The position numbers were made by a program, and so were the translations under genes. From Spongilla lacustris (lineage: Eukaryota; Porifera; Demospongiae; Spongillida; Spongillidae), in NCBI GenBank assembly GCA_949361645.1, contig OX442416.1, positions 10,979,869 to 11,043,868 on the forward strand: DNA of 64,000 nucleotides, read 5' to 3'. Shown here piece by piece: positions 1 to 64,000 of this stretch. Positions within the stretch are counted from its first letter, which is position 1, and each line of letters starts with the position of its first letter. The notes below the pieces were generated by a model. That model was not told where the DNA came from, did not search any database, and saw only the letters and a list, made by a program, of their open reading frames with translations.

Positions 1-26
1 CATCACGTGTTGTTGGTACATGTAGT

Positions 27-251
27 TCATTGCTCCCCTGAAATTGTTGGGGATGCTGATTCCATTTGCAGCCTGAGGGCTGGCATCTCCACTGGCATTA
101 TTGTGGGGGCCACATCCCTGCTGGCAGTGTGGGTGTCTGATGATCTATCTGCGAGAGGGCTGGTGTCTCCACTGGCATTGTGGATGTTAGCTCCATTGGC
201 CAAGTTAGCTGGTGGCTCCCTTGCTGGAATTATGGGGCCTGTTAATTCCAC
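27..251 (-). other. Minus-strand low-complexity open stretch, possible extracellular exon with a frame break
   Basis: The minus strand is open and rich in Pro, Ala, Ser and Asn. A unit reading NASGD(T/A)SP occurs twice, but the two copies lie in different frames, so either an indel separates them or this is a non-coding repeat. If coding, it would suit the ectodomain of the membrane protein that starts at 679. No convincing acceptor in the right phase was found. Confidence 0.2.
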
Positions 252-492
252 TTGATGGCTCCACTATTTGGAATGTGAGGCCATTAATTTAAATTGCAGC
301 ATGAGGCATAATGATTCCAAAGGTATATAGTGTGCACTTGCAGTGAGGGGGCTTGTGGTTCTGCTGTGTGGGGATGGCCTCTTTGGCCCCAGGGCTGCTG
401 AGCGAACTTGTAGTGAAGGGCCTAGCCCCATTAGCCCCTGGCTATGTGGGGGTGGGGCTGGTGGCTCTTTTGGTAATTCAGGGGCTGCTCAC

Positions 493-679
493 TCCCTATC
501 ACTAATACAACCACCAACGTCAGTGGTACGACCGCCATCGCTACTTTTCTCAATCTCTCCATCCTCGTCCAATGTATCGAGCTTGAATATCGATCGTCGT
601 ATTCGTACAGTTCGAACTCATCCGCCGACTGATTCAGTGACTCGACGAGCTCGCTTTCACTCGTGTTATACGTCACCAT
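493..679 (-). CDS. Possible first exon of a single-pass membrane protein (partial gene)
   Basis: Reading leftward from the ATG at 679, 62 codons give an acidic, Ser/Tyr-rich segment of about 44 residues (ELVESLNQSADEF, YEYDDRYSSS), a basic patch (RMERLRK) and a hydrophobic run (VAMAVVPLTLVVVLVIG) long enough for one membrane helix. With no signal peptide and positive charge before the helix, a type II protein with an N-terminal cytoplasmic tail would fit. A GTGAGC donor follows directly (492-487 on the minus strand), leaving phase 1. No later exon is certain: the minus reading at 251-27 is Pro/Ala/Asn-rich and repeats NASGDTSP and NASGDASP, but in two different frames. The gene would run off the window start. 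I do not recognise the family. Alternative: a chance ORF next to a repeat cluster. Confidence 0.35.
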
Positions 680-814
680 ATCGTTTATCTACACCGAAAA
701 ACAACCGTTACAAGCACTACAATTCAACTGCCCGTTTGTTTGGTGACCTTATAGGTGTGGTTATCACGCCCTATAGGAATAGTTGAATATTCATGCGCTC
801 CGGAGAATGGAAAC

Positions 815-1840
815 TGTTCCGTGTACATATAAAGGCGCGATTCGAGCGGGAAACGTGTACCTACTTTGCACAGCTGTTTCTCCGTAACGGTTTGTATGAA
901 AATTAACGAACAGAACAAATCAATAGGTATAGGAACTCTCTACCTACAAACCGAATTTGAAGCGATTTGATTACTCCTACCTAAAGTTATGTCGGGTTTG
1001 AACCCGGTGTGATATCGGACGTTGCAATCCTGGCACGGAGTAAGTGCAAGACCCCAAAATATATTTTAGCATAGAGAAATGGTGTAGTATGAAGTGCTGA
1101 AAATAGGAAGTCAATAGTGCAAACCCTTTTGAAGATATAGCGCTTTGAATTGGATGCTATATATATATAATTCACAAGCATCAAAATCTCATAGAACGTT
1201 CCATATATATATATATATATATCTTCCAAACGGTAGAGGCTATTGACTTCCTATTTTCAACACTTGATACTATACATCACTTCTCTATGGTAAAAGTCAT
1301 TTTGTGGTCTTGAACTTGCATGCATGCTCCGTGCCATGCAGTGATGCAACATCCGTTACCCCTTCGGGTTCAAACCCGCCATAACTTTCAATAGGAGCAA
1401 TCAAATAGTTTCAAATTCGGTTTGTAGGTAGAGAGTTCCTATATACCTATCGATTTGCTCTGTTCGTGATACAGTTGAACAAAGTTGGTGCATGCACGTT
1501 TTCCCGCTTGATTCGCTCCAATGATATAACCATGCACCGCCTCTCCATGCACAAATCATTGGCGCGAATCGAGCACGAAAACGTGCACGTAATAATTAAT
1601 GAACAGAATAATCCAATAGCTGATGCACGGACCTCAACAAACTGAATTAGAAGCGATTTGATTACTCCTACCAAAAGTTATGGTGGGTTTGAGTATCGGA
1701 CGTTGCAATACTGGCACAGAGCAGGTGCAAGACCCCAAAATGTAGTTTACCATAGAGAGATAAGTGCTGAAAATAGGAAGTCGATGGCTTTTACCCCTCG
1801 GAAGTTATAGTGATTCAAACTCAATAAAATTATATATAGC
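815..1840. repeat. Cluster of three alternating repeat copies (foldback plus half copy)
   Basis: A block of about 300-350 bp occurs three times in alternating orientation: roughly 815-1160 (forward), 1215-1530 (inverted) and 1547-1840 (forward). Shared landmarks are GGTTTGAACCCG or its partner, GAAAATAGGAAGTC, CTACCTACAAACCGAATTTG and GCAAGACCCCAAAAT. The first two copies form a hairpin around a TA-rich centre at 1155-1225. A second hairpin is centred near 1540. No coding potential is visible. Most likely this is a foldback MITE with a partial neighbour copy. Confidence 0.75.
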
Positions 1841-1987
1841 ATTAATATGGGACAGTACAGTGTAATCGAGAGTTACGGCAGTAACTCTCATATAGGATTT
1901 GTGCCGTATATCATGAAATCATTAACACCGCGGAGATCTTAATTGTTATCGAGCCACAATGCTGTATAGAGCTTAAAAAGTGACCGG

Positions 1988-2137
1988 ATGTCTCCACGCC
2001 AACTGGCGCGATTGTTGAAGCACTCAGACTCTGGGATATTCCAGGTACGTACCTGCATGGAATTTCCCAGACTCAGAGTGCTTCAACGGGTACCGGTAGC
2101 CGCCAGTTGGGTTTCTTTGGGGAGACTTCCGGTGTCA
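1988..2137. repeat. Nested short hairpin insertion
   Basis: GTCTCC, GCCAACTGGCG and a long stretch (TTGAAGCACTCAGACTCTGG) recur inverted as CCAGACTCAGAGTGCTTCAA, CGCCAGTTGG and GGGGAGAC. The insertion sits in the left arm of the larger element and is absent from the right arm, so it arrived after that element formed or was lost from the other arm. Confidence 0.65.
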
Positions 2138-2462
2138 CAGGAAAATCTGTCGCCCCGAAATTGTGTCGCGCGGCGACTGTTTTTCCTCAGGAAATTATGC
2201 CGCTCACAATTAACGTAGCGACCGTATATATCCTAAGGAAATTCTGTCGTCAGGTCACTCGACATGGATCGTCCGAATACGACATACACTAATACTACTA
2301 GCTTTCTGCTGTAACCAAACCTATATCCTCCTCTTTGTAATAAGAACGAAACATTGAGCATCAGTACACATAAATGGTTGTATAGACCCTTTTCATCACG
2401 TGATCTAGTTTCATTAAAAATGATGTTTATCGTTGCGGACGCCATGATGGTGCACAGCTGGT

Positions 2463-2750
2463 CTATGAAAAGATGACTGGAAAACTATATAAACAAAGTG
2501 TTTGGAACAAATCCTGCTCCACTGGGATTTCAATGTGGTCATTGTAATGTGCTTCCTGGAGATCGCAGCAATGTATCCATGCATCCCTACGCTTCATGCT
2601 CATTTTTTTAATCTCTAGGACTTCCTTGATCACACAAATAATTCGGTAGAACGAAGCATCTTTATTGCGCCCGGAACGATTGGAACAGCCTATTACTACG
2701 CACAATACCATGGCTACCTGTGCACCATCATGGCGGCTGATAATATTCAT
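2463..2750 (-). pseudogene. THAP-like zinc-finger domain fragment
   Basis: From an internal Met at 2711 the minus strand reads MVLCVVIGCSNRSGRNKDAS, then FYRI and, after a gap, KKMSMKRRDAWI. This follows the first half of a THAP domain: C-x4-C, NRSGR, the (V/A)SFYRxP block and the RRxxW helix. THAP domains bind DNA and are found at the N-terminus of P-element and some Kolobok transposases as well as host regulators. The downstream Cys/His pair of the fold is not seen and the reading ends after about 80 residues, so it is partial or spliced onward. Its location between inverted repeats favours a transposon origin. Confidence 0.6.
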
Positions 2751-3354
2751 GGCAACTTGTTTATTAATTCACGGAGAGCTGCTGCAATTGTTTGGCCCAA
2801 ACACCCTACACTCTGCATGTATCTTAGATCGCTTCATGTATATACTGTTCCATATACTCTCATCAAAGAAGGAAAACACATGCAGGATTCATATATAGAT
2901 ATGTGTGCATGTAGTTATAAGTCAGTAGTAGACACAGTTCTTGATGAAACTCTTGACTCAGATCCTGTTACAATAAGTGAGATACACTGTACACAGTTTC
3001 CATCAGCTGCAATTCTCTTCGTTGCTGCAGCTTGCCCTTATCATTGCCTGCATGCATGTGAATATGTACAAATACTAAATACCTGAACTTTATTTCAAGA
3101 TTGCTGTTCATGTCATAAGATTCTGGATACAAGCGTGATTTCATATTGAATTCAATGCCGGGGCAAATGAACATGTCTGCCATATACCAAAAAAGGGGGA
3201 GGGGGATAATTTGGTTGAATAAAGGTATGTAGCATCAAAATATTGATCAGTCTCAATTTCTTTGCTGTAACTGATGCTGAAGTGTTTGGTTGAACCACTC
3301 ATCCAAACCACTATATATATGCATAGAATAGCATAACTGAGTACATAAATATAC

Positions 3355-3479
3355 CTGTTTGCTCTTTGGCACTTGTCACACGTTTGTCTTTCACGTCATC
3401 TAGTACCATGCATTCCACGCCAATAATACCACTCCGCTATTTTGGACAGCGCGGTCTTATCTTGTCCAAAGTGACCACC
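3355..3479 (-). pseudogene. Integrase zinc-binding (HHCC) fragment
   Basis: The minus strand reads GGHFGQDKTALSKIAEWYYW, RGM, then after one stop, TCDKCQRAN. This is the H..H..C..C zinc-binding module that precedes the catalytic core in retroviral-like, gypsy and Ginger integrases (GGHFG.DKT, YYW.GM, C..CQ.AN). One in-frame stop breaks it. A possible GTATAT donor follows at 3354. No catalytic core is recognisable nearby. It is a degraded relic inside the 1966-3888 element. Confidence 0.65.
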
Positions 3480-3888
3480 ATTAATATAAGTTCAGCGCAG
3501 TGATATCCTTCAAGAACGTTTATTTTTCATCCTTCTGTCACATATCATCAGTTAGCGCAAGATATTCCGAAGTACGTGTAGTTTCACTCCACCTTCGTTA
3601 TCGTGAAGTACTTTACGACAAAATCATTTTGCTCTTCTTCGAAAAGAGTCCCTTTTGTTCTTATTACAAAGAGGATGATATAGGTTTGGTTACAGCAGAA
3701 AGCTAGCGGTAGTATATGTCGTAATCCATGTCGAGCGACAGTATTTCCTGACGACAGAATATCCTTAGGATATACGGCCGCTACGTTTATTGTGAGCGAC
3801 ATGATTTCCTTAGGAAAAACTGTCGCCGCGACACAATTTCCGGGCGACAGATTTTCGTGTGACACCGGTCACTTTATAAGCTCTGTCC

Positions 3889-4762
3889 ATGTCAATACAG
3901 CAGCCTTGCTAGCCTGTCTTGAAGATCGACTCGTACTCGGTAGGTGCAGCTTCGTCGGTTTGGTTATCAAAAGAACCGTTTCCATCAACACAGGCAACGC
4001 CTTCAGCCATTCGAATAACCGGACCGACGCAGTGTTTTAAATTATATTCATAGTATAATTAATCGAAATTATTCAAAATGGCGACACTACCAAGCCACTG
4101 ATGTTTCAAAACATGTTTTGTACGGTAGTTTTATCGCAATGAGCTCATACCGTAGCTAAATCGATAGAATGCCCATCGTGCGATTTAACCTGAAATTCCT
4201 GCAAGCATGGGAAAACGTCGATCTTAACACTTTAGGCCCTACAATGGTGCCTTTTTGTGAATTGCGGCACAACGGTTAGTCCGATGTTAGATGCGTAAGA
4301 CTGAAAACTTGCGTACGTAGGTCCTTTAGTTACACACCCAATTTCGCTGGGATCCGTTCAATGTGCGCGGAGAAACTCGACAAACAAATTGTTTTGGAGA
4401 GGGGTCACTAAATAATTAATTAACGGGCCTTAGAAGTCATGTGACTATTTCTTTTTCAAGCTTATATGGCCAAGTGGTATAGGCACAGAGGTCTGCAATT
4501 AGATTTTAATAAAGATGTCGTAAGGCTACTGAGATACTCCATTCGAAAGTAAAACTTAATGAGAAAAAATTATTTGTCCAGCTATCATGTTCTCCACTGT
4601 AGATGCCCGGCTCTGCATGCCCTGACCCAGGTCCCGATAATGAGATCCCGTGCGGGGACGTGGCTGTGATACAATACACATCTGCGTTACAACTGCTACA
4701 AATCAGCCTGGGGGAGCAATCAGTTTTGCCGCTACTGAACGCAACTGGGATATGGAGGGGGT
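3889..4762. other. Gene-free interval
   Basis: No reading frame here looks like a gene. A motif like an RNA polymerase III A box (TGGCCAAGTGG, near 4468) occurs without a convincing partner B box, so no tRNA or SINE is called. Confidence 0.5.
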
Positions 4763-5160
4763 TCAGATGTACACCGTGTACGCTGCGCTTTCCCACCTCC
4801 CCAGCGTCTTGATCAGGGAGTCTTGCAGACCACATGCTGCTGCCGTAGTCGCTGCTCCGATCCTGAAGCTGTGACTGGAGTAGTGAGCTCGAGAGGGGTC
4901 AACCCCGGCCTTTTTCAATGCTCTTCTGACCTCTGCCACCAGGCTGACGCGCGTTAAACGGCGACCATCTTCAAATAGAATTAAAGAAAGGTCCTGCCTG
5001 TGGTCCCCGCTAGACCATGTAGGCTAACATGACACTGCGGCCACCGGGCAGAGCTGGCTCTTCGTCGCTCCAATGTGACAGAACCGTAAAGGATCCGTCT
5101 TGGACGCCTTTATTGCTACCGTGATGTAGGTCGGGTTAACCATGCAGGCTATCGGTTCGT
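4763..5160 (-). pseudogene. Tyrosine recombinase C-terminal region, frameshifted
   Basis: From 4980 leftward the minus strand reads LFEDGRRLTRVSLVAEVRRA, LKKAGVDPSR, then SSHSFRIGAATTAAA, SLIKTLGRWESAAYTVYI and a stop. This is the catalytic end of a tyrosine recombinase: the HSFR box (catalytic His/Arg), the GRW helix and the nucleophile Tyr in SAAYxxYI. Upstream, in another frame, VNPTYITVAIKASKTDP and CPVAAV match the preceding part of the same fold (IKxSKTD is the beta-hairpin with the catalytic Lys). A frame break separates the two near 4985-5025, and a stop replaces the usual Arg after YI. Such recombinases occur in DIRS-like and Crypton-like mobile elements. Only about 130 of the usual 300 or more residues remain. 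Confidence 0.8.
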
Positions 5161-5189
5161 ATATGATCCGTGGTAGCCCGGTTATTGCA

Positions 5190-5335
5190 ACCGTCCTGGC
5201 TCGGCACGGTACGGCACGGTTTTGACAAGGTTGACATGCATGCACGTCAAATTTTAATCATGCAAACCGTACCGTGCGGAGCCGTACCGTGTCGAGCTGG
5301 CACGGGAAAATTGTGTCATGTAAACGGGGTAATAC
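5190..5335. repeat. Dispersed GTACCG-rich hairpin repeat, copy 1
   Basis: GGCACGGTACGGCACGG is followed by its approximate inverse (ACCGTACCGTGCGGAGCC), then GAGCTGGCACGG, AAAATTGTGTC and GTAAACGGGGT. A second copy in the same orientation lies at 23293-23440, so the two flank the giant foldback element on either side. It looks like a small MITE-type repeat. Confidence 0.65.
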
Positions 5336-5471
5336 ACAATATTATATCAATGATGGAGCTTCTGTCAACCCATCCTCTTGAGATATGGGGTGGGGGGCTA
5401 ATCCTTAGAGCAGAAACCCCAACGTGCTGTGAAATGGAACTACTACTACTAGCCATCCTGCTGGGAAATGG

Positions 5472-5540
5472 CAGTGGCGGATCCGGGGGGGGGGAGGGGG
5501 GGGGGGGGGGGGGGGCACCGGGGGCACGTGCCCTCCGGCC
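5472..5540. repeat. Oligo-G tract behind a CAGTGGCGGATCC end
   Basis: CAGTGGCGGATCC at 5472 is followed by about 40 bases that are almost pure G. The same combination of a GTGGCGGA(T/G)CC motif and a G or C run recurs across the window. This resembles the terminus of a hAT-like element. Confidence 0.5.
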
Positions 5541-5974
5541 TTCCACGTGACGTGGCACGTTACTCGTTCTTCAATAATCTCAGTGTTTTTTTTGGGTTTT
5601 CAAGCACACACGGATAGCGGAGCGATCTGATCGGCCATGATTAGCGTTCAATCACAGCGTTTGTATTGAAAAGCGCATATCGTTTTCATATGCTAGAGCA
5701 GCAGTAAACGTGCCATCATAATTTATATCGATGTCCATCTGCCACATGTAGTTTCTGCGGTAATGTGCATATTTATCGCCATATTGTGGGAGAGGAACAC
5801 AGCAAAAAAAAAAAAAAGAATACCGCAAATCGAGACTTGATTTTACAAGTGATCTGACACCTATGCATACTGATACAGACTGATTACATGCAGCCTGCAT
5901 ACAATCGTTGATTTTCATATGATTTTCTTGCTGTGGAAAGCAATCTCGGCGCCTCTTTAATTTTCATCATTATA

Positions 5975-7340
5975 CAGGGTGATCCAAAAGTCGCGCAAAA
6001 TCTTTGAATTGGCATAACTCCAGAACTGAACATGGTAAAATTATGCTGTTTAAACCAAAAATCATGCCAATCATTAGCTTAAGTTATGAATGTGTAGTTA
6101 TTAAAAGTTAGTTATCGGTTTATTAAAAACATGCCAATGCTATGATCAACATTCAGTACCACCCAGGAAGTGTGTAAAAATTAATTTTTATAACTATTAA
6201 AATTACTTATCACGTGATCTATCTTATATGTGGTTTTTGTGGGGAAACCCCTGCTGAAAGTCAAGCTATTGCAAATTAATCACCAATATCACGGTGAATC
6301 TATGCAAAGAAGCATCCAATAATCGTGCCAATGAACAGCTTACCATCTTGCGTGGTGACTAACGAAGCCAAACGTTTAAAACGGAGTTGATTAGTTTCTG
6401 TTAATTGACATTGTTAAAAGCTAACTTTGAATTATCAGACCTGTAGAGGAAGCCGTACTCTAATTGTGGAACTAACTTTTGTATTTTCTCCTCCACTGGA
6501 AACAAAGTTACAAACTGTCCAAGTTTGGCAGCGCTTACGCATGCGCGGAATTATTTAACGAAAGTGGAACATGAATGTTTAGGTCTGCGTACGAGAGGTC
6601 TCACGTGAACACAATTGAATATTATCACATTCACGTGATACATTGCCGCTGTGCACAACACAGCCCCACCCTCCTAAACTATGCTTCTCTTCAACATCAT
6701 TGCGCGCACTTTTCATTCGCCTGCGCAAATGTGACCCATCAGATGCATGGGCAAATATTGTAAAATCCAGTGTTATCAAAAATCCCCAAGCCGTGGCTAA
6801 CGAGCCTATGCTTCACTGAGTTGTTCATAAAAAAAAAAAAAAAGCAGAGAATCTTTATTGGACGCAAATCGTACCATACCGCGTCATTCGTTTCACAGCA
6901 GTTAGCTAGCTGTACTGGTTTTAATAACAAACCGTACTAGGTGTGCACCATTTCAATTCGAACGTCATTTCAAATAGGCCTACCTGCGCACGTACAAAGG
7001 CGGGAGGTGAACTTAAGCAACAAGGCAGCTTAGTACAGCGCTGCAGCTACACTAGTGCATGCAGCCGCGTGGTCCAGAACGTGCTTCATCAAAGACGCTA
7101 GAGTACGTACGTACACATGCACGCGCATAGGTAAGTATGGGTTCAGAAATTATGTAGCATATTCGTTCATGTTACAGACAGAATTCGTAGAAAGCAGGGT
7201 CGCTACGAGCAGGACACTTGTACGAACCCAAAAGCAACTGGAGCAGCTTGCTCTGCAATGTCCTACCACACTAACTAAGGTTCGTGTACGTGCGTGCCGG
7301 CCTCGACAGGCCTACCTGCTGTATACGTAGTCACTCTGCC
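5975..7340. repeat. Left unique terminal arm of the foldback element
   Basis: This 1.37-kb segment is the reverse complement of 21372-22737 with no difference that I noticed. It contains short internal palindromes (for example TCACGTGA at both sides of 6601-6640), a poly-A run at 6829-6843 and no credible gene. Peptides up to 91 residues are possible but read the same on both arms, so they carry no independent coding evidence. Confidence 0.85.
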
Positions 7341-10300
7341 TCCACCTGGACTGGAAGGTCGGGGTCTCTCCGTCTCACTTGGAGAAAAGGTCTCTCTACC
7401 CGACTGGAAGAGAGGCGTCTCTCTACCTGACTGGAAAGCAGGGGTCTCTCTACCTGACTGGAAGGCAGGGGTCTCTCTACCTGACTTGAAAAGAGGGGTC
7501 TCTCTACCTGACTGGAAGGCAGGGGTCTCTCTACCTGACTGGAAAGAGAGGGGTCTCTCTACCTGACTGGAAAGAGAGGGGTCTCTCTACCTGACTGGAA
7601 CTGAAGGATGATCTCTGCCTGACACAGAGAGAGGGGGGTCTCTCTATTTGACAGAGAGAGAATACTTTTTTCTGTCTCACCCAGAGAGGGGTCTCTGTAC
7701 CTGACAGGAAGAGAGGGGTCTCTCTACCTGACTGGATGTTAGGGGTCTCTCTAATACCTGACTGGAACTGAAGGATGATCTCTGCCTGACACAGAGAGAG
7801 GGGTCTCTCTATCTGACAGAAAGAGATCTGTCTCAGTCAGAGAGGGTTCTGTCAATCTGTCTGGAAGAGAAGGGTCTCTCTACCTGACTGGAAGAGAGGA
7901 GTCTCTCTACCTGACTGGAACTGAAGGATGATCTCTGCCTGAGGGGTCTCTTAATTTGACAGAAAGTAAATCCTTTTTCTGTCTCACTCAGAGAGGGGTC
8001 TCTCTACCTGACTGGAAGGAAAGGGTCTCTCTGTCTCACTCAGAGACGGGGGTCTCTCTACCTGACTGGAACTGAAAGGTGATCTCTGCCTGACACAGAG
8101 AGAGGGGTCTCTCTGTCTGATAGAAAGAGAATGATTGTTCTGTCTCACTCAGAGAGGGGTCTCTCTACCTGACTGGAAGGGATGGTTTCTCTGTCTCACT
8201 TGGAGATAAGAGTCACTCTACCTGACTTGAAGACACGGGTCTCTCTACCTGACTGGAAGAGAAGGGTCTCTCCAAGACAGGGGTCTCTGTACCTGACTGA
8301 AAAAGACAGGTCTCTCTACTGGACTGGATAAGTAGGGTCTCTCTACCTGACTGGAAGAGAGGGGTCTCTGTACCTGACTGGAAGTATGGGGTCTCTCTAC
8401 CTGACTGGAACTGAAGGATGATCTCTGCCTGACACAGAGAGAGGGGTCTCTCTATCTGACAGAAAGAGAATGCTTTTTCTGTCTCAGTCAGAGAGGGTTC
8501 TCTCTATCTGACAGAAAGAGAATGCTCTTTCTTTCTCACTCAGATATGGTTCTGCCTATCTGTCTGGAAGAGAAGGGTCTCTCTACCTGACTGGAAGAGA
8601 GGAGTCTCTCTACCTGATTGGAACTGAAGGATGATCTCTGCCTGACACACAGAGAGGGGTCTCTCTATTTGACAGAGAGAATGCTTTTTCTGTCTCACTC
8701 AGTGAGGGGTCTCTCTACCTGACTGGAAGAGAGGTGTCTCTGTACCTGAGTCTCTCTACCTGACTGGAACTGAAGAATGATCTCTGCCTGAGGGTTCTCT
8801 CTATTTGACAGAAAGAAAATGCTTTTTCTGTCTCACTCAGAGAGGGGTCTCTCTACCTGACTGGAAGAGAAAGGTCTCTCTGTCTCACTCAGAGACGGGG
8901 GGGTCTCGCTTCTTGACTGGAACTGAAAGGTGATCTCTGCCTGACACAGAGAGAGGGGTCTCTCTATCGGACAGAAAAAGAATGATCTTTCTGTCGCACT
9001 CAGAGAGGGGTCTCGCTACCTGACTGATAGAGAGAGATCTCTCTACCTGACTGGAAAAGAGGGGTCTCTCTACCTGACTGGAGGAGAGGGGTCTCTTTAC
9101 CTGACTAGAAGAGTGGGGTCTCTCTACCTGACTGGATCTCTGCCTGAGAGGTCTCTTAATTTGACAGAAAGAAAATGCTTTTTCTGTCTCACTCAGAGAG
9201 GAGTCTCTCTACCTGACTGGAAGGGAGGGGTTTCTCCATTTCACTTGGAGAGGAAGGTCTCTTTACCTGACTGGAAGAGAATGGTCTCTCTGTCTCACTC
9301 AGATACGGGGGTCTGTCTTCCTGACTGGAACTGAAAGGTGATCTCTGCCTGACACAGAGAGAGAGGTCTCTCTGTCTGACAGAAAGAGAGTGATCTTTCT
9401 GTCTCACTCAGAGAGGGGTTTCTCTACCTGACTAGAAGAGATGGTCTCTCCGTCTCACTTGGAGATAAGAGTTACTCTACCTCACTGGATTACAGTGGTC
9501 TCTCTACCTTACTGGAAGAGAAGGGTCTCTCAGACAGGGGTCTCTGTACCTGACTGGAAGAGAGGGATCTCTCTACCTGGCTGGAAGAGAGGAGTCTCTC
9601 CACCTGACTGGAACTGAAGGATAATCTCTGCCTGAGGGTTCTTTTAATTTGACAGAAAGAAAATGCTTTTTCTGTCTCACTCAGAGAGGGGTCTCTCTAC
9701 CTGACTGGAAGGGATGGGTCTCTCCATATCACTAGGAGAGGAAGGTCTCTTTAACTGACTGGACGTAAATGGTCTCTGTCTCACTCAGAGACGGTGGTCT
9801 CTCTATCTGACTGGAACTGAAAGGTGATCTCTACCTGACTTGAACTGAAAGGTGATCTCTGTCTGACACAGAGAGAGGGGTCTCTGTCTGACAGAAAGAA
9901 AATGCTTTTTCTGTCTCACTCAGAGAGCGGTCTCTCTACCTGACTGGAAGTGAGGGATCTCTCTGTGTGACTCACACAGAGGAGTCTATCTGCTGCCCTG
10001 ATACAGACAGGTCGGTCTCTCTACCCGACTGGAAGGGATGGTCTCTCCGTCTCACTTGGAGATAAGAGTCACTCTACCTGACAGGAAGAGATGGGTCTCA
10101 CAGACAGGGGTCTCTGTACCTGACTGGAAAAGAAGGGTCTCTCTACTTGACTGGAAGAGCAGGGTCTCTCTAACTGACCGGAAGAGAGGGGTCTCTGTAC
10201 CTGACTGGATGAGTGGGGTCTCTCTACCTGACTGGAACTGAAGGATGATCTCTGCCTGACACAGAGAGAGGGGTCTCTCTATTTGACAGAAAGAGAATGT

Positions 10301-10932
10301 ATTTTCTGTCTCACTCTTAGAGGGGTCTCTGTACCTGACAGGAAGAGAGGGGTCTCTCTACATGACTGGAAGAAAGGGGTCTCTTTACCTGACTGGAAGA
10401 GAGGGATCTCTCTACCTGGCTGGAAGAGAGGAGTCTCTTAACCTGACTGGAACTGAAGGATAATCTCTGCCTGAGGGTTCTCTTAATTTGACAGAAAGAA
10501 GATGCTTTTTCTGTCTCACTCAGAGAGGGGTCTCTCTACCTGACTGGAAGGGAGGGGTCTCTCCATATCACTTGGAGAGGAAGGTCTCTTTACCTGACTG
10601 GAAGTGAATGTTCTCTCTGTCTCACTCAGAGACGGTGGTCTCTCTACCTGACTGGAACTGAAAGGTGATCTCTACCTGACTGGAACTGAAAGGTGATCTC
10701 TGTCTGACACAGAGAGAGGGGTCTCTCTGTCTGACAGAAAGAAAATGCTTTTTCTGTCTCACTCAGAGAGCGGTCTCTCTACCTGACTGGAAGTGAGGGA
10801 TCTCTCTGTGTCACTCACACAGAGGAGTCTATCTGCTGCCCTGATACAGACAGGTCGGTCTCTCTACCGGACTGGAAGGGATGGTCTCTCCGTCTCACTT
10901 GGAGATAAGAGTCACTCTACCGCACTGGAAGA

Positions 10933-11044
10933 GATGCCCTTCCCCACCAAGCCAACGTAGGAACAGGAGTCACACACGGCGTGTCTCCACCCGCCAAAGT
11001 AGACCATGCGGAAGGAAGGAACGTAGATGCGTATGACGGCGCTC
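10933..11044. repeat. Single-copy module embedded in the left satellite
   Basis: About 110 bp of non-satellite sequence starts at CCCTTCCCCACCAAGCCAAC and ends at GTATGACGGCGCTC. Its reverse complement is at 17615-17725 with one visible mismatch (A against G in CCACCAAG). It works as a positional marker that the two arms are homologous, not merely built from the same repeat. Confidence 0.85.
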
Positions 11045-12188
11045 ACAGACAGGGGTCTTTGTACCTGACTGGAAGAGAGGGGTCTCTGTACCTGACTGGA
11101 AGTATGGGGTCTCTCTACCTGACTGGAACTGAAGGATGATCTCTGCCTGACACAGAGAGAGGGGTCTCTCTATTTGATAGAAAAAGAATGCTTTTTCTGT
11201 CTCACTCAGAGAGGGGTCTCTCTATCTGACAGAAAGAGAATGCTCTTTCTTTCTTACTCAGATAGGGTTCTGTCTATCTGTCTGGAACAGAAGGGTCTCT
11301 CTACCTGACTGGAAGAGAGGAGTCTCTCTACCTGACTGGAACTGAAGGATAATCTCTGCCTGACACACAGAGAGGAGTCTCTCTATTTGACAGAAAGAGA
11401 ATCCTTTTTCTGTCTCACTCAGAGAGGGTTCTGTCTATCTGTCTGGAAGAGAAGGGTCTCTCTACCTGACTGGAAGAGAGGAGTCTCTCTACCTGGCTGG
11501 AAGAGAGGTGTCTCTGTACCTGACTGGAAGAGAGGAGTCTCTCCTCCTGACTGGAACTGAAGGATGACCTCTGCCTGAGGGATCTCTCTATCTGACAGAA
11601 AGAAAATGCTTTTTCTGTCTCACTCAGAGAGGGGCGTCTCTACCTGACTGGAAGGGAGGGCTCTCCCCATTTCACTTGGAGTGGAAGGTCTCTCTACCTG
11701 ACTGGAAGAAAGTGGTCTCTCTGTCTCACTCAGAGACGGGGGTCTTGGTCTCTCTATCTGACAGAAAGAGAATGATCTTTCTGTCTCACTCAGAGAGGGG
11801 TCTCTCTACCTGACTGGAATAGAGGGGTCTTTCTACCTGACTGGAAGAGAGGGGTCTCTCTACCTGACTGGAAGAGAAGTGTTTCTCTACCTTACTGGAA
11901 AAGAAGGGTCTCTCTACCTGACTGAAAGAGAGGGGTCTCTCAACCTGACGGAAAGAGAGGGGTCTCTCTACCTGACAGAAAGAGAGAGGTCTCTCTACCT
12001 GACTGGAAGAGAGGGGTCTCTCTACCTTACTGGAATAGAAGGGTCTCTCTAACTGACTGGAAGAGAAGGCCGAAGGGTCTCTGTGTCTAACTCAGATACA
12101 GGGGTCTTTGTACCTGTCTGGAAAAAAGGTGTCTCCCTACTTAACTGGAATAGAGAGGTCTCTCTACAGGACTGGAAGAGAGGGATCT

Positions 12189-12480
12189 CTCTATAGACAC
12201 AAAGACCCTTCGCGTCCAGTAAAGTAGAGAGACCCCTCTCTTCCAATGAAATAGAGAGACCCCTCTCTTCCAGTCAGGTAGAGAGACCCCTCTTTTCAAG
12301 TCAGGTCGACAGACCCCTGTATTCAAGTCAGGTATACCTGACTGGAATAGAGAGGTCTGTCGACCTGACTTGAAAAGAGGGGTCTCTCTACCTGACTGGA
12401 AGAGAGGGGTCTCTCTACCTGACTGGAACTGAAGGATGATCTCTGCCTGACACGCAGAGAGTGGTCTCTCTATTTGACAG
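12189..12480. repeat. Local inversion of satellite units with a palindrome centred near 12334
   Basis: Within the forward array about 145 bp of units (12189-12333) run in reverse and meet the forward units at CAAGTCAGGTATACCTGACT, giving a short perfect centre. The inverted stretch mirrors the units just to its right, including the rare GTCGAC-containing unit. It is a secondary inversion inside one arm. Confidence 0.8.
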
Positions 12481-13412
12481 AAAGTGAATGCTTTTTCTGT
12501 CTCACTCAGAGAGGGGTCTCTATACCTAACAGGAAGAGAGGGATCTCTCTACTGGACTGGAAGATAGGGGTCTCGTAATATTACTGGAAGAGAGGGGTCT
12601 CTGTACCTGACTGGAAGAGAGGGGTCTCTCCACCTGACTTGAAAAGAGGTGTCTCTCTATCTGACTGGAAGAGAGGGCTCTCTCTACCTGACTGGAAGAG
12701 AGCGGTCTCTCTACCTGACTGGAAGAGAGAGGTCTGTCGACCTGACTTGAAATGAGGGGTCTCTCTACCTGACTGGAAGAGAGGGGTCTGTCTACCTGAC
12801 TTGAAAAGAGAGGTCTCTCTACCTGACTGGAAGAGTAAGGTCTCTCTAGCTGACTTGAAGAGAGGGTTCTCTCTGTTTCACGCAGAGATAGAAATCCTTC
12901 TGGCTCTGTCATGCAAAGGTGTCTATCTACCTGTCTGGTCTCTCTACTTCACTGAAAGAGAATGGTCCCTATGTCTCACTCAGAGAGAGGGGTCTCTCTA
13001 CCTGACAGGAAGAGTGGGATCTATCTGTGTCACTCAGACAGAGGAGTCTATCTGATTCCCTGGTACAGACAGGTCGGTCTCTCTATGTCTCACTTGGAGA
13101 TAAGAGTCACTCTACCTGACTGGAAGAGAGGGGTCTCACAGACAGAGGTCTCTGTACCTGACTGGAAAAGAGGGGTCTCTGTACTTGACTGGAAGAGTGG
13201 GGTTTCTCTACCTGACTGGAAGGGAGGGGTATCTCCATTTCACTTGGAGAGGAAGGTCTCTCTAACTGACTGGAAGAGAATGGTCTCTCTGTCTCACTCA
13301 GAGGCAGGGGTCTCTGTACCTGACTGGAAGAGAATGGTCTATCTTTCTCACTCGGTGATGGGGGTCTCTGTAACTGACTGGAAGAGAGGGGTGTCTCTAC
13401 CAGACTGAAATA

Positions 13413-14645
13413 GATTGTGGAGAGTTGTCAGTGTTATTTTTGTTGTTTGGTAAGGTTTGATCGAGGCATGCTGAATAGGGTAGGTTAACTTTCCTGCAGC
13501 ACTTTTTGAGTGTTTGTATTGGTTCCTGCCAAAATAATTGGTCCTTATTTCCTGTGCTTTTCACAGGCTTGAATTGAAGTTTATTTTTTTGGTCCTATAA
13601 GAAGGATATAATTTTTTTATATCTCCAGATGTATTTGTGTCAGTGTATTAATGTAAGTATCTGTGTTCTGTGAGCATGTAATTGTGATAAAGTTTCAGTT
13701 TATTTGTTTATGTATTTGTTTGTGAAAATAGTGTAGTTTAAAGTATCTGTCATTTACACACACTTATGTGTGTTCTAAATTAGTACTATGCAAGCTTAAC
13801 TTTGTGCATAGGAGCATAAGAAGACTCAGATCTACATTTGGTTTCTTACCAATAAAGCCCTGCAGTGTCATAATCAATGCAAATTATTCATAGAGGTCAT
13901 GGAGAGGTGTTTCAAGCCCCTCCTACTGTCTACTACTAGACATCAAAGGGATACCCACTTGCTTACTTTCACTTCCTCTCTTTTGACTCACAATACCCCT
14001 ATGCACACACTTTCCCAGGAGGAGGAAGGAAAAAGGCTCATACCTACCACACACATGCATACCCACCTCCACAGACATGATTAAACCCCCCCACAATGCA
14101 TGTAACAACTATTTTTATGCTTAAATATTCTCACTTCTGCCCCCCTCTCCACTGTACCTATCAATGCCACCCTTTCTAGATCTTTAGTTCCCTGCCCGGC
14201 CTCCCATCTCGAAGGCAGAGAGGTTTATCTGTCTAACAGTTAAACGAGGTCCCTCTGAGTGTTAGCACAGAGAGAGTGGTACTGCTAGAACCCAATACAT
14301 GTAGCTCCTTTGGTACACAATTTCACAGCAGGAGATGTTCCTATACCATGTACATGTACATGTATAACAATAACACTTCATCTGGCAGTTTCTAAAGATT
14401 GATGTGTTAATTTAATACTCTACATACACAAAACACAGTTAGAGTCATGTGACCCTGACTACACTCCACCATGTACTATGGTTGGTGGCAGAGGAAAGGT
14501 TTAGTGTCTCCAGTCCCTTCTTCCTCCATCACTGGAGGAGAAGCATGGTCCTAGTGTGGTATAGACAACATACGATCATACTTCTCTACCAGGTTCTCCA
14601 CGTTGGGCTGCAGGTACGCAATTATAACACCACTGTCTCCTGAAG
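13413..14645. other. Unique spacer at the centre of the foldback element
   Basis: About 1.23 kb of ordinary complexity lies between the two opposing satellite arrays. It has no gene that I can recognise; the longest open peptides are about 60 residues. It contains AATAAA near 13851. Any lost transposase or captured host DNA would be expected here. Confidence 0.7.
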
Positions 14646-17600
14646 AGGGAGTAGGAGACTCTTCTCATCCAGTCAGGTAGAGAGACCCCTCTCTTCCAGT
14701 CCGGTAGAAGCACCCCTCCCTTCCAGTCAGGTAGAGAGACCTCTCTCGTCCAGTCAGGTAGAGAGACCCCTCTCTTCCAGTCAGGTAGAGAGACCCCTCT
14801 CTTCCATTCAGGTAGTGAGACACGTCTCTCCCAGTTAAGTAGAGAGACCCCTCTCTTCCAGTCAGGTACAGACACCCCTGTCTCCGAGTAAGACAGATAG
14901 ACCATTCTCTTCCAGTCAGGTACAGAGACCCCCGTCTCTGAGTGAGACGGAGAAACCAATCTCTTCCAGTCAGGTAGAGAGACATTACTCTCCAAGTGAA
15001 ATGGAGAGACCCCTCCTTTCCAGTCAAGTAGAGAGACCCCTCTCTTCCAATCATGTGTAGAGACTGAACTCTCTGTACCAGAGCAGCAGATAGACTCCTC
15101 TGTCTGAGTGACACAGACAGACCCCTCTCTTCCAGTCAGGTACAGAGACTCCTCCCTTTCAATCAGGTAGAGAGACTCTTCTTTTCCGGTCATGAAGAGA
15201 GACCCCTCTCTGAGTGAACAGAAAAAGCATTTTCTTTCTGTCAAATAGAGAGACCCCTCAGGCAGAGATCATCGTTCAGTTCTGGTCAGGTAGAGAGACC
15301 CCACACTTCCAGTCAGTTAGACAGACCCCTCTCTTCCAGTCAGGTAGAGAGACCCCTCTTTTCAAGTCTGGTAGAGAGACCCAACTCTTCCAGTAAGGTA
15401 GAGAGACCCCTCTTTTCCAGTCACACCTCTTTTCAAGTCAGGTAGAAAGACCCAACTCTTCCAGTCAGGTAGAGAGACTCCTCTCTGAGTGAGAAAGAAA
15501 GAGCATTTTCTTTCTGTCAATTAGAGAGACCCCTCTCTCAGTGTCAGGCAGAGATCATCCTTCAGTTCCAGTCAGGTACAGAGACCACTCTCTTCCAGTC
15601 AGGTAGAGAGACCCTTCTCTTCCAGGCAGATAGACAGACACGTCTCTGAGCGAGACAGACAGAGCATTCTCTTTTATGTCAGATAGAGAGACCCCTCTCT
15701 CTGTGTCAGGCAGAGATAATCCTTCAGTTAAAGTCAGGTAGAGAAAACCCACACTTCCAGTCAGGTACAGAGACCTCTCTTGTCCGGTCAGGGAGAGAGA
15801 CCCTTCTCTTCCAGTCAAATAGAGACACCCCTCTTTTCCAGTCAGTTACAGAGACCCCTGTCTCTGAGTGAAACAGAGAGACCATTCTCTTCCAGTCAGG
15901 TAGAGAGACCTTCCTCTCCAAGTGAAATGGAGAGACCCCTCTCGTCCAGTCATACATAGAGACCGACCTCTCTGTACCGGAGCAACAGATAGACTCCTCT
16001 GTCAGAGTGACACAGAAAGACCCCTTACTTCCAGTCAGGTACAGAGACTCCTCCCTTTCAATCAGGTAGAGAGACTCCTCTTTTCCGGTCATGAAGAGAG
16101 ACCCCTCTCTGAGTGAGACAGAAAAAGCATTTTCTTTCTGTCAGGTAGAGACTCCTCTTTGCGGTCATGAAGAGAGACCCCTCTCTGAGTGAGACAGAAA
16201 AAGCATTTTCATTCTGTCAAATGGAAAGACCCCTCACTCTGTGTCTGGCAGAGATCATCGTTCAGTTCCGGTCAGGTAGAGAGACCCCTCAGTTAGATCG
16301 ACCCCACTCTTCCAGTCAGGTAGAGAGACCCCTCTTTTCAAGTCAGGTAGAGATACCCAACTCGTCCAGGTAGGTAGAGAGACCCCTCTCTTCCAGTCAG
16401 GTAGAAAGACCCCTCTTTTCAAGTAAGGTAGAGAGAGACCCCTCTCGTCCAGTTAGGTAGAGAGACCCTTCTCTTCCTAACAAATAGACAGAACCCTCTC
16501 TGAGTGTGACAGAAGGAGCATTCTCTTTTATGTCACATAGAGAGGCCCCTCTCTGTGTGTCAGGCAGAGATCATCCTTCAGTTCCATTCAGGTAGAGAAA
16601 CCCCACTCTTCCAGTCAGATACAGAGACCTCTCTCTTCCGGTCAGGGTGAGAGATCCCTAACTTCCAGTCAGGTACAGAGACCCCTCTCTTCCAGTCAGG
16701 TAGAGAGACCCCTCTCTTCCAGTTAGGTAGAGAGACCCTACTATTACAGTCAGGTAGAGAGACCCCTCTCTTCCAGTCAGGTAGAGAGACCGCTCTCTTA
16801 TCCAGTCAGGTAGAGAGATCCCTCTCTATCAGTCAGGTAGCGAGACCCCTCTCTGAGTGAGACAGAAAGATCATACACTAGATAGAGAGACCCCTCTCTC
16901 TGTATCAGGCAGAGATCACCTTTCAGTTTCAGTCAGGAAACGAGACCCCCCATCTCTGAGTGAGACAGAGAGACCTTCCTCTTCCAGTCAGGTAGAGAGA
17001 CCTTTCTTTCCAAGTTAAATGAAGAGACTCCTCCCTTCCAGTCAGGTAGAGCGACCCCTCTATCAGTGAGACAGAAAAAGCATTTTCTTTCTGTCAAATA
17101 GAGAGGCAGAGATCATCCTTCAGTTCCAGTCAGGTGAGAGACTCCTGCCTTCCAGTCAGGTACAGAGACACGAGACCCCTATCTTTCAGTCAGGTAGAGA
17201 GACCCCTCTCTTCCTGTCAGGTACAGAGACCCCTCTCTGAGTGAGACAGAAAAAGCATTCTCTTTCTGTCAAATAGAGAGACTCCTCTCTGTGTGTCAGG
17301 CAGAGATTATCCTTCAGTTCCAGTCAGGTAGAGAGACTCCTCTCTTCCAGTCAGGTAGAGAGACCCTTCTGTTCCAGACAGATAGACAGAACCCTATCTG
17401 AGTAAGAAAGAAAGAGCATTCTCTTTCTGTCAGATAGAGAGACCCCTCTCTGAGTGAGACAGAAAAAGCATTCTTTTTCTATCAAATAGAGAGACCCCTC
17501 TCTCTGTGTCAGGCGGAGATCATCCTTCAGTTCCAGTCAGGTAGAGAGACCCCACTCTTCCAGTCAGGTACAGAGACCCCTCTCTTCCAGTCAGGTACAG

Positions 17601-20600
17601 AGACCCCTGTCTGTGAGCGCCGTCATACGCATCTACGTTCCTTCCTTCCGCATGGTCTACTTTGGCGGGTGGAGACACGCCGTGTGTGACTCCTGTTCCT
17701 ACGTTGGCTCGGTGGGGAAGGGCATCTCTTCCAGTGCGGTAGAGTGACTCTTATTTCCAAGTGAGACGGAGAGACCATCCCTTCCAGTCCGGTAGAGAGA
17801 CCGACCTGTCTGTATCAGGGCAGCAGATAGACTCCTCTGTGTGAGTGACACAAAGAGATCCCTCACTTCCAGTCAGGTAGAGAGACCGCTCTCTGAGTGA
17901 GACAGAAAAAGCATTTTCTTTCTGTCAGACAGAGAGACCCCTCTCTCTGTGTCAGACAGAGATCACCTTTCAGTTCCAGTCAGGTAGAGATCACCTTTCA
18001 GTTCCAGTCAGGTAGAGAGACCACCGTCTCTGAGTGAGACAGAGAGAACATTCACTTCCAGTCAGGTAAAGAGACCTTCCTCTCCAAGTGATATGGAGAG
18101 ACCCCTCCCTTCCAGTCAGGTAGAGAGACCCCTCTCTGAGTGAGACAGAAAAAGCATCTTCTTTCTGTCAAATTAAGAGACCCCTAAGGCAGAGATTATC
18201 CTTCAGTTCCAGTCAGGTAGAGAGACTCCTCTCTTCCAGCCAGGTAGAGAGATCCCTCTCTTCCAGTCAGGTAAAGAGACCCCTTTCTTCCAGTCATGTA
18301 GAGAGACCCCTCTCTTCCTGTCAGGTACAGAGACCCCTCTAAGAGTGAGACAGAAAATACATTCTCTTTCTGTCAAATAGAGAGACCCCTCTCTCTGTGT
18401 CAGGCAGAGATCATACTTCAGTTCCAGTCAGGTAGAGAGACCCCACTCATCCAGTCAGGTACAGAGACCCCTCTCTTCTGGTCAGTTAGAGAGACCCTGC
18501 TCTTCCAGTCAAGTAGAGAGACCCTTCTTTTCCAGTCAGGTACAGAGACCCCTGTCTGTGAGACCCATCTCTTCCTGTCAGGTAGAGTGACTCTTATCTC
18601 CAAGTGAGACGGAGAGACCATCCCTTCCAGTCGGGTAGAGAGACCGACCTGTCTGTATCAGGGCAGCAGATAGACTCCTCTGTGTGAGTCACACAGAGAG
18701 ATCCCTCACTTCCAGTCAGGTAGAGAGACCGCTCTCTGAGTGAGACAGAAAAAGCATTTTCTTTCTGTCAGACAGAGACCCCTCTCTCTGTGTCAGACAG
18801 AGATCACCTTTCAGTTCAAGTCAGGTAGAGATCACCTTTCAGTTCCAGTCAGATAGAGAGACCACCGTCTCTGAGTGAGACAGAGACCATTTACGTCCAG
18901 TCAGGTAAAGAGACCTTCCTCTCCTAGTGATATGGAGAGACCCATCCCTTCCAGTCAGGTAGCGAGACCCCTCTCTGAGTGAGACAGAAAAAGCATTTTC
19001 TTTCTGTCAAATTAAAAGAACCCTCAGGCAGAGATTATCCTTCAGTTCCAGTCAGGTGGAGAGACTCCTCTCTTCCAGCCAGGTAGAGAGATCCCTCTCT
19101 TCCAGTCAGGTACAGAGACCCCTGTCTGAGAGACCCTTCTCTTCCAGTAAGGTAGAGAGACCACTGTAATCCAGTGAGGTAGAGTAACTCTTATCTCCAA
19201 GTGAGACGGAGAGACCATCTCTTCTAGTCAGGTAGAGAAACCCCTCTCTGAGTGAGACAGAAAGATCAATCTCTTTCTGTCAGACAGAGAGACCTCTCTC
19301 TCTGTGTCAGGCAGAGATCACCTTTCAGTTCCAGTCAGGAAGACAGACCCCCGTATCTGAGTGAGACAGAGAGACCATTCTCTTCCAGTCAGGTAAAGAG
19401 ACCTTCCTCTCCAAGTGAAATGGAGAAACCCCTCCCTTCCAGTCAGGTAGAGAGACTCCTCTCTGAGTGAGACAGAAAAAGCATTTTCTTTCTGTCAAAT
19501 TAAGAGACCTCTCAGGCAGAGATCCAGTCAGGTAGAGAGACCCCACTCTTCTAGTCAGGTACAGAGACCCCTCTCCTCCAGTCAGGTAGAGAGACCCCTC
19601 TTTTCCAGTCAGGTAGAGAGATCTCTCTCTATCAGTCAGGTAGCGAGACCCCTCTCTGAGTGCGACAGAAAGATCATTCTTTTTCTGTCCGATAGAGAGA
19701 CCCCTCTCTCTGTGTCAGGCAGAGATCACCTTTCAGTTCCAGTCAAGAAGCGAGACCCCCCGTCTCTGAGTGAGACAGAGAGACCTTTCTCTTCCAGTCA
19801 GGTAGAGAGACCCCTCTCTGAGTGAGACAGAAAAAGCATTTTCTTTCTGTCAAATAGAGAGAACCCTCAGGCAGAGATCATTCTTCAGTTCCAGTCAGGT
19901 AGAGAGACTCAGGTACAGAGACACCTCTCTTCCAGCCAGGTAGAGAGACTCCTCTCTTCCAGTCAGGTAGAGAGACCCTTCTCTTCCAGACAGATAGACA
20001 GAACCCTCTCTGAGTGAGACAGAAAAAGCATTCTCTCTGTCAAATAGAGAGACCCCTCTCTGTGTGTCAGGCAGAGATCATCCTTCAGTTCCAGTCAGGT
20101 AGAGAGACTCCTCTCTTCCAGTCAGGTAGAGAGACCCTTCTCTTCCAGACAGATAGGCAGAACCATATCTGAGTGAGAAAGAAAGAGCATTCTCTTTCTG
20201 TCAGATAGAGAGAACCCTCTCTGACTGAGACAGAAAAAGCATTCTCTTTCTGTCAGATAGAGAGACCCCTCTCTCTGTGTCAGGCAGAGATCATCCTTCA
20301 GTTCCAGTCAGGTAGAGAGACCCCATACTTCCAGTCAGGTACAGAGACCCCTCTCTTCCAGTCAGGTAGAGAGACCCTACTTATCCAGTCCAGTAGAGAG
20401 ACCTGTCTTTTTCAGTCAGGTACAGAGACCCCTGTCTTGGAGAGACCCTTCTCTTCCAGTCAGGTAGAGAGACCCGTGTCTTCAAGTCAGGTAGAGTGAC
20501 TCTTATCTCCAAGTGAGACAGAGAAACCATCCCTTCCAGTCAGGTAGAGAGACCCCTCTCTGAGTGAGACAGAACAATCATTCTCTTTCTATCAGACAGA

Positions 20601-21371
20601 GAGACCCCTCTCTCTGTGTCAGGCAGAGATCACCTTTCAGTTCCAGTCAGGTAGAGAGACCCCCGTCTCTGAGTGAGACAGAGAGACCCTTTCCTTCCAG
20701 TCAGGTAGAGAGACCCCTCTCTGAGTGAGACAGAAAAAGGATTTACTTTCTGTCAAATTAAGAGACCCCTCAGGCAGAGATCATCCTTCAGTTCCAGTCA
20801 GGTAGAGAGACTCCTCTCTTCCAGTCAGGTAGAGAGACCCTTCTCTTCCAGACAGATTGACAGAACCCTCTCTGACTGAGACAGATCTCTTTCTGTCAGA
20901 TAGAGAGACCCCTCTCTCTGTGTCAGGCAGAGATCATCCTTCAGTTCCAGTCAGGTATTAGAGAGACCCCTAACATCCAGTCAGGTAGAGAGACCCCTCT
21001 CTTCCTGTCAGGTACAGAGACCCCTCTCTGGGTGAGACAGAAAAAAGTATTCTCTCTCTGTCAAATAGAGAGACCCCCCTCTCTCTGTGTCAGGCAGAGA
21101 TCATCCTTCAGTTCCAGTCAGGTAGAGAGACCCCTCTCTTTCCAGTCAGGTAGAGAGACCCCTCTCTTTCCAGTCAGGTAGAGAGACCCCTGCCTTCCAG
21201 TCAGGTAGAGAGACCCCTCTTTTCAAGTCAGGTAGAGAGACCCCTGCCTTCCAGTCAGGTAGAGAGACCCCTGCTTTCCAGTCAGGTAGAGAGACGCCTC
21301 TCTTCCAGTCGGGTAGAGAGACCTTTTCTCCAAGTGAGACGGAGAGACCCCGACCTTCCAGTCCAGGTGGA
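14646..21371 (-). repeat. Right satellite array, inverted orientation
   Basis: The same 26-27-bp unit runs in reverse (TTCCAGTCAGGTAGAGAGAC). Its outer part (about 17600-21371) pairs with the left array; the inner part is more diverged. A block of about 0.9 kb is duplicated in tandem inside it: the unit with TTTTCCGGTCATGAAGAGAG occurs at 15182 and 16081. An extra stretch near 19920-20030 relative to the left arm explains much of the 53-bp offset. Confidence 0.9.
17615..17725. repeat. Single-copy module embedded in the right satellite
   Basis: This is the inverted partner of 10933-11044 and differs at one visible base. Confidence 0.85.
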
Positions 21372-22737
21372 GGCAGAGTGACTACGTATACAGCAGGTAG
21401 GCCTGTCGAGGCCGGCACGCACGTACACGAACCTTAGTTAGTGTGGTAGGACATTGCAGAGCAAGCTGCTCCAGTTGCTTTTGGGTTCGTACAAGTGTCC
21501 TGCTCGTAGCGACCCTGCTTTCTACGAATTCTGTCTGTAACATGAACGAATATGCTACATAATTTCTGAACCCATACTTACCTATGCGCGTGCATGTGTA
21601 CGTACGTACTCTAGCGTCTTTGATGAAGCACGTTCTGGACCACGCGGCTGCATGCACTAGTGTAGCTGCAGCGCTGTACTAAGCTGCCTTGTTGCTTAAG
21701 TTCACCTCCCGCCTTTGTACGTGCGCAGGTAGGCCTATTTGAAATGACGTTCGAATTGAAATGGTGCACACCTAGTACGGTTTGTTATTAAAACCAGTAC
21801 AGCTAGCTAACTGCTGTGAAACGAATGACGCGGTATGGTACGATTTGCGTCCAATAAAGATTCTCTGCTTTTTTTTTTTTTTTATGAACAACTCAGTGAA
21901 GCATAGGCTCGTTAGCCACGGCTTGGGGATTTTTGATAACACTGGATTTTACAATATTTGCCCATGCATCTGATGGGTCACATTTGCGCAGGCGAATGAA
22001 AAGTGCGCGCAATGATGTTGAAGAGAAGCATAGTTTAGGAGGGTGGGGCTGTGTTGTGCACAGCGGCAATGTATCACGTGAATGTGATAATATTCAATTG
22101 TGTTCACGTGAGACCTCTCGTACGCAGACCTAAACATTCATGTTCCACTTTCGTTAAATAATTCCGCGCATGCGTAAGCGCTGCCAAACTTGGACAGTTT
22201 GTAACTTTGTTTCCAGTGGAGGAGAAAATACAAAAGTTAGTTCCACAATTAGAGTACGGCTTCCTCTACAGGTCTGATAATTCAAAGTTAGCTTTTAACA
22301 ATGTCAATTAACAGAAACTAATCAACTCCGTTTTAAACGTTTGGCTTCGTTAGTCACCACGCAAGATGGTAAGCTGTTCATTGGCACGATTATTGGATGC
22401 TTCTTTGCATAGATTCACCGTGATATTGGTGATTAATTTGCAATAGCTTGACTTTCAGCAGGGGTTTCCCCACAAAAACCACATATAAGATAGATCACGT
22501 GATAAGTAATTTTAATAGTTATAAAAATTAATTTTTACACACTTCCTGGGTGGTACTGAATGTTGATCATAGCATTGGCATGTTTTTAATAAACCGATAA
22601 CTAACTTTTAATAACTACACATTCATAACTTAAGCTAATGATTGGCATGATTTTTGGTTTAAACAGCATAATTTTACCATGTTCAGTTCTGGAGTTATGC
22701 CAATTCAAAGATTTTGCGCGACTTTTGGATCACCCTG
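21372..22737. repeat. Right unique terminal arm of the foldback element
   Basis: It is the reverse complement of 5975-7340, ending in GGATCACCCTG followed by TA. See the whole-element entry for interpretation. Confidence 0.85.
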
Positions 22738-22739
22738 TA

Positions 22740-23292
22740 TATCACAAGGAAAGTGACTTAAAACGAATATTTCATATCCCAATTTTGCTATTTGTGACCC
22801 AAATGAAGCATGTGCGATAGGTCCGGCGCACATGGCAGCATTCCGCAACAATTTTACGCCCGAAAGTATTTGCTCATCTAACCGCACGGTGCAAATACTT
22901 TTCTTGTAGTGCAATTTTTTATTGTACATATAAATAAAGGCACTAAAACTAGCATAGTTTTCAGTAATGGCGGCTTTAATACTTACATATACTATCAAAA
23001 GCTTCCGCGCTTCGCGCGGGAGGGGCATGTCCCCCTCCCACACCCACACCCTTTTGGGGACCCACGCCCGCTTTTTTATAACTTTTATTAACCGTCCCCC
23101 CCTACATCCGCGGCGATCCGCCCCTGAATGGAGGAGCTTGTGTCAATACGAGCCACCCACGCTGCTGGGAAATGGTGGTCATCCAATATACACCTCAAAT
23201 GGCCAGTTGCACTTGTATTGTTTCGTCCAATCCGCCATTTTAATACTATAGAAACCAGTTCTAATTGCTATATCATATCTTGATCTATAAGT
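22740..23292. other. Flank of the foldback element, repeat-rich, no gene
   Basis: No reading frame looks coding. The part at 23001-23120 is GC-rich, with CGCGCTTCGCGCG and GGCGATCCGCCCCTG, resembling the short G/C-tract repeats elsewhere in the window. Confidence 0.5.
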
Positions 23293-23440
23293 ATATATAC
23301 CGCAACCGAGCCGTAGCAAGGTTGTTGCAACAGGTTTTGACAGGGTTTACACGTCAAATTTTAACCAAACCGTACCATGCCGAGCCGTACCGTCAGTATC
23401 GAGCTGGCACGGAAAAATTGTGTCGACGTGTAAACGGGGT
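23293..23440. repeat. Dispersed GTACCG-rich hairpin repeat, copy 2
   Basis: This matches 5190-5335 in the same orientation: GTTTTGACAGGG, CACGTCAAATTTTAA, CCGTACC, GAGCTGGCACGG, AAAATTGTGTC and GTAAACGGGGT. Its right end abuts the TATA box of the next gene. Confidence 0.65.
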
Positions 23441-23447
23441 ATAAAAG
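23440..23447 (+). promoter_or_regulatory. TATA box of the small secreted-protein gene
   Basis: TATAAAAG lies 65 bp upstream of the ATG at 23505, the spacing expected for a start site about 30 bp downstream and a short leader. It directly follows the end of a dispersed repeat. Confidence 0.6.
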
Positions 23448-23504
23448 TCAGCGAGACAAGTTGGGCAGTTATCGGTTGCGGCAGATAGAAAATATAGCTT
23501 GAGA

Positions 23505-24120
23505 ATGAAAGCAGTGTTAGCCCTGGTCTTCCTGCTCGCAATCTCGTGTCCACTGACCATGCAAGGCCTTTCCTCGCCCCGGCAGCGTATTGGAAGATGG
23601 CGACGGCCTAGTGGAATTCGAAGGCATTTCGATTGAAGTTCAGAACAAAATTGAAATAGACGATTGCGGTATACCGGGCGACATCATAAACGGAATTCTA
23701 CAGGCAGCACTTGTGCCCTTCAATCAAATACTTGGTCGCGGCAAGTTCAAGTTCTCCTTAACGTGTGGTTTATCTGATGGGTGCACGAGTATAGTCGTGA
23801 AAGCTCCAGTAAAAACAACAAGAGCAGACATTGAAGTGTGCGTAATAGGTAAGGATGTTATTTAGATGCATGACTTTCGAACGCTGACAATTTGCATGTT
23901 ATTTATGTCCCCACAGGAGACAGAGTCTGTGTTGATATAACTGCTGCATGGTAATAAGAAGTGTCAATCCAATCCGCTTGGTGATATCCAGCTGAAAATA
24001 CCGGTCCAGGGCAGGCTTGTGCCTACTACTCTGACCTTAGATGTGTTGGCACCCGTCGATCCCGTGCGTAGCGTTCAAATTCAACAACACTCCATCCTGC
24101 AAAAAACTCCGTCTTGCTGA
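23505..24120 (+). CDS. Small secreted cysteine-containing protein, two exons, with two 1-bp frame breaks
   Basis: The ATG at 23505 opens a clear signal peptide (MKAVLALVFLLAISCPLTMQ). One base out of frame, just after it, begins LEDGDGLVEFEGISIEVQNK and continues to DIEVCVI. A GTAAGG donor at 23849 (phase 1) joins the acceptor ending at 23916 to give GDRVCVDITAAW, an exact codon fit. A stop follows at 23952, but one base out of frame the sequence stays open as KKCQSNPLGDIQLKIPVQGR, LVPTTLTLDVLAP and so on to a stop at 24118-24120. Allowing both 1-bp shifts the product would be roughly 175-180 residues: secreted, beta-rich, with about eight Cys. I do not recognise the family. The two breaks mean a recent pseudogene or indel errors in the assembly; a shorter form ending at 23954 is also possible. 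Confidence 0.6.
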
Positions 24121-25203
24121 ATTGCTTGGTTTGTATCAGTGAACAGTTAATCATTAATGAGTTTGAGTTTAGCCGGTAGTACATGATTAGTGCTGCTAGG
24201 ACGATGCATTTTCATGATCGAGACTGATTTGTTTTGTTTCATTAGATCTTATTCTTGGCTGGCATGATGCATGGGTTTAAAGTAATATTCGGGTTTAAGG
24301 CACCGATTCACATCACCCAGCTCGATGTCCTTGATAAAACTCAGCGTATAAAAGGAGCTTGGATCTCAACCGGCCGTTCATGCGGCTGAAATGGCTGTTT
24401 TAAATGGTGGCTCCACATATATGCATAGAGGCTTGGCAATAACAACAGCGTACAAGAGTTCTTCACACAAGGTTTGAATACCATATATCATTTAATAATA
24501 CCATTCGCGTTAACGTTCCACAGTCTGAAGTTATAATAACACTAAGTGAACAAACTGTTGCCTAATTCAATCCTATAGGACCAAACATTAGTTGCCTAAT
24601 TCAGTCCCCTATACTCTGCTGATTATAACACATAGACAACCAAAATTTTTTTCCCCTGGATCAGGTCCGTAATCTATTCGTTTTCAATCTGTATCAATGT
24701 ATGACTTATACTGTCAGCATCACCTCCGATAGGCATCATTCTGTGTAACATATTGTATCCTCCTGTCGCAACATGGACACCGGCTTAAGATATTTCCATG
24801 CGCATGACGTCTGCATTTGTGCATGTCATGATCATTGCATGCAAGTTGTCAATACTATAATGTTAGTAGTACATGTAACCAGTAAAGTTGTTCTGTGACA
24901 CAGACTATAGCGCTTATCTTGTGAGGCCTGCAAAGTTAGCCTTTGGTGGTTGTATCATTTATCATTGATACTCTGGCCACAAGACAAACAGGTCACAATG
25001 TATGGTTACTATAAAAATGGCGGCGAGATGGTGACGAAGATAGGACGGACTCTACCAGCCTGGAGAAACCTTTACACATAGCCCTCATGCACTTTTGCAC
25101 AGGAACCTTTGTGGTGCAACACAATGAAGTAAGTACTAGGCCAGAACTGACCAGATCTTGATTTGCAACGCCCCTCATGCAGTATTAGTTAATTCAGTGG
25201 TTA
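24121..25203. other. Gene-free interval
   Basis: No reading frame here is supported as a gene. The sequence is AT-rich with several short ATG frames that do not resemble proteins. A possible second TATA-like element (GTATAAAAGG) occurs near 24348 with no clear ORF behind it. Confidence 0.45.
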
Positions 25204-25325
25204 CACATATAGACCCTTTTCATCGCGTGAGCAATGACATTCATTGAGATTAAAAATTTTGTTGTCCGCCATCATGGTGTTCAAGTTACTATAGAAGTAA
25301 TAGAACGGTATGGGCTAAGCAAAGC
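25204..25325. repeat. Outer inverted repeat (left), older than the Ginger-like insertion
   Basis: This block (TATAGACCC, GTCCGCCATCATGGTG, TCAAGTTACT, AATAGAACGGTATGGGC) recurs inverted at 27937-28055. A related block is at 2375-2462. Together the pair encloses the Ginger-like element, suggesting that the latter inserted into an older inverted-repeat element or that this belongs to a larger composite. Confidence 0.6.
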
Positions 25326-25707
25326 TTTTGGTTATTACTGTACGTTCACAATAGTCAATTAATAGTGATTATGAGTTCGGTTTTACAGTGGGCACTAACA
25401 TCATTCCATGGTAAGACTATAAAGGTGTTACGGGACCTGTCACGCCTAATTTTGTCCTACCCGGAAATGGTCCGGCGGACCTAATTAGGCTGCCTGAAAT
25501 GGTCCGGCAGACCAAATCAAGCTGCCTGAAATGGTCCACCGGACCATTTCAGGCTGCCCTAAATGGTCCTACTCTGCCTGTTTTGGTCCGTTAGACAGAC
25601 CACTTTAGGCAGCCTGTTTTTGTCCCGAGATAAAGACAAAAACGTGTACAATACAGATAAACAAGCACATAACGTTAAATTATCTACCACCTAGACTAAA
25701 TAGTATA

Positions 25708-26300
25708 TCAGTAGCCTGTTTCTGAGATGGCCCTTGAAAGAAGAGCCCTCACATTTGCCCTAACAAGGGTCATGCTCAGCCTCTGATATAGGGCTGTGAC
25801 AGATGCAGACTTCGGGCAGTTCTGACGTGTGGCCAAGCGAGAGGCTAGTTGCGATATTTCCCACTTTGCTATGCTTCAGTGCCCCAACACCCATAGGTCT
25901 CCACAGCTATTGGGATGCATACCCAACCCAGTTCTGCACATTTGGAGTCATTGGCCTTATGCTTTCTCTCCTCTGCTGCAAAGGCTGCAGACCCTGCTGT
26001 CACACTCGCTTCAGGTAAATTACTTGAGGTTAGCGGCAGCAGGCTTTCCCATCATCTAGTTTGCTGCCAGGACATCAGCTGGTCGCGTGTGGCGCTCCTC
26101 AGATGTAAAGCCATAACCAACCTCCACCTGAGCACTTATACAGGCTCTCCTACATGACTCTGCAAATACATCCCGGAGCCTGTTGTGACGAATGACCACA
26201 TCGCCCCCATGCTTGCATGTCAAAGCATGATGGCCTAAAGGGTCCAAAGAATGAGCTGGACAGTGAGGACATGTGGCACCCTGAGAGCCTGAGATACTAA
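25708..26300 (-). pseudogene. Non-LTR retrotransposon 3' ORF fragment, copy 1
   Basis: The minus strand reads GATCPHC, AHSLDPLGHHALTCKHGG, DVVIRHNRLRDVFAESCRRA, then RHTRPADVLAAN, and after frame breaks EERKHKANDSKCAELGWVCI, PIAVETYGCWG and LASRLATRQNCPKSA, ending at 25708. This is the C-terminal part of a LINE-type polyprotein that I know as repeated in sponge and cnidarian genomes: a C-x2-C-H-C zinc knuckle, then a segment with RPADVL and a later Asp like a PD-(D/E)XK nuclease. It resembles the end of restriction-like-endonuclease LINEs. That functional reading is inference. It is 5'-truncated and decayed, inside the Ginger-like element. Confidence 0.75.
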
Positions 26301-26576
26301 CACCAAGCCATCATTGTATGGCTGCTTGGAACTCAGAGATAAAAGAGTAAATTAACGGCATATATAAGTCCTGCATCCATGCATATTATAATAATTATAA
26401 TTATAATTGGGAGACAATTTGGTTCTATGTATATGTATGCTACAAAACATGTTGAGACAATTTAATTTGCTTTTTGCTTTTTTACTATAACCTTTCAGAT
26501 GGCATACAAGTATATACACAGCATGTATAGTATTTCAAATAGAAGCATGAAAGATGAAAAACACAATGTCTGACTC

Positions 26577-27713
26577 AGAACAGCTCGAACTGCTTTTTTA
26601 CAACTTCAAAATGATTTTGCACATTGGTTATAAAGATGGATTCTTCCTGGTGTAGGTCATTCACTACTTCATGAGGAAAATAAATTGCCCACTCATATAT
26701 CTTTCCAGTAAAGTTGAATACATGAATTATTGTATTTAACAAGCAGAAAGCTGCAGTGATTTCCAAATCTATGGCCCATGCATTCTCCAGGAAACTGCAT
26801 CTTAGATTGCACAATGTATGATTGCATTGATGTATGACGAGGCAAAAGGCAGGATATCTTTTCATTTGAGGAATTAGATATCATGTAAGTAACCTCATTT
26901 CTTCATGATATTCCTGTGATCCAGTAACAATCATGGCAATGCAGCGGAAAAAACAGTTTCCATCTGCTGAAATCGGCCCAATAAAATCAATTGCTACATG
27001 ATACCAAGTGGTGATTACAGGAACAGGATGAAGTTCAGTAGAAGTAACAACAAGTTTATCAGAATTCTTCTGGAAAGCCTCACAGGATGCAAACTGTAAA
27101 AACATGTCAATAAATTAATGTGACTAATTGCAATCATTAAATACTAGTTGAGAAACTTCTATGTTGAGTCCTTTTCACGTGAAACGTTCTCTAATCCTTT
27201 TGATAGCACGTTTTGTTCCCAGATGGCCAGACGTAGGGTCAGAATGGCAGATGTAGAATCCTCTGCTTCTCACATGCATCCAAAATGAGCCTCACAACCT
27301 AGTTCAGTATAAACATGCGAAAGAGCGACGACGAGTGAAATCGGACTAGTTATCCTAATACCCTAAAACCATACGCGCACACTTCGTATCTTTGTAATGA
27401 GGTATCCTATAGCCATTATGTGTCTCCTATGCTACCACGCTTATCAATGATGCCGGACCAAAGAGTGGAAAAGAATCTGTTCACCACCAAGAGCACATAG
27501 GCCTAGTTACATGCTGCACGCACCTTAGTCGTTCCATTCATTTTTCTTTTAGTCCACACTTCGCCATTCTTTAAGAAAATCTTTTCCGCCTTTCGTCTGA
27601 TCGATCGTTTCTTGTTCGCATCGCATCCTTCAGGGTACTTTCCCTTGACTTTGTAACTGTAGGCCAGTTCAAGAGTGTCACCTTCTTCGTCTGTCTCTGA
27701 TTCTGACGACATT
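26577..27713 (-). pseudogene. Integrase-OTU protease fusion relic of the Ginger-like element
   Basis: From the ATG at 27713 the minus strand reads MSSESETDEEGDTLELAYSY, then KKRSIRRKAEKIFLKNGEVW. After frame breaks follow PTSGHLGTKRAIKRI, RERFT, CEAFQKNSDKLVV and ELHPVPVITTWYHVAIDFIG. These form the HHCC zinc module and first catalytic Asp (IDF) of a gypsy/Ginger integrase. Immediately after GPIS comes ADGNCFFRCIAMIVTGSQEY, the catalytic Cys box of an OTU cysteine protease. Further down, out of frame, are AIDLEITAAFCLL and SIFITNVQNHFEVV, the latter with the OTU catalytic His. So an OTU fold follows directly where most of the integrase core should be: an internal deletion joined the two. Several frameshifts make it non-functional. 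Confidence 0.75.
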
Positions 27714-27936
27714 TTCAACACCTTCCAAAGGAAAGAACTAACGTGGGACCATAGATGTTACGTTTACTATAATATCTATGGTGGGACCAAAAAATGTCAC
27801 GTGGGACAAAATCAAGCACCTAAAATTGTCCGGCCGGACAATTTCAGGCAGCCTTTTTTGGTCCGGCCGGACCGAAATTAGACGCGGACCAAATCGTGCG
27901 TGACAGACCCAAAACATGCAGGCATAAATAATAAAT

Positions 27937-28055
27937 TGCCCATACCGTTCTATTCTGAGTAACTTGAGCACCAAGATGGCGGACAGCATTGAATATGAAA
28001 TGAATTAACCTCAAATGAATTTCATGAAATTAATTTTGGGATCTATACTTAAAGT
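27937..28055. repeat. Outer inverted repeat (right)
   Basis: GCCCATACCGTTCTATT, AGTAACTTGAGCACCAAGAT and GGCGGACAGC are the inverse of the block at 25265-25320. It lies 28 bp outside the Ginger-like element. Confidence 0.6.
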
Positions 28056-28489
28056 CCAGAGCTAATCGTTCAAGCATATACAAACGTTTATGTCGTTTGA
28101 ACGTTAACTTAGTGAATTAGACAGAAACCATGCTCTCTCGGATTGCGATTGGGTACACATGACATAGGTGTGAGGCACGTGAGCATGGCCACGTGGTGGA
28201 GGGTATTTTAATTAGCCTTGGGAGCGGGAAGATTGGTCAGTCTATAGGTCGCAGTGCACGGTTACCTGTAAACTTTACCTGTGAATTTTGAATTGTATAT
28301 TGGAATCAGATATCTTCCTTGACAAACAGGATTGCACAGATGAAAACTCCAAGACTCCAGCCAGGAAATCATTATGCCATTTGTGTTCTGTTTTGTTTGG
28401 TGTTTCGTCCAGAGCAGTTTGTGAAGGTTTTTTTCCCCCTCACTTCGTGAGGTTTTTTCCCCCTGAGGTGGTGTGGGCTCCGTGTACGG

Positions 28490-28570
28490 TCACGGCTGCA
28501 TGGGCCGTCTAAGCCGTCAAATCAATACGGTCCCGGACGGCCGCCAGTGCATGCTGGCCGCGGCACCACT
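28490..28570. repeat. Solo end related to the hAT-like element at 36632
   Basis: Near 28554, GGCCGCGGCACCACTGG resembles the right end of the intronic hAT-like element (CCGCGGCAACACTG). It is preceded by similar GGTCACGG/GGACGGCC motifs. No matching left end was found, so this is a fragment. Confidence 0.4.
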
Positions 28571-29106
28571 GGTTAGGTATATCTCGAAATCATTTGAGAA
28601 CTTGAAAAAAACATCAAAGAACTTCAGGGACTGACATGAGAGGCTAGGCGGAGTGGTCCTGGCTAAATGCACTAATATACAATAACTACCACAATTAAAT
28701 GTGAAGAAGAGAAGCTGCAACATGAAGGTCAGCTGCAGCCACCTCTACTAGGGCAGTGAGAAGCACCTTGCCTTGGAACATTTCTCAGCTATGAAGTGAG
28801 AGCAACGCAAATAGTCACCTATCGGTACCCCCCAAGGATCTCTAAGTTAGGCAAAAGAGATGACTTTACAGCAGGTGGAAACAAATGGTTGCCTTGGGGA
28901 CTGAAAACTTCACATTTAGAGAAATTGATGACAATACCAATATGAGGTCCCAGTTCTTCAATAAGATGCAAAGCACATATATATAGGACTGCAGACCTTT
29001 TACCTGCAAGCTCACCGTCATCTAGGTACCATGCCTGAAGCTGAAGTTGTAAACATTCATCATCCGATAATAATATTAATCATCATCATCATAATAAAAT
29101 CCCCTA
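28571..29106. other. Gene-free interval
   Basis: No supported gene. Short frames only; the plus strand leads into the LINE fragment that follows. Confidence 0.45.
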
Positions 29107-29677
29107 TGCCCAAACAGTGCATTAGATCCCCTTGGTCACCATGCCACAACATGTAAAAAAAAGGAGATGTGGTCATCCGTCACAACCATCTGTGCAATGT
29201 GTTGGTGGAGACTTGCTGTAATGCCCACTTGAGTGCATGTGAAGGTGGAGATGGGTATCAACCTTGCTTCTGATCATGACCACCTACACCCTGCAGACAT
29301 TTAGCTACCCAACTGGGCCCTTGGTAAACCAGCTGTCTTTGATATATCAGTGACATCACCGCTAAATCCTAAAATTGTATCAGTAGCGGGATTGTCAGTT
29401 GGGGCAGCTGCGTTGTCCACTGAAGAGCGTAAACACACAGAAAATGACCCCAAATTCAATGCCTTGGGGTGGTGTTGTATACCTCTGGTACGTTGCAGAG
29501 TCGTATGGTGCTTGGGGAAAGGAAGCCATAGATTCGTTTAAAATGCTTGCCTCTCGTCTTGCCATAATATCGGGCTACACAAAATCAGCTGTGCTGTCTG
29601 AGCTGTACAGTAGGCTCAACCTGCATTTGGTGATAGCGAATGCGACAGCGAACCTCTCAAGGTGGCTCCCGTCTTAA
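29107..29677 (+). pseudogene. Non-LTR retrotransposon 3' ORF fragment, copy 2
   Basis: On the plus strand the same domain as at 25708-26300 reads CPNSALDPLGHHATTC, then GDVVIRHNHLCNVLVETCC, LHPADILATQLGPW, DISVTSPLNPKIVSVAGLSV, STEERKHTENDPKFNALGWC, CIPL, AESYGAWGKEAIDSFKMLAS and LYSRLNLHLVIANATA. It ends in a stop at 29675-29677. At least three frame changes are needed. It preserves the region after the zinc knuckle better than copy 1. The two copies face in opposite directions about 3 kb apart. Confidence 0.75.
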
Positions 29678-30555
29678 AGTTTAATTAACTGTAGTGTGAT
29701 TCAGTTAAGTGTTGTGTGTATTACGTATTCCGTACCTTTAAATAAGTACAATGATGTATAAAAATTAAAAAATGATAAAGGTACAGAATGAAAGAAACAC
29801 AAATTAAAGTTCAATACACAATACATGTAATATCCACATATATCGTTACAATACATACCAATAATCCATTCCTAGATACATAAAACCTACACCTAACACA
29901 ACTACTAACAACAAAGCATCGTCTGGGAGATTTATGGATTGTGGTATATAATAATGTTGTCATCAGATTATCAATGGATGCAAAACTTTCTTTTGCAATC
30001 CTTCGAGCCATAAATCTTTGATTGCGTGGTTCATTCTTACACCAAGTGGAGAAGCGAAGTTCGGATAGATGATGGTACTGGACTACCTGCAGAATTACCA
30101 ACATCTGATTAACGCTTTTCTTTCATTCTTTTATTGTGTCGTTTTGTTTTGTTTTTTTTTGGTTTTTTTTTTTCTGTGCTTGTTGTAATGGTTTTTATCA
30201 TTATTATTATTAAGTGGAGGTCTGGACTAGGCTTTGATGACGGGGCATCACTTCCTACAGTCATGCAATAGGCTTTAGCATTATTTTAGCATTCGTTTTT
30301 TGTGTCTTTCTTCTTGTTTTGTAAAAAATAATGTTATTATGGCCAAGTTATTATTCATATTTTCTATATACACGTATACATGGAATATAATAAATATAAC
30401 ATAGATACACAACATGATACTACTTATACCCTAAAGAGTTGGATATGCACACCCTAACGCTTAGACCACCCCAGCTGTTCATAAAGGATGGCAGAGGAGT
30501 ACATGTGTACTGCAATAATCGATTACGTCATGGCAATAGGACTGGGTACGAAGCT
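29678..30555. other. Upstream region of the hydrolase-like gene
   Basis: No coding region is visible. It has T-rich and TTA-rich stretches (30120-30380). No clear TATA box was found in the expected place before 30556. Confidence 0.45.
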
Positions 30556-33500
30556 ATGATGGTGCTATTACCGGTGCTTGTTTTCCTTCTCGGATGTTTG
30601 TCGCTCTCAACATCAAGAGAAGCAGATTGGTTGGTGGACACGATAAATACTCCGGTAAGCCTTAGTTTACGCACACTGCGCGTTGTTTTTTTATCCCATT
30701 CACCGTAATAAGGCCTAGTGTAGTATAGGCCTAGTAGGGCCTACAGTGTCATGATGTGTTGTAGGCCCTGTCAGCAAAGATGAGGAGCAGAACTCCGGCC
30801 CTTTTGCACCTACTGCTTGTTCTTGTGCTTCCAAAGGGCAGCGCAAGCGAGTATGTGTGATGTAAGCCAAATTAGGCCCCTACGCGTGTCACGAGTTTGA
30901 TATATAGTTGTGGCTGTTGTTCAGTTCCAGCGGCTTTTGTATTGCAGCAAATTTGACCCTTGGCTGCACAAGCCGTTGTGTTTTCCCATCCTGCTTGTAC
31001 TCAAAGTCAGTGACAAGCTGTTCTTATAAGTGGCACTGAAGAGACAGAAGCTACGGGGATCGAGTCGGCCATTTTCTCACGAACCTTGTATCGTAACTTT
31101 TCAAAGCTCAAGAAATGATACACGTTGTTTTTGTGTTACATGTACATGTGTATGACTAATGTGCATGATTGTGAGAGGTTCAGGTTGGGAGGTTCAGGTT
31201 GGGAAATCCAATGGCTATTCCATTATTTAACCGTATATGGATGACAATATTTGCAAACGTCTCCCCTCCCTCCCAGGACATGCTGCTATTATACATGTAC
31301 CTTCTAACCCCTCGCGACAAGCCATTTAAATGACACCGGGACATCTTCTCAATACCCGCCTGCACGCCATTAATATACATGTAATGGAATATCCCGTTAA
31401 TCTGTTAAGTTAAAAATCTAGAACATCATCCTAACATCGAGCGCCTGAGTAGAAGGCCCTCTAGTACTGTTTAAAATATATATTTTTAAAAAAAACTCGG
31501 GCAGAATGAAATGCCGCGGTCCAGGAAGGAGGGGGGAGGAGGAGGGCATGCTTATTCCATACCTTCATCACACCATTATTTATGCTTACACATGTACTGC
31601 ATGTCAGGTCAATAACCATGACTCTGCCTATCACAAAACACCTTGGTAGTAAGCTGACAGCACTATACATGTACATGTAGCTCAGACACATGGCAACACT
31701 GTGGAACATACTTCCTGGCTAGCTGGTGTGTATGTCTGTTGACCACTGTGCGAACATGTACAGTGTATGTACTGTAACAGGACCATGTGATATAGATTTG
31801 GTGGCTTGGACCATTTCTGTTGTCCTGCTCCATTTCATCGCTCTCTCACCAACACACCTGCATAAGCTACTTTTGGGAGATGTGCTGGATTGAGGAGGTG
31901 TACACATGTGCTGGTGTGAGGTGTGTAGGTGCTGGAGTGAGGTGTGTAGGTGCTTGAGGTGTGTGTATGTGCTGGAGTGAGGTGTGTATGTGCTGGAGTG
32001 AGGTGTGTAGGTGCTTGAGGTGTGTACATGTATGTGCTGGAGTGAGGTGTGTATGTGCTTGAGGTGTGTACATGTATGTGCTGGAGTGAGGTGTGTATGT
32101 GCTTGAGGTGTGTACATGTATGTGCTGGAGTGAGGTGTGTATGTGCTTGAGTGAGGGGGTGTATGTGCTTGAGTGAGGGGGTGTATGTGCTTGAGTGAGG
32201 AGGTGTATATGCTGGAGTGAGGTGTGTATGTGCTGGTGTGATGTGTGTATGTACTGGAGTGAGGAGGTAGGTACATGTGTATGTGCTTGAGTGAGGAGGT
32301 GTGTATGTGCTGGAGTGAGGAGGTGTGTACATGTATGTGCTGGAGTGAGGAGGTGTACGTGCTGAGTGAGGTGTGTATGTGCTGGTGTGATGTGTGTATG
32401 TACTGGAGTGAGGAGGTAGGTACATGTGTATGTGCTTGAGGGAAGAGGTGTGTATGTGCTTGAGTGACATTGTGTATGTGCTGGTGTACATGTGCAATGT
32501 ATGTGGGGTAATAACGTACATTTTAAATATACAGTGAAGCACCCACTTGTATACATTTTTCTCAGACAAGCTACAGTGTACATGTATATTAAACACTGAA
32601 CACTTACATGTATCTTCCCCTCCTCCTCCCCCACAAGGTCACCCTCACCAATGACGGGAAAGGTGGCATGGTGCTAAGTAATGGTCTCATCTCCAGAACC
32701 TTCCTGCTCTCACCAGACTTTGGGACCATAGCTTTCAAGAGCCTCGTTTCTGCCAACGCCATCCTGAGGGCCATCTCCCCCGAAGCAGAGGTGATGCTGG
32801 ATGGAGTGGCCTATAATGTGGGGGGCCTGCAGTCCAACATCCCACCAGACTACCTCAACCACACTGGCATCTCCTACCAGGTGGATCCCACCTCCTTCCA
32901 CTATCTCTCTCACACCACCTCGCTGCCCGTAGCTCCATTCCACTGGGAGCCGGGCCTCAGACACTCCCCCAGCGACAGCAAGTGGCCCCCCGAGGGTTTA
33001 ACCCTCCAGGTCCTATTCGGACCCCCCGCTGAGGTGAAGCGACCTGAGCATGCCAACGTAACCATCATGGTCAGTTACGAGATGTACGTGGGGATCCCCC
33101 TCATGGCCAAGTGGGTCTCCGTCATGTACGAGGGCTTTTCCCCCGTGAAGATCGACGGCTGCACAGTGGAGTACCTGGCCACGCAGAAGCCATATGCGCC
33201 GTTCTCGTTTGAGGACTACCCTTGGCCATTTGAGCACAATTTCGAGACCGTCACCTCCTCCTGGCTGTTTGTGGACCTCTCCATATCCACTTTGTACAAC
33301 ATGAAAGGGGGTGCCGTATCGTGGGGTTTGACCTCCAACCAGTACTCTGGCGCGGACCAACCTTACCTGAACGTCTCCTACTGCATCGGTCCCAGCGTGT
33401 TCATGGCGGGAAGTGCTGGCGGGAAAAGCTGGAGGGACTTCCCCCAACCCACACTGACCCAGTTTGACTCGTTCAGAGCTCTCCTCCTGGTGACGGACTC

Positions 33501-36500
33501 CAGTGACAGGGAGCGTGTGTCCCTGAGCAGGGCCAGGATGACCAGGGTCCTCACCCCACAGACCCAGGAGAACCCCATCTTCTTCCACCTCACCGATGTG
33601 AACCCGAGTGCTTACATCAGTGCCATCAACCAGTCTGCTGAGGTCGGCTTTGAGATGTTCATATTCAGCTTTGGCAGTGCCTTTGACCTGGAGAACATTG
33701 ACCCGGAGTATGTGGCCGAGATCAAGCTGTATGTTAACTACGCCCAGGAAAGAGGCATCGAGGTTGGAGGGTGAGTGTGTGTGTGTGGGGGGGGGGGGGT
33801 GCGTTCACATGTACGTACATATTTATGTATGTATTTACATGTACATGTACATGTACGTGTACAAATCAGCTGTACATACATGTACATGTATGCAAGTACA
33901 TGTGTATACATGTATCATTATTTCTATTATGGGTGGTGTGATTGCATGTACATGTATATTCCATACTTGTCGGGTGTTTACGTTTGCCATCAGCTGTACT
34001 GTGCATTTGTGTGAGTGAATTATGTACATGTAGACTACATGTACATAGGGGACTTATATACATGTACATGTATGTCGTTTTGGCTCAATATAATCGCCAT
34101 TGGGGAAGGGGGTGGGAGGGGAAGGGACATGCATGTACCCCTTGGACAATTTCAGTAATGGTGGATTCAGTTGGTGGAGGCCCCTGGAGTGATTTGCCAT
34201 GGTGTGCACATGCCAGTGAGTTTAAGTACAGGGTGTAAATGGAACCATGGATTTGACCCCACAGCATACACAAGTACAGGGTGTAAATGGGACCATGGAT
34301 TTGATCTTAAAACAGACTCAAGTACAGGGTGTAAATGGGAGCATGAGTTTGACCCACAACAGACACAAGTACAGGGTGTAAATGGGACCAATGAATTTAC
34401 CCCACAACAGACACAAATACAGAGTGCAAATGGGACCATGGATTTGATCAAAAGTACAGGGTGTAAATGGGACCAATGAATTGACCCTAAATAAACTCAA
34501 GTACAGGGTGTAAATGGGACCATAGGTTTGACCCTAAAACAGACTCAAGTACAGGGTGTAAATGGGACCATAGGTTTGACCCTAAAACAGACTCAAGTAC
34601 AGGGTGTAAATGGGACCATAGGTTTGACCCTAAAACAGACTCAAGTACAGGGTGTAAATGGGAGCATGAGTTTGACCCACAACAGACAAAGTAAAGGGTG
34701 TAAATGGGACCATGGATTTCATCACAAGTACAGGGTGTAAATGAGACCATGGATTTGACCCCACAGCATACTCAAGTACAGGGTGTAAATGGGATCATGG
34801 ATTTACCCCACAACAGACACAAGTACAGGTATAAATGGGACCATAGATTTGACCATAAACAGACTCAAGTACAGGGTGTTAATGGGACCATGGATTTGAC
34901 CCCACAACAGACACAAGTACAGGGTGTAAATGGGACCATGGATTTGATTCCACAACAGACACATACAACATGTATATCCCACAATAGACACAACAAGTAC
35001 AGGGTGTAAATGGGACCATGGATTTGACCCCACAACAGACACAAGTACAGGGTGTAAATGGGACCATGGATTTCATCACAAGTACAGGGTGTAAATCAGA
35101 CCATGGATTTGACCCCACAACAGACAAAAGTACAGGTCTAAATGGGAGTATGAGTTTGACCCCATAATAGACACAAGTACAGGGTGTAAATGGGACCATG
35201 CATTTGACCCCACAACAGACAGAAGTACAGGGTTAAATGGGAGCATGGATTAGATCTCACAACAGACACAAGTACAGTGTGTAAATGGGACCAAGGATTT
35301 GATCACACGTACAGGGTGTAAATCGGACCATGGATTTGATCACAAGTACAGGGTGTAAATCGGACCATGGATTTGATCACAAGTACAGGGTGTAAATCGG
35401 ACCACAGATTTGAACCCACAAAAGACACAAGTACAGGGTGTAAATGTGACCATGGATTTGATCACAGGTACAGGGTGTAAATGGGACCATGGATTTGACT
35501 CCGCAACAGACACATACAACATGTATATCCCACATACCACACACACGTGTATGATGACAGATCGTTACCCAGCAGTGAATGCGCTAACATCAAATCAGCC
35601 CTGCATTCTGTCGACAAGTTTTATACTCGAAGTCTAAAACAGCCATTTTTACCCACAGTGAAAAAAAAAAAAAAAAGAACAAAAATGTTAAGAACTGCTC
35701 TCGAATATTGTTCTCGAACCATTGCTCTCTACTGCACAACCATACAAGGGTGTACATGGGTAACTGTTCCAATTATATATGTTGCCCCATCCTGCATGTA
35801 GTTTTGTGTGTGTACCCATATGTACATGTATTGTTTCTGTGTGTTTACGTGCCATGTTGGATTCTTCAGGTATGACCTGATCTGTGAGGCCCGCGGCAAT
35901 GGAAGCTATGGGGGAAACGTTGGATACCAGTGGGACGTTGTCAACCCATCGAATGGGCTGCTTGGAGGGGATGCCTGCTTTGCTTCAGGCTGGTATGTGT
36001 GTGTGTGTGTGTATGTGTGTGTGCATGTGTGTGTGTGTGTGTGTGTGTGTGTAGTATGGCAAAAGGGGGAGGCCCTACCCCCACATAATAGTTAACAGAG
36101 TAGCCACACCCCACATAATAGTTCACAGAGTAGCCACACCCCACATAATAGTTAAGAGTAGTCACACCCCACGTAATAGTTAAGAGTAGTCACACCCCTG
36201 CATGATAGTTAACAAACCACCCGTACTTAATAGTTAACAGAGTAGCCACACCCCTACATATTAATTAACAGACCCAATGACAGAGATGGGAAATGCAATT
36301 TTGCATGTTTTTTGCATTGGTGTTCAATTTAATGTATAAGAAGTCATAGGTACTCGTAGAAAATACTGCTAGTTGGACCGTTCAAAGTTCTGTGACTTAT
36401 GTCGCAATTTTTTTGGTCCGCGATACCCATTGATAGGTACTTGACAAAAAAAAATTCAAAGTAACATTCACACATACATGTAACTACTTAAACCAGTGTA

Positions 36501-39500
36501 AAGAGCAAATACTTAATGGTTTCCAAAACAGCTTTTATATTTTCTGTAGCTTTATCCTAACTGGAGAAACGGACCATTAAGTACCGAAAAGATAATGTAC
36601 ATGTACATTATGGCGATCAATGCAGTAAAATCAGTGTTGCCGCGGTTGACCGGTTGGAGGAAGTCACGGACGGCCAATTGACCGGAATAGACCTCTGGCG
36701 GTCACGGTCATGGCTAGAGGTACATGTAGCCGTGACCAGTCCATACGGTCACGATCACTGGCAGGCCGTTTGAAACCTATCCGGCACGATCACAGTCAGT
36801 TTTGGACCGTCAAAAACCACCAGTTCATACTTACCGGTCACATCAGACGGTCTTAGTCGGTCAAAACTTGCATACGGTATTATATTACTGTATTGGCAGC
36901 GTATATAACTCCGCATGCACTGCTGGTCATCGGTTTGCATGTGTATAGATGCGGCTTTATACTAATTCCTTTAGACGATATATACCAGTTGCAATATATA
37001 TAGCAATGATTCAACGGATAAATACAAAGAATGAATATACATATGGACAGCCTGAAGAGAATTAAGGAGGTGAGGATGGAAATTAGGGCTGGCACTGAAG
37101 TTCTTGTTGCAGTCTAAAAGCAAAATCCTTTCAAACCTGTCTGCCTCAATTCACCACGCACCACTTTCTGTCAAGGATTAGCTTCAACACGTTCAGAAGG
37201 TGCACTTGATGCTGGAACAGCCAAATATTTTAGTGCCATCTTTCCTATATTCGGAAAATTTCCTTCATTAATGCTCCATCAATCCATGACATTATTTACA
37301 CGCCAATTAGGGGATTTTGCTGTTAGGTCTCAACGAAACTCATTGTCTACCATCACTTTGCTGGTTATCTGCATCACAGTAGGATCAGCAGCCAAACGCT
37401 CGGCGTCGTGTTCATCAAAATAATACTGAATAAAAAGCATCCAACGCAATTGTTATGTCATCTCCGTTCAATTGGACCATAGATACTATAACATAATTGG
37501 ATATCTGCAGGTGCATCACCAGTACCATACATGTACATATACCAGCAATATTGTAAAGCTCTTCCTTGATTCTGGCATGAGCCTGTGCTTTGTGGGAAAC
37601 TATCAACCATGATAAATTCTTGTGCCCTGGATGAGCTTTTTATAGAAACCGGTACAGCTATCGTTATGGGTTCTTCGATATCGTCAGCCATATTGCAGTA
37701 GCTAATTGACCGTCAGTGACTGGATAATATTTTTTGCGGTCAGCCGTAAAATTCTGACAGTCACCCTACTTTGATGGCTCAGACGGCCAGACACATTGAC
37801 GGCCCGCAGCCGATGGCGGTCAGCACAAATTTTTGCCGTTGCCGGACAGCCAAGGCTGGCCGCGGCAACACTGGGTAAAATTACAAAAACTGTGATCACT
37901 ATGATGCCAATCTTCAAATTGTCATATCTTTATAGTCTTTTAACATTTTCATTCGAAACTTTCAAATCAGAACATAATAACATTATAGACTTACATGTAT
38001 ACACAAAATACACATTTGTGAAATGAAAATAAATACTTACTGGAATTTCTGCAATATGCACTATACAGTGTAATATCACTGTGTACATTTAACTACATGT
38101 AGGTCATGATGCGCAATATCGGCTAACACTTTATCTAAAGTTATGATATCATCGTCACTTTCTTCGTCCAATTCATGAGCAGTCCATTATGATATTATAG
38201 CTTTTATACCTTTTTTTAGTTCTTTACATTTAGCACTTTGCCACTGAATTCTTTGTCCTGTCCTGGTGTAATATTCCATTATATGTGTAACATACATGTA
38301 CATCCTTTCGATTTAGCCAATAAGGATTTTGCAATACAGTGTTCATTACTTCTGCTGTTCCAGTCTCCGGCAAGGTCAGGAAAAGTTACATTACAGATGT
38401 TTTATCATGCTTCTGTTGCTTATGCAAAAGCCTTGCATGTATTTCTAACCTTAGATTGTCATTAGCTTTCTGCTGCTGTCGAACATATCTACATGTATCT
38501 CTCTCTATTGCAAATGAGATCAATTTTTCTTGACTATGTTTATCTTTTTCTTCTAACCACTGTAGAGTTCTACATGTATTTCTTTTACATTTGACTTTGC
38601 CATCAACAAAACCAATAATTGCATTTCTTGTGCATTGTATTGTGATGGTCTATTAGAGCAAGGGTTTGCTCTGAATGCATGTTGTGTATCGGAGCACCTT
38701 GACTTCTGTTTAGCATTTCTTCAGTAGGGTTTGACATGAATATCAAGAACACATTGTAATGCCATAGTCATTAGGATGTTGAATCGCTCCATTTCAAGAG
38801 GTGGAATATCGCTCTGCAAGCACTTCAGAGTTTTGTCATTCTCATTCAATTTCTCTGCAAACAAATTCTCAGATGTGGTTAAAAATAATTCGGGTGTATT
38901 TACAAGGTATTGCAATCGATTGATACTTTCCTTAAGGTTGTAAACCACTTCTAACTTCATTATTACAATAAAGCATCTTCATCCAAGGTTCTGTTATTGC
39001 CTTTCCAATTAACTGAAGTATGCCATTATTTTGTAAGTGCTTTATAAGACTGAAATGTTTTCAGAGTGGTATTATTGAGGCACATACATGTACTTTGCAG
39101 GTAATTTATCTTGGAAACATATCTCACTGAAGTAAAATAGAACACGATATCTGTTACCTACATGTACATATCACACAATCACACCAGGCTGTATATGTTC
39201 TTGGTGAAGAAAATGCTTGAATCCTGCAGGATCACCCTTGTCTTACTTATAGCACATCTTTGTCAGACCGTATTTGATATTACCAACCTACAGTCACTAC
39301 CAAATGTGCTACTTTCTATGTTGTGTTCTTTATCATATATTTTTAAAAGCACCTCTGATATCAGTTGATATACATGTGCTATCTAGAGGATGAACATTTC
39401 ATTTAAGTTCAAGAAGTGTATGCTCAAAATTTTACACAGTGGTTAACACTGAATGTGTGAGCGCACTTTTTAAAAAACAGAAACATAATCCTAGTTAAAA

Positions 39501-41035
39501 CAGGCACAATACGTTCTTAGTGCTCTTTTAAGTGTCATATCTTCATTTATATCATCTTTATAGGTATCGATCAGTTCTTCTAAGTCCTTGACCAATTTAA
39601 CAGCCATCTGAAAAGGAATTGAATGTATTATGGCTAATCATAATTCATGAAGCTACTGATGCTAGAAGTCTAGATAAAACAGCATCTGCAAAGCGAACTT
39701 TGTTTGTACAGTGTACACTGTATATTCCCATGGAACTAGCACCATTACGGAAATTGGCATGCACACGCAATGATGCATGATGTCCCGCTATTCAATAACG
39801 TGGTATCCAGCAAAAATAAAATATTGCGCATAGTCCAAAAATTCTGAAACTACTAGAACTTACTACATTTTCAAAAAGTCCTACCTCACGTAACCTTCCC
39901 AAAAACCAGTCACAATTTTTGACGTAATTTTTGGGTATGCAGATTTTCGTTACGTGAAATGATTTCCAAGTACTACTGTTGGAGGATTGGGAGGGAAAAT
40001 CATTAATTTCTTGTAACTTCTACATGTACATAACGTATTTCCAAGCCTTTTTAAATTTAAACGCTATGTTATAATAATACATATTTTAAAAGTACCCTAG
40101 TTGGTAGGAGGAGGCTCTTGGTGTAGTCTGTTGAAACATATTGTTACATAAGTCACAATGATGTGGTATTATGTGTTTTGTGCGAGATCACGTACAGAGA
40201 AGGCCCTGCATGTATCAGGACCCACGGTAGTGGGTCCTGGTATGTAGGGTTGGCTTCGGATTGGCTTTAGTGGGCATGGTTTTCGATTGATCATTTTAAA
40301 ACGGTAACGAAGCGTTACCTTTACTCGCCAGCTCACATATAATCCATCACAAACATGAGGGGGAGGGGGGGGGGGGCTGTCAACATAAAACTGCGTGCAA
40401 AAAAAAAGTATTTTGGACAAAGAGGGGGTTGCAACCCCCAACCCCAACCCCCCCCCCCCCCCCGTATCCACCCCTGGGAATCCAAGCATTGCAACGAATA
40501 CACTAAGCCATATATTATATTGACTGAACACTCCTGGCAGAGAAAAAAAATAAGGGGAACAAAAAAATCAAAAACTTCTATTGAGAAAGTGATTGGTGGT
40601 ATGTAGGATTGGTGGCACAAAAAGCAAGGAAACAAGGTACAGTATGTTAAAGTGAGGTTTGGTAGGATCCTACAACTATAATAGTCCTACATTTGCAAAT
40701 AGGCTTCTTCATTTGCAAATTCAGGACTGTGAGTTGTAGGATCCTACAACCTCACTTTAACGTACTGTACCTTACACCTCACCACCAATCCTACATCCCA
40801 CCAATCACTTACTCGATAGAGAAGTTTTTGATTTACTTGTTGTAAATATTGTGCTCATACAAGTATTGATAAAAACATACTAAGAACATAGATGCATCCA
40901 GTATGTGGAGGTATGTTTCAAAAACACAGTTTTTTTGTTTAAAAAAAGTTGCATTTCTTCATTGAAATGTGTTGTGACATATATTAATATATTGGAAATG
41001 GCTGCCAGTAGTGATGGTATCATGCCAATTACCAT

Positions 41036-41077
<42 letters not shown>

Positions 41078-44000
41078 CCATGTACATGTACACACACATA
41101 CATGTACATGTACACACACACATACACATACATGTACACACACATACATGTACATGTACACACACACTAGGGAAGACAAGATCACCAATATATTTCTGAC
41201 TTGGGTAACGCAAGGTGGGCTCACCATGTTTGAGACGGACGGCCCCTTTGGGGGATCCCCCTGCGCCTCCCAAAACCACTCCCATCACTGGGGCCTTGAA
41301 GACAGCATCTACTGGCAGAACCACCTGCAGGAAGAGTTCTTTGTCAAGCTGAAGGAGTACAACATCTTCTTCAACACCCCCGACTGGTATTTCCACTACG
41401 GGATCAACAAGATCGGGATGGGCTATGATGAGAACCAGTTCAGCCTGCCTCGCTGGCAGGACCTCTCCATCAGCCGCCAGTCCATGTATGATGACACCTA
41501 CAACTTCATCCCCACCCAGGGGTGGATGCAGGTCCCCCTGGTGGACTACCATGGGGGAGGGGATGCAGCCGCCTTTGAACCCCTCTCCCAGAACCTGTTG
41601 GAGTACGAGTGGGCATTGGCACAGTACCTTGGGTATGGGGTGGCTGCTTGTTACCGTGGATACAGACTCTATGACACCCCTGTGACCCAGGCCGTTGTGA
41701 AGAAGTGGGTAAATTTTTACAAGGAGTATCGCGACATCCTTATCAGTGATATTGTGCATGTGAGGAGACCTGACATGCAAGGTGAGTGGGTCATGTGACT
41801 AGTGTAAGGAGAAATGTGAAAGGTCACATGACACTTTGTTTGGGTGGATCAGTATACATTTGTGTGTAGATTGCAGTGGTCATACATGTACATGTACTGG
41901 TATACATGTATATACTTTAGGAGTGATTCATGTGTGACCTACATGTATAGTACCAGCATGGGTGGATCCAGGATTTCGGGAAGGGTGGGTCTAATACATT
42001 TGTAAGTGTATTCATACTAATTGGGGACCCTCTCCCATGGCAGTTATGGGTTGAGGGAAAACCCAGTGGGATCTGGGGCGAACTGGGGCATCAAGAGTGG
42101 TCCAGTCACATACATGTACTGCATCGGGATACGCAGTGCTACCCACCCCCTGGTTTGCCCCTAATTTGACTAACCCACCCCCTGGTTTACACATGCCACG
42201 TTAGAATAAAACTACATGGCATGCCATTTGGTGCAGAGGGAAGACTTTTATTTTTGCCCACCCCCTATATTTATACATATTCCGAAACCCACCCCCTGTT
42301 GCAAATTTGGCGGTAAATCCCTGATACGTACATGTACATGTACAAGTATGTAATGTTTAGTTTGCATGATCTTGATTACTACATGCGCTATATGTCTTAA
42401 ACTGTTGAGTAAGCCCCCCTTTACCCACTCTCACAATGGCCTATCTTGCATTGTTTATGAATATACAGTATGCTAAGATGTGAAATCATACATGTATAAT
42501 AATCAAGTTGAGCTAACCACCGTCTTGTTAAGCTGGGAGTTATCATTTTGCAAGGCCCGGATCATTTTATCCCATAGATTTAGTCTAATCGTGTCGAATA
42601 GATTCACAAAGGTATTCTGTGCATGTTCACTCACTCTTCTCTAGATGCCGAGAAGTCATGTGACCATGTATTCATATCATAAAATTGTGTTCTGTACGTA
42701 TTTGGCATCTACATGTTCAAATTCTGACACGTACATATACATGTACATGTGCAGGGGTCGATGTAAGGGTTACCATAAATCATGCATGTAATTCATAGGA
42801 CTATCATACATGTAACAGCTACACTGTACTGTATCATAACAGTTACATGTACATGTACCATTACTCAGGTAGATTAAGGCAAGGCTTATTTATTTTATGC
42901 AATTAACGGGGCACGCACGTACGTTGCTTGGTTTCAAATCACTATAATGGCAGCTGCTGCGTATGAACAATACACGTAGCTGTAGATAAGCGTGTGGAAA
43001 ACAGCATTCTTTATGGACTAGTTCAGTTTTAGTGTTGTTTAACCTTTAATCTATTTTCATCCTTAATTCAGGATGGAAATCCTGAATTAAGGATGACTTT
43101 ACGCCGCTCGTATCGACATCAATTCGAACGGTAATGCTGAATTTTTTTTTATTTAGCTTCTGTAGGCTTTCATCTAAATAGCGCTATCCATTTTAGTCAT
43201 TCAAATCTTTATTTCTTTTAGAAAAAACAATGTTTAGGCTTAGTTTACTTTTTCGTTCGCAAATAATGCCGCGGTTACCATCAAGGTCGGGTACAAGGTT
43301 GAGGAAAGAGCAGGAAGCTTACTTTCAAGATAGAAACTGTTACAAAGATCTGTAAGGAGAGCCACATAAGCAAATTCAAGAATATGGGACACAGGAGGTA
43401 CGAGCATCGAATTAACTCAAGGCGGACTAAGCGAAGCGAGTCAGAGCGGGTGATACGATGGTTAGCCTCTGCAAAATAAAAATTATAAAGCGCTTTTTTG
43501 TCGTTGAGAGCGATGTAGAAATGCCTGGCATTGGTAGAAATGCTGTCACCAGTACTGTTGGGACATATAAAGAAGGGGCGGATGCTTGGACAGTGATAAT
43601 TAATTACCCATTTCTATTATTTTGTGTACAAGTTCAACTTCTACCAAGAGTTTGGAGGTGCTACCACCAATTAGTAGTGAAAAGGAGTAAAATTGATATG
43701 TTCAATGCTCTTTATAAGCATTACAAACTATAAATTGCTAATCATTTAATTTATGTACGCAGGAGCAACGAACGTGCTTATGCATCCTTGAAGTTTGGGC
43801 AGCTTTCTAGATGATAAAAATTATTCCATGCTATAGAATGTGTGCACCATTGTTGAAACAAACAGCTTTTATGTTTTAATGATTTTAATTTTCACTGCAA
43901 TGGTTGTTATAAGCGGCAGAACTCACCATCCTGAATTCAGGATTTTACCGATCCTGAATTCAGGATCGTTTCACGCAGATTAAAGGTTAAAGAACAACTA

Positions 44001-45021
44001 TTGCTTCTTTTGTTGTTTGGCAGCGTATCACCACCGCGATTTGTCGGAATCGAGTGACACGTGCAGCTGTCGAGGTGGCCGTGTAGGACCTTAAGGTAAA
44101 CATATATAGGCTGTGCCAGAGGGTATGCCAACTGGTTTCTGGATATTCTATTAGTCGTATACACTCACTGAACTGTGTAGAATCCGTTTTGGGGTTGGGG
44201 TTGGAAGGAATAACTACTTGAAGCATACTGGCATAAAATAACAGAACCCAAAGTACAGGGTCCAATGTTCAGGCTTTGATCTTAACTGCGTTAGGCGATT
44301 CGCTAAATCCCAATCAGCAAAATACTTATAGCTTTGTTTTGAACCAAAAGATGCTGGTAGAGGTACTTGTTTACTAGTCTGGCAAATGCACACAAGAATA
44401 CAACCAGATATAACACACTCACATGCGCACATTGTAGCTTCATCCTGCAATAAAAATAACCATAAAACAGTTCACTGTCGTCTTTGAAATGATGGCTGTC
44501 AAAACAGCTACCTGTGAGGAATACACGTGTAGTAGGTATTAGAAGTCAAGTGGTTCATTAAAACAATTGTTGCTGAAAAAGCATTGCTGATAGCTGTTAT
44601 GATAGTCCTACCACCTAAATGAATATGATTTATGGTAACCCTCACCCCTGCATGACATGGATAGGGTAACAGGGTGTCCTTGAATTGTTTTAAGTTGGAA
44701 AACTTTTTTGTTTACGTACTACTGTACAAGTATTGCATCTCCTTCATAACCTCTCCACCAGACTTTGACTGCATCCTCCATGTTAACCCTCGTATCAACA
44801 ACAGAGGCCTGGCCATGGTCTTCAACCCAACAGGCTCCACCCTCTCCTGGAACCTGACCCTCCCCCTGTACTACACTGGCATCTCCAACAATGCTTTGGT
44901 ACTTCAGGAGGGAGTACCCCCAGCCACCATGTATACCCTAGATAGGGAGTACACTATCACCATCCCTGTGAAAATGGCCCCCACTTCCATCACCTGGTTC
45001 ATCATCTTGTCAGGAGACTGA
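30556..45021 (+). CDS. Secreted glycoside-hydrolase-like protein, five exons, 741 residues
   Basis: Coding exons are 30556-30654, 32638-33770, 35870-35992, 41171-41781 and 44762-45021. All introns are GT-AG and every junction keeps frame (phases 0, 2, 2, 1), giving 742 codons with the stop. The product opens with a signal peptide (MMVLLPVLVFLLGCLSLSTS) and has at least seven N-glycosylation sequons (NHT, NVT, NVS, NQS, NGS, NHS, NLT), so it is extracellular or lysosomal. An N-terminal beta-rich domain (exon 2) is followed by strand-like segments of a TIM barrel: YVNYAQERGIEVGGYDLI, then GGLTMFETDGPFGG (Asp475), then NIFFNTPDWYFHYG. A C-terminal beta domain follows (LHVNPRINNRGLAMVFNPTG). This order resembles GH27/GH36 (melibiase-like) enzymes; the substrate is unknown and catalytic residues are not proven. 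The start is the first of two Met codons after the last upstream break. Confidence 0.85.
31889..32490. repeat. Minisatellite in intron 1, 21-bp unit
   Basis: The unit is close to GTGTGTATGTGCTGGAGTGAG, with GCTTGAGTGAGG and ACATGTATG variants, in about 28 copies. At 21 bp the unit is seven codons, so the opposite strand stays open as a His/Thr/Ser-rich peptide (THLTPAH). That is a by-product, not a gene. The array ends about 150 bp before the exon 2 acceptor. Confidence 0.9.
33785..34075. repeat. TACATG-rich simple repeat in intron 2
   Basis: Just after the exon 2 donor come a G run (33787-33799) and then many ACATGTAC units. The palindrome TACATGTA is frequent throughout the window. Confidence 0.7.
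34215..35515. repeat. Minisatellite in intron 2, 48-bp unit
   Basis: The unit runs GTACAGGGTGTAAATGGGAC, CATGGATTTGACCCC, ACAACAGACACAA. Copies start at 34501, 34549 and 34597, a 48-bp period, with about 26 units in total, some truncated to about 28 bp. It fills most of intron 2. Confidence 0.9.
35994..36053. repeat. (GT)n microsatellite directly after the exon 3 donor
   Basis: The GTATGTGTGT donor of exon 3 merges into about 55 bp of GT repeats, which are potential Z-DNA. Confidence 0.85.
36073..36265. repeat. Short tandem repeat, about 30-33-bp unit
   Basis: The unit ACCCCACATAATAGTTAACA with AGAGTAGCCAC is repeated about five to six times with drift. Confidence 0.75.
36632..37873. mobile_element. 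hAT-like non-autonomous element in intron 3
   Basis: The ends are CAGTGTTGCCGCGG and its exact inverse CCGCGGCAACACTG. They are flanked by 8-bp direct repeats AGTAAAAT (36624-36631) and GGTAAAAT (37874-37881), differing at one base. An 8-bp duplication with a CAG-type end is the hAT signature. Subterminal regions are packed with GGTCACGG/GGTCA motifs, as expected for transposase-binding repeats. The minus strand has short open pieces (37458-37691 MADDIEEPITIAVPVS; 37380-37430 DEHDAERLAADPTVMQI) that may be decayed protein of unknown family. No hAT transposase or dimerisation domain is recognisable. Confidence 0.82.
38100..39615 (-). pseudogene. Decayed multi-part ORF of probable transposon origin, unknown family
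   Basis: Several minus-strand pieces line up in order: MAVKLVKDLEELIDTYKDD (39613 leftward, after a TTTTCAG acceptor-like site); KAITEPWMKMLYCNN leading into KESINRLQYLVNTPELFLTT (about 38990-38720); AIIGFVDGKVKCKRN and WLEEKDKHSQEKLISFAIER (38640-38480); RLEIHARLLHKQQKHDK; and finally an acidic stretch HELDEESDDDIITLDKVLAD (about 38120). The patterns (GPWM.-like, basic HKQQKHDK) remind me of uncharacterised mobile-element proteins in cnidarian and sponge genomes, but I cannot name it. Stops and frame changes are frequent. Confidence 0.4.
40355..40480. repeat. Oligo-G and oligo-C tracts with GGGGTTGCAACCCC centre
   Basis: A G tract (40360-40375) and a C tract (40449-40463) surround GGGGGTTGCAACCCCC. 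The right side continues GTATCCACCCCTGG, like other members of the G/C-tract repeat family in this window. Confidence 0.55.
40563..40842. repeat. Foldback MITE in intron 3
   Basis: ATCAAAAACTTCTATTGAG, GTGATTGGTGG, GTAGGATTGGTGG, AAGGTACAGTA and GTAGGATCCTACAAC at the left recur inverted at the right (40740-40842). The loop contains the direct pair TTTGCAAAT. It forms a hairpin of about 280 bp. No target duplication was checked successfully. Confidence 0.8.
41038..41168. repeat. (CA)n and ACATGTAC microsatellite up to the exon 4 acceptor
   Basis: CA repeats with TACATGTACA interruptions extend to the acceptor AG at 41169-41170, so the usual pyrimidine tract before exon 4 is replaced by alternating CA. 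Confidence 0.85.
41782..43033. other. First part of intron 4, repeat-derived
   Basis: No gene is seen. 41955-42330 contains a low-copy element with GGTGGATCCAGGATT and four occurrences of CCCACCCCCT. TACATGTA-type motifs are frequent. Confidence 0.5.
43034..43996. mobile_element. TIR element with tandem palindromes in its ends (intron 4)
   Basis: The left end GTTTAACCTTTAATCT (43034) is inverted at the right as AGATTAAAGGTTAAAGAAC (43979-43996). Next to each end is a doubled palindrome of ATCCTGAATTCAGGAT type (CATCCTTAATTCAGGATG with ATCCTGAATTAAGGAT on the left; ATCCTGAATTCAGGAT twice on the right). The interior (about 800 bp) has an open frame of 91 codons at 43458-43733 with no recognisable domain. 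The target duplication is not clear. Confidence 0.65.
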
Positions 45022-45042
45022 GTCCAGACTGATGGTGCTTTA

Positions 45043-45048
45043 ATTAAA
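45043..45048 (+). terminator. Candidate poly(A) signal of the hydrolase-like gene
   Basis: ATTAAA, a common variant of AATAAA, lies 22 bp after the stop codon. It is the nearest candidate and would give a very short 3' UTR. Confidence 0.35.
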
Positions 45049-45649
45049 GACATGGTGATAGCAATAGTGACATATACATGTGGTATTATTATACATGGAG
45101 GTGTATAAAATTATTATGTAATTGTCATTTTTAAAATAATGATGCATTGAGTCATTTGATCAAATATCAAAACGTCGACAGTTTGAAATGCTTGCATCCA
45201 AGTAGTCAGTAGTTCTAAGGCAGGCCTACTGTACATTCATGTACGTACATGTGGATCGGTAGGCCTACTTTTAAAAATAGGTCCAGGGTTATGAAACCAC
45301 TTTCGAAAAAACAATATTAACTTGCGTGAGCAGAGCTCTGGATGAATTAGATGAACAAAGGCATGATGTGTATAATGCAGCTGTGTTAGAAGACACCCAT
45401 GGCTGACTCAGTGATGACAAGTTGACAACTGAAATGCTAGTCTCGGTTTCAGACATAGTCCACCAATGGATTACATCACCGATACGCTCAGCTTTAATAG
45501 TCTGGGACCGAGAACTTCACCTTTACTCGATCCGCTGCATGGCTAAAGCAACCAAACCAAAGACGGTTTTTTTTTTTTTGGAAACGCCCCTGCCCTATAA
45601 ATTATTTCAAGCAATAATTTTGTCACGTCACCTGGGACCAGCAAAACAA

Positions 45650-46866
45650 ATGAATTCTTCCGTTGATACCTTTTCTTCTCGTATTATATTCATCACAATC
45701 AGCGGTGTTTCTGTACTGGTGTGTCTATACTGGCAGCCATCTTGGTGTTTGCATGGTCTGAAGCTGCACAAAAGGGTCGTATACCGGCTTGCACTTTATA
45801 AAGTACTTTCTTCGTTGGCTCTATCAGTTGTGTGGCTGTTTAGTAGCCTTGATTACTTCAAACATGTTGATAACAGAGACGCTTACGGTCATTTCTGCGT
45901 CGCAATTGGATGGTTCAATTTTAAAATACAACCATAGATTTATTTTTAACCATAGATATAACAATATATATGATTTAACACATATCTGTATGCACAATGG
46001 ATGAAACTAGATGTGGGTAACCTTTCACCTCTTCTGTTTTGTTTGCGGTACAAGAACCGGAAGAAGCTAGAAGTGTTGTACGTTGTGACCTCGCTACTCG
46101 TACCAGCGGCAATAACTTGTGTGCCTCTCAGTCTGATAACCAACTCCTACGCATCTACAGGGGTATGCTATATTTCCGGGCCTGCCAAGTGCCAAACGAT
46201 AGCCATGCACCACTCACCACTGCACGTTGCCCTCTTTCAAAAGGCTGCACTGTGGGGTGCCCCGGCGATGGTTATACTTCTGGCTGCATCCACATCAATG
46301 ATTATCATCAGATGGTGATAAAACTAGTCTCGCAAGCCAGACGTACTTAGTCGTACGATATATGTCGGACTGGGGACGAGGAAAACATACCTTCCCAGAA
46401 CGTTTCACTCGTCCCCAGTCCACTCGCGCATACAACGACTAAGTACGTCTGCCTTGCGAGACTATGATAAAACTTGCCCACAATGTGAGTTGGAGGTCAC
46501 AGTCACATGATATGGATATAAACGAATCACCGATGCCCCAACTCATACATGCATGTAGTCCTGTGACCATGCAGTTTACTAAGGCACTTAAACAACTTCT
46601 TCCGTTGGTTGAGTTCCCATGCAGCACTGTTTTTTATCTTCATCATACCACAACTCATATATGACATCTACACTGCTCCAAACCCAGATGGACACCCAAT
46701 GTTACAAATTATTATTTCAGTATTCACCCCTATATGGAGCTTGTCATCAGATGTGGCCTTACTAGTCCACATCTCTGTGGCTAGATACTTACCAAGGAAT
46801 AGGAGGGTGTATTTATTTTTCTCCTGTTTGTCTTCAGGAAGGACAGGGCTATACTTCCGAAATTAA
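45650..46866 (+). pseudogene. Seven-transmembrane receptor pseudogene
   Basis: From the ATG at 45650: an extracellular NSS sequon, TM1 (IIFITISGVSVLVCLYW), HKR then TM2 (LALYKVLSSLALSVVWLFSS), then CVAIGWF at the start of TM3. An AT-rich stretch with stops (45915-45990) interrupts TM3. Reading resumes with FCLRYKNRKKLEVLYVVTSL (TM4), ITNSYASTGVCYI and ALFQKAALWGAPAMVILLAA (TM5), shifts frame through VIKLAHNVSWRS, then KALKQLLPLVEFP, and shifts again for FFIFIIPQLIYDIYTAPNPD (TM6) and TPIWSLSSDVALLVHISVAR (TM7). The KALKQLLPL and PIWSLSS motifs fit a receptor group that I associate with sponge and cnidarian expansions. At least three disruptions plus a MITE insertion make it non-functional. 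Confidence 0.7.
46325..46464. mobile_element. 140-bp MULE-like MITE inside the receptor pseudogene
   Basis: The ends are TAGTCTCGCAAG and its inverse CTTGCGAGACTA. They extend into an imperfect hairpin (AGACGTACTTAGTCG with CGACTAAGTACGTCT; GACTGGGGACGAG with CTCGTCCCCAGTC). It is flanked by an exact 9-bp direct repeat TGATAAAAC (46316-46324 and 46465-46473). A 9-bp duplication is typical of Mutator-like elements. It sits in the third intracellular loop region. Confidence 0.88.
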
Positions 46867-47341
46867 TGGAACTGTGCATCAGTATAACACTAACAAAATG
46901 TATGTCACATACATGTAACAAGAAGAGTATTGATGTATTGTAGTCCCCTCCTCCAGTCCCACTTCACTCACTCCGACAGGAACCTTTTGACTCTTTTGTA
47001 AACAAAATGTCTGGCAAAAATTTATTAACCCCCTACACCCCTCACCCCCCACCCCCCCCCCCCCCCTCACCCCCCACCCCCCCCCCCCCCTCAAAATCTC
47101 CTTGTATGTACTCGAAAAGATGGTGCGCAGCTAATCAGTGAGAACAAAATATAAAAAGCGCAGTGTACCTGGACTTGCTGCAAAGTCAAAGGCTATTGAG
47201 AGTAAGATGAATGAAAGTATTTCCATGCACCATTATGGACTAAAGTGAGTGATGGCAGTTGTAGTGGGCCAGGGATGTAACACATGCATTGAGGCTTTTA
47301 CTGGGAGCAATGGAGTGTCCAACTGAGTCTGGGGATATCCA
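46867..47341. other. Gene-free interval with two oligo-C tracts
   Basis: There are C-rich runs at 47043-47090 with A interruptions (CACCCCCCACCCC). No coding region is supported. Confidence 0.5.
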
Positions 47342-48004
47342 TAAGTGGCGGAGTTAGGGGGTGGCTGGAGGGGGCTTGCCCCCCCCCCCCCCCCCCCCCC
47401 TTAGATTTTGGTTTGTATAGTGACGTCAGTGCTTGGTCCCACCCCCTCCCCCTACTAATATATGTGAATGCGCATGTGTTTAGCACCTGTTTGCCTCATT
47501 TAAATACACGGCGAAACGATTAATTACACCATAGAGGTTGTGCACATACCTGTGTGCCTCCTCTAGTACCTTTGTCCAACGCGTCCAGCATGCAGGGTAC
47601 GGGGTGCACTTGCGTTTTTAGCGTTAACCAAGTTTTGCCGTGATTTTCGGCTGACCTACATGTAAATAATAAATAATAATATTGATTCACCTATCGTTAT
47701 TTTAATTTGCACGGCCCGATATAAAATGGACTGGGACAAAGTATTTGGTTTTCGAGACTACAAGAAAGTCTGGAAGCATTACCCATGTATATCTATCACT
47801 AAGCAATTACGGCTTTATGCTATGATTTGCATGGGACTCAAAAATTGCGAAAGTTGCAAAGCGGCTGCGGCTCCGCCCCAGACCCCGATGCATATCGATG
47901 AACTTACAGCGCTCTCCATACCCCTCTGCTGGGGGAGGCGTGTCCCTTCCCTCCCATTGATTTACTTTGCCCCCCCCCCACAATAACATCCTGGCTCCGC
48001 CAGT
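47342..48004. mobile_element. hAT-like element with oligo-C tracts, 8-bp duplication
   Basis: An exact 8-bp direct repeat GATATCCA flanks the element (47334-47341 and 48005-48012). The ends are TAAGTGGCGGAG and, inverted, ACTGGCGGAG, each followed inward by a C or G run (47381-47400; 47970-47980). This shows that the recurring (A/C)GTGGCGGA motif is an element terminus. A peptide open at 47726-47986 (MDWDKVFGFRDYKKVWKHYP) lies inside and reads out through the C tract, so it is not called as a gene. Confidence 0.75.
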
Positions 48005-48111
48005 GATATCCATTGAACTGAATATCTCCACCACTGCAGAAAGAGATGTTGTGACTCAGTATGACAGCTTTGACATGCTTTACGTTTAATAGCCGAGTAC
48101 CTGTAAGCACT

Positions 48112-48240
48112 GTCACGCGAAAATTGGTCCGGGCGGACCACTTCAGTTTCGCTGCCAAAATTGGTCCGACCCCGGACCACTTTTGGTTGCCAAATTTGGT
48201 CCGGGTTGCCAAAAGTGGTCCGGGTTTTATAAACTTGAAT
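48112..48240. repeat. Solo Ginger-like terminus
   Basis: TGTCACGCGAAAATTGGTCC starts the same way as the ends of the element at 25438-27905 and is followed by the same GGTCCGG/CCGGACC palindromes. No opposite end was identified. Confidence 0.55.
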
Positions 48241-50219
48241 GAAACCAGTCCTTGCATTGTTAAGTTCGTATATATGCATGGTGTGTTATTAAATATGATC
48301 CGAGGTAATAGGTGTGTGCAGTAAATATAAGCGTACTGTACGTGTACATGTATAACATGGTTTTGTCCTGCTGCTGATTTTAGCTTGAGAGATTCATGTA
48401 TGACTGAATAGTCAACTGACACAAATTGCATGTACAACTTTTTTATGCATGGCTAATGAATCATGTCCTGCGCACCTTTGCTACATGTAGCTCTTTAATT
48501 TCAGGATGGATGCACTGATAAGTTAACGATTATATTTAAAAGTACACATGCATGGAAGTGTGTCAAGTTACGTTTAAAAAAAATTGTCTCAACGTATCAT
48601 GAACTCGTTGAGGGTTGAAGGCGTGTTTTGGAGGATTGTAAATCAAATAGACCCTGATTTCATGATATCGATGGCACGGTATTCCTATATGATCCATATG
48701 CTCGCGCACATGCAGCAAGTACAACTGATTATCGAAAAATGAAAACAGCAGGCTTTAATCCTTGCCGTTGCTAAAAGGAGTGACTTCCGTTGGTTTTCTT
48801 AAGTCCAAAGTTATACCAAAAGGTTTGTAGCTTAAATAGCATCATTCTTCTCAACATCTTATTTTGTACACTGCATGCATGCATTGACAGATGCAGGCAT
48901 ATAAGAACCAAGCACAATTTGCAATGAACTACATTCATCGGCTTTAAACAGTACGTGCATGCATGCACTGTTAATATGTATATAATTATATATACCGGTA
49001 TATATATATAGACCTTACTCAAAGTTATCGTATGGATCCTGATTCACAATGAACATCCTTGTGTGGAGTTTTAATTACCTTGGAACTTACATGAAGTCCA
49101 AATAGATTCCTAGCTATAATCACAGAACGTTGCTGAAAATCAATCGTTTTGTCTTAATGTTTATAAGAGCCGCAGGTGATGTATCACATCATGTGTATGT
49201 TACCATCACTAGCATCGAATTCATCCTCATCTTCTCTGGCAATGAGACCATGCAGGCCTCCATAGGAGTATAGAAGGTTTGGTGAATAGAGTAGAGCTAC
49301 AAGAGCTGTTCCTATGTAATAGGGTATATAAGCACATGCATGGAGCTTTTCATTCACCTTTATCTGCTTGCGCCCTATATGTCTAGTGGCTGCTGTTGCA
49401 TGTGTTTCTTTTAATATCTTTATTCCCTAATATTACATGCAAATTCTACATCTTGCATGTAGTATAGTTTACCCATACTCTATTATCTACCGGCTAAACA
49501 TATAGATAACAGATTAATAAACAACAAAATGTCTTCACAGCAAACACCGGACCTAACGGTGGAGATCATGATACTTGATCCTGAAAAAAAAGAAGTTATA
49601 GACACCATCCTAAAAATTCAAGGGCCAGGTCAAAACCCCCCCCCCCCCCCCCCCCCACGCCTTTTACCACGCCCATTTTCGACCACGCCCCTTAAATCAT
49701 TACGTAATCGCCAATTGACCACACCACAATGGGAAAACAATGAGACGGATACTGCAAATTGCCGCATTGGCATTTGCCAAGTAGGCTTCATTGCTGGAGG
49801 CGCTGTTTCGCTTGTACCTTAGAATATCGCGATACTCAGTCAGTCTCTCGTGCCATGACGTAATGTACAGGCCGTAGGCCTATCGAATATTACTTCCATC
49901 CCTGCGCTCCATCTATCTCCAACAAGATTTGAAGAACGGGTACAAGAGCAGGTGGGGCATGCTTGCGTGGATGTGACCATAGTGACGTGAGCTCTTAACA
50001 ACATACATGTTACATGTAATTGTGTATGCTTCGTTGTACTACCGGCCCCCGGGTGAATTGATGTTATTGGTCACCACCGTTCTCAAGCACGTGATATAAT
50101 ATGCTTTACACGATGAAATAACTTAGAATCGCACTAGATAGGCACACCCATGAACACTGCATACAATATGATTCCGTCGAGCTAAAAAAAAAATTAGAAA
50201 ATTGACTGATGATTTTTTG
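48241..50219. other. Gene-poor interval with one weak first-exon candidate
   Basis: A TATATAAG box near 49325 precedes an ATG at 49529 that reads MSSQQTPDLTVEIMILDPEK, then KEVIDTILKIQ, a plausible N-terminus. The frame then runs into an oligo-C tract (49637-49656). No good donor or further exon was found, so it is noted only. Confidence 0.25.
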
Positions 50220-50365
50220 GCAAAGATCCCCCCCCCCCCCCCCCCCCCCAATTTTGATACCTTATAACTTTTATACCTAGACACCAGCCCCCCCCCCCCC
50301 CCCCAACTTTGATACCTTATAACTTTTGTACCTAGACACCTCCCCCCCCCCCCCCCCCCCCCCGA
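50220..50365. repeat. Tandem unit carrying three oligo-C tracts
   Basis: CTTTGATACCTTATAACTTT and GTACCTAGACACC, each preceded by 18-23 C residues, occur twice. A third C tract follows at 50341-50363. The period is about 59 bp. Confidence 0.8.
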
Positions 50366-50679
50366 AGAAAAAGAATAGCATATTCGTGATGCTCTCAATG
50401 AGCTCTTCAAAGTTGGGGGATGGTGTCTTCCACTTTGTTTCTTGCCCCTCCCCTCCCTTGATCCTATAATTTTTCTGTGTATGAATTAAAGTGGGGGACA
50501 GCATCGAGGAAGCATATTGCAATGTGGCGGTCAAATATCGCGGTCCACGCATTTATAGAGAACTTTTTTATCTGCAATGTTGAAGTGAAGTTTTACCTTG
50601 ATTTTATGATTCTTTTGGGCTTCAATTTTTCAAGTTTATTTAAATCAGTTTTTAGGACTTTACCTGTTTCCCCACTGAA

Positions 50680-50719
50680 AAAAAAAAAGCGGCTGGGGCT
50701 TCGTCCCAGCCGCTTTTTT
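50680..50719. repeat. Perfect short hairpin flanked by A and T runs
   Basis: AAAAAGCGGCTGGG and its inverse CCCAGCCGCTTTTT face each other across GCTTCGT. It looks like a bacterial intrinsic terminator. In this eukaryotic context it is more likely the remnant of a very small MITE or of repeat-end pairing. A related core (AGCGGCTGCGGCTCCGCCCC) is at 47863. Confidence 0.5.
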
Positions 50720-51615
50720 ACTCTTGTGTTCATTTAGCATGAAAATAAACATACTTTTTACAGTGTATTAAATATTGATAAGTTGAATAATAACTATCAA
50801 GCGCAATATTCGGATTGATTAATATAGAAGCCCGCGTGGATATGGATAGCGAATAGAAAACTCTTACACGCAAAACCATTGTGACCGTATTCTGGTCTAA
50901 ACGACACACACGTTTTACCTTTATACCTACTTGATTTAGCTATACCCGTTTCCTGAGGAAGGCTATCGCTCGCAAGGCCGTAGATAAGGGGGAGCTTGGG
51001 GGGGCACGTGCCCCCCCCCCCCAAAAAAATTTCTGTAACATTAATTACTTTTTAAAAAGTGCAATCACATGCGTGACAATCGCAATGACGGATATGTCAA
51101 TATTGATATCTTCAAAGGAGGACTCTGCATGAAGTCCCTACAAACTTCGGGTAATAATACTTCACTCAAGTGCTACAGGTGGGACAACTCAAGAGTATTC
51201 CGCCAAGCGTCCTTCTTTGTACTTTCCAGTATCTTTTCTCCCGTTCACAGCCAAAGGGTACTGCCTAGACCACATTATTGGGCATTGGGAATCAACAATG
51301 TGTCTAAGAAATATTCAGTGGAGGCATTAAAATAAAAAAGTTACGCTGTTTCTTGTTTTCTGAATAATGCTAATTAGTGATTCAAAGTGAATGTCCTTAT
51401 AATCAGAGCAATACTGCTGCCTCCGTAAGGTATTACTATCAACTTTAGACAATATAGCATTGAATACAGTTTTCAAAATGGTTTGGCTGTGAACAGTTAA
51501 AAAGTTATAAAGGTTTAAAGTGTGTGAATTTGCTATAATGAGACACTCCCTCATTATCTGATTAGGCCGCTTGACCGCAAATGTTTCAAGCGGCTTTTGT
51601 TTATTTTGTGCACAA

Positions 51616-51876
51616 ATGGAGTGCAATAGTGCTGCCGGTCCGCTGCACATTGCTGATGATCATGCAGGCTCTCAGTTGCTATACAGAGTACTAAGGGTAA
51701 GTGAAAATGTAACTCGAGTCTACAAACAACGGAACGATGCGTGGCGTTTTTACATCATACTCGTGGCTGCTGTAACTGATGATAATCCTGGTACATCGTT
51801 GCCGACGTCATTTCCGCATGGGAATGAAGCGGACAGCGCAGAATATGTGTTGCAGTTACGAGACGTTCAGAAGTAG
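51616..51876 (+). CDS. Small ORF in front of the transposase
   Basis: Eighty-six residues from an ATG at 51616: MECNSAAGPLHIADDHAGSQ, LLYRVLRVSENVTRVYKQRN, then a hydrophobic FYIILVAAV, ending at a stop 27 bp before the transposase ATG. It is in a different frame. It could be an accessory protein of the element, a 5' exon of the transposase, or chance. No family is recognised. Confidence 0.35.
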   Translation: MECNSAAGPLHIADDHAGSQLLYRVLRVSENVTRVYKQRNDAWRFYIILVAAVTDDNPGTSLPTSFPHGNEADSAEYVLQLRDVQK

Positions 51877-51905
51877 AAGCACTAACTGTTCAGTCACATT
51901 ATAGA

Positions 51906-54560
51906 ATGGTATGTGATTCCAGGGAGGTGGTTACATTTCCAGAGACCCATTTAACAAGTAGACATACATCTAGCTGCACAGCTGATAACTCTGCCAGTCA
52001 CGATTCAAGACTTCCAACTGCCGTTGAGATCGATTTAGCCTCCATGTCAGCAGGACCAAGCAAGAAGCCCAAAGGTAGTGCACATGAAAAGAAGCGGGCT
52101 ACAACTTTACACAAGCAACGAGAAAGAAAAAGGCACTCCAGAAAGGAAGAGGCTAAATCAAAATGGGAGGAGGCATGTGACAGCAGAAAGAAGATGATTA
52201 GTAAACTGGCTAATTTCTTAGAATCAAAGGATTGGAGCACTGTCTTGAACACTGCAGCTGGAGATTCACACTCACCATTTTGTGATGAAGAGGACATCCC
52301 TGTTACAGTAGATGATCTCTCAAAGGCGCAAGTTATGGATTTGACTATACGAGCATCATTGCTTCATCGCTTGTATACAGAGCTGAACAGTTTGAGACGA
52401 AAGTTGGAAAACATGTATGTTGTGGCTGAATGGTGCTCAATTCATGCTTGTCCAAAGGTTCATGCTAAGACACTTTTGCGTTGGAAGAGGGACTTTGAGT
52501 TGGGCGGTTTTACCTTCATACCCTCCAAGAAAGGGCGCCATCAGAGACCATGGATACTCACTGATGAAGCTTTCAAGATGAAAGCTAGAACTTTTATTAT
52601 GGAGAATGCTGCCCCAAAAGGAATACCCAATATGAAAGTTACTGACTTCCAGATATTTGTGAACACCGTCCTCCTAAAAGATGTTGATGTTCAGTCACTG
52701 AATGGTATTCGTGCTCCAATTTCCAAAGAGACTGCCCGGAAGTGGCTATACAAATTGGGTTGTACAAGCAAGTACATTTCTAGTGGTGTGTATTTTGATG
52801 GGCATGACCGAGAGGATGTACTTGAATATCGGGATAGCTGGCTTGCTCGAAGACAAGAGAGTGAAAAGTACATGCCTTTATATCTTCATATAAACATGCA
52901 TGAAGCAAAGGAACTTCTTTCCACACTGGATCCTGAAAGTGGTGAAAAGGTGGAATGCAATGAGATGCTCATTTCTGAGGTAACACTTCCTAAGGAACTA
53001 TGGGACAATCAAGAGGTGCCTGTACTGGAATTTCATGTAGATGATGTGCGGTTTGACTTTTCCAAGTTACGGATGGACAAGGATAAGTATCCATTAGGAG
53101 GATTGTGGAGCAAAAAGATTGATTGGACTCATCCAAGCTCTAAAAGGCTAATTCATGTTGTCCAAGATGAAAGCATTTACAAAAGTTATGCTGCTCAAAG
53201 TAAGGCTTGGTTCCTCAAAGATCAGCAGGTCATCAGGAAAAAGGGAGAGGGTAGAGGTGTGATGGCAAGTGGCTTTCTCACAGAAGTATCAGGAATGATT
53301 CTGCTCTGCAATGAAGATCTGCAGCACATAAATAACATGAGGACAATAAAAGGTAAGTGGTGCAAAATTGTCCCTATGACATAAATTTAATATAATCATT
53401 TTTCAGGAAAGGAGAAGCTCACATCTGTTGTGCCTTTGGATCCACATGGATTCTCCTATCTATTTATGAGGCTTTTCAACTACGGCACAGGAAATGGCAA
53501 GGAGGGATACTGGGATCACAAGCATATGATTAAGCAGGTGGATGAGTTCATTGATGTTTTTGAGCTGAAGTTTCCTGGCTGTACTGCAGACATCTCATTT
53601 GATTGGAGTTCTGGCCATGCGGCTTACAGTGAAGATGCTTTGGTGCTGTCAAACTTCAATACAAGGTACGGAGGGAAACCAGGCTCTAATGCCTATAAGG
53701 TAAGAGAGAAGACTGTAATCCTAGAGGAGTTTGGACCCAAATCGCATTTTAGGCAAGGTGAAGAGCAGTATCTTTTTTTCAGAGAAGGTAATCTTCCTCC
53801 ATTTTACTGCCAAAAGTCTAAATGCAAGCCGACTGACTATATTGGAAAGCCAAAGGGGTTAAAGCAAATATTGTGGGAACGTGGATTATGGAAAGATGGA
53901 ATGACAAGGGATGGGAAAAGGACAATCAAAGGGCAGGTAATAGTTGATAAAAATCTCAGCATGGAAGAGGCTATCATCAAGTGTCGAGACTTCAAAGAAG
54001 CTGTAAATGATTCAGCTCTTGCACAATACATTAGAAGTAGAGGGCACAAGTGTGATTTTACTCCCAAATACCATTGTGAGTGTTCTGCTATTGAATATTG
54101 CTGGGGACGGTCTAAGGTTTTCATGAAGATGTTTTGCAATTTCAACTTTTGTGACATGGTTAAACTTATACCTTCATCTCTGCTTGAGGATAATATTTCA
54201 CTATATACTACTCGAAAGTATTTTCGAATGACACGTGACTATCAGAGACTCTACATGAGGAAAGTGATAGCATCTGAAGCTGTGAAGCAAGTTAAACAGT
54301 TCAAGTCACATCGAACAATTTTATTTTCTGAGTATCAGAATTTAGGGAAGAAGTTCAAACCATGGCACAAGAACAAGGTTCCCAGGGAAAAATGGATGAA
54401 GGAGAAACTTGCTGAGGAAGAGCTGTTACGTGATGGTCTGCAGCTATCTTCTGTTGACCTAGCCCATCTAGATAGTGAAATAGACAGTGGTCAAGAAGAT
54501 AGTGCATATGAGTTACAGGATTCTGATGACGACTACAGAGTCAGTGAAGATGATGGATGA
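51906..54560 (+). CDS. DDE transposase (Tc1/mariner-IS630-like lineage), 866 residues, one intron
   Basis: Exon 1 is 51906-53352 and exon 2 is 53407-54560. The 54-bp intron is GTAAGT..TTTTTCAG with phase 1, and the junction reads TIK-GKEKLTS. Residues 59-100 are strongly basic (KKRATTLHKQRERKRHSRKE). The middle holds a helix-turn-helix-like stretch (HAKTLLRWKRDFELGG). The catalytic triad is readable: Asp421 in HVVQDESIYKS, Asp548 in SFDWSSGHAAYSEDAL and Glu712 in YHCECSAIEYCWGRSK, matching the family pattern (HDE, D..SxH, E..P/AIE..W). The tail is acidic (DSEIDSGQEDS). The protein cuts and joins DNA at the element's TIRs. No frameshift or stop is seen, so it may be active. The ATG at 51906 is the first in frame; later Met codons are possible. 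Confidence 0.92.
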
Positions 54561-55419
54561 TGCAAACAATACTGCAGCTTAAAACATTGTATGTACACAG
54601 TACTGTAGAGACATTCCGATGTTATTTGCGTAATGATATGAATTCGCGCGATCGCACTCACGCATGCCTCGCGCGCGCCCTAATTAAATACAATGCTGCC
54701 TAATTAATTTTCAATGTCTTATATCTTACTAACTAAACGCACAATCTTTTGGCGATTTATGACACTTTCTTTCACATCTTTCCTCACAATGAAACTTAAT
54801 TTTTTTTACATGCAAGTCTCTTCAATTAAGAAAACGAATAACCTTTAGGTCGAGGGGTTATCATCCACTATACCTCACTGACCTCATGTCATCCTGCTTC
54901 AAAATTCGTTGCACAAATACAGCAGTCATGTATGTATGTACCTATAGTTTTCGTTGTAACATCAGCTTAATTGGAGATTTAATACAGCTTGTTCCGCGAC
55001 ATCTACTTTACGCGGGGTTTTACCGCGAAAATATGAAAATCAATAACCAACCACAACTCAAAAACGGAACATGGTCAATTGTTTCCAATTGTGTTAGCAC
55101 TTTCTTCGAGCTTCACCTAGTATATATGTATAAAAAAATTGGAGCCAGCATTATCGTTCCGTAGTTACAGAGGCGGACATGTTTAGGAACACTCTTGAGT
55201 TGTCCCACCTGTAGTAGCAATCCCGGCTGCAAATCGCAATTCCAGTCGCCGGGATTTTTCCTTAATGAGCGGTGTATGATACCGCGCGCACGCATAGTTC
55301 AAATCAAGTTGTGAAGAATTGTGCTTACATGTAGGCTTATACGTACAAGCATGCCTATACAGTGACGAATATTATATATGAATTTAATTAGACTGAATTT
55401 AGATCGCAATATATGACAT

Positions 55420-55752
55420 TCAGACCTATTGTGCCCCCCCAAAGTATAAAAGTTATCTACGGCCCTGTGCTCGCACCATTCGATCGTGCAGCAGTAATAC
55501 TAATTAAACACGCTTGGAGGTCTTGGCTTTAGACCCCCCCCCCCCACACACACACACACACAAACACTTTGCATGGGTGAAATGCTAACTTGCGAATTCA
55601 CTATAGCGTTCACTATTCGTTTTTCAACTCGTAACTAATTATTCGTAGTGAATTTATTCATGACTGGTCGCGCCAAGGGGGGGGGGGGGGGGGGGGGGGG
55701 GGGTTACCCCAAAGACCCCCCCCCCCCCCCCGGGATCCGCCACTGAGACAAA
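55420..55752. repeat. Oligo-C/G tract cluster with CGGGATCCGCCACTG end
   Basis: C tract with CA repeats (55535-55562), a G run of about 25 (55678-55702), and a C run (55718-55731) ending in GGATCCGCCACTG. The last is the inverse of the CAGTGGCGGATCC motif at 5472, as expected for a right-hand end of the same element family. Confidence 0.6.
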
Positions 55753-57115
55753 ACCTGTCGCTAAAAAAAAAATCGTACAAAGAAACCATTTGCAATGAAT
55801 TACATTGAAATAGTTACAATGTAATTTAGCCGCTAGTTATTTGTTCATGGCTGAGGGCGTAGGTCATGTTCGAACGAAAAGATCACACCCAAAACACTCA
55901 GCGCTTAACACGAATAGCTATCCAAACCAGAGATCATATATATATATATATATATAATATTATATATATAATTATATATATATATAATATTATATATATA
56001 TATAATTATATATATATATATACAAACATTACGGCCTCTAGACTAGAGAAACCTCTTAAATATCCTCGATCAGGAGTAAAATCAAAGCTATGAGCCAGCT
56101 AGCAAGTCGATCAAAGAGAACAGCTCAGTTTATCTATTTATTGTGGCGACAAGGAGCCAGTTCGAATCTCTGACTTGCGGTGGTTCCCACAGCTGAAGCG
56201 TACTAAATAGATTTTACAGATGATGGTGTGTCTTCAATCAATCTGACTCGAAATAAAGATAGCCAAATGTTTTTAGTGAGCAGGGAAACATTCTCTGTTT
56301 GATCAAGGATGCTTGGGAACCTTGTTTACATGCGCAGTCATACTAACGTGATACAGCTGCTTGATAAGGATCTCAAGCCTTTGAATTTTTTTTGTTTAGA
56401 GTTTCCCGGTCGATTTATCATCCATAATGCAGACCATCATCCCTTCACTCTAAACGTTATTTGGAGTACAAATTTGAGACACGCCATCATTGGCAAGTTC
56501 TATTTAGTACAGCCGTAAGGCAAGTGTGTTCTCTCATGCACATCCGTATATCGGCAAGATTAAGCATGAAATGATAGAAGCTGCAGGGTTTTCCGTAGAC
56601 AGGACATATATGACATTCATTGTTTTTTTGTATACATTTAAGTCTTCAGTGATGGCCACAAGTTGCGTGTTAAGTGTTGCAACAATGAACACTTCATTCA
56701 CAGTTTACTTTTTATGGACAGCTTGCTTTTGTCAAGGCCAAAAGTTAAACCAACTAATTGCCCACCAAACAATGAATGTCATATATGTCCTGTCTACAGA
56801 AAACCCTGAGCTGCTGTTGTTCTCTTTGATCGACTTGCTATATATAGCAGTATAGCTGGAAGTGCTCCAGCTCGTGCATGGGTCTCCCCGAAGATATTTA
56901 AGAGGTTTCCCCTTAGGCTAGAGATTATGTCGTTTGGATAACTATTCGTGGTAAGCGCGCGGAGTGCTTTTGGGGTGATCGAACATACCCTCAGCCATGA
57001 ACGAAAAACTAGCGAATAACAGAACTATTTTATATAATGTAATTCATTGCAAATGGCTTCGTTGCCTAGCCGGGTCTCTTTCACTGTCTTTGTAGGAATT
57101 TTTTTAGCGACAGGT
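55753..57115. mobile_element. 1.36-kb foldback element with AT palindrome
   Basis: The left arm (about 55753-56130) and right arm (about 56830-57115) are inverted copies: ACCTGTCGCTAA at the tips, then CCATTTGCAATGAATTACAT, GTTCATGGCTGAGGG, AACCTCTTAAATATC and AAGTCGATCAAAGAGAACA. A TA palindrome (55933-56022) is private to the left arm. The middle holds a second inverted pair: CAGGACATATATGACATTCA at 56602 and its inverse at 56772. Peptides across the middle are by-products. The target duplication is not resolved. Confidence 0.78.
55933..56022. repeat. (TA)n palindromic tract
   Basis: About 90 bp of alternating TA with TAATATTATA and TAATTATA interruptions. It can form cruciforms. Confidence 0.9.
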
Positions 57116-57930
57116 TGCATCTTACCCCTAAAAAAAAGTTCTCTTACGATGTAGCCATCATTTTAGTGTCCTCCGGTCCTGCAACGCTTTGAATCGTACA
57201 ATTAGCGCTATACGTAACGGTTTGCCTAACACAAACAGTTCAAAATATGGCATCTGCATGAGTCGATAAAACAGTTCCATTTTACCGGTATTAAAAAACA
57301 ACACGAGCAAATGGGGGGGGGGGGGGGGGGGGGGGGGGGAACCTAGACTCTTTTTTACGCGTTTCGTAACAATTTATCAGCAAATTAAAATATGCCTAAC
57401 ACTTTTTATTGTAGTTGGTTCAATGCTAGTGCTAACGCAAAGTCCTCGTGATGCGGATCGATTGTGAGTGTATATTGAGAAACACATGTCTAACTGCACA
57501 CCTCAGTGTTAGATTTTGATTTTGATAATTCTAATGAACGAAATTCACATACAGAAAAAATATTATAGGATCAAGTATCACGATCTCCACTGTACGCACA
57601 GGTTTCCAGAATACAAAGAGAGGGAGAAAAAAGCACCCCCCCCCCCCCAAAAATTTTTTTTTAAAAATAAAAAATTACCGTTAACCTCGGGAGCGCCATA
57701 TTCACACATAAGTCAGTTGAAAAATTTAATAAATAAAAACACATAAACACAATGCAGACGACGTGGCAACATTGCACGTCCGCAAATCACAGATCGATCT
57801 GCATGGACCTATTTGGACCACATGTCTAATATCAATTATCTGGGCCATGCAGCACGTCAGCAAATCACTTATCTGGACCGCAGCAGCGACCTTCATACAC
57901 AATGCATACAAAATGAAGTGATCTAAAATC
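57116..57930. other. Gene-free interval downstream of the receptor gene
   Basis: It contains a G run of about 27 (57314-57340) and a C run (57637-57649). No coding region is supported. No clear AATAAA for the minus-strand receptor was found close to its stop. Confidence 0.5.
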
Positions 57931-58968
57931 TCAAGCCCTGAAACCGTTCTTATTTCTTACACTAAATCTTCTGCTGCACACCGTAGCGAGGCGTGATTTG
58001 AAGTCTCTGTTTTGCATCGCAACGAGGCCGTCTGCGATGGGTATGAGGTAATACAAGTTGCCCAGCAGTACTGCGATGACAGAGACCTTCTCGAGGGAGG
58101 TATCGATGTGAAGAAGAGTCCTCGCGGCGAAGTACAATTGCAGGGGAGTGGAGAGGACGACCACCGAGACGAGAAGCAACAATCCGGTAACTACTGCCTG
58201 CAGCGAAACGGGTGCGCTGGATGTTGCGCGTGCGTTGGTGGGGGCGGGCTCTAACGATCCGCACGTGACCGATGACCGCCGGTACTTATTGGCTTGGCGG
58301 TACATTACGGCGTACATGATGAAAGGCACAATGACCCCAAACAGAGTGATGATGGAGATTGCTGCCATGATACAGACGTAGCATCCAGGCGTCTTGCAGT
58401 TGATCTGTATGAAACAATCGTGGAAACTCGGGTCGAAGTTGTAGCAGCCGAACCTGGCGTCAATGTCGAACAGGGTAGTAATCATTAAACAGAGAAGCGA
58501 GCCGATCAAAATCACGGTAGTGATAACCTTTGTACCGTGCAGCGGGTATTTAAACGGGTACATTACTACTCCAAACCGGTCTACGGTAATTGCCAAGACG
58601 AGAACGTACCGCATCAGGCTGATGAAGAAGACGGCGTTACCTTCAAGGTAGCAGGCTGGCTTTCCAAACACCCAAATACCCGTCATCAGGGAGGTCAGGT
58701 GTGTGGCGTTTGCGACAAAGCCGTAGACGATGTGCAAAACGGCGAGAAACATGTTTAGTACTAAATCTCGCTGGTGGAGGGCCCTTTGCGTTACCACAGT
58801 AACAGTGAAGAGAACGTTGACCACCATATTAGCAGCAAACGTTAGTACCAGAAACGCCCCTTCGAATACCGTCAGAGCTGTGGGAAGTGGTGATCCTTTT
58901 GTAAACGTGCACACATCAGTCGCGCTGATGTTGTATTCCAATCTGGTTTCGTTGAACTCTGCAGTCAT
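57931..58968 (-). CDS. Rhodopsin-like seven-transmembrane receptor, intronless, 345 residues
   Basis: Seven hydrophobic segments are visible: TM1 about 33-60 (VLTFAANMVVNVLFTVTVV), TM2 about 69-92, TM3 about 105-129, TM4 about 147-167, TM5 about 197-223, TM6 about 257-281 and TM7 about 296-318. Class A features: sequons at Asn6 and Asn13, Cys106 before TM3 with several Cys in loop 2 (185, 191, 196), and DRF at 130-132 in place of DRY, followed by MYPFKYP like the usual xxP loop. Unusual: no Asp in TM2 at the sodium site, no CWxP in TM6 (only Pro275), and TM7 reads NLYYLIPIADGLVAM instead of NPxxY. Helix 8 begins at NRDFK. The cytoplasmic loop 3 and tail are short and basic. The ligand is unknown. 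The start at 58968 is the only Met upstream of TM1 in frame. Confidence 0.9.
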   Translation of the reverse strand: MTAEFNETRLEYNISATDVCTFTKGSPLPTALTVFEGAFLVLTFAANMVVNVLFTVTVVTQRALHQRDLVLNMFLAVLHIVYGFVANATHLTSLMTGIWVFGKPACYLEGNAVFFISLMRYVLVLAITVDRFGVVMYPFKYPLHGTKVITTVILIGSLLCLMITTLFDIDARFGCYNFDPSFHDCFIQINCKTPGCYVCIMAAISIITLFGVIVPFIMYAVMYRQANKYRRSSVTCGSLEPAPTNARATSSAPVSLQAVVTGLLLLVSVVVLSTPLQLYFAARTLLHIDTSLEKVSVIAVLLGNLYYLIPIADGLVAMQNRDFKSRLATVCSRRFSVRNKNGFRA

Positions 58969-59682
58969 AGCGTCTTGATAGAAAACGAAAGAAAGACGTT
59001 AACAATAACTTAAATGATGGACCTATGCAGGATAGAATGGGCGTATATCCCGTATTAGTATTCTGAACCCGTTGGATAATTTAACAGGCATGCAGGCGTG
59101 ATTAAGCAGAAACAATTCTCTATTGTTGGACTGAATTGGTATGGTCGCATTTTATGAGGTTCTGTTTATATTTGGAAAACTAGTTGGAGCTCAATGGAAT
59201 GAACTTATTGTTATTGTGCATGACTATTCAGCAATGAGCATGGTATGCATGTATATTTAAAGTGATATATCAATGAGTGCATGCGCGGCAAATGCGCCCG
59301 CCTATTTCTTTTTCATCGACAATGTCCTCTTTATTTTAACGCCTACTCCCCATATATCGCATAGATGCAAGCATGTACCGGCACGACACTGTGATTTAAT
59401 TGTATACACATGTACGCGATAGTTAGATATAATTAACACTAACTCAGTAACATTTCTCTTTAATTATTATTTATTTTTTTAACATGTGTGAAGAAGTGAA
59501 GAACACGATACTCATTATTATAATTGGCCATATTGTGTATATGTTGTTACTGTATATTTTTAGTAGTAGTATGCATGGCCGCGGATAATTACATCAGTGC
59601 ATACCCTTAATTAATTATTGCGTGGCAATACGAATCTGAAGTCATCGCATGATATCAATTGTAGTTTGGCCCATGTGCGTCC

Positions 59683-59715
<33 letters not shown>

Positions 59716-59908
59716 GGTGGCCATGGCCCCCTCTTCGGGACTGAATGGCGCCCCACCCCCCCCACCCCCTCCTGTAATAGTTAACATACATGCGCACCCC
59801 CCATGCACTGGCTGAATCAGCTGAAAGCAATCAGCACCCTTCTTCCACGGGTTGAATCGGCCTAAAGTGGACACCTCACTGATTGAATCGTACGGTGTCC
59901 CGGTAGAT
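58969..59908. other. Upstream region of the receptor gene, with a G/C-tract repeat
   Basis: No gene is seen. A G run of about 30 (59685-59714) starts after GTCCCC and is followed by C runs at 59754-59770, another member of the G/C-tract family. Confidence 0.5.
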
Positions 59909-60195
59909 CGCGCACTAAGACAGTTGCGCCACGCACTACCTGAAGTTTGCACCGCGCACTAGTTGAGGTTTGCCGTTTGCACCTTGCACAGCGCACTAGT
60001 GGAGATTTGCACCACGCACTAGTTGAGATTTGCACCGCGCACTAGTTGAGATTTGCACAGCGCACTAGTTGAGGTTTGCACCCAACACTAATTGAGGTTT
60101 GCACCCAGCAATAATTGAGGTTTGCACCCCGCACTAGTTGAGGTTTGTACACCGCACTAGTTGAGGTTTGCACAGCGCACTAGTCGAGAGCTAGA
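59909..60195. repeat. Minisatellite, 23-bp unit
   Basis: The unit is GCGCACTAGTTGAG(A/G)TTTGCACC, in about 12 copies with drift at the left edge. Confidence 0.88.
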
Positions 60196-60261
60196 GATTT
60201 ATATTGCACTGCGCACTCGCAGATTATATGGGATGGCGTTTGGTTATGTCACTATCTATTA

Positions 60262-60567
60262 AAGCGGCTATTAACAAACAGTTCCAAGTTCTAATGTTCT
60301 CATGCTACACCGACAGGTCTTTCCTTGCCTCCAATATACTAGTTGGGCGTAGCCTGACCTTCGCGGTTTGGCGGAAGGCCGGGTATGACCGTATGTGTAC
60401 CTGGTATAGGCTTGATTAGATACCCGACCTTAGCTTCCGCCAAAACGCGAAGGTCAGGCTACGCCCAACTAGTATATTGGAGGCAACGACGGAAATTAAA
60501 GACCTCTGGATCGTTTCGGTGCAGCATGAGAACATTAGAACTTCGAACTGTTTGTTAATAGCCTCTG
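60262..60567. repeat. Foldback MITE, about 306 bp
   Basis: GGCTATTAACAAACAGTT (60266) recurs inverted at 60546-60563. Further in, GCCTCCAATATACTAGTTGG, GCGTAGCCTGACCTTCGCG and TTGGCGGAAG pair with their inverses at 60420-60490. It forms a hairpin with a loop near 60400. Its right end is followed by GGTCCGGG/CCCCGGACC sequences like the Ginger termini. Confidence 0.82.
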
Positions 60568-60794
60568 GGATTTGGGTCCGGGGGAATACGGTCCCCCGGA
60601 CCAAAAATTGCCCCGGACCGACACCGTATACCCTATGACACCGGCGTATTGCGAGATTCTAGGCCTATCGATCGAGCATACAGAGGGTCTTGAATACCAA
60701 CGAAGTATCACACAGGGAAAAAAACGCGTCGAATCTTATTACGATTTTTTAGATGATTTCAAGAATATTTGTACGATTTGAGCATGATTTACAC

Positions 60795-60960
60795 TGTGTA
60801 AAAAGGGTTGTTATACTCGCCTGTATAACATTGTTATACAAGTAGTTATACAGTACTTGTTATACACATTGCGTATAATTGTGTATAACTGTGTATAATA
60901 GCAGTGTGTGCTAATCAAAAAACCACAGTTGTTATACACATTTTGTATAACTAATGCTAA
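60795..60960. repeat. Cluster of GTTATACA/TGTATAAC motifs
   Basis: About ten TTATAC or GTATAA boxes in both orientations occur within 165 bp. The function is unknown; it could be a degenerate palindromic repeat or a binding-site cluster. Confidence 0.6.
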
Positions 60961-61145
60961 TTACATTCTACCGATCCGAGGGCGTAATTCGTTGCAAACA
61001 AATTTAATATATATATACATGTAGCTATTATTAATAATAGCAGTAGGCTACTAATTCTAAAAGATGCCTACGCGTTCCGACGTTCCGACGTTCCAAACAA
61101 AGAAATCGCAGAGGGATAGCGTATCTGGTTGGTCGGAGGTCTGGC

Positions 61146-61153
61146 TATAAAAA
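61146..61153 (+). promoter_or_regulatory. TATA box
   Basis: TATAAAAA lies 47 bp before the ATG at 61193, placing a start site near 61176. The upstream CGTTCCGACGTTCCGACGTT is a short direct repeat. Confidence 0.45.
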
Positions 61154-61192
61154 TGTACGTTCACACGTGCTAGAAAAAATAGAGCTCTAGCG

Positions 61193-61297
61193 ATGAATTG
61201 CGCACATTTGAACCTGAATCATCTATACAGTTCCTGTGTGCAGCCAAAAAGCCGCAAGTTGTGTAGACGTCGCGTGGGATGGACTCACCACTGCAAG
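61193..61297 (+). CDS. Candidate first exon, 35 codons
   Basis: The ATG at 61193 opens 35 codons (MNCAHLNLNHLYSSCVQPKS, RKLCRRRVGWTHHCK), ending exactly at a strong donor, CAAG then GTAAGC (61298). Together with the TATA box 47 bp upstream, this looks like a promoter and first exon. No second exon is recognised; the intron would contain the large GT tract. It could also be the 5' end of a non-coding transcript. Confidence 0.35.
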
Positions 61298-61429
61298 GTA
61301 AGCCAATGCAGTTTTGCTATACAGTATAAATAATTAGTGGTTGTCTAATATGCATACTAGTACTAACCTAGCTTTTCTGATCTGATCGTAAGTAGTAGAC
61401 GCCAAGGGTCAGGCTACATGCTGCGTGTG

Positions 61430-61592
<163 letters not shown>

Positions 61593-61856
61593 GTCAGTGT
61601 GAACATGTATGTGTGCATTTGGTTCATGACATATGTATATGTATACATGTGTACACAACATATACATGTTTTTGGGCCCTTCCATAATGACCTTGTCAGG
61701 GTCTCAGATCAAGGTGTGCATATTCTAGACTCACACTGGTTCTATATCAAGCATGCAGGATCTCTGCTTGACACATGACCAGATGGTTTAGTATTTAACA
61801 TTCCTACTCACCCTAACACCAACTCCATCACCTACTAAACCACATCACACTCATCA

Positions 61857-62012
61857 TACGCACACACACACAGGCACGCACATGTTTACACACACATACA
61901 CACGGACACTAACACACAATGTGTACACACATACACACACTAACACACATACACGTGTACACACATACACACATGTGTACACACATACACACACTAACAC
62001 ACACACTAACAC
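61857..62012. repeat. Imperfect (CA)n with ACACTAACACACA units
   Basis: CA repeats with repeated CTAACACAC and GTGTACACAC interruptions. Confidence 0.85.
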
Positions 62013-62995
62013 ATTAATTACCAAGCCTAGTAACTTCCCCAGGCTAAGTAGGTGTATGCACCCAGCCCCTAGCTCCTCAGCTACAATTGCTTCTGTCCAA
62101 CACACTCAGTTGACTGATTGGCGAGAATAGGGGGCCAGAGCGAGAACCCCCCTGAGCTGTGACCCTGCCAACCTCGACCTGTTGGCCGTGGGGAGCTCCC
62201 GTGAGTGACGCAGATCACCAGGTGGGAGTCCCTGTGGCCAAGCCATGCGTCATGTGGGGGGAGACTTGGGGAGACAAGCACCAGTTGGTGGCACTGGCCA
62301 CCATCTGGGTGACCTGCGTACCAAGCCAGGACTCTGGCCCAGGCTTGGGTCCCCGAGTTAGAAGGTCAAGCCCGGTAGGAACCCGCCCTGGCTGTATTTA
62401 ATATGAATGGCAGTAAGTAAGAAATACACAGAAAGGATACAAAGGTGATGCAGGGGTGGAGGGTGGGTGATGCAAACAGACAAGCTCTCCTGAAGCACCA
62501 GTGGACTGCTGGGAGGCTGCCCATGTGTGCATATAATTTCATAAGCCGGCCATGGTGCACAAATGGTAACAATAGGGAGGATGAGGCTCCCATCCGCCTA
62601 AGACCATGAGCCTATGTAACCGCAAGCCTCTGCCCACAAATGCTGATAGGGAGTTACCAGAGTCCCATTAAACTCTGTTTAGCTCCCTAAACAGTACCCT
62701 AACACACACTTAACACACATACACACACTAAGACACATACATGTGTACACGCATACATACACACACACTTGAAGTTCTAACATACATTAGGGTTGCAAAG
62801 GAGTAATGCACTCACAGAACAACATATACTTATGTTGCTGTGCACAGTTGGAGGGTATGGCTGCTTTTGCACACCCCATATGAGGCTACCCCAGCCACTG
62901 TCTTGATAACTGGGGCATCCTTGCCAATGTTTGCACTGGCAGAAGTGTCATTGCTTTGGTGTGACTCTGGAGTATTTATAATTCACTCTGTGTGT
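62013..62995. other. Gene-free, GC-richer interval
   Basis: No coding region is supported. A second CA patch with ACACACTAAGACACATA is at 62700-62770. The segment 62080-62640 is GC-richer than its surroundings and may be an old repeat. Confidence 0.45.
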
Positions 62996-63488
62996 TTTTT
63001 ACTGCCAGTTAGACCCCAGCCTCTTTACTGCCAGTTAGACCCCAGCCTCTTTACTGCCAGTTAGACCCCAGCCTCTTTACTGCCAGTTAGACCCCAGCCT
63101 CTTTACTGCCAGTTAGACCCCAGCCTCTTTACTGCCAGTTAGACCCCAGCCTCTTTACTGCCAGTTAGACCCCAGCCTCTTTACTGCCAGCCTCTTTACT
63201 GCCAGTTAGACCCCAGCCTCTTTACTGCCAGTTAGACCCCAGCCTCTTTACTGCCAGTTAGACCCCAGCCTCTTTACTGCCAGTTAGACCCCAGCCTCTT
63301 TACTGCCAGTTAGACCCCAGCCTCTTTACTGCCAGTTAGACCCCAGCCTCTTTACTGCCAGTTAGACCCCAGCCTCTTTACTGCCAGTTAGACCCCAGCC
63401 TCTTTACTGCCAGTTAGACCCCAGCCTCTTTACTGCCAGTTAGACCCCAGCCTCTTTACTGCCAGTTAGACCCCAGCCTCTTTACTGC
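62996..63488. repeat. Homogeneous minisatellite, 26-bp unit
   Basis: The unit TTTACTGCCAGTTAGACCCC plus AGCCTC is repeated about 19 times with essentially no variation. One copy near 63181 is shortened. Such uniformity implies recent expansion. Confidence 0.95.
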
Positions 63489-63821
63489 CTGGGTAATATG
63501 TTTTGGTGCCTAGCTGTATAGCACTTGTAGTAGTTGTATTGAGAGGATATTGGCAAGAACATTATGATTGTGCAAAGTTCTTATTTATTTCTGTTATGCA
63601 CTATGTTTGTATGTGAGTGTGTGTGAGCATTGCCTGTAGTGAAACACATCCATGATGTCAAATAATCAAAGCAACATGTACTACGCTAATGTTGTCAGCT
63701 TCTGAACGTTCGTCTATGAGCTAGGGTCTTGACAATAATGGGCCATCCTCCCCAAGTGCATGACATATATATACACACATACATTAGGTCCTTCTAATAA
63801 AGACACAAACACTTGTATGGC

Positions 63822-63825
<4 letters not shown>
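63489..63825. other. Gene-free interval
   Basis: Nothing recognisable as a gene or element between the two tandem arrays. Confidence 0.45.

Positions 63826-63899
<74 letters not shown>
63826..63899. repeat. (AC)n microsatellite
   Basis: About 74 bp of uninterrupted AC repeat. Confidence 0.95.
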
Positions 63900-63900
<1 letters not shown>

Positions 63901-64000
63901 CACATTGTAACCAGGTTCGTTTGTGTGTCCATTGGTGTGGAATAGTAGTATGAATCCTTGCGGGCAGTGGAAGCAGGTACAATTGTATGTTAGGTCAGTG

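Follow-up and report, generated by a model that had tools for sequence, protein, structure and literature searches.

The window, a stretch of 64,000 nucleotides from Spongilla lacustris, contains a 16,763-bp foldback element that starts with C at position 5975 and ends with G at position 22737 (Table 1). From each tip inward, a unique terminal repeat (END) is followed by a satellite with a unit of 26-27 bp and higher-order periods of 54, 81, and 205 bp, and the two inverted arms enclose an asymmetric spacer. The limits and flanking TA dinucleotides given for this foldback by a first-pass annotation proved exact to the base. The same annotation had seen no transposase inside. Consistent with this, a Pfam scan of nine ORFs of the element gave nothing below an E value of 0.06 and no transposase-like ORF, and an Rfam scan of the window gave no match at the gathering threshold.

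Table 1. Features of the foldback element and its flanks (window positions)
Feature	Positions	Strand	Basis
Dispersed host repeat split by insertion, left part	5834..5974	+	joined-flank matches cross junction
TA target-site copy, left	5973..5974	.	read at base level; related empty sites
Left END, a terminal inverted repeat of 1,366 bp with unique sequence; tip CAGGGTGATCCAAAAGTCGC	5975..7340	+	right END identical
Exactly identical inverted stretch, left part, 2,643 bp	5975..8617	+	exact arm comparison
Left satellite, 27-bp monomers and higher-order periods, 6.07 kb	7341..13410	+	collinear with other copies
Spacer, 1,240 bp, single occurrence in element	13411..14650	+	
Spacer part matching DNA immediately upstream of the B transposase frame (65-77% identity in L054)	13508..13770	-	sequence match
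Spacer part, 66% identical overall and 91% in first 94 bp (L054) to DNA further upstream of B transposase	13861..14210	+	
Spacer part, 65-72% identical in L057 to DNA downstream of B transposase	14418..14644	+	sequence match
Right satellite, inverted, 6.72 kb	14651..21371	-	period and arm comparison
Exactly identical inverted stretch, right part	20095..22737	-	exact arm comparison
Right END, inverted copy of 5975-7340	21372..22737	-	arm alignment
TA target-site copy, right	22738..22739	.	read at base level
Dispersed host repeat split by insertion, right part	22740..22873	+	joined-flank matches cross junction

The arms had been described as near-identical and collinear, with only single-base differences. 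The first part of that description stands, since the arms are perfect inverse copies for 2,643 bp, but the second is not quite right because the differences that follow include an indel of ~54 bp. In blocks of 500 bp, arm identity is 99.0-99.6% from 2.5 to 5 kb and 97.6% at 5.0-5.5 kb, and further inward it falls to 86% and then to ~74%. The right arm is 99.6-100% identical to an arm on C4 in 14 of 15 such blocks and, past 3 kb, is closer to it than to its own partner. As far as sequence can tell, this match is a sign of recent activity of the family.

A dispersed family inserted at TA

The window element belongs to a dispersed family. Within 248.6 Mb, we found 135 exact 28-base tips, of which 77 belong to type A, that of the window element, and 58 to the sister type B; a reversed-pattern control gave none. 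Pairing these, together with three exact tips that fit neither pattern and were added by hand, gave 52 inverted pairs (29 A and 23 B) of 5-26 kb, the shortest pair of exact tips being 5.0 kb. The window's left END alone had at least 41 matches in its own genome, with 40 of 191 candidates scored. The 28-base tips of A and B differ at a single base and share their outermost 27 bp. Over the first 500 bp, the two subfamilies are 79-91% identical per 100 bp, and their ENDs as a whole diverge by ~22%, compared with ~2% within A. The motif TGCCAAT recurs in the A END at positions 34 (inverted), 91, 158, and 352, and three of these occurrences are kept in B. B elements follow a plan like that of A but carry a different, 180-bp satellite. 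Free satellite arrays were considered as the source of the arms and rejected: among the matches listed, all 100 (of 2,076 exact) for the A satellite lie within two A elements, and 99 of 100 (of 338) for the B satellite lie, by our reading, within or next to B elements or remnants of the transposase.

Evidence on the target site came from tips and from related host sequence. TA lies outside 97 of 100 tips checked between C1 and C10:5.78 Mb, the stretch with a complete tip listing, and the bases preceding it lean toward ATA (A in 27, T in 34, and A in 29 of 41 flank rows, three of them duplicates). When the flanks of the window element were joined, the 40 candidates scored out of 180 gave 38 non-self matches, all of which crossed the junction. 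Among three of these empty sites read at base level, the join was TA in two and AA in the third, and small indels lie next to the joins. For the element at C2:298912-313972, the empty site is 97.3% identical, and its join is ungapped and carries a single TA; for that at C1:27308310, the join is intact in one related repeat, whereas four further repeats show gaps or changes at this point. Taken as paralogous empty sites, these repeats demonstrate insertion at TA with duplication of TA, the behavior expected of a Tc1/mariner element. Thus, other END copies with TA flanks and empty sites (in paralogous host repeats), the absence of which the first-pass annotation had named as grounds for abandoning its reading, are both present.

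A transposase in the sister subfamily

A copy of a Tc1/mariner transposase is present in 20 of the 23 B pairs. Family-1 transposase loci number 34, of which 20 lie inside B pairs, five beside lone B tips, and nine at neither; none falls within the 29 A pairs. Loci of a second family (n = 31; ~50% identical) occur in no A or B pair, and on this ground family 2 was rejected as the mover of A. Both families were typed from 123 rows, with fragments merged by hand, 119 of 187 candidates scored, and lower rows excluded. A complete B frame of 357 amino acids has D160, D251, and D293, with 41 residues between the last two, which is the D-D-41-D triad of the rosa/DD41D group. It matches the catalytic domain of Sleeping Beauty (E = 2.7e-9) and Pfam DUF4817 above the cut-off, and several B copies have frames free of stops.

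Two other accounts of the B gene were not favored. Against an ordinary mariner nested in B, the inverted repeats around the gene are weak (best 42 nt, 74%, in a search reaching 1.7 kb upstream of the gene and 0.8 kb downstream), although that they exist at all weighs somewhat against our overall reading; its presence in most B pairs and the occurrence of gene-surrounding DNA in the A spacer also speak against nesting. A viral or Polinton-like giant element is disfavored by the TA duplication, and the sole gene recognized in the B-copy ORF lists examined was the Tc1/mariner transposase, other ORFs being judged by eye.

The spacer links the subfamilies. By our own count it occurs at 37 loci in the genome, 28 of them within A pairs, and three of its parts match DNA around the B transposase (Table 1). 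The first of these runs inverted relative to the remaining spacer, and the last has an additional, weaker inverted match (62%) upstream of the gene. This homology identifies the A spacer as what is left, after rearrangement, of a core that carried a transposase.

Taken together, the TA sites, the DD41D transposase of B, and transposase-free A elements that retain gene-surrounding DNA argue for a nonautonomous foldback of DD41D type. We therefore consider it highly probable that the window element is a Tc1/mariner-type foldback of subfamily A that inserted at TA, kept only a remnant spacer, was moved in trans by B, and had its arms homogenized. A Tc1/mariner DNA transposon would have grown into a foldback made of a 1.37-kb unique end, 6-7 kb of satellite, and a 1.2-kb spacer, followed by the same again in inverse order. 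The DDE/D transposase that such an element needs, in itself or in an autonomous partner, would come from B. An in-trans mover had been proposed before; common tips, the B transposase, and spacer homology make it likely, in that B probably mobilizes A. Because the ends of A and B differ by ~22%, another transposase, extinct or unscored, could move A instead, leaving the common tip as a mark of ancestry only. That recent A copies arose while no A-type transposase copy was found fits this alternative. Yet a single base separates the 28-base tips, the A spacer derives from a B-like core, A pairs lack loci of either transposase family, and several B frames remain stop-free, and so we regard a non-B mover as unlikely.

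Homogenization of the arms

The first-pass annotation had also supposed that the arms were homogenized, and a tree of arms supports it. The sample comprised 16 elements, namely, the 13 first-listed pairs and three size outliers, and was not random; an unmated, diverged copy (L029) was left out, as was the C10:5515637 left arm, in which the END is interrupted. The two arms of one element were sisters in 13 of 15 elements, or in 14 of 16 counting C1:8147038, which was treated apart. The exceptions were C1:31043765 and the 5-kb C6:1138407, and two of the sister nodes were poorly supported (0.39 and 0.52). The closeness of the window element's right arm to the C4 arm past 3 kb likewise counts against homogenization. 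Sister arms in 13 of 15 elements establish homogenization within each element, with the caveat that polishing of long palindromes may exaggerate arm likeness.

Private changes lead to the same view: 111 are common to both arms and 81 are confined to one. Had arms remained alike simply through recent spread from one symmetric founder, with no copying between them, the low divergence of A (~2%) and the 81 single-arm changes would be expected, but private changes in both arms would not. Moreover, C1:17692312 has 16 shared changes versus 2 single ones, and identity between its arms is 99.8-100% over 1.5 kb but ~79% further in. Recent spread from a symmetric founder is thus a distinctly improbable account. 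The cross-element control for shared private changes averaged 0.0 in 72 pairs; it is a weak control because homogenized partners mask shared changes. Under homogenization, the arms would be kept alike by DNA copying from one to the other along stretches that include the tip, most simply by fold-back-templated repair synthesis or gene conversion. The inner satellite retains side-specific sequence.

One copy may have caught such copying beyond the element. The flanks of C1:8147038-8164013 mirror each other exactly over at least 1.5 kb past the tips, a symmetry that is gone at 2.75-3.0 kb, and the full-length mirrored flank was found nowhere else in the genome. These flanks, like the exact identity of the window arms across 2.6 kb, could suggest that inverted arms arose from a fold-back error in assembly. 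However, the window spacer is asymmetric and its inner arms are only ~74% alike, 12 of 13 pairs examined lack mirrored flanks, and 28 A pairs besides the window copy, as well as the B pairs, lie elsewhere, which contradicts an artifact for the family as a whole. We find an assembly palindrome scarcely credible. Tentatively, and with considerable doubt, we suggest that copying between arms belongs to the life cycle of the element: once cleavage has occurred or replication has stalled, one arm would fold back as template for the other, and synthesis would continue outward past the tip, in some cases into host DNA; C1:8147038-8164013 would be a snapshot of this process. If so, arm copying would keep both tips identical and functional, let satellite arms grow, and be able to convert host DNA into palindrome. 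The 52 paired copies offer a natural experiment on foldback arm identity, in which tract length is measurable per copy.

Relation to known systems

The likeness to FB and TU foldbacks noted at the outset holds for architecture but not for kinship. Target duplications of FB and TU are 8-9 bp long. Those of Tetris, a foldback of FB type, measure 8-10 bp (PMC4079207). The window element has the long inverted repeats of a foldback, in which a tandem-repeat domain separates the unique end from the middle, and it duplicates TA only, rather than the 8-10 bp of the FB/TU/Tetris type or the 7 bp of Galileo, which uses a P-type transposase. The layout of flanking, tandem-repeat, and middle domains, as in the available parts of the Tetris (PMC4079207) and Galileo (PMC3573991) reports, would suit a true FB/TU/Galileo-type element belonging to the MULE or P superfamily. 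With TA at the tips and in empty sites instead of 7-10 bp, and with a linked transposase that is Tc1/mariner DD41D, membership in those superfamilies is very improbable. MITEs are usually under 1 kb, and neither the window element nor even the shortest pair in the family is a short deletion derivative of that kind.

Individual systems share some features with the sponge family and lack others. As described in the accessible part of its report, Tetris of Drosophila virilis is likewise noncoding, with outer flanking and tandem-repeat domains and a variable middle, but its inverted repeats reach at most 1,735 bp, its repeats are ~220 bp, and its autonomous partner was not identified (PMC4079207), whereas the sponge family has a linked mariner-type transposase. 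Galileo, from the portion of the source available, has long inverted repeats of up to ~1.26 kb, internal tandem repeats in one subfamily, and copies both with and without transposase (PMC3573991). By its table entry, a Tc1/mariner element of Xenopus tropicalis that contains the satellite miDNA4 is nonautonomous like the window element but is listed as a MITE (PMC9659126). Comparable in the transposase are rosa/DD41D and aphid LTIR (DD40-41D), which have three Asp with 41 residues between the second and third; the tabulated rosa tip (AAGGGTGTCTCAAAAAGAACGC...) loosely resembles that of the window element, and in the table rows element length is 1.3-2.4 kb and the inverted repeats measure 27-32 bp or, in LTIR members, ~460 bp (PMC5490172). 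In contrast, the transposase-bearing sponge pairs span 14.7-25.9 kb, with a 1.4-kb END and inverted satellite. A literature search for the window tip gave no match, and at the level of titles and abstract openings, no giant, large, or foldback mariner elements were found.

Tc1/mariner elements are textbook compact transposons. Integration of Sleeping Beauty is reported, in the part of the study available, to drop as the transposon lengthens (PMC4229213). The sponge family includes recently spread members of 15-26 kb, some with stop-free transposase frames, with arms made mostly of satellite. The superfamily can thus harbor satellite arrays and spread them, and subfamilies A and B each have an array of their own. 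While foldback organization itself is known, its novelty here is its occurrence within a superfamily of usually small elements.

Layout, dispersal and insertion sites

The foldback in the window is 16,763 bp long and has a TA on either side. Each arm begins with a 1,366-bp unique terminal inverted repeat (END) and continues into a 26-27-bp satellite with higher-order periods, 6.1 kb long in one arm and 6.7 kb in the other; the central spacer of 1,240 bp is asymmetric and present once. None of nine open reading frames tested in the element had a family match below E 0.06, and Rfam returned nothing at its gathering threshold in the window.

The element is one of many copies with paired tips. When we searched the 248.6-Mb assembly (51 contigs, with the window at C2:10979869-11043868), the 22-bp pattern of TA plus tip occurred 65 times on one strand and 70 on the other, and its reversed control not once. 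A 28-base tip divided the copies into the window element's type (type A, 77) and a sister type (type B, 58; control, 0). Pairing neighbouring tips that face each other no more than 30 kb apart, with three further exact tips from the 22-bp search added by hand, gave 52 pairs (29 A and 23 B) and left 34 tips unpaired. Median pair length was 15.9 kb for A (range, 11.5-17.5 kb) and 16.0 kb for B (5.0-25.9 kb). By hand count, the spacer was present at at least 37 loci among the best 40 of 98 candidates: 28 within A pairs, 8 inward of an unpaired A tip, and 1 elsewhere.

Between C1 and C10:5.78 Mb, where the list of tips is complete, TA lay outside 97 of 100 A and B tips. In 41 flank rows (3 duplicates among them), ATA was preferred ahead of the target TA. 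The host of the window element is a copy of a dispersed repeat. Its joined flanks match at least 38 other places, all spanning the junction, among the best 40 of 180 candidates, the other two being the window's own halves. In all three matches that were aligned base by base (82-83% identity), the right part starts exactly at the start of the element's right flank; the join reads TA in two and AA in one, with small indels immediately to the left. Related repeats lacking an element were also found for other copies. The right flank of the copy at C2:298912-313972 itself contains a related stretch that is 97.3% identical over the join, gapless there, and carries one TA. Among the related repeats for C1:27308310, one has an undisturbed join and four are gapped or altered. 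The elements insert at TA with duplication of the TA, a step that is carried by the C2:298912-313972 empty site and the tip counts. Another dispersed repeat (L014, L031, and L048) aligns in both orientations, and the right flanks of the A elements C1:17692312 and C2:4931077 start at corresponding places in it.

Positions of features in the window, in the spacer and at single loci elsewhere in the genome
Feature	Position	Strand or orientation	Description
Foldback element	window 5975-22737		
Flanking TA	window 5973-5974 and 22738-22739		
Spacer	window 13411-14650		
Spacer stretch	spacer 451-800		matches upstream stretch of B core; first in core order
Spacer stretch	spacer 98-360	inverted	matches B core adjoining start of transposase frame; second, before the gene
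Spacer stretch	spacer 1008-1234		matches B core downstream of gene; clearest in B locus L057
Tandem array	window 34224-35514		48-bp unit, ~29 copies
Two long frames	window 51828-54557	+	same reading frame, interrupted by stops; resembling a DDE-type transposase; no Pfam match
Rhodopsin-type GPCR	window 57934-58998	-	single frame, 355 aa; Pfam 7tm_1, E 1.2e-12
Tandem array	window 62998-63489		nearly perfect 26-bp unit; on visual inspection, no relation to the satellite of the element
Tip cluster (L041)	C7:583000-592800		three consecutive right-hand tips (two A, one B) within 8 kb; first END without its middle, second with only 75 exact bases, a 213-bp exact repeat after each of these two
Family-2 transposase (L060)	C2:19008000-19010900		404-aa open frame, same kind of motif as family 1

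Concerted arms

Within an element, the two arms change in concert. In a tree of ENDs, both arms were sisters in 14 of 16 elements (13 of 15 without C1:8147038), with two sister-arm nodes weakly supported (0.39 and 0.52). Across 15 elements, 111 private changes, that is, changes seen in no other sampled element, were present in both arms and 81 in one. The corresponding counts were 16 and 2 in C1:17692312, 27 and 28 in the shortest pair (C6:1138407, 5 kb), and 0 and 8 in C1:31043765.

The arms of the window element are exact inverse copies over 2,643 bp. They remain 99.0-99.6% identical per 500 bp at 2.5-5 kb, a ~54-bp indel excepted, and 97.6% at 5.0-5.5 kb, before falling to 86% and then ~74%. 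Over the first 2.5 kb, they are 100% identical to each other, 98.3-100% to the copy L047, 99.0-99.8% to the left arm of C1:31043765, and 99.8-100% to a sister copy on C4, which is nearly as close to a window arm as its own partner. Beyond 3 kb, the right arm resembles the C4 arm (99.6-100% identity to 7.5 kb) more closely than it does its own partner, with which identity drops from 99.6% to 73%. The left arm, beyond 5.5 kb, is 94.5-99.6% identical to L047 and 86% falling to 73% to its partner. Similarity therefore goes with the element in the outer arms and with the side in the inner arms. Agreement in the copies examined includes the tip region and fades inward, ending at 1.5 kb in C1:17692312, ~4 kb in C1:31043765, and ~5 kb in the window element; tips are inexact in C1:31043765 and the 5-kb element, whose arms differ within the first 500 bp. 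Such a pattern is expected of copying tracts that take in the tip. Faster satellite turnover inside the arms contributes, and its effect is inseparable here from that of the tracts.

At one A element, C1:8147038-8164013 (read with its flanks as C1:8145538-8165513), the mirror image extends past the tips. Agreement is complete (3,022 of 3,022 positions) over the 1.5 kb inward and the 1.5 kb outward of the tips, and the mirror is lost at 2.75-3.0 kb beyond them (70 of 250 positions). The full-length flank was not found elsewhere in the genome, parts of it resemble dispersed repeats, and none of twelve other pairs had mirrored flanks (65-92 of 300 positions). This copy is possibly a snapshot of copying, in which the tract ran outward into host DNA; either that, or the element inserted at the center of a palindrome, or there is an assembly error at this site.

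A transposase-bearing sister type

The ENDs of A and B are ~78% identical overall. Of the first five 100-bp blocks, four are 85-91% identical and one is 79%, and the first 27 tip bases are the same. In B, a 180-bp satellite replaces the 27-bp one (repeat finding in L040 and L053). Starting from a 340-aa open frame in a 25-kb B copy (L054), we identified 34 loci of this transposase family (family 1) among the best 119 of 187 candidates: 20 within B pairs, 5 next to unpaired B tips, and 9 at neither. Among those 119, none was found in the 29 A pairs, and the B pairs with no transposase copy are the three shortest. Many copies are broken. One locus (L059) retains a complete ATG-to-stop frame of 357 aa with the triad D160, D251, and D293, the last two separated by 41 residues; in Pfam, it matched DUF4817 above the cut-off and HTH_Tnp_Tc3_2 below. 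The L054 transposase matched the Sleeping Beauty catalytic domain (E 2.7e-9), its three Asp aligning with residues that we take to be the D, D, and E of that protein. B is a sister family in which one transposase frame, of DD41D type, is complete. A second family, ~50% identical to the first, was counted at 31 loci. No inverted repeat of at least 16 nt was found in 0.7-0.96 kb on either side of L060, so family 2 too may sit in large elements.

The A spacer originated in a transposase-bearing core like that of B, and three of its stretches match B DNA surrounding the transposase frame. Spacer 1008-1234 also has a weaker inverted match (62%) upstream of the gene, so the rearrangement is not fully readable. 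Including the spacer, the left half of the window element is collinear with and 97.3% identical to L047, which ends at C2:10270633. When the right arm is compared with the C4 arm (L050), 14 of its first 15 blocks of 500 bp are 99.6-100% identical, and the remaining block, which holds the indel, is 93.7% identical. Type A has the look of a descendant: it seems to have lost the gene and rearranged its core, it carries another satellite, and afterwards it seems to have multiplied in the form of complete elements. In the mechanism that we propose, the B transposase would move A elements, arms would be recopied by fold-back-templated repair or gene conversion, and satellite arms could lengthen through tandem-repeat processes.

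Relation to known systems

The window element is Tc1/mariner by its linked transposase and TA, and foldback by its architecture. The L059 triad is the DD41D signature reported for rosa and for the LTIR elements of aphids, and DD41D elements in the aphid table of that source measure 1.3-2.4 kb (PMC5490172). In Xenopus tropicalis, a Tc1/mariner MITE that contains a satellite has been tabulated (PMC9659126). The layout of the window element is similar to that of Tetris and Galileo (PMC4079207, PMC3573991). Galileo is described as making 7-bp duplications and belonging to the P superfamily (PMC3573991). Tetris makes 8-10-bp target duplications and is presented without an identified transposase in its account (PMC4079207), whereas the window family has a linked Tc1/mariner transposase.
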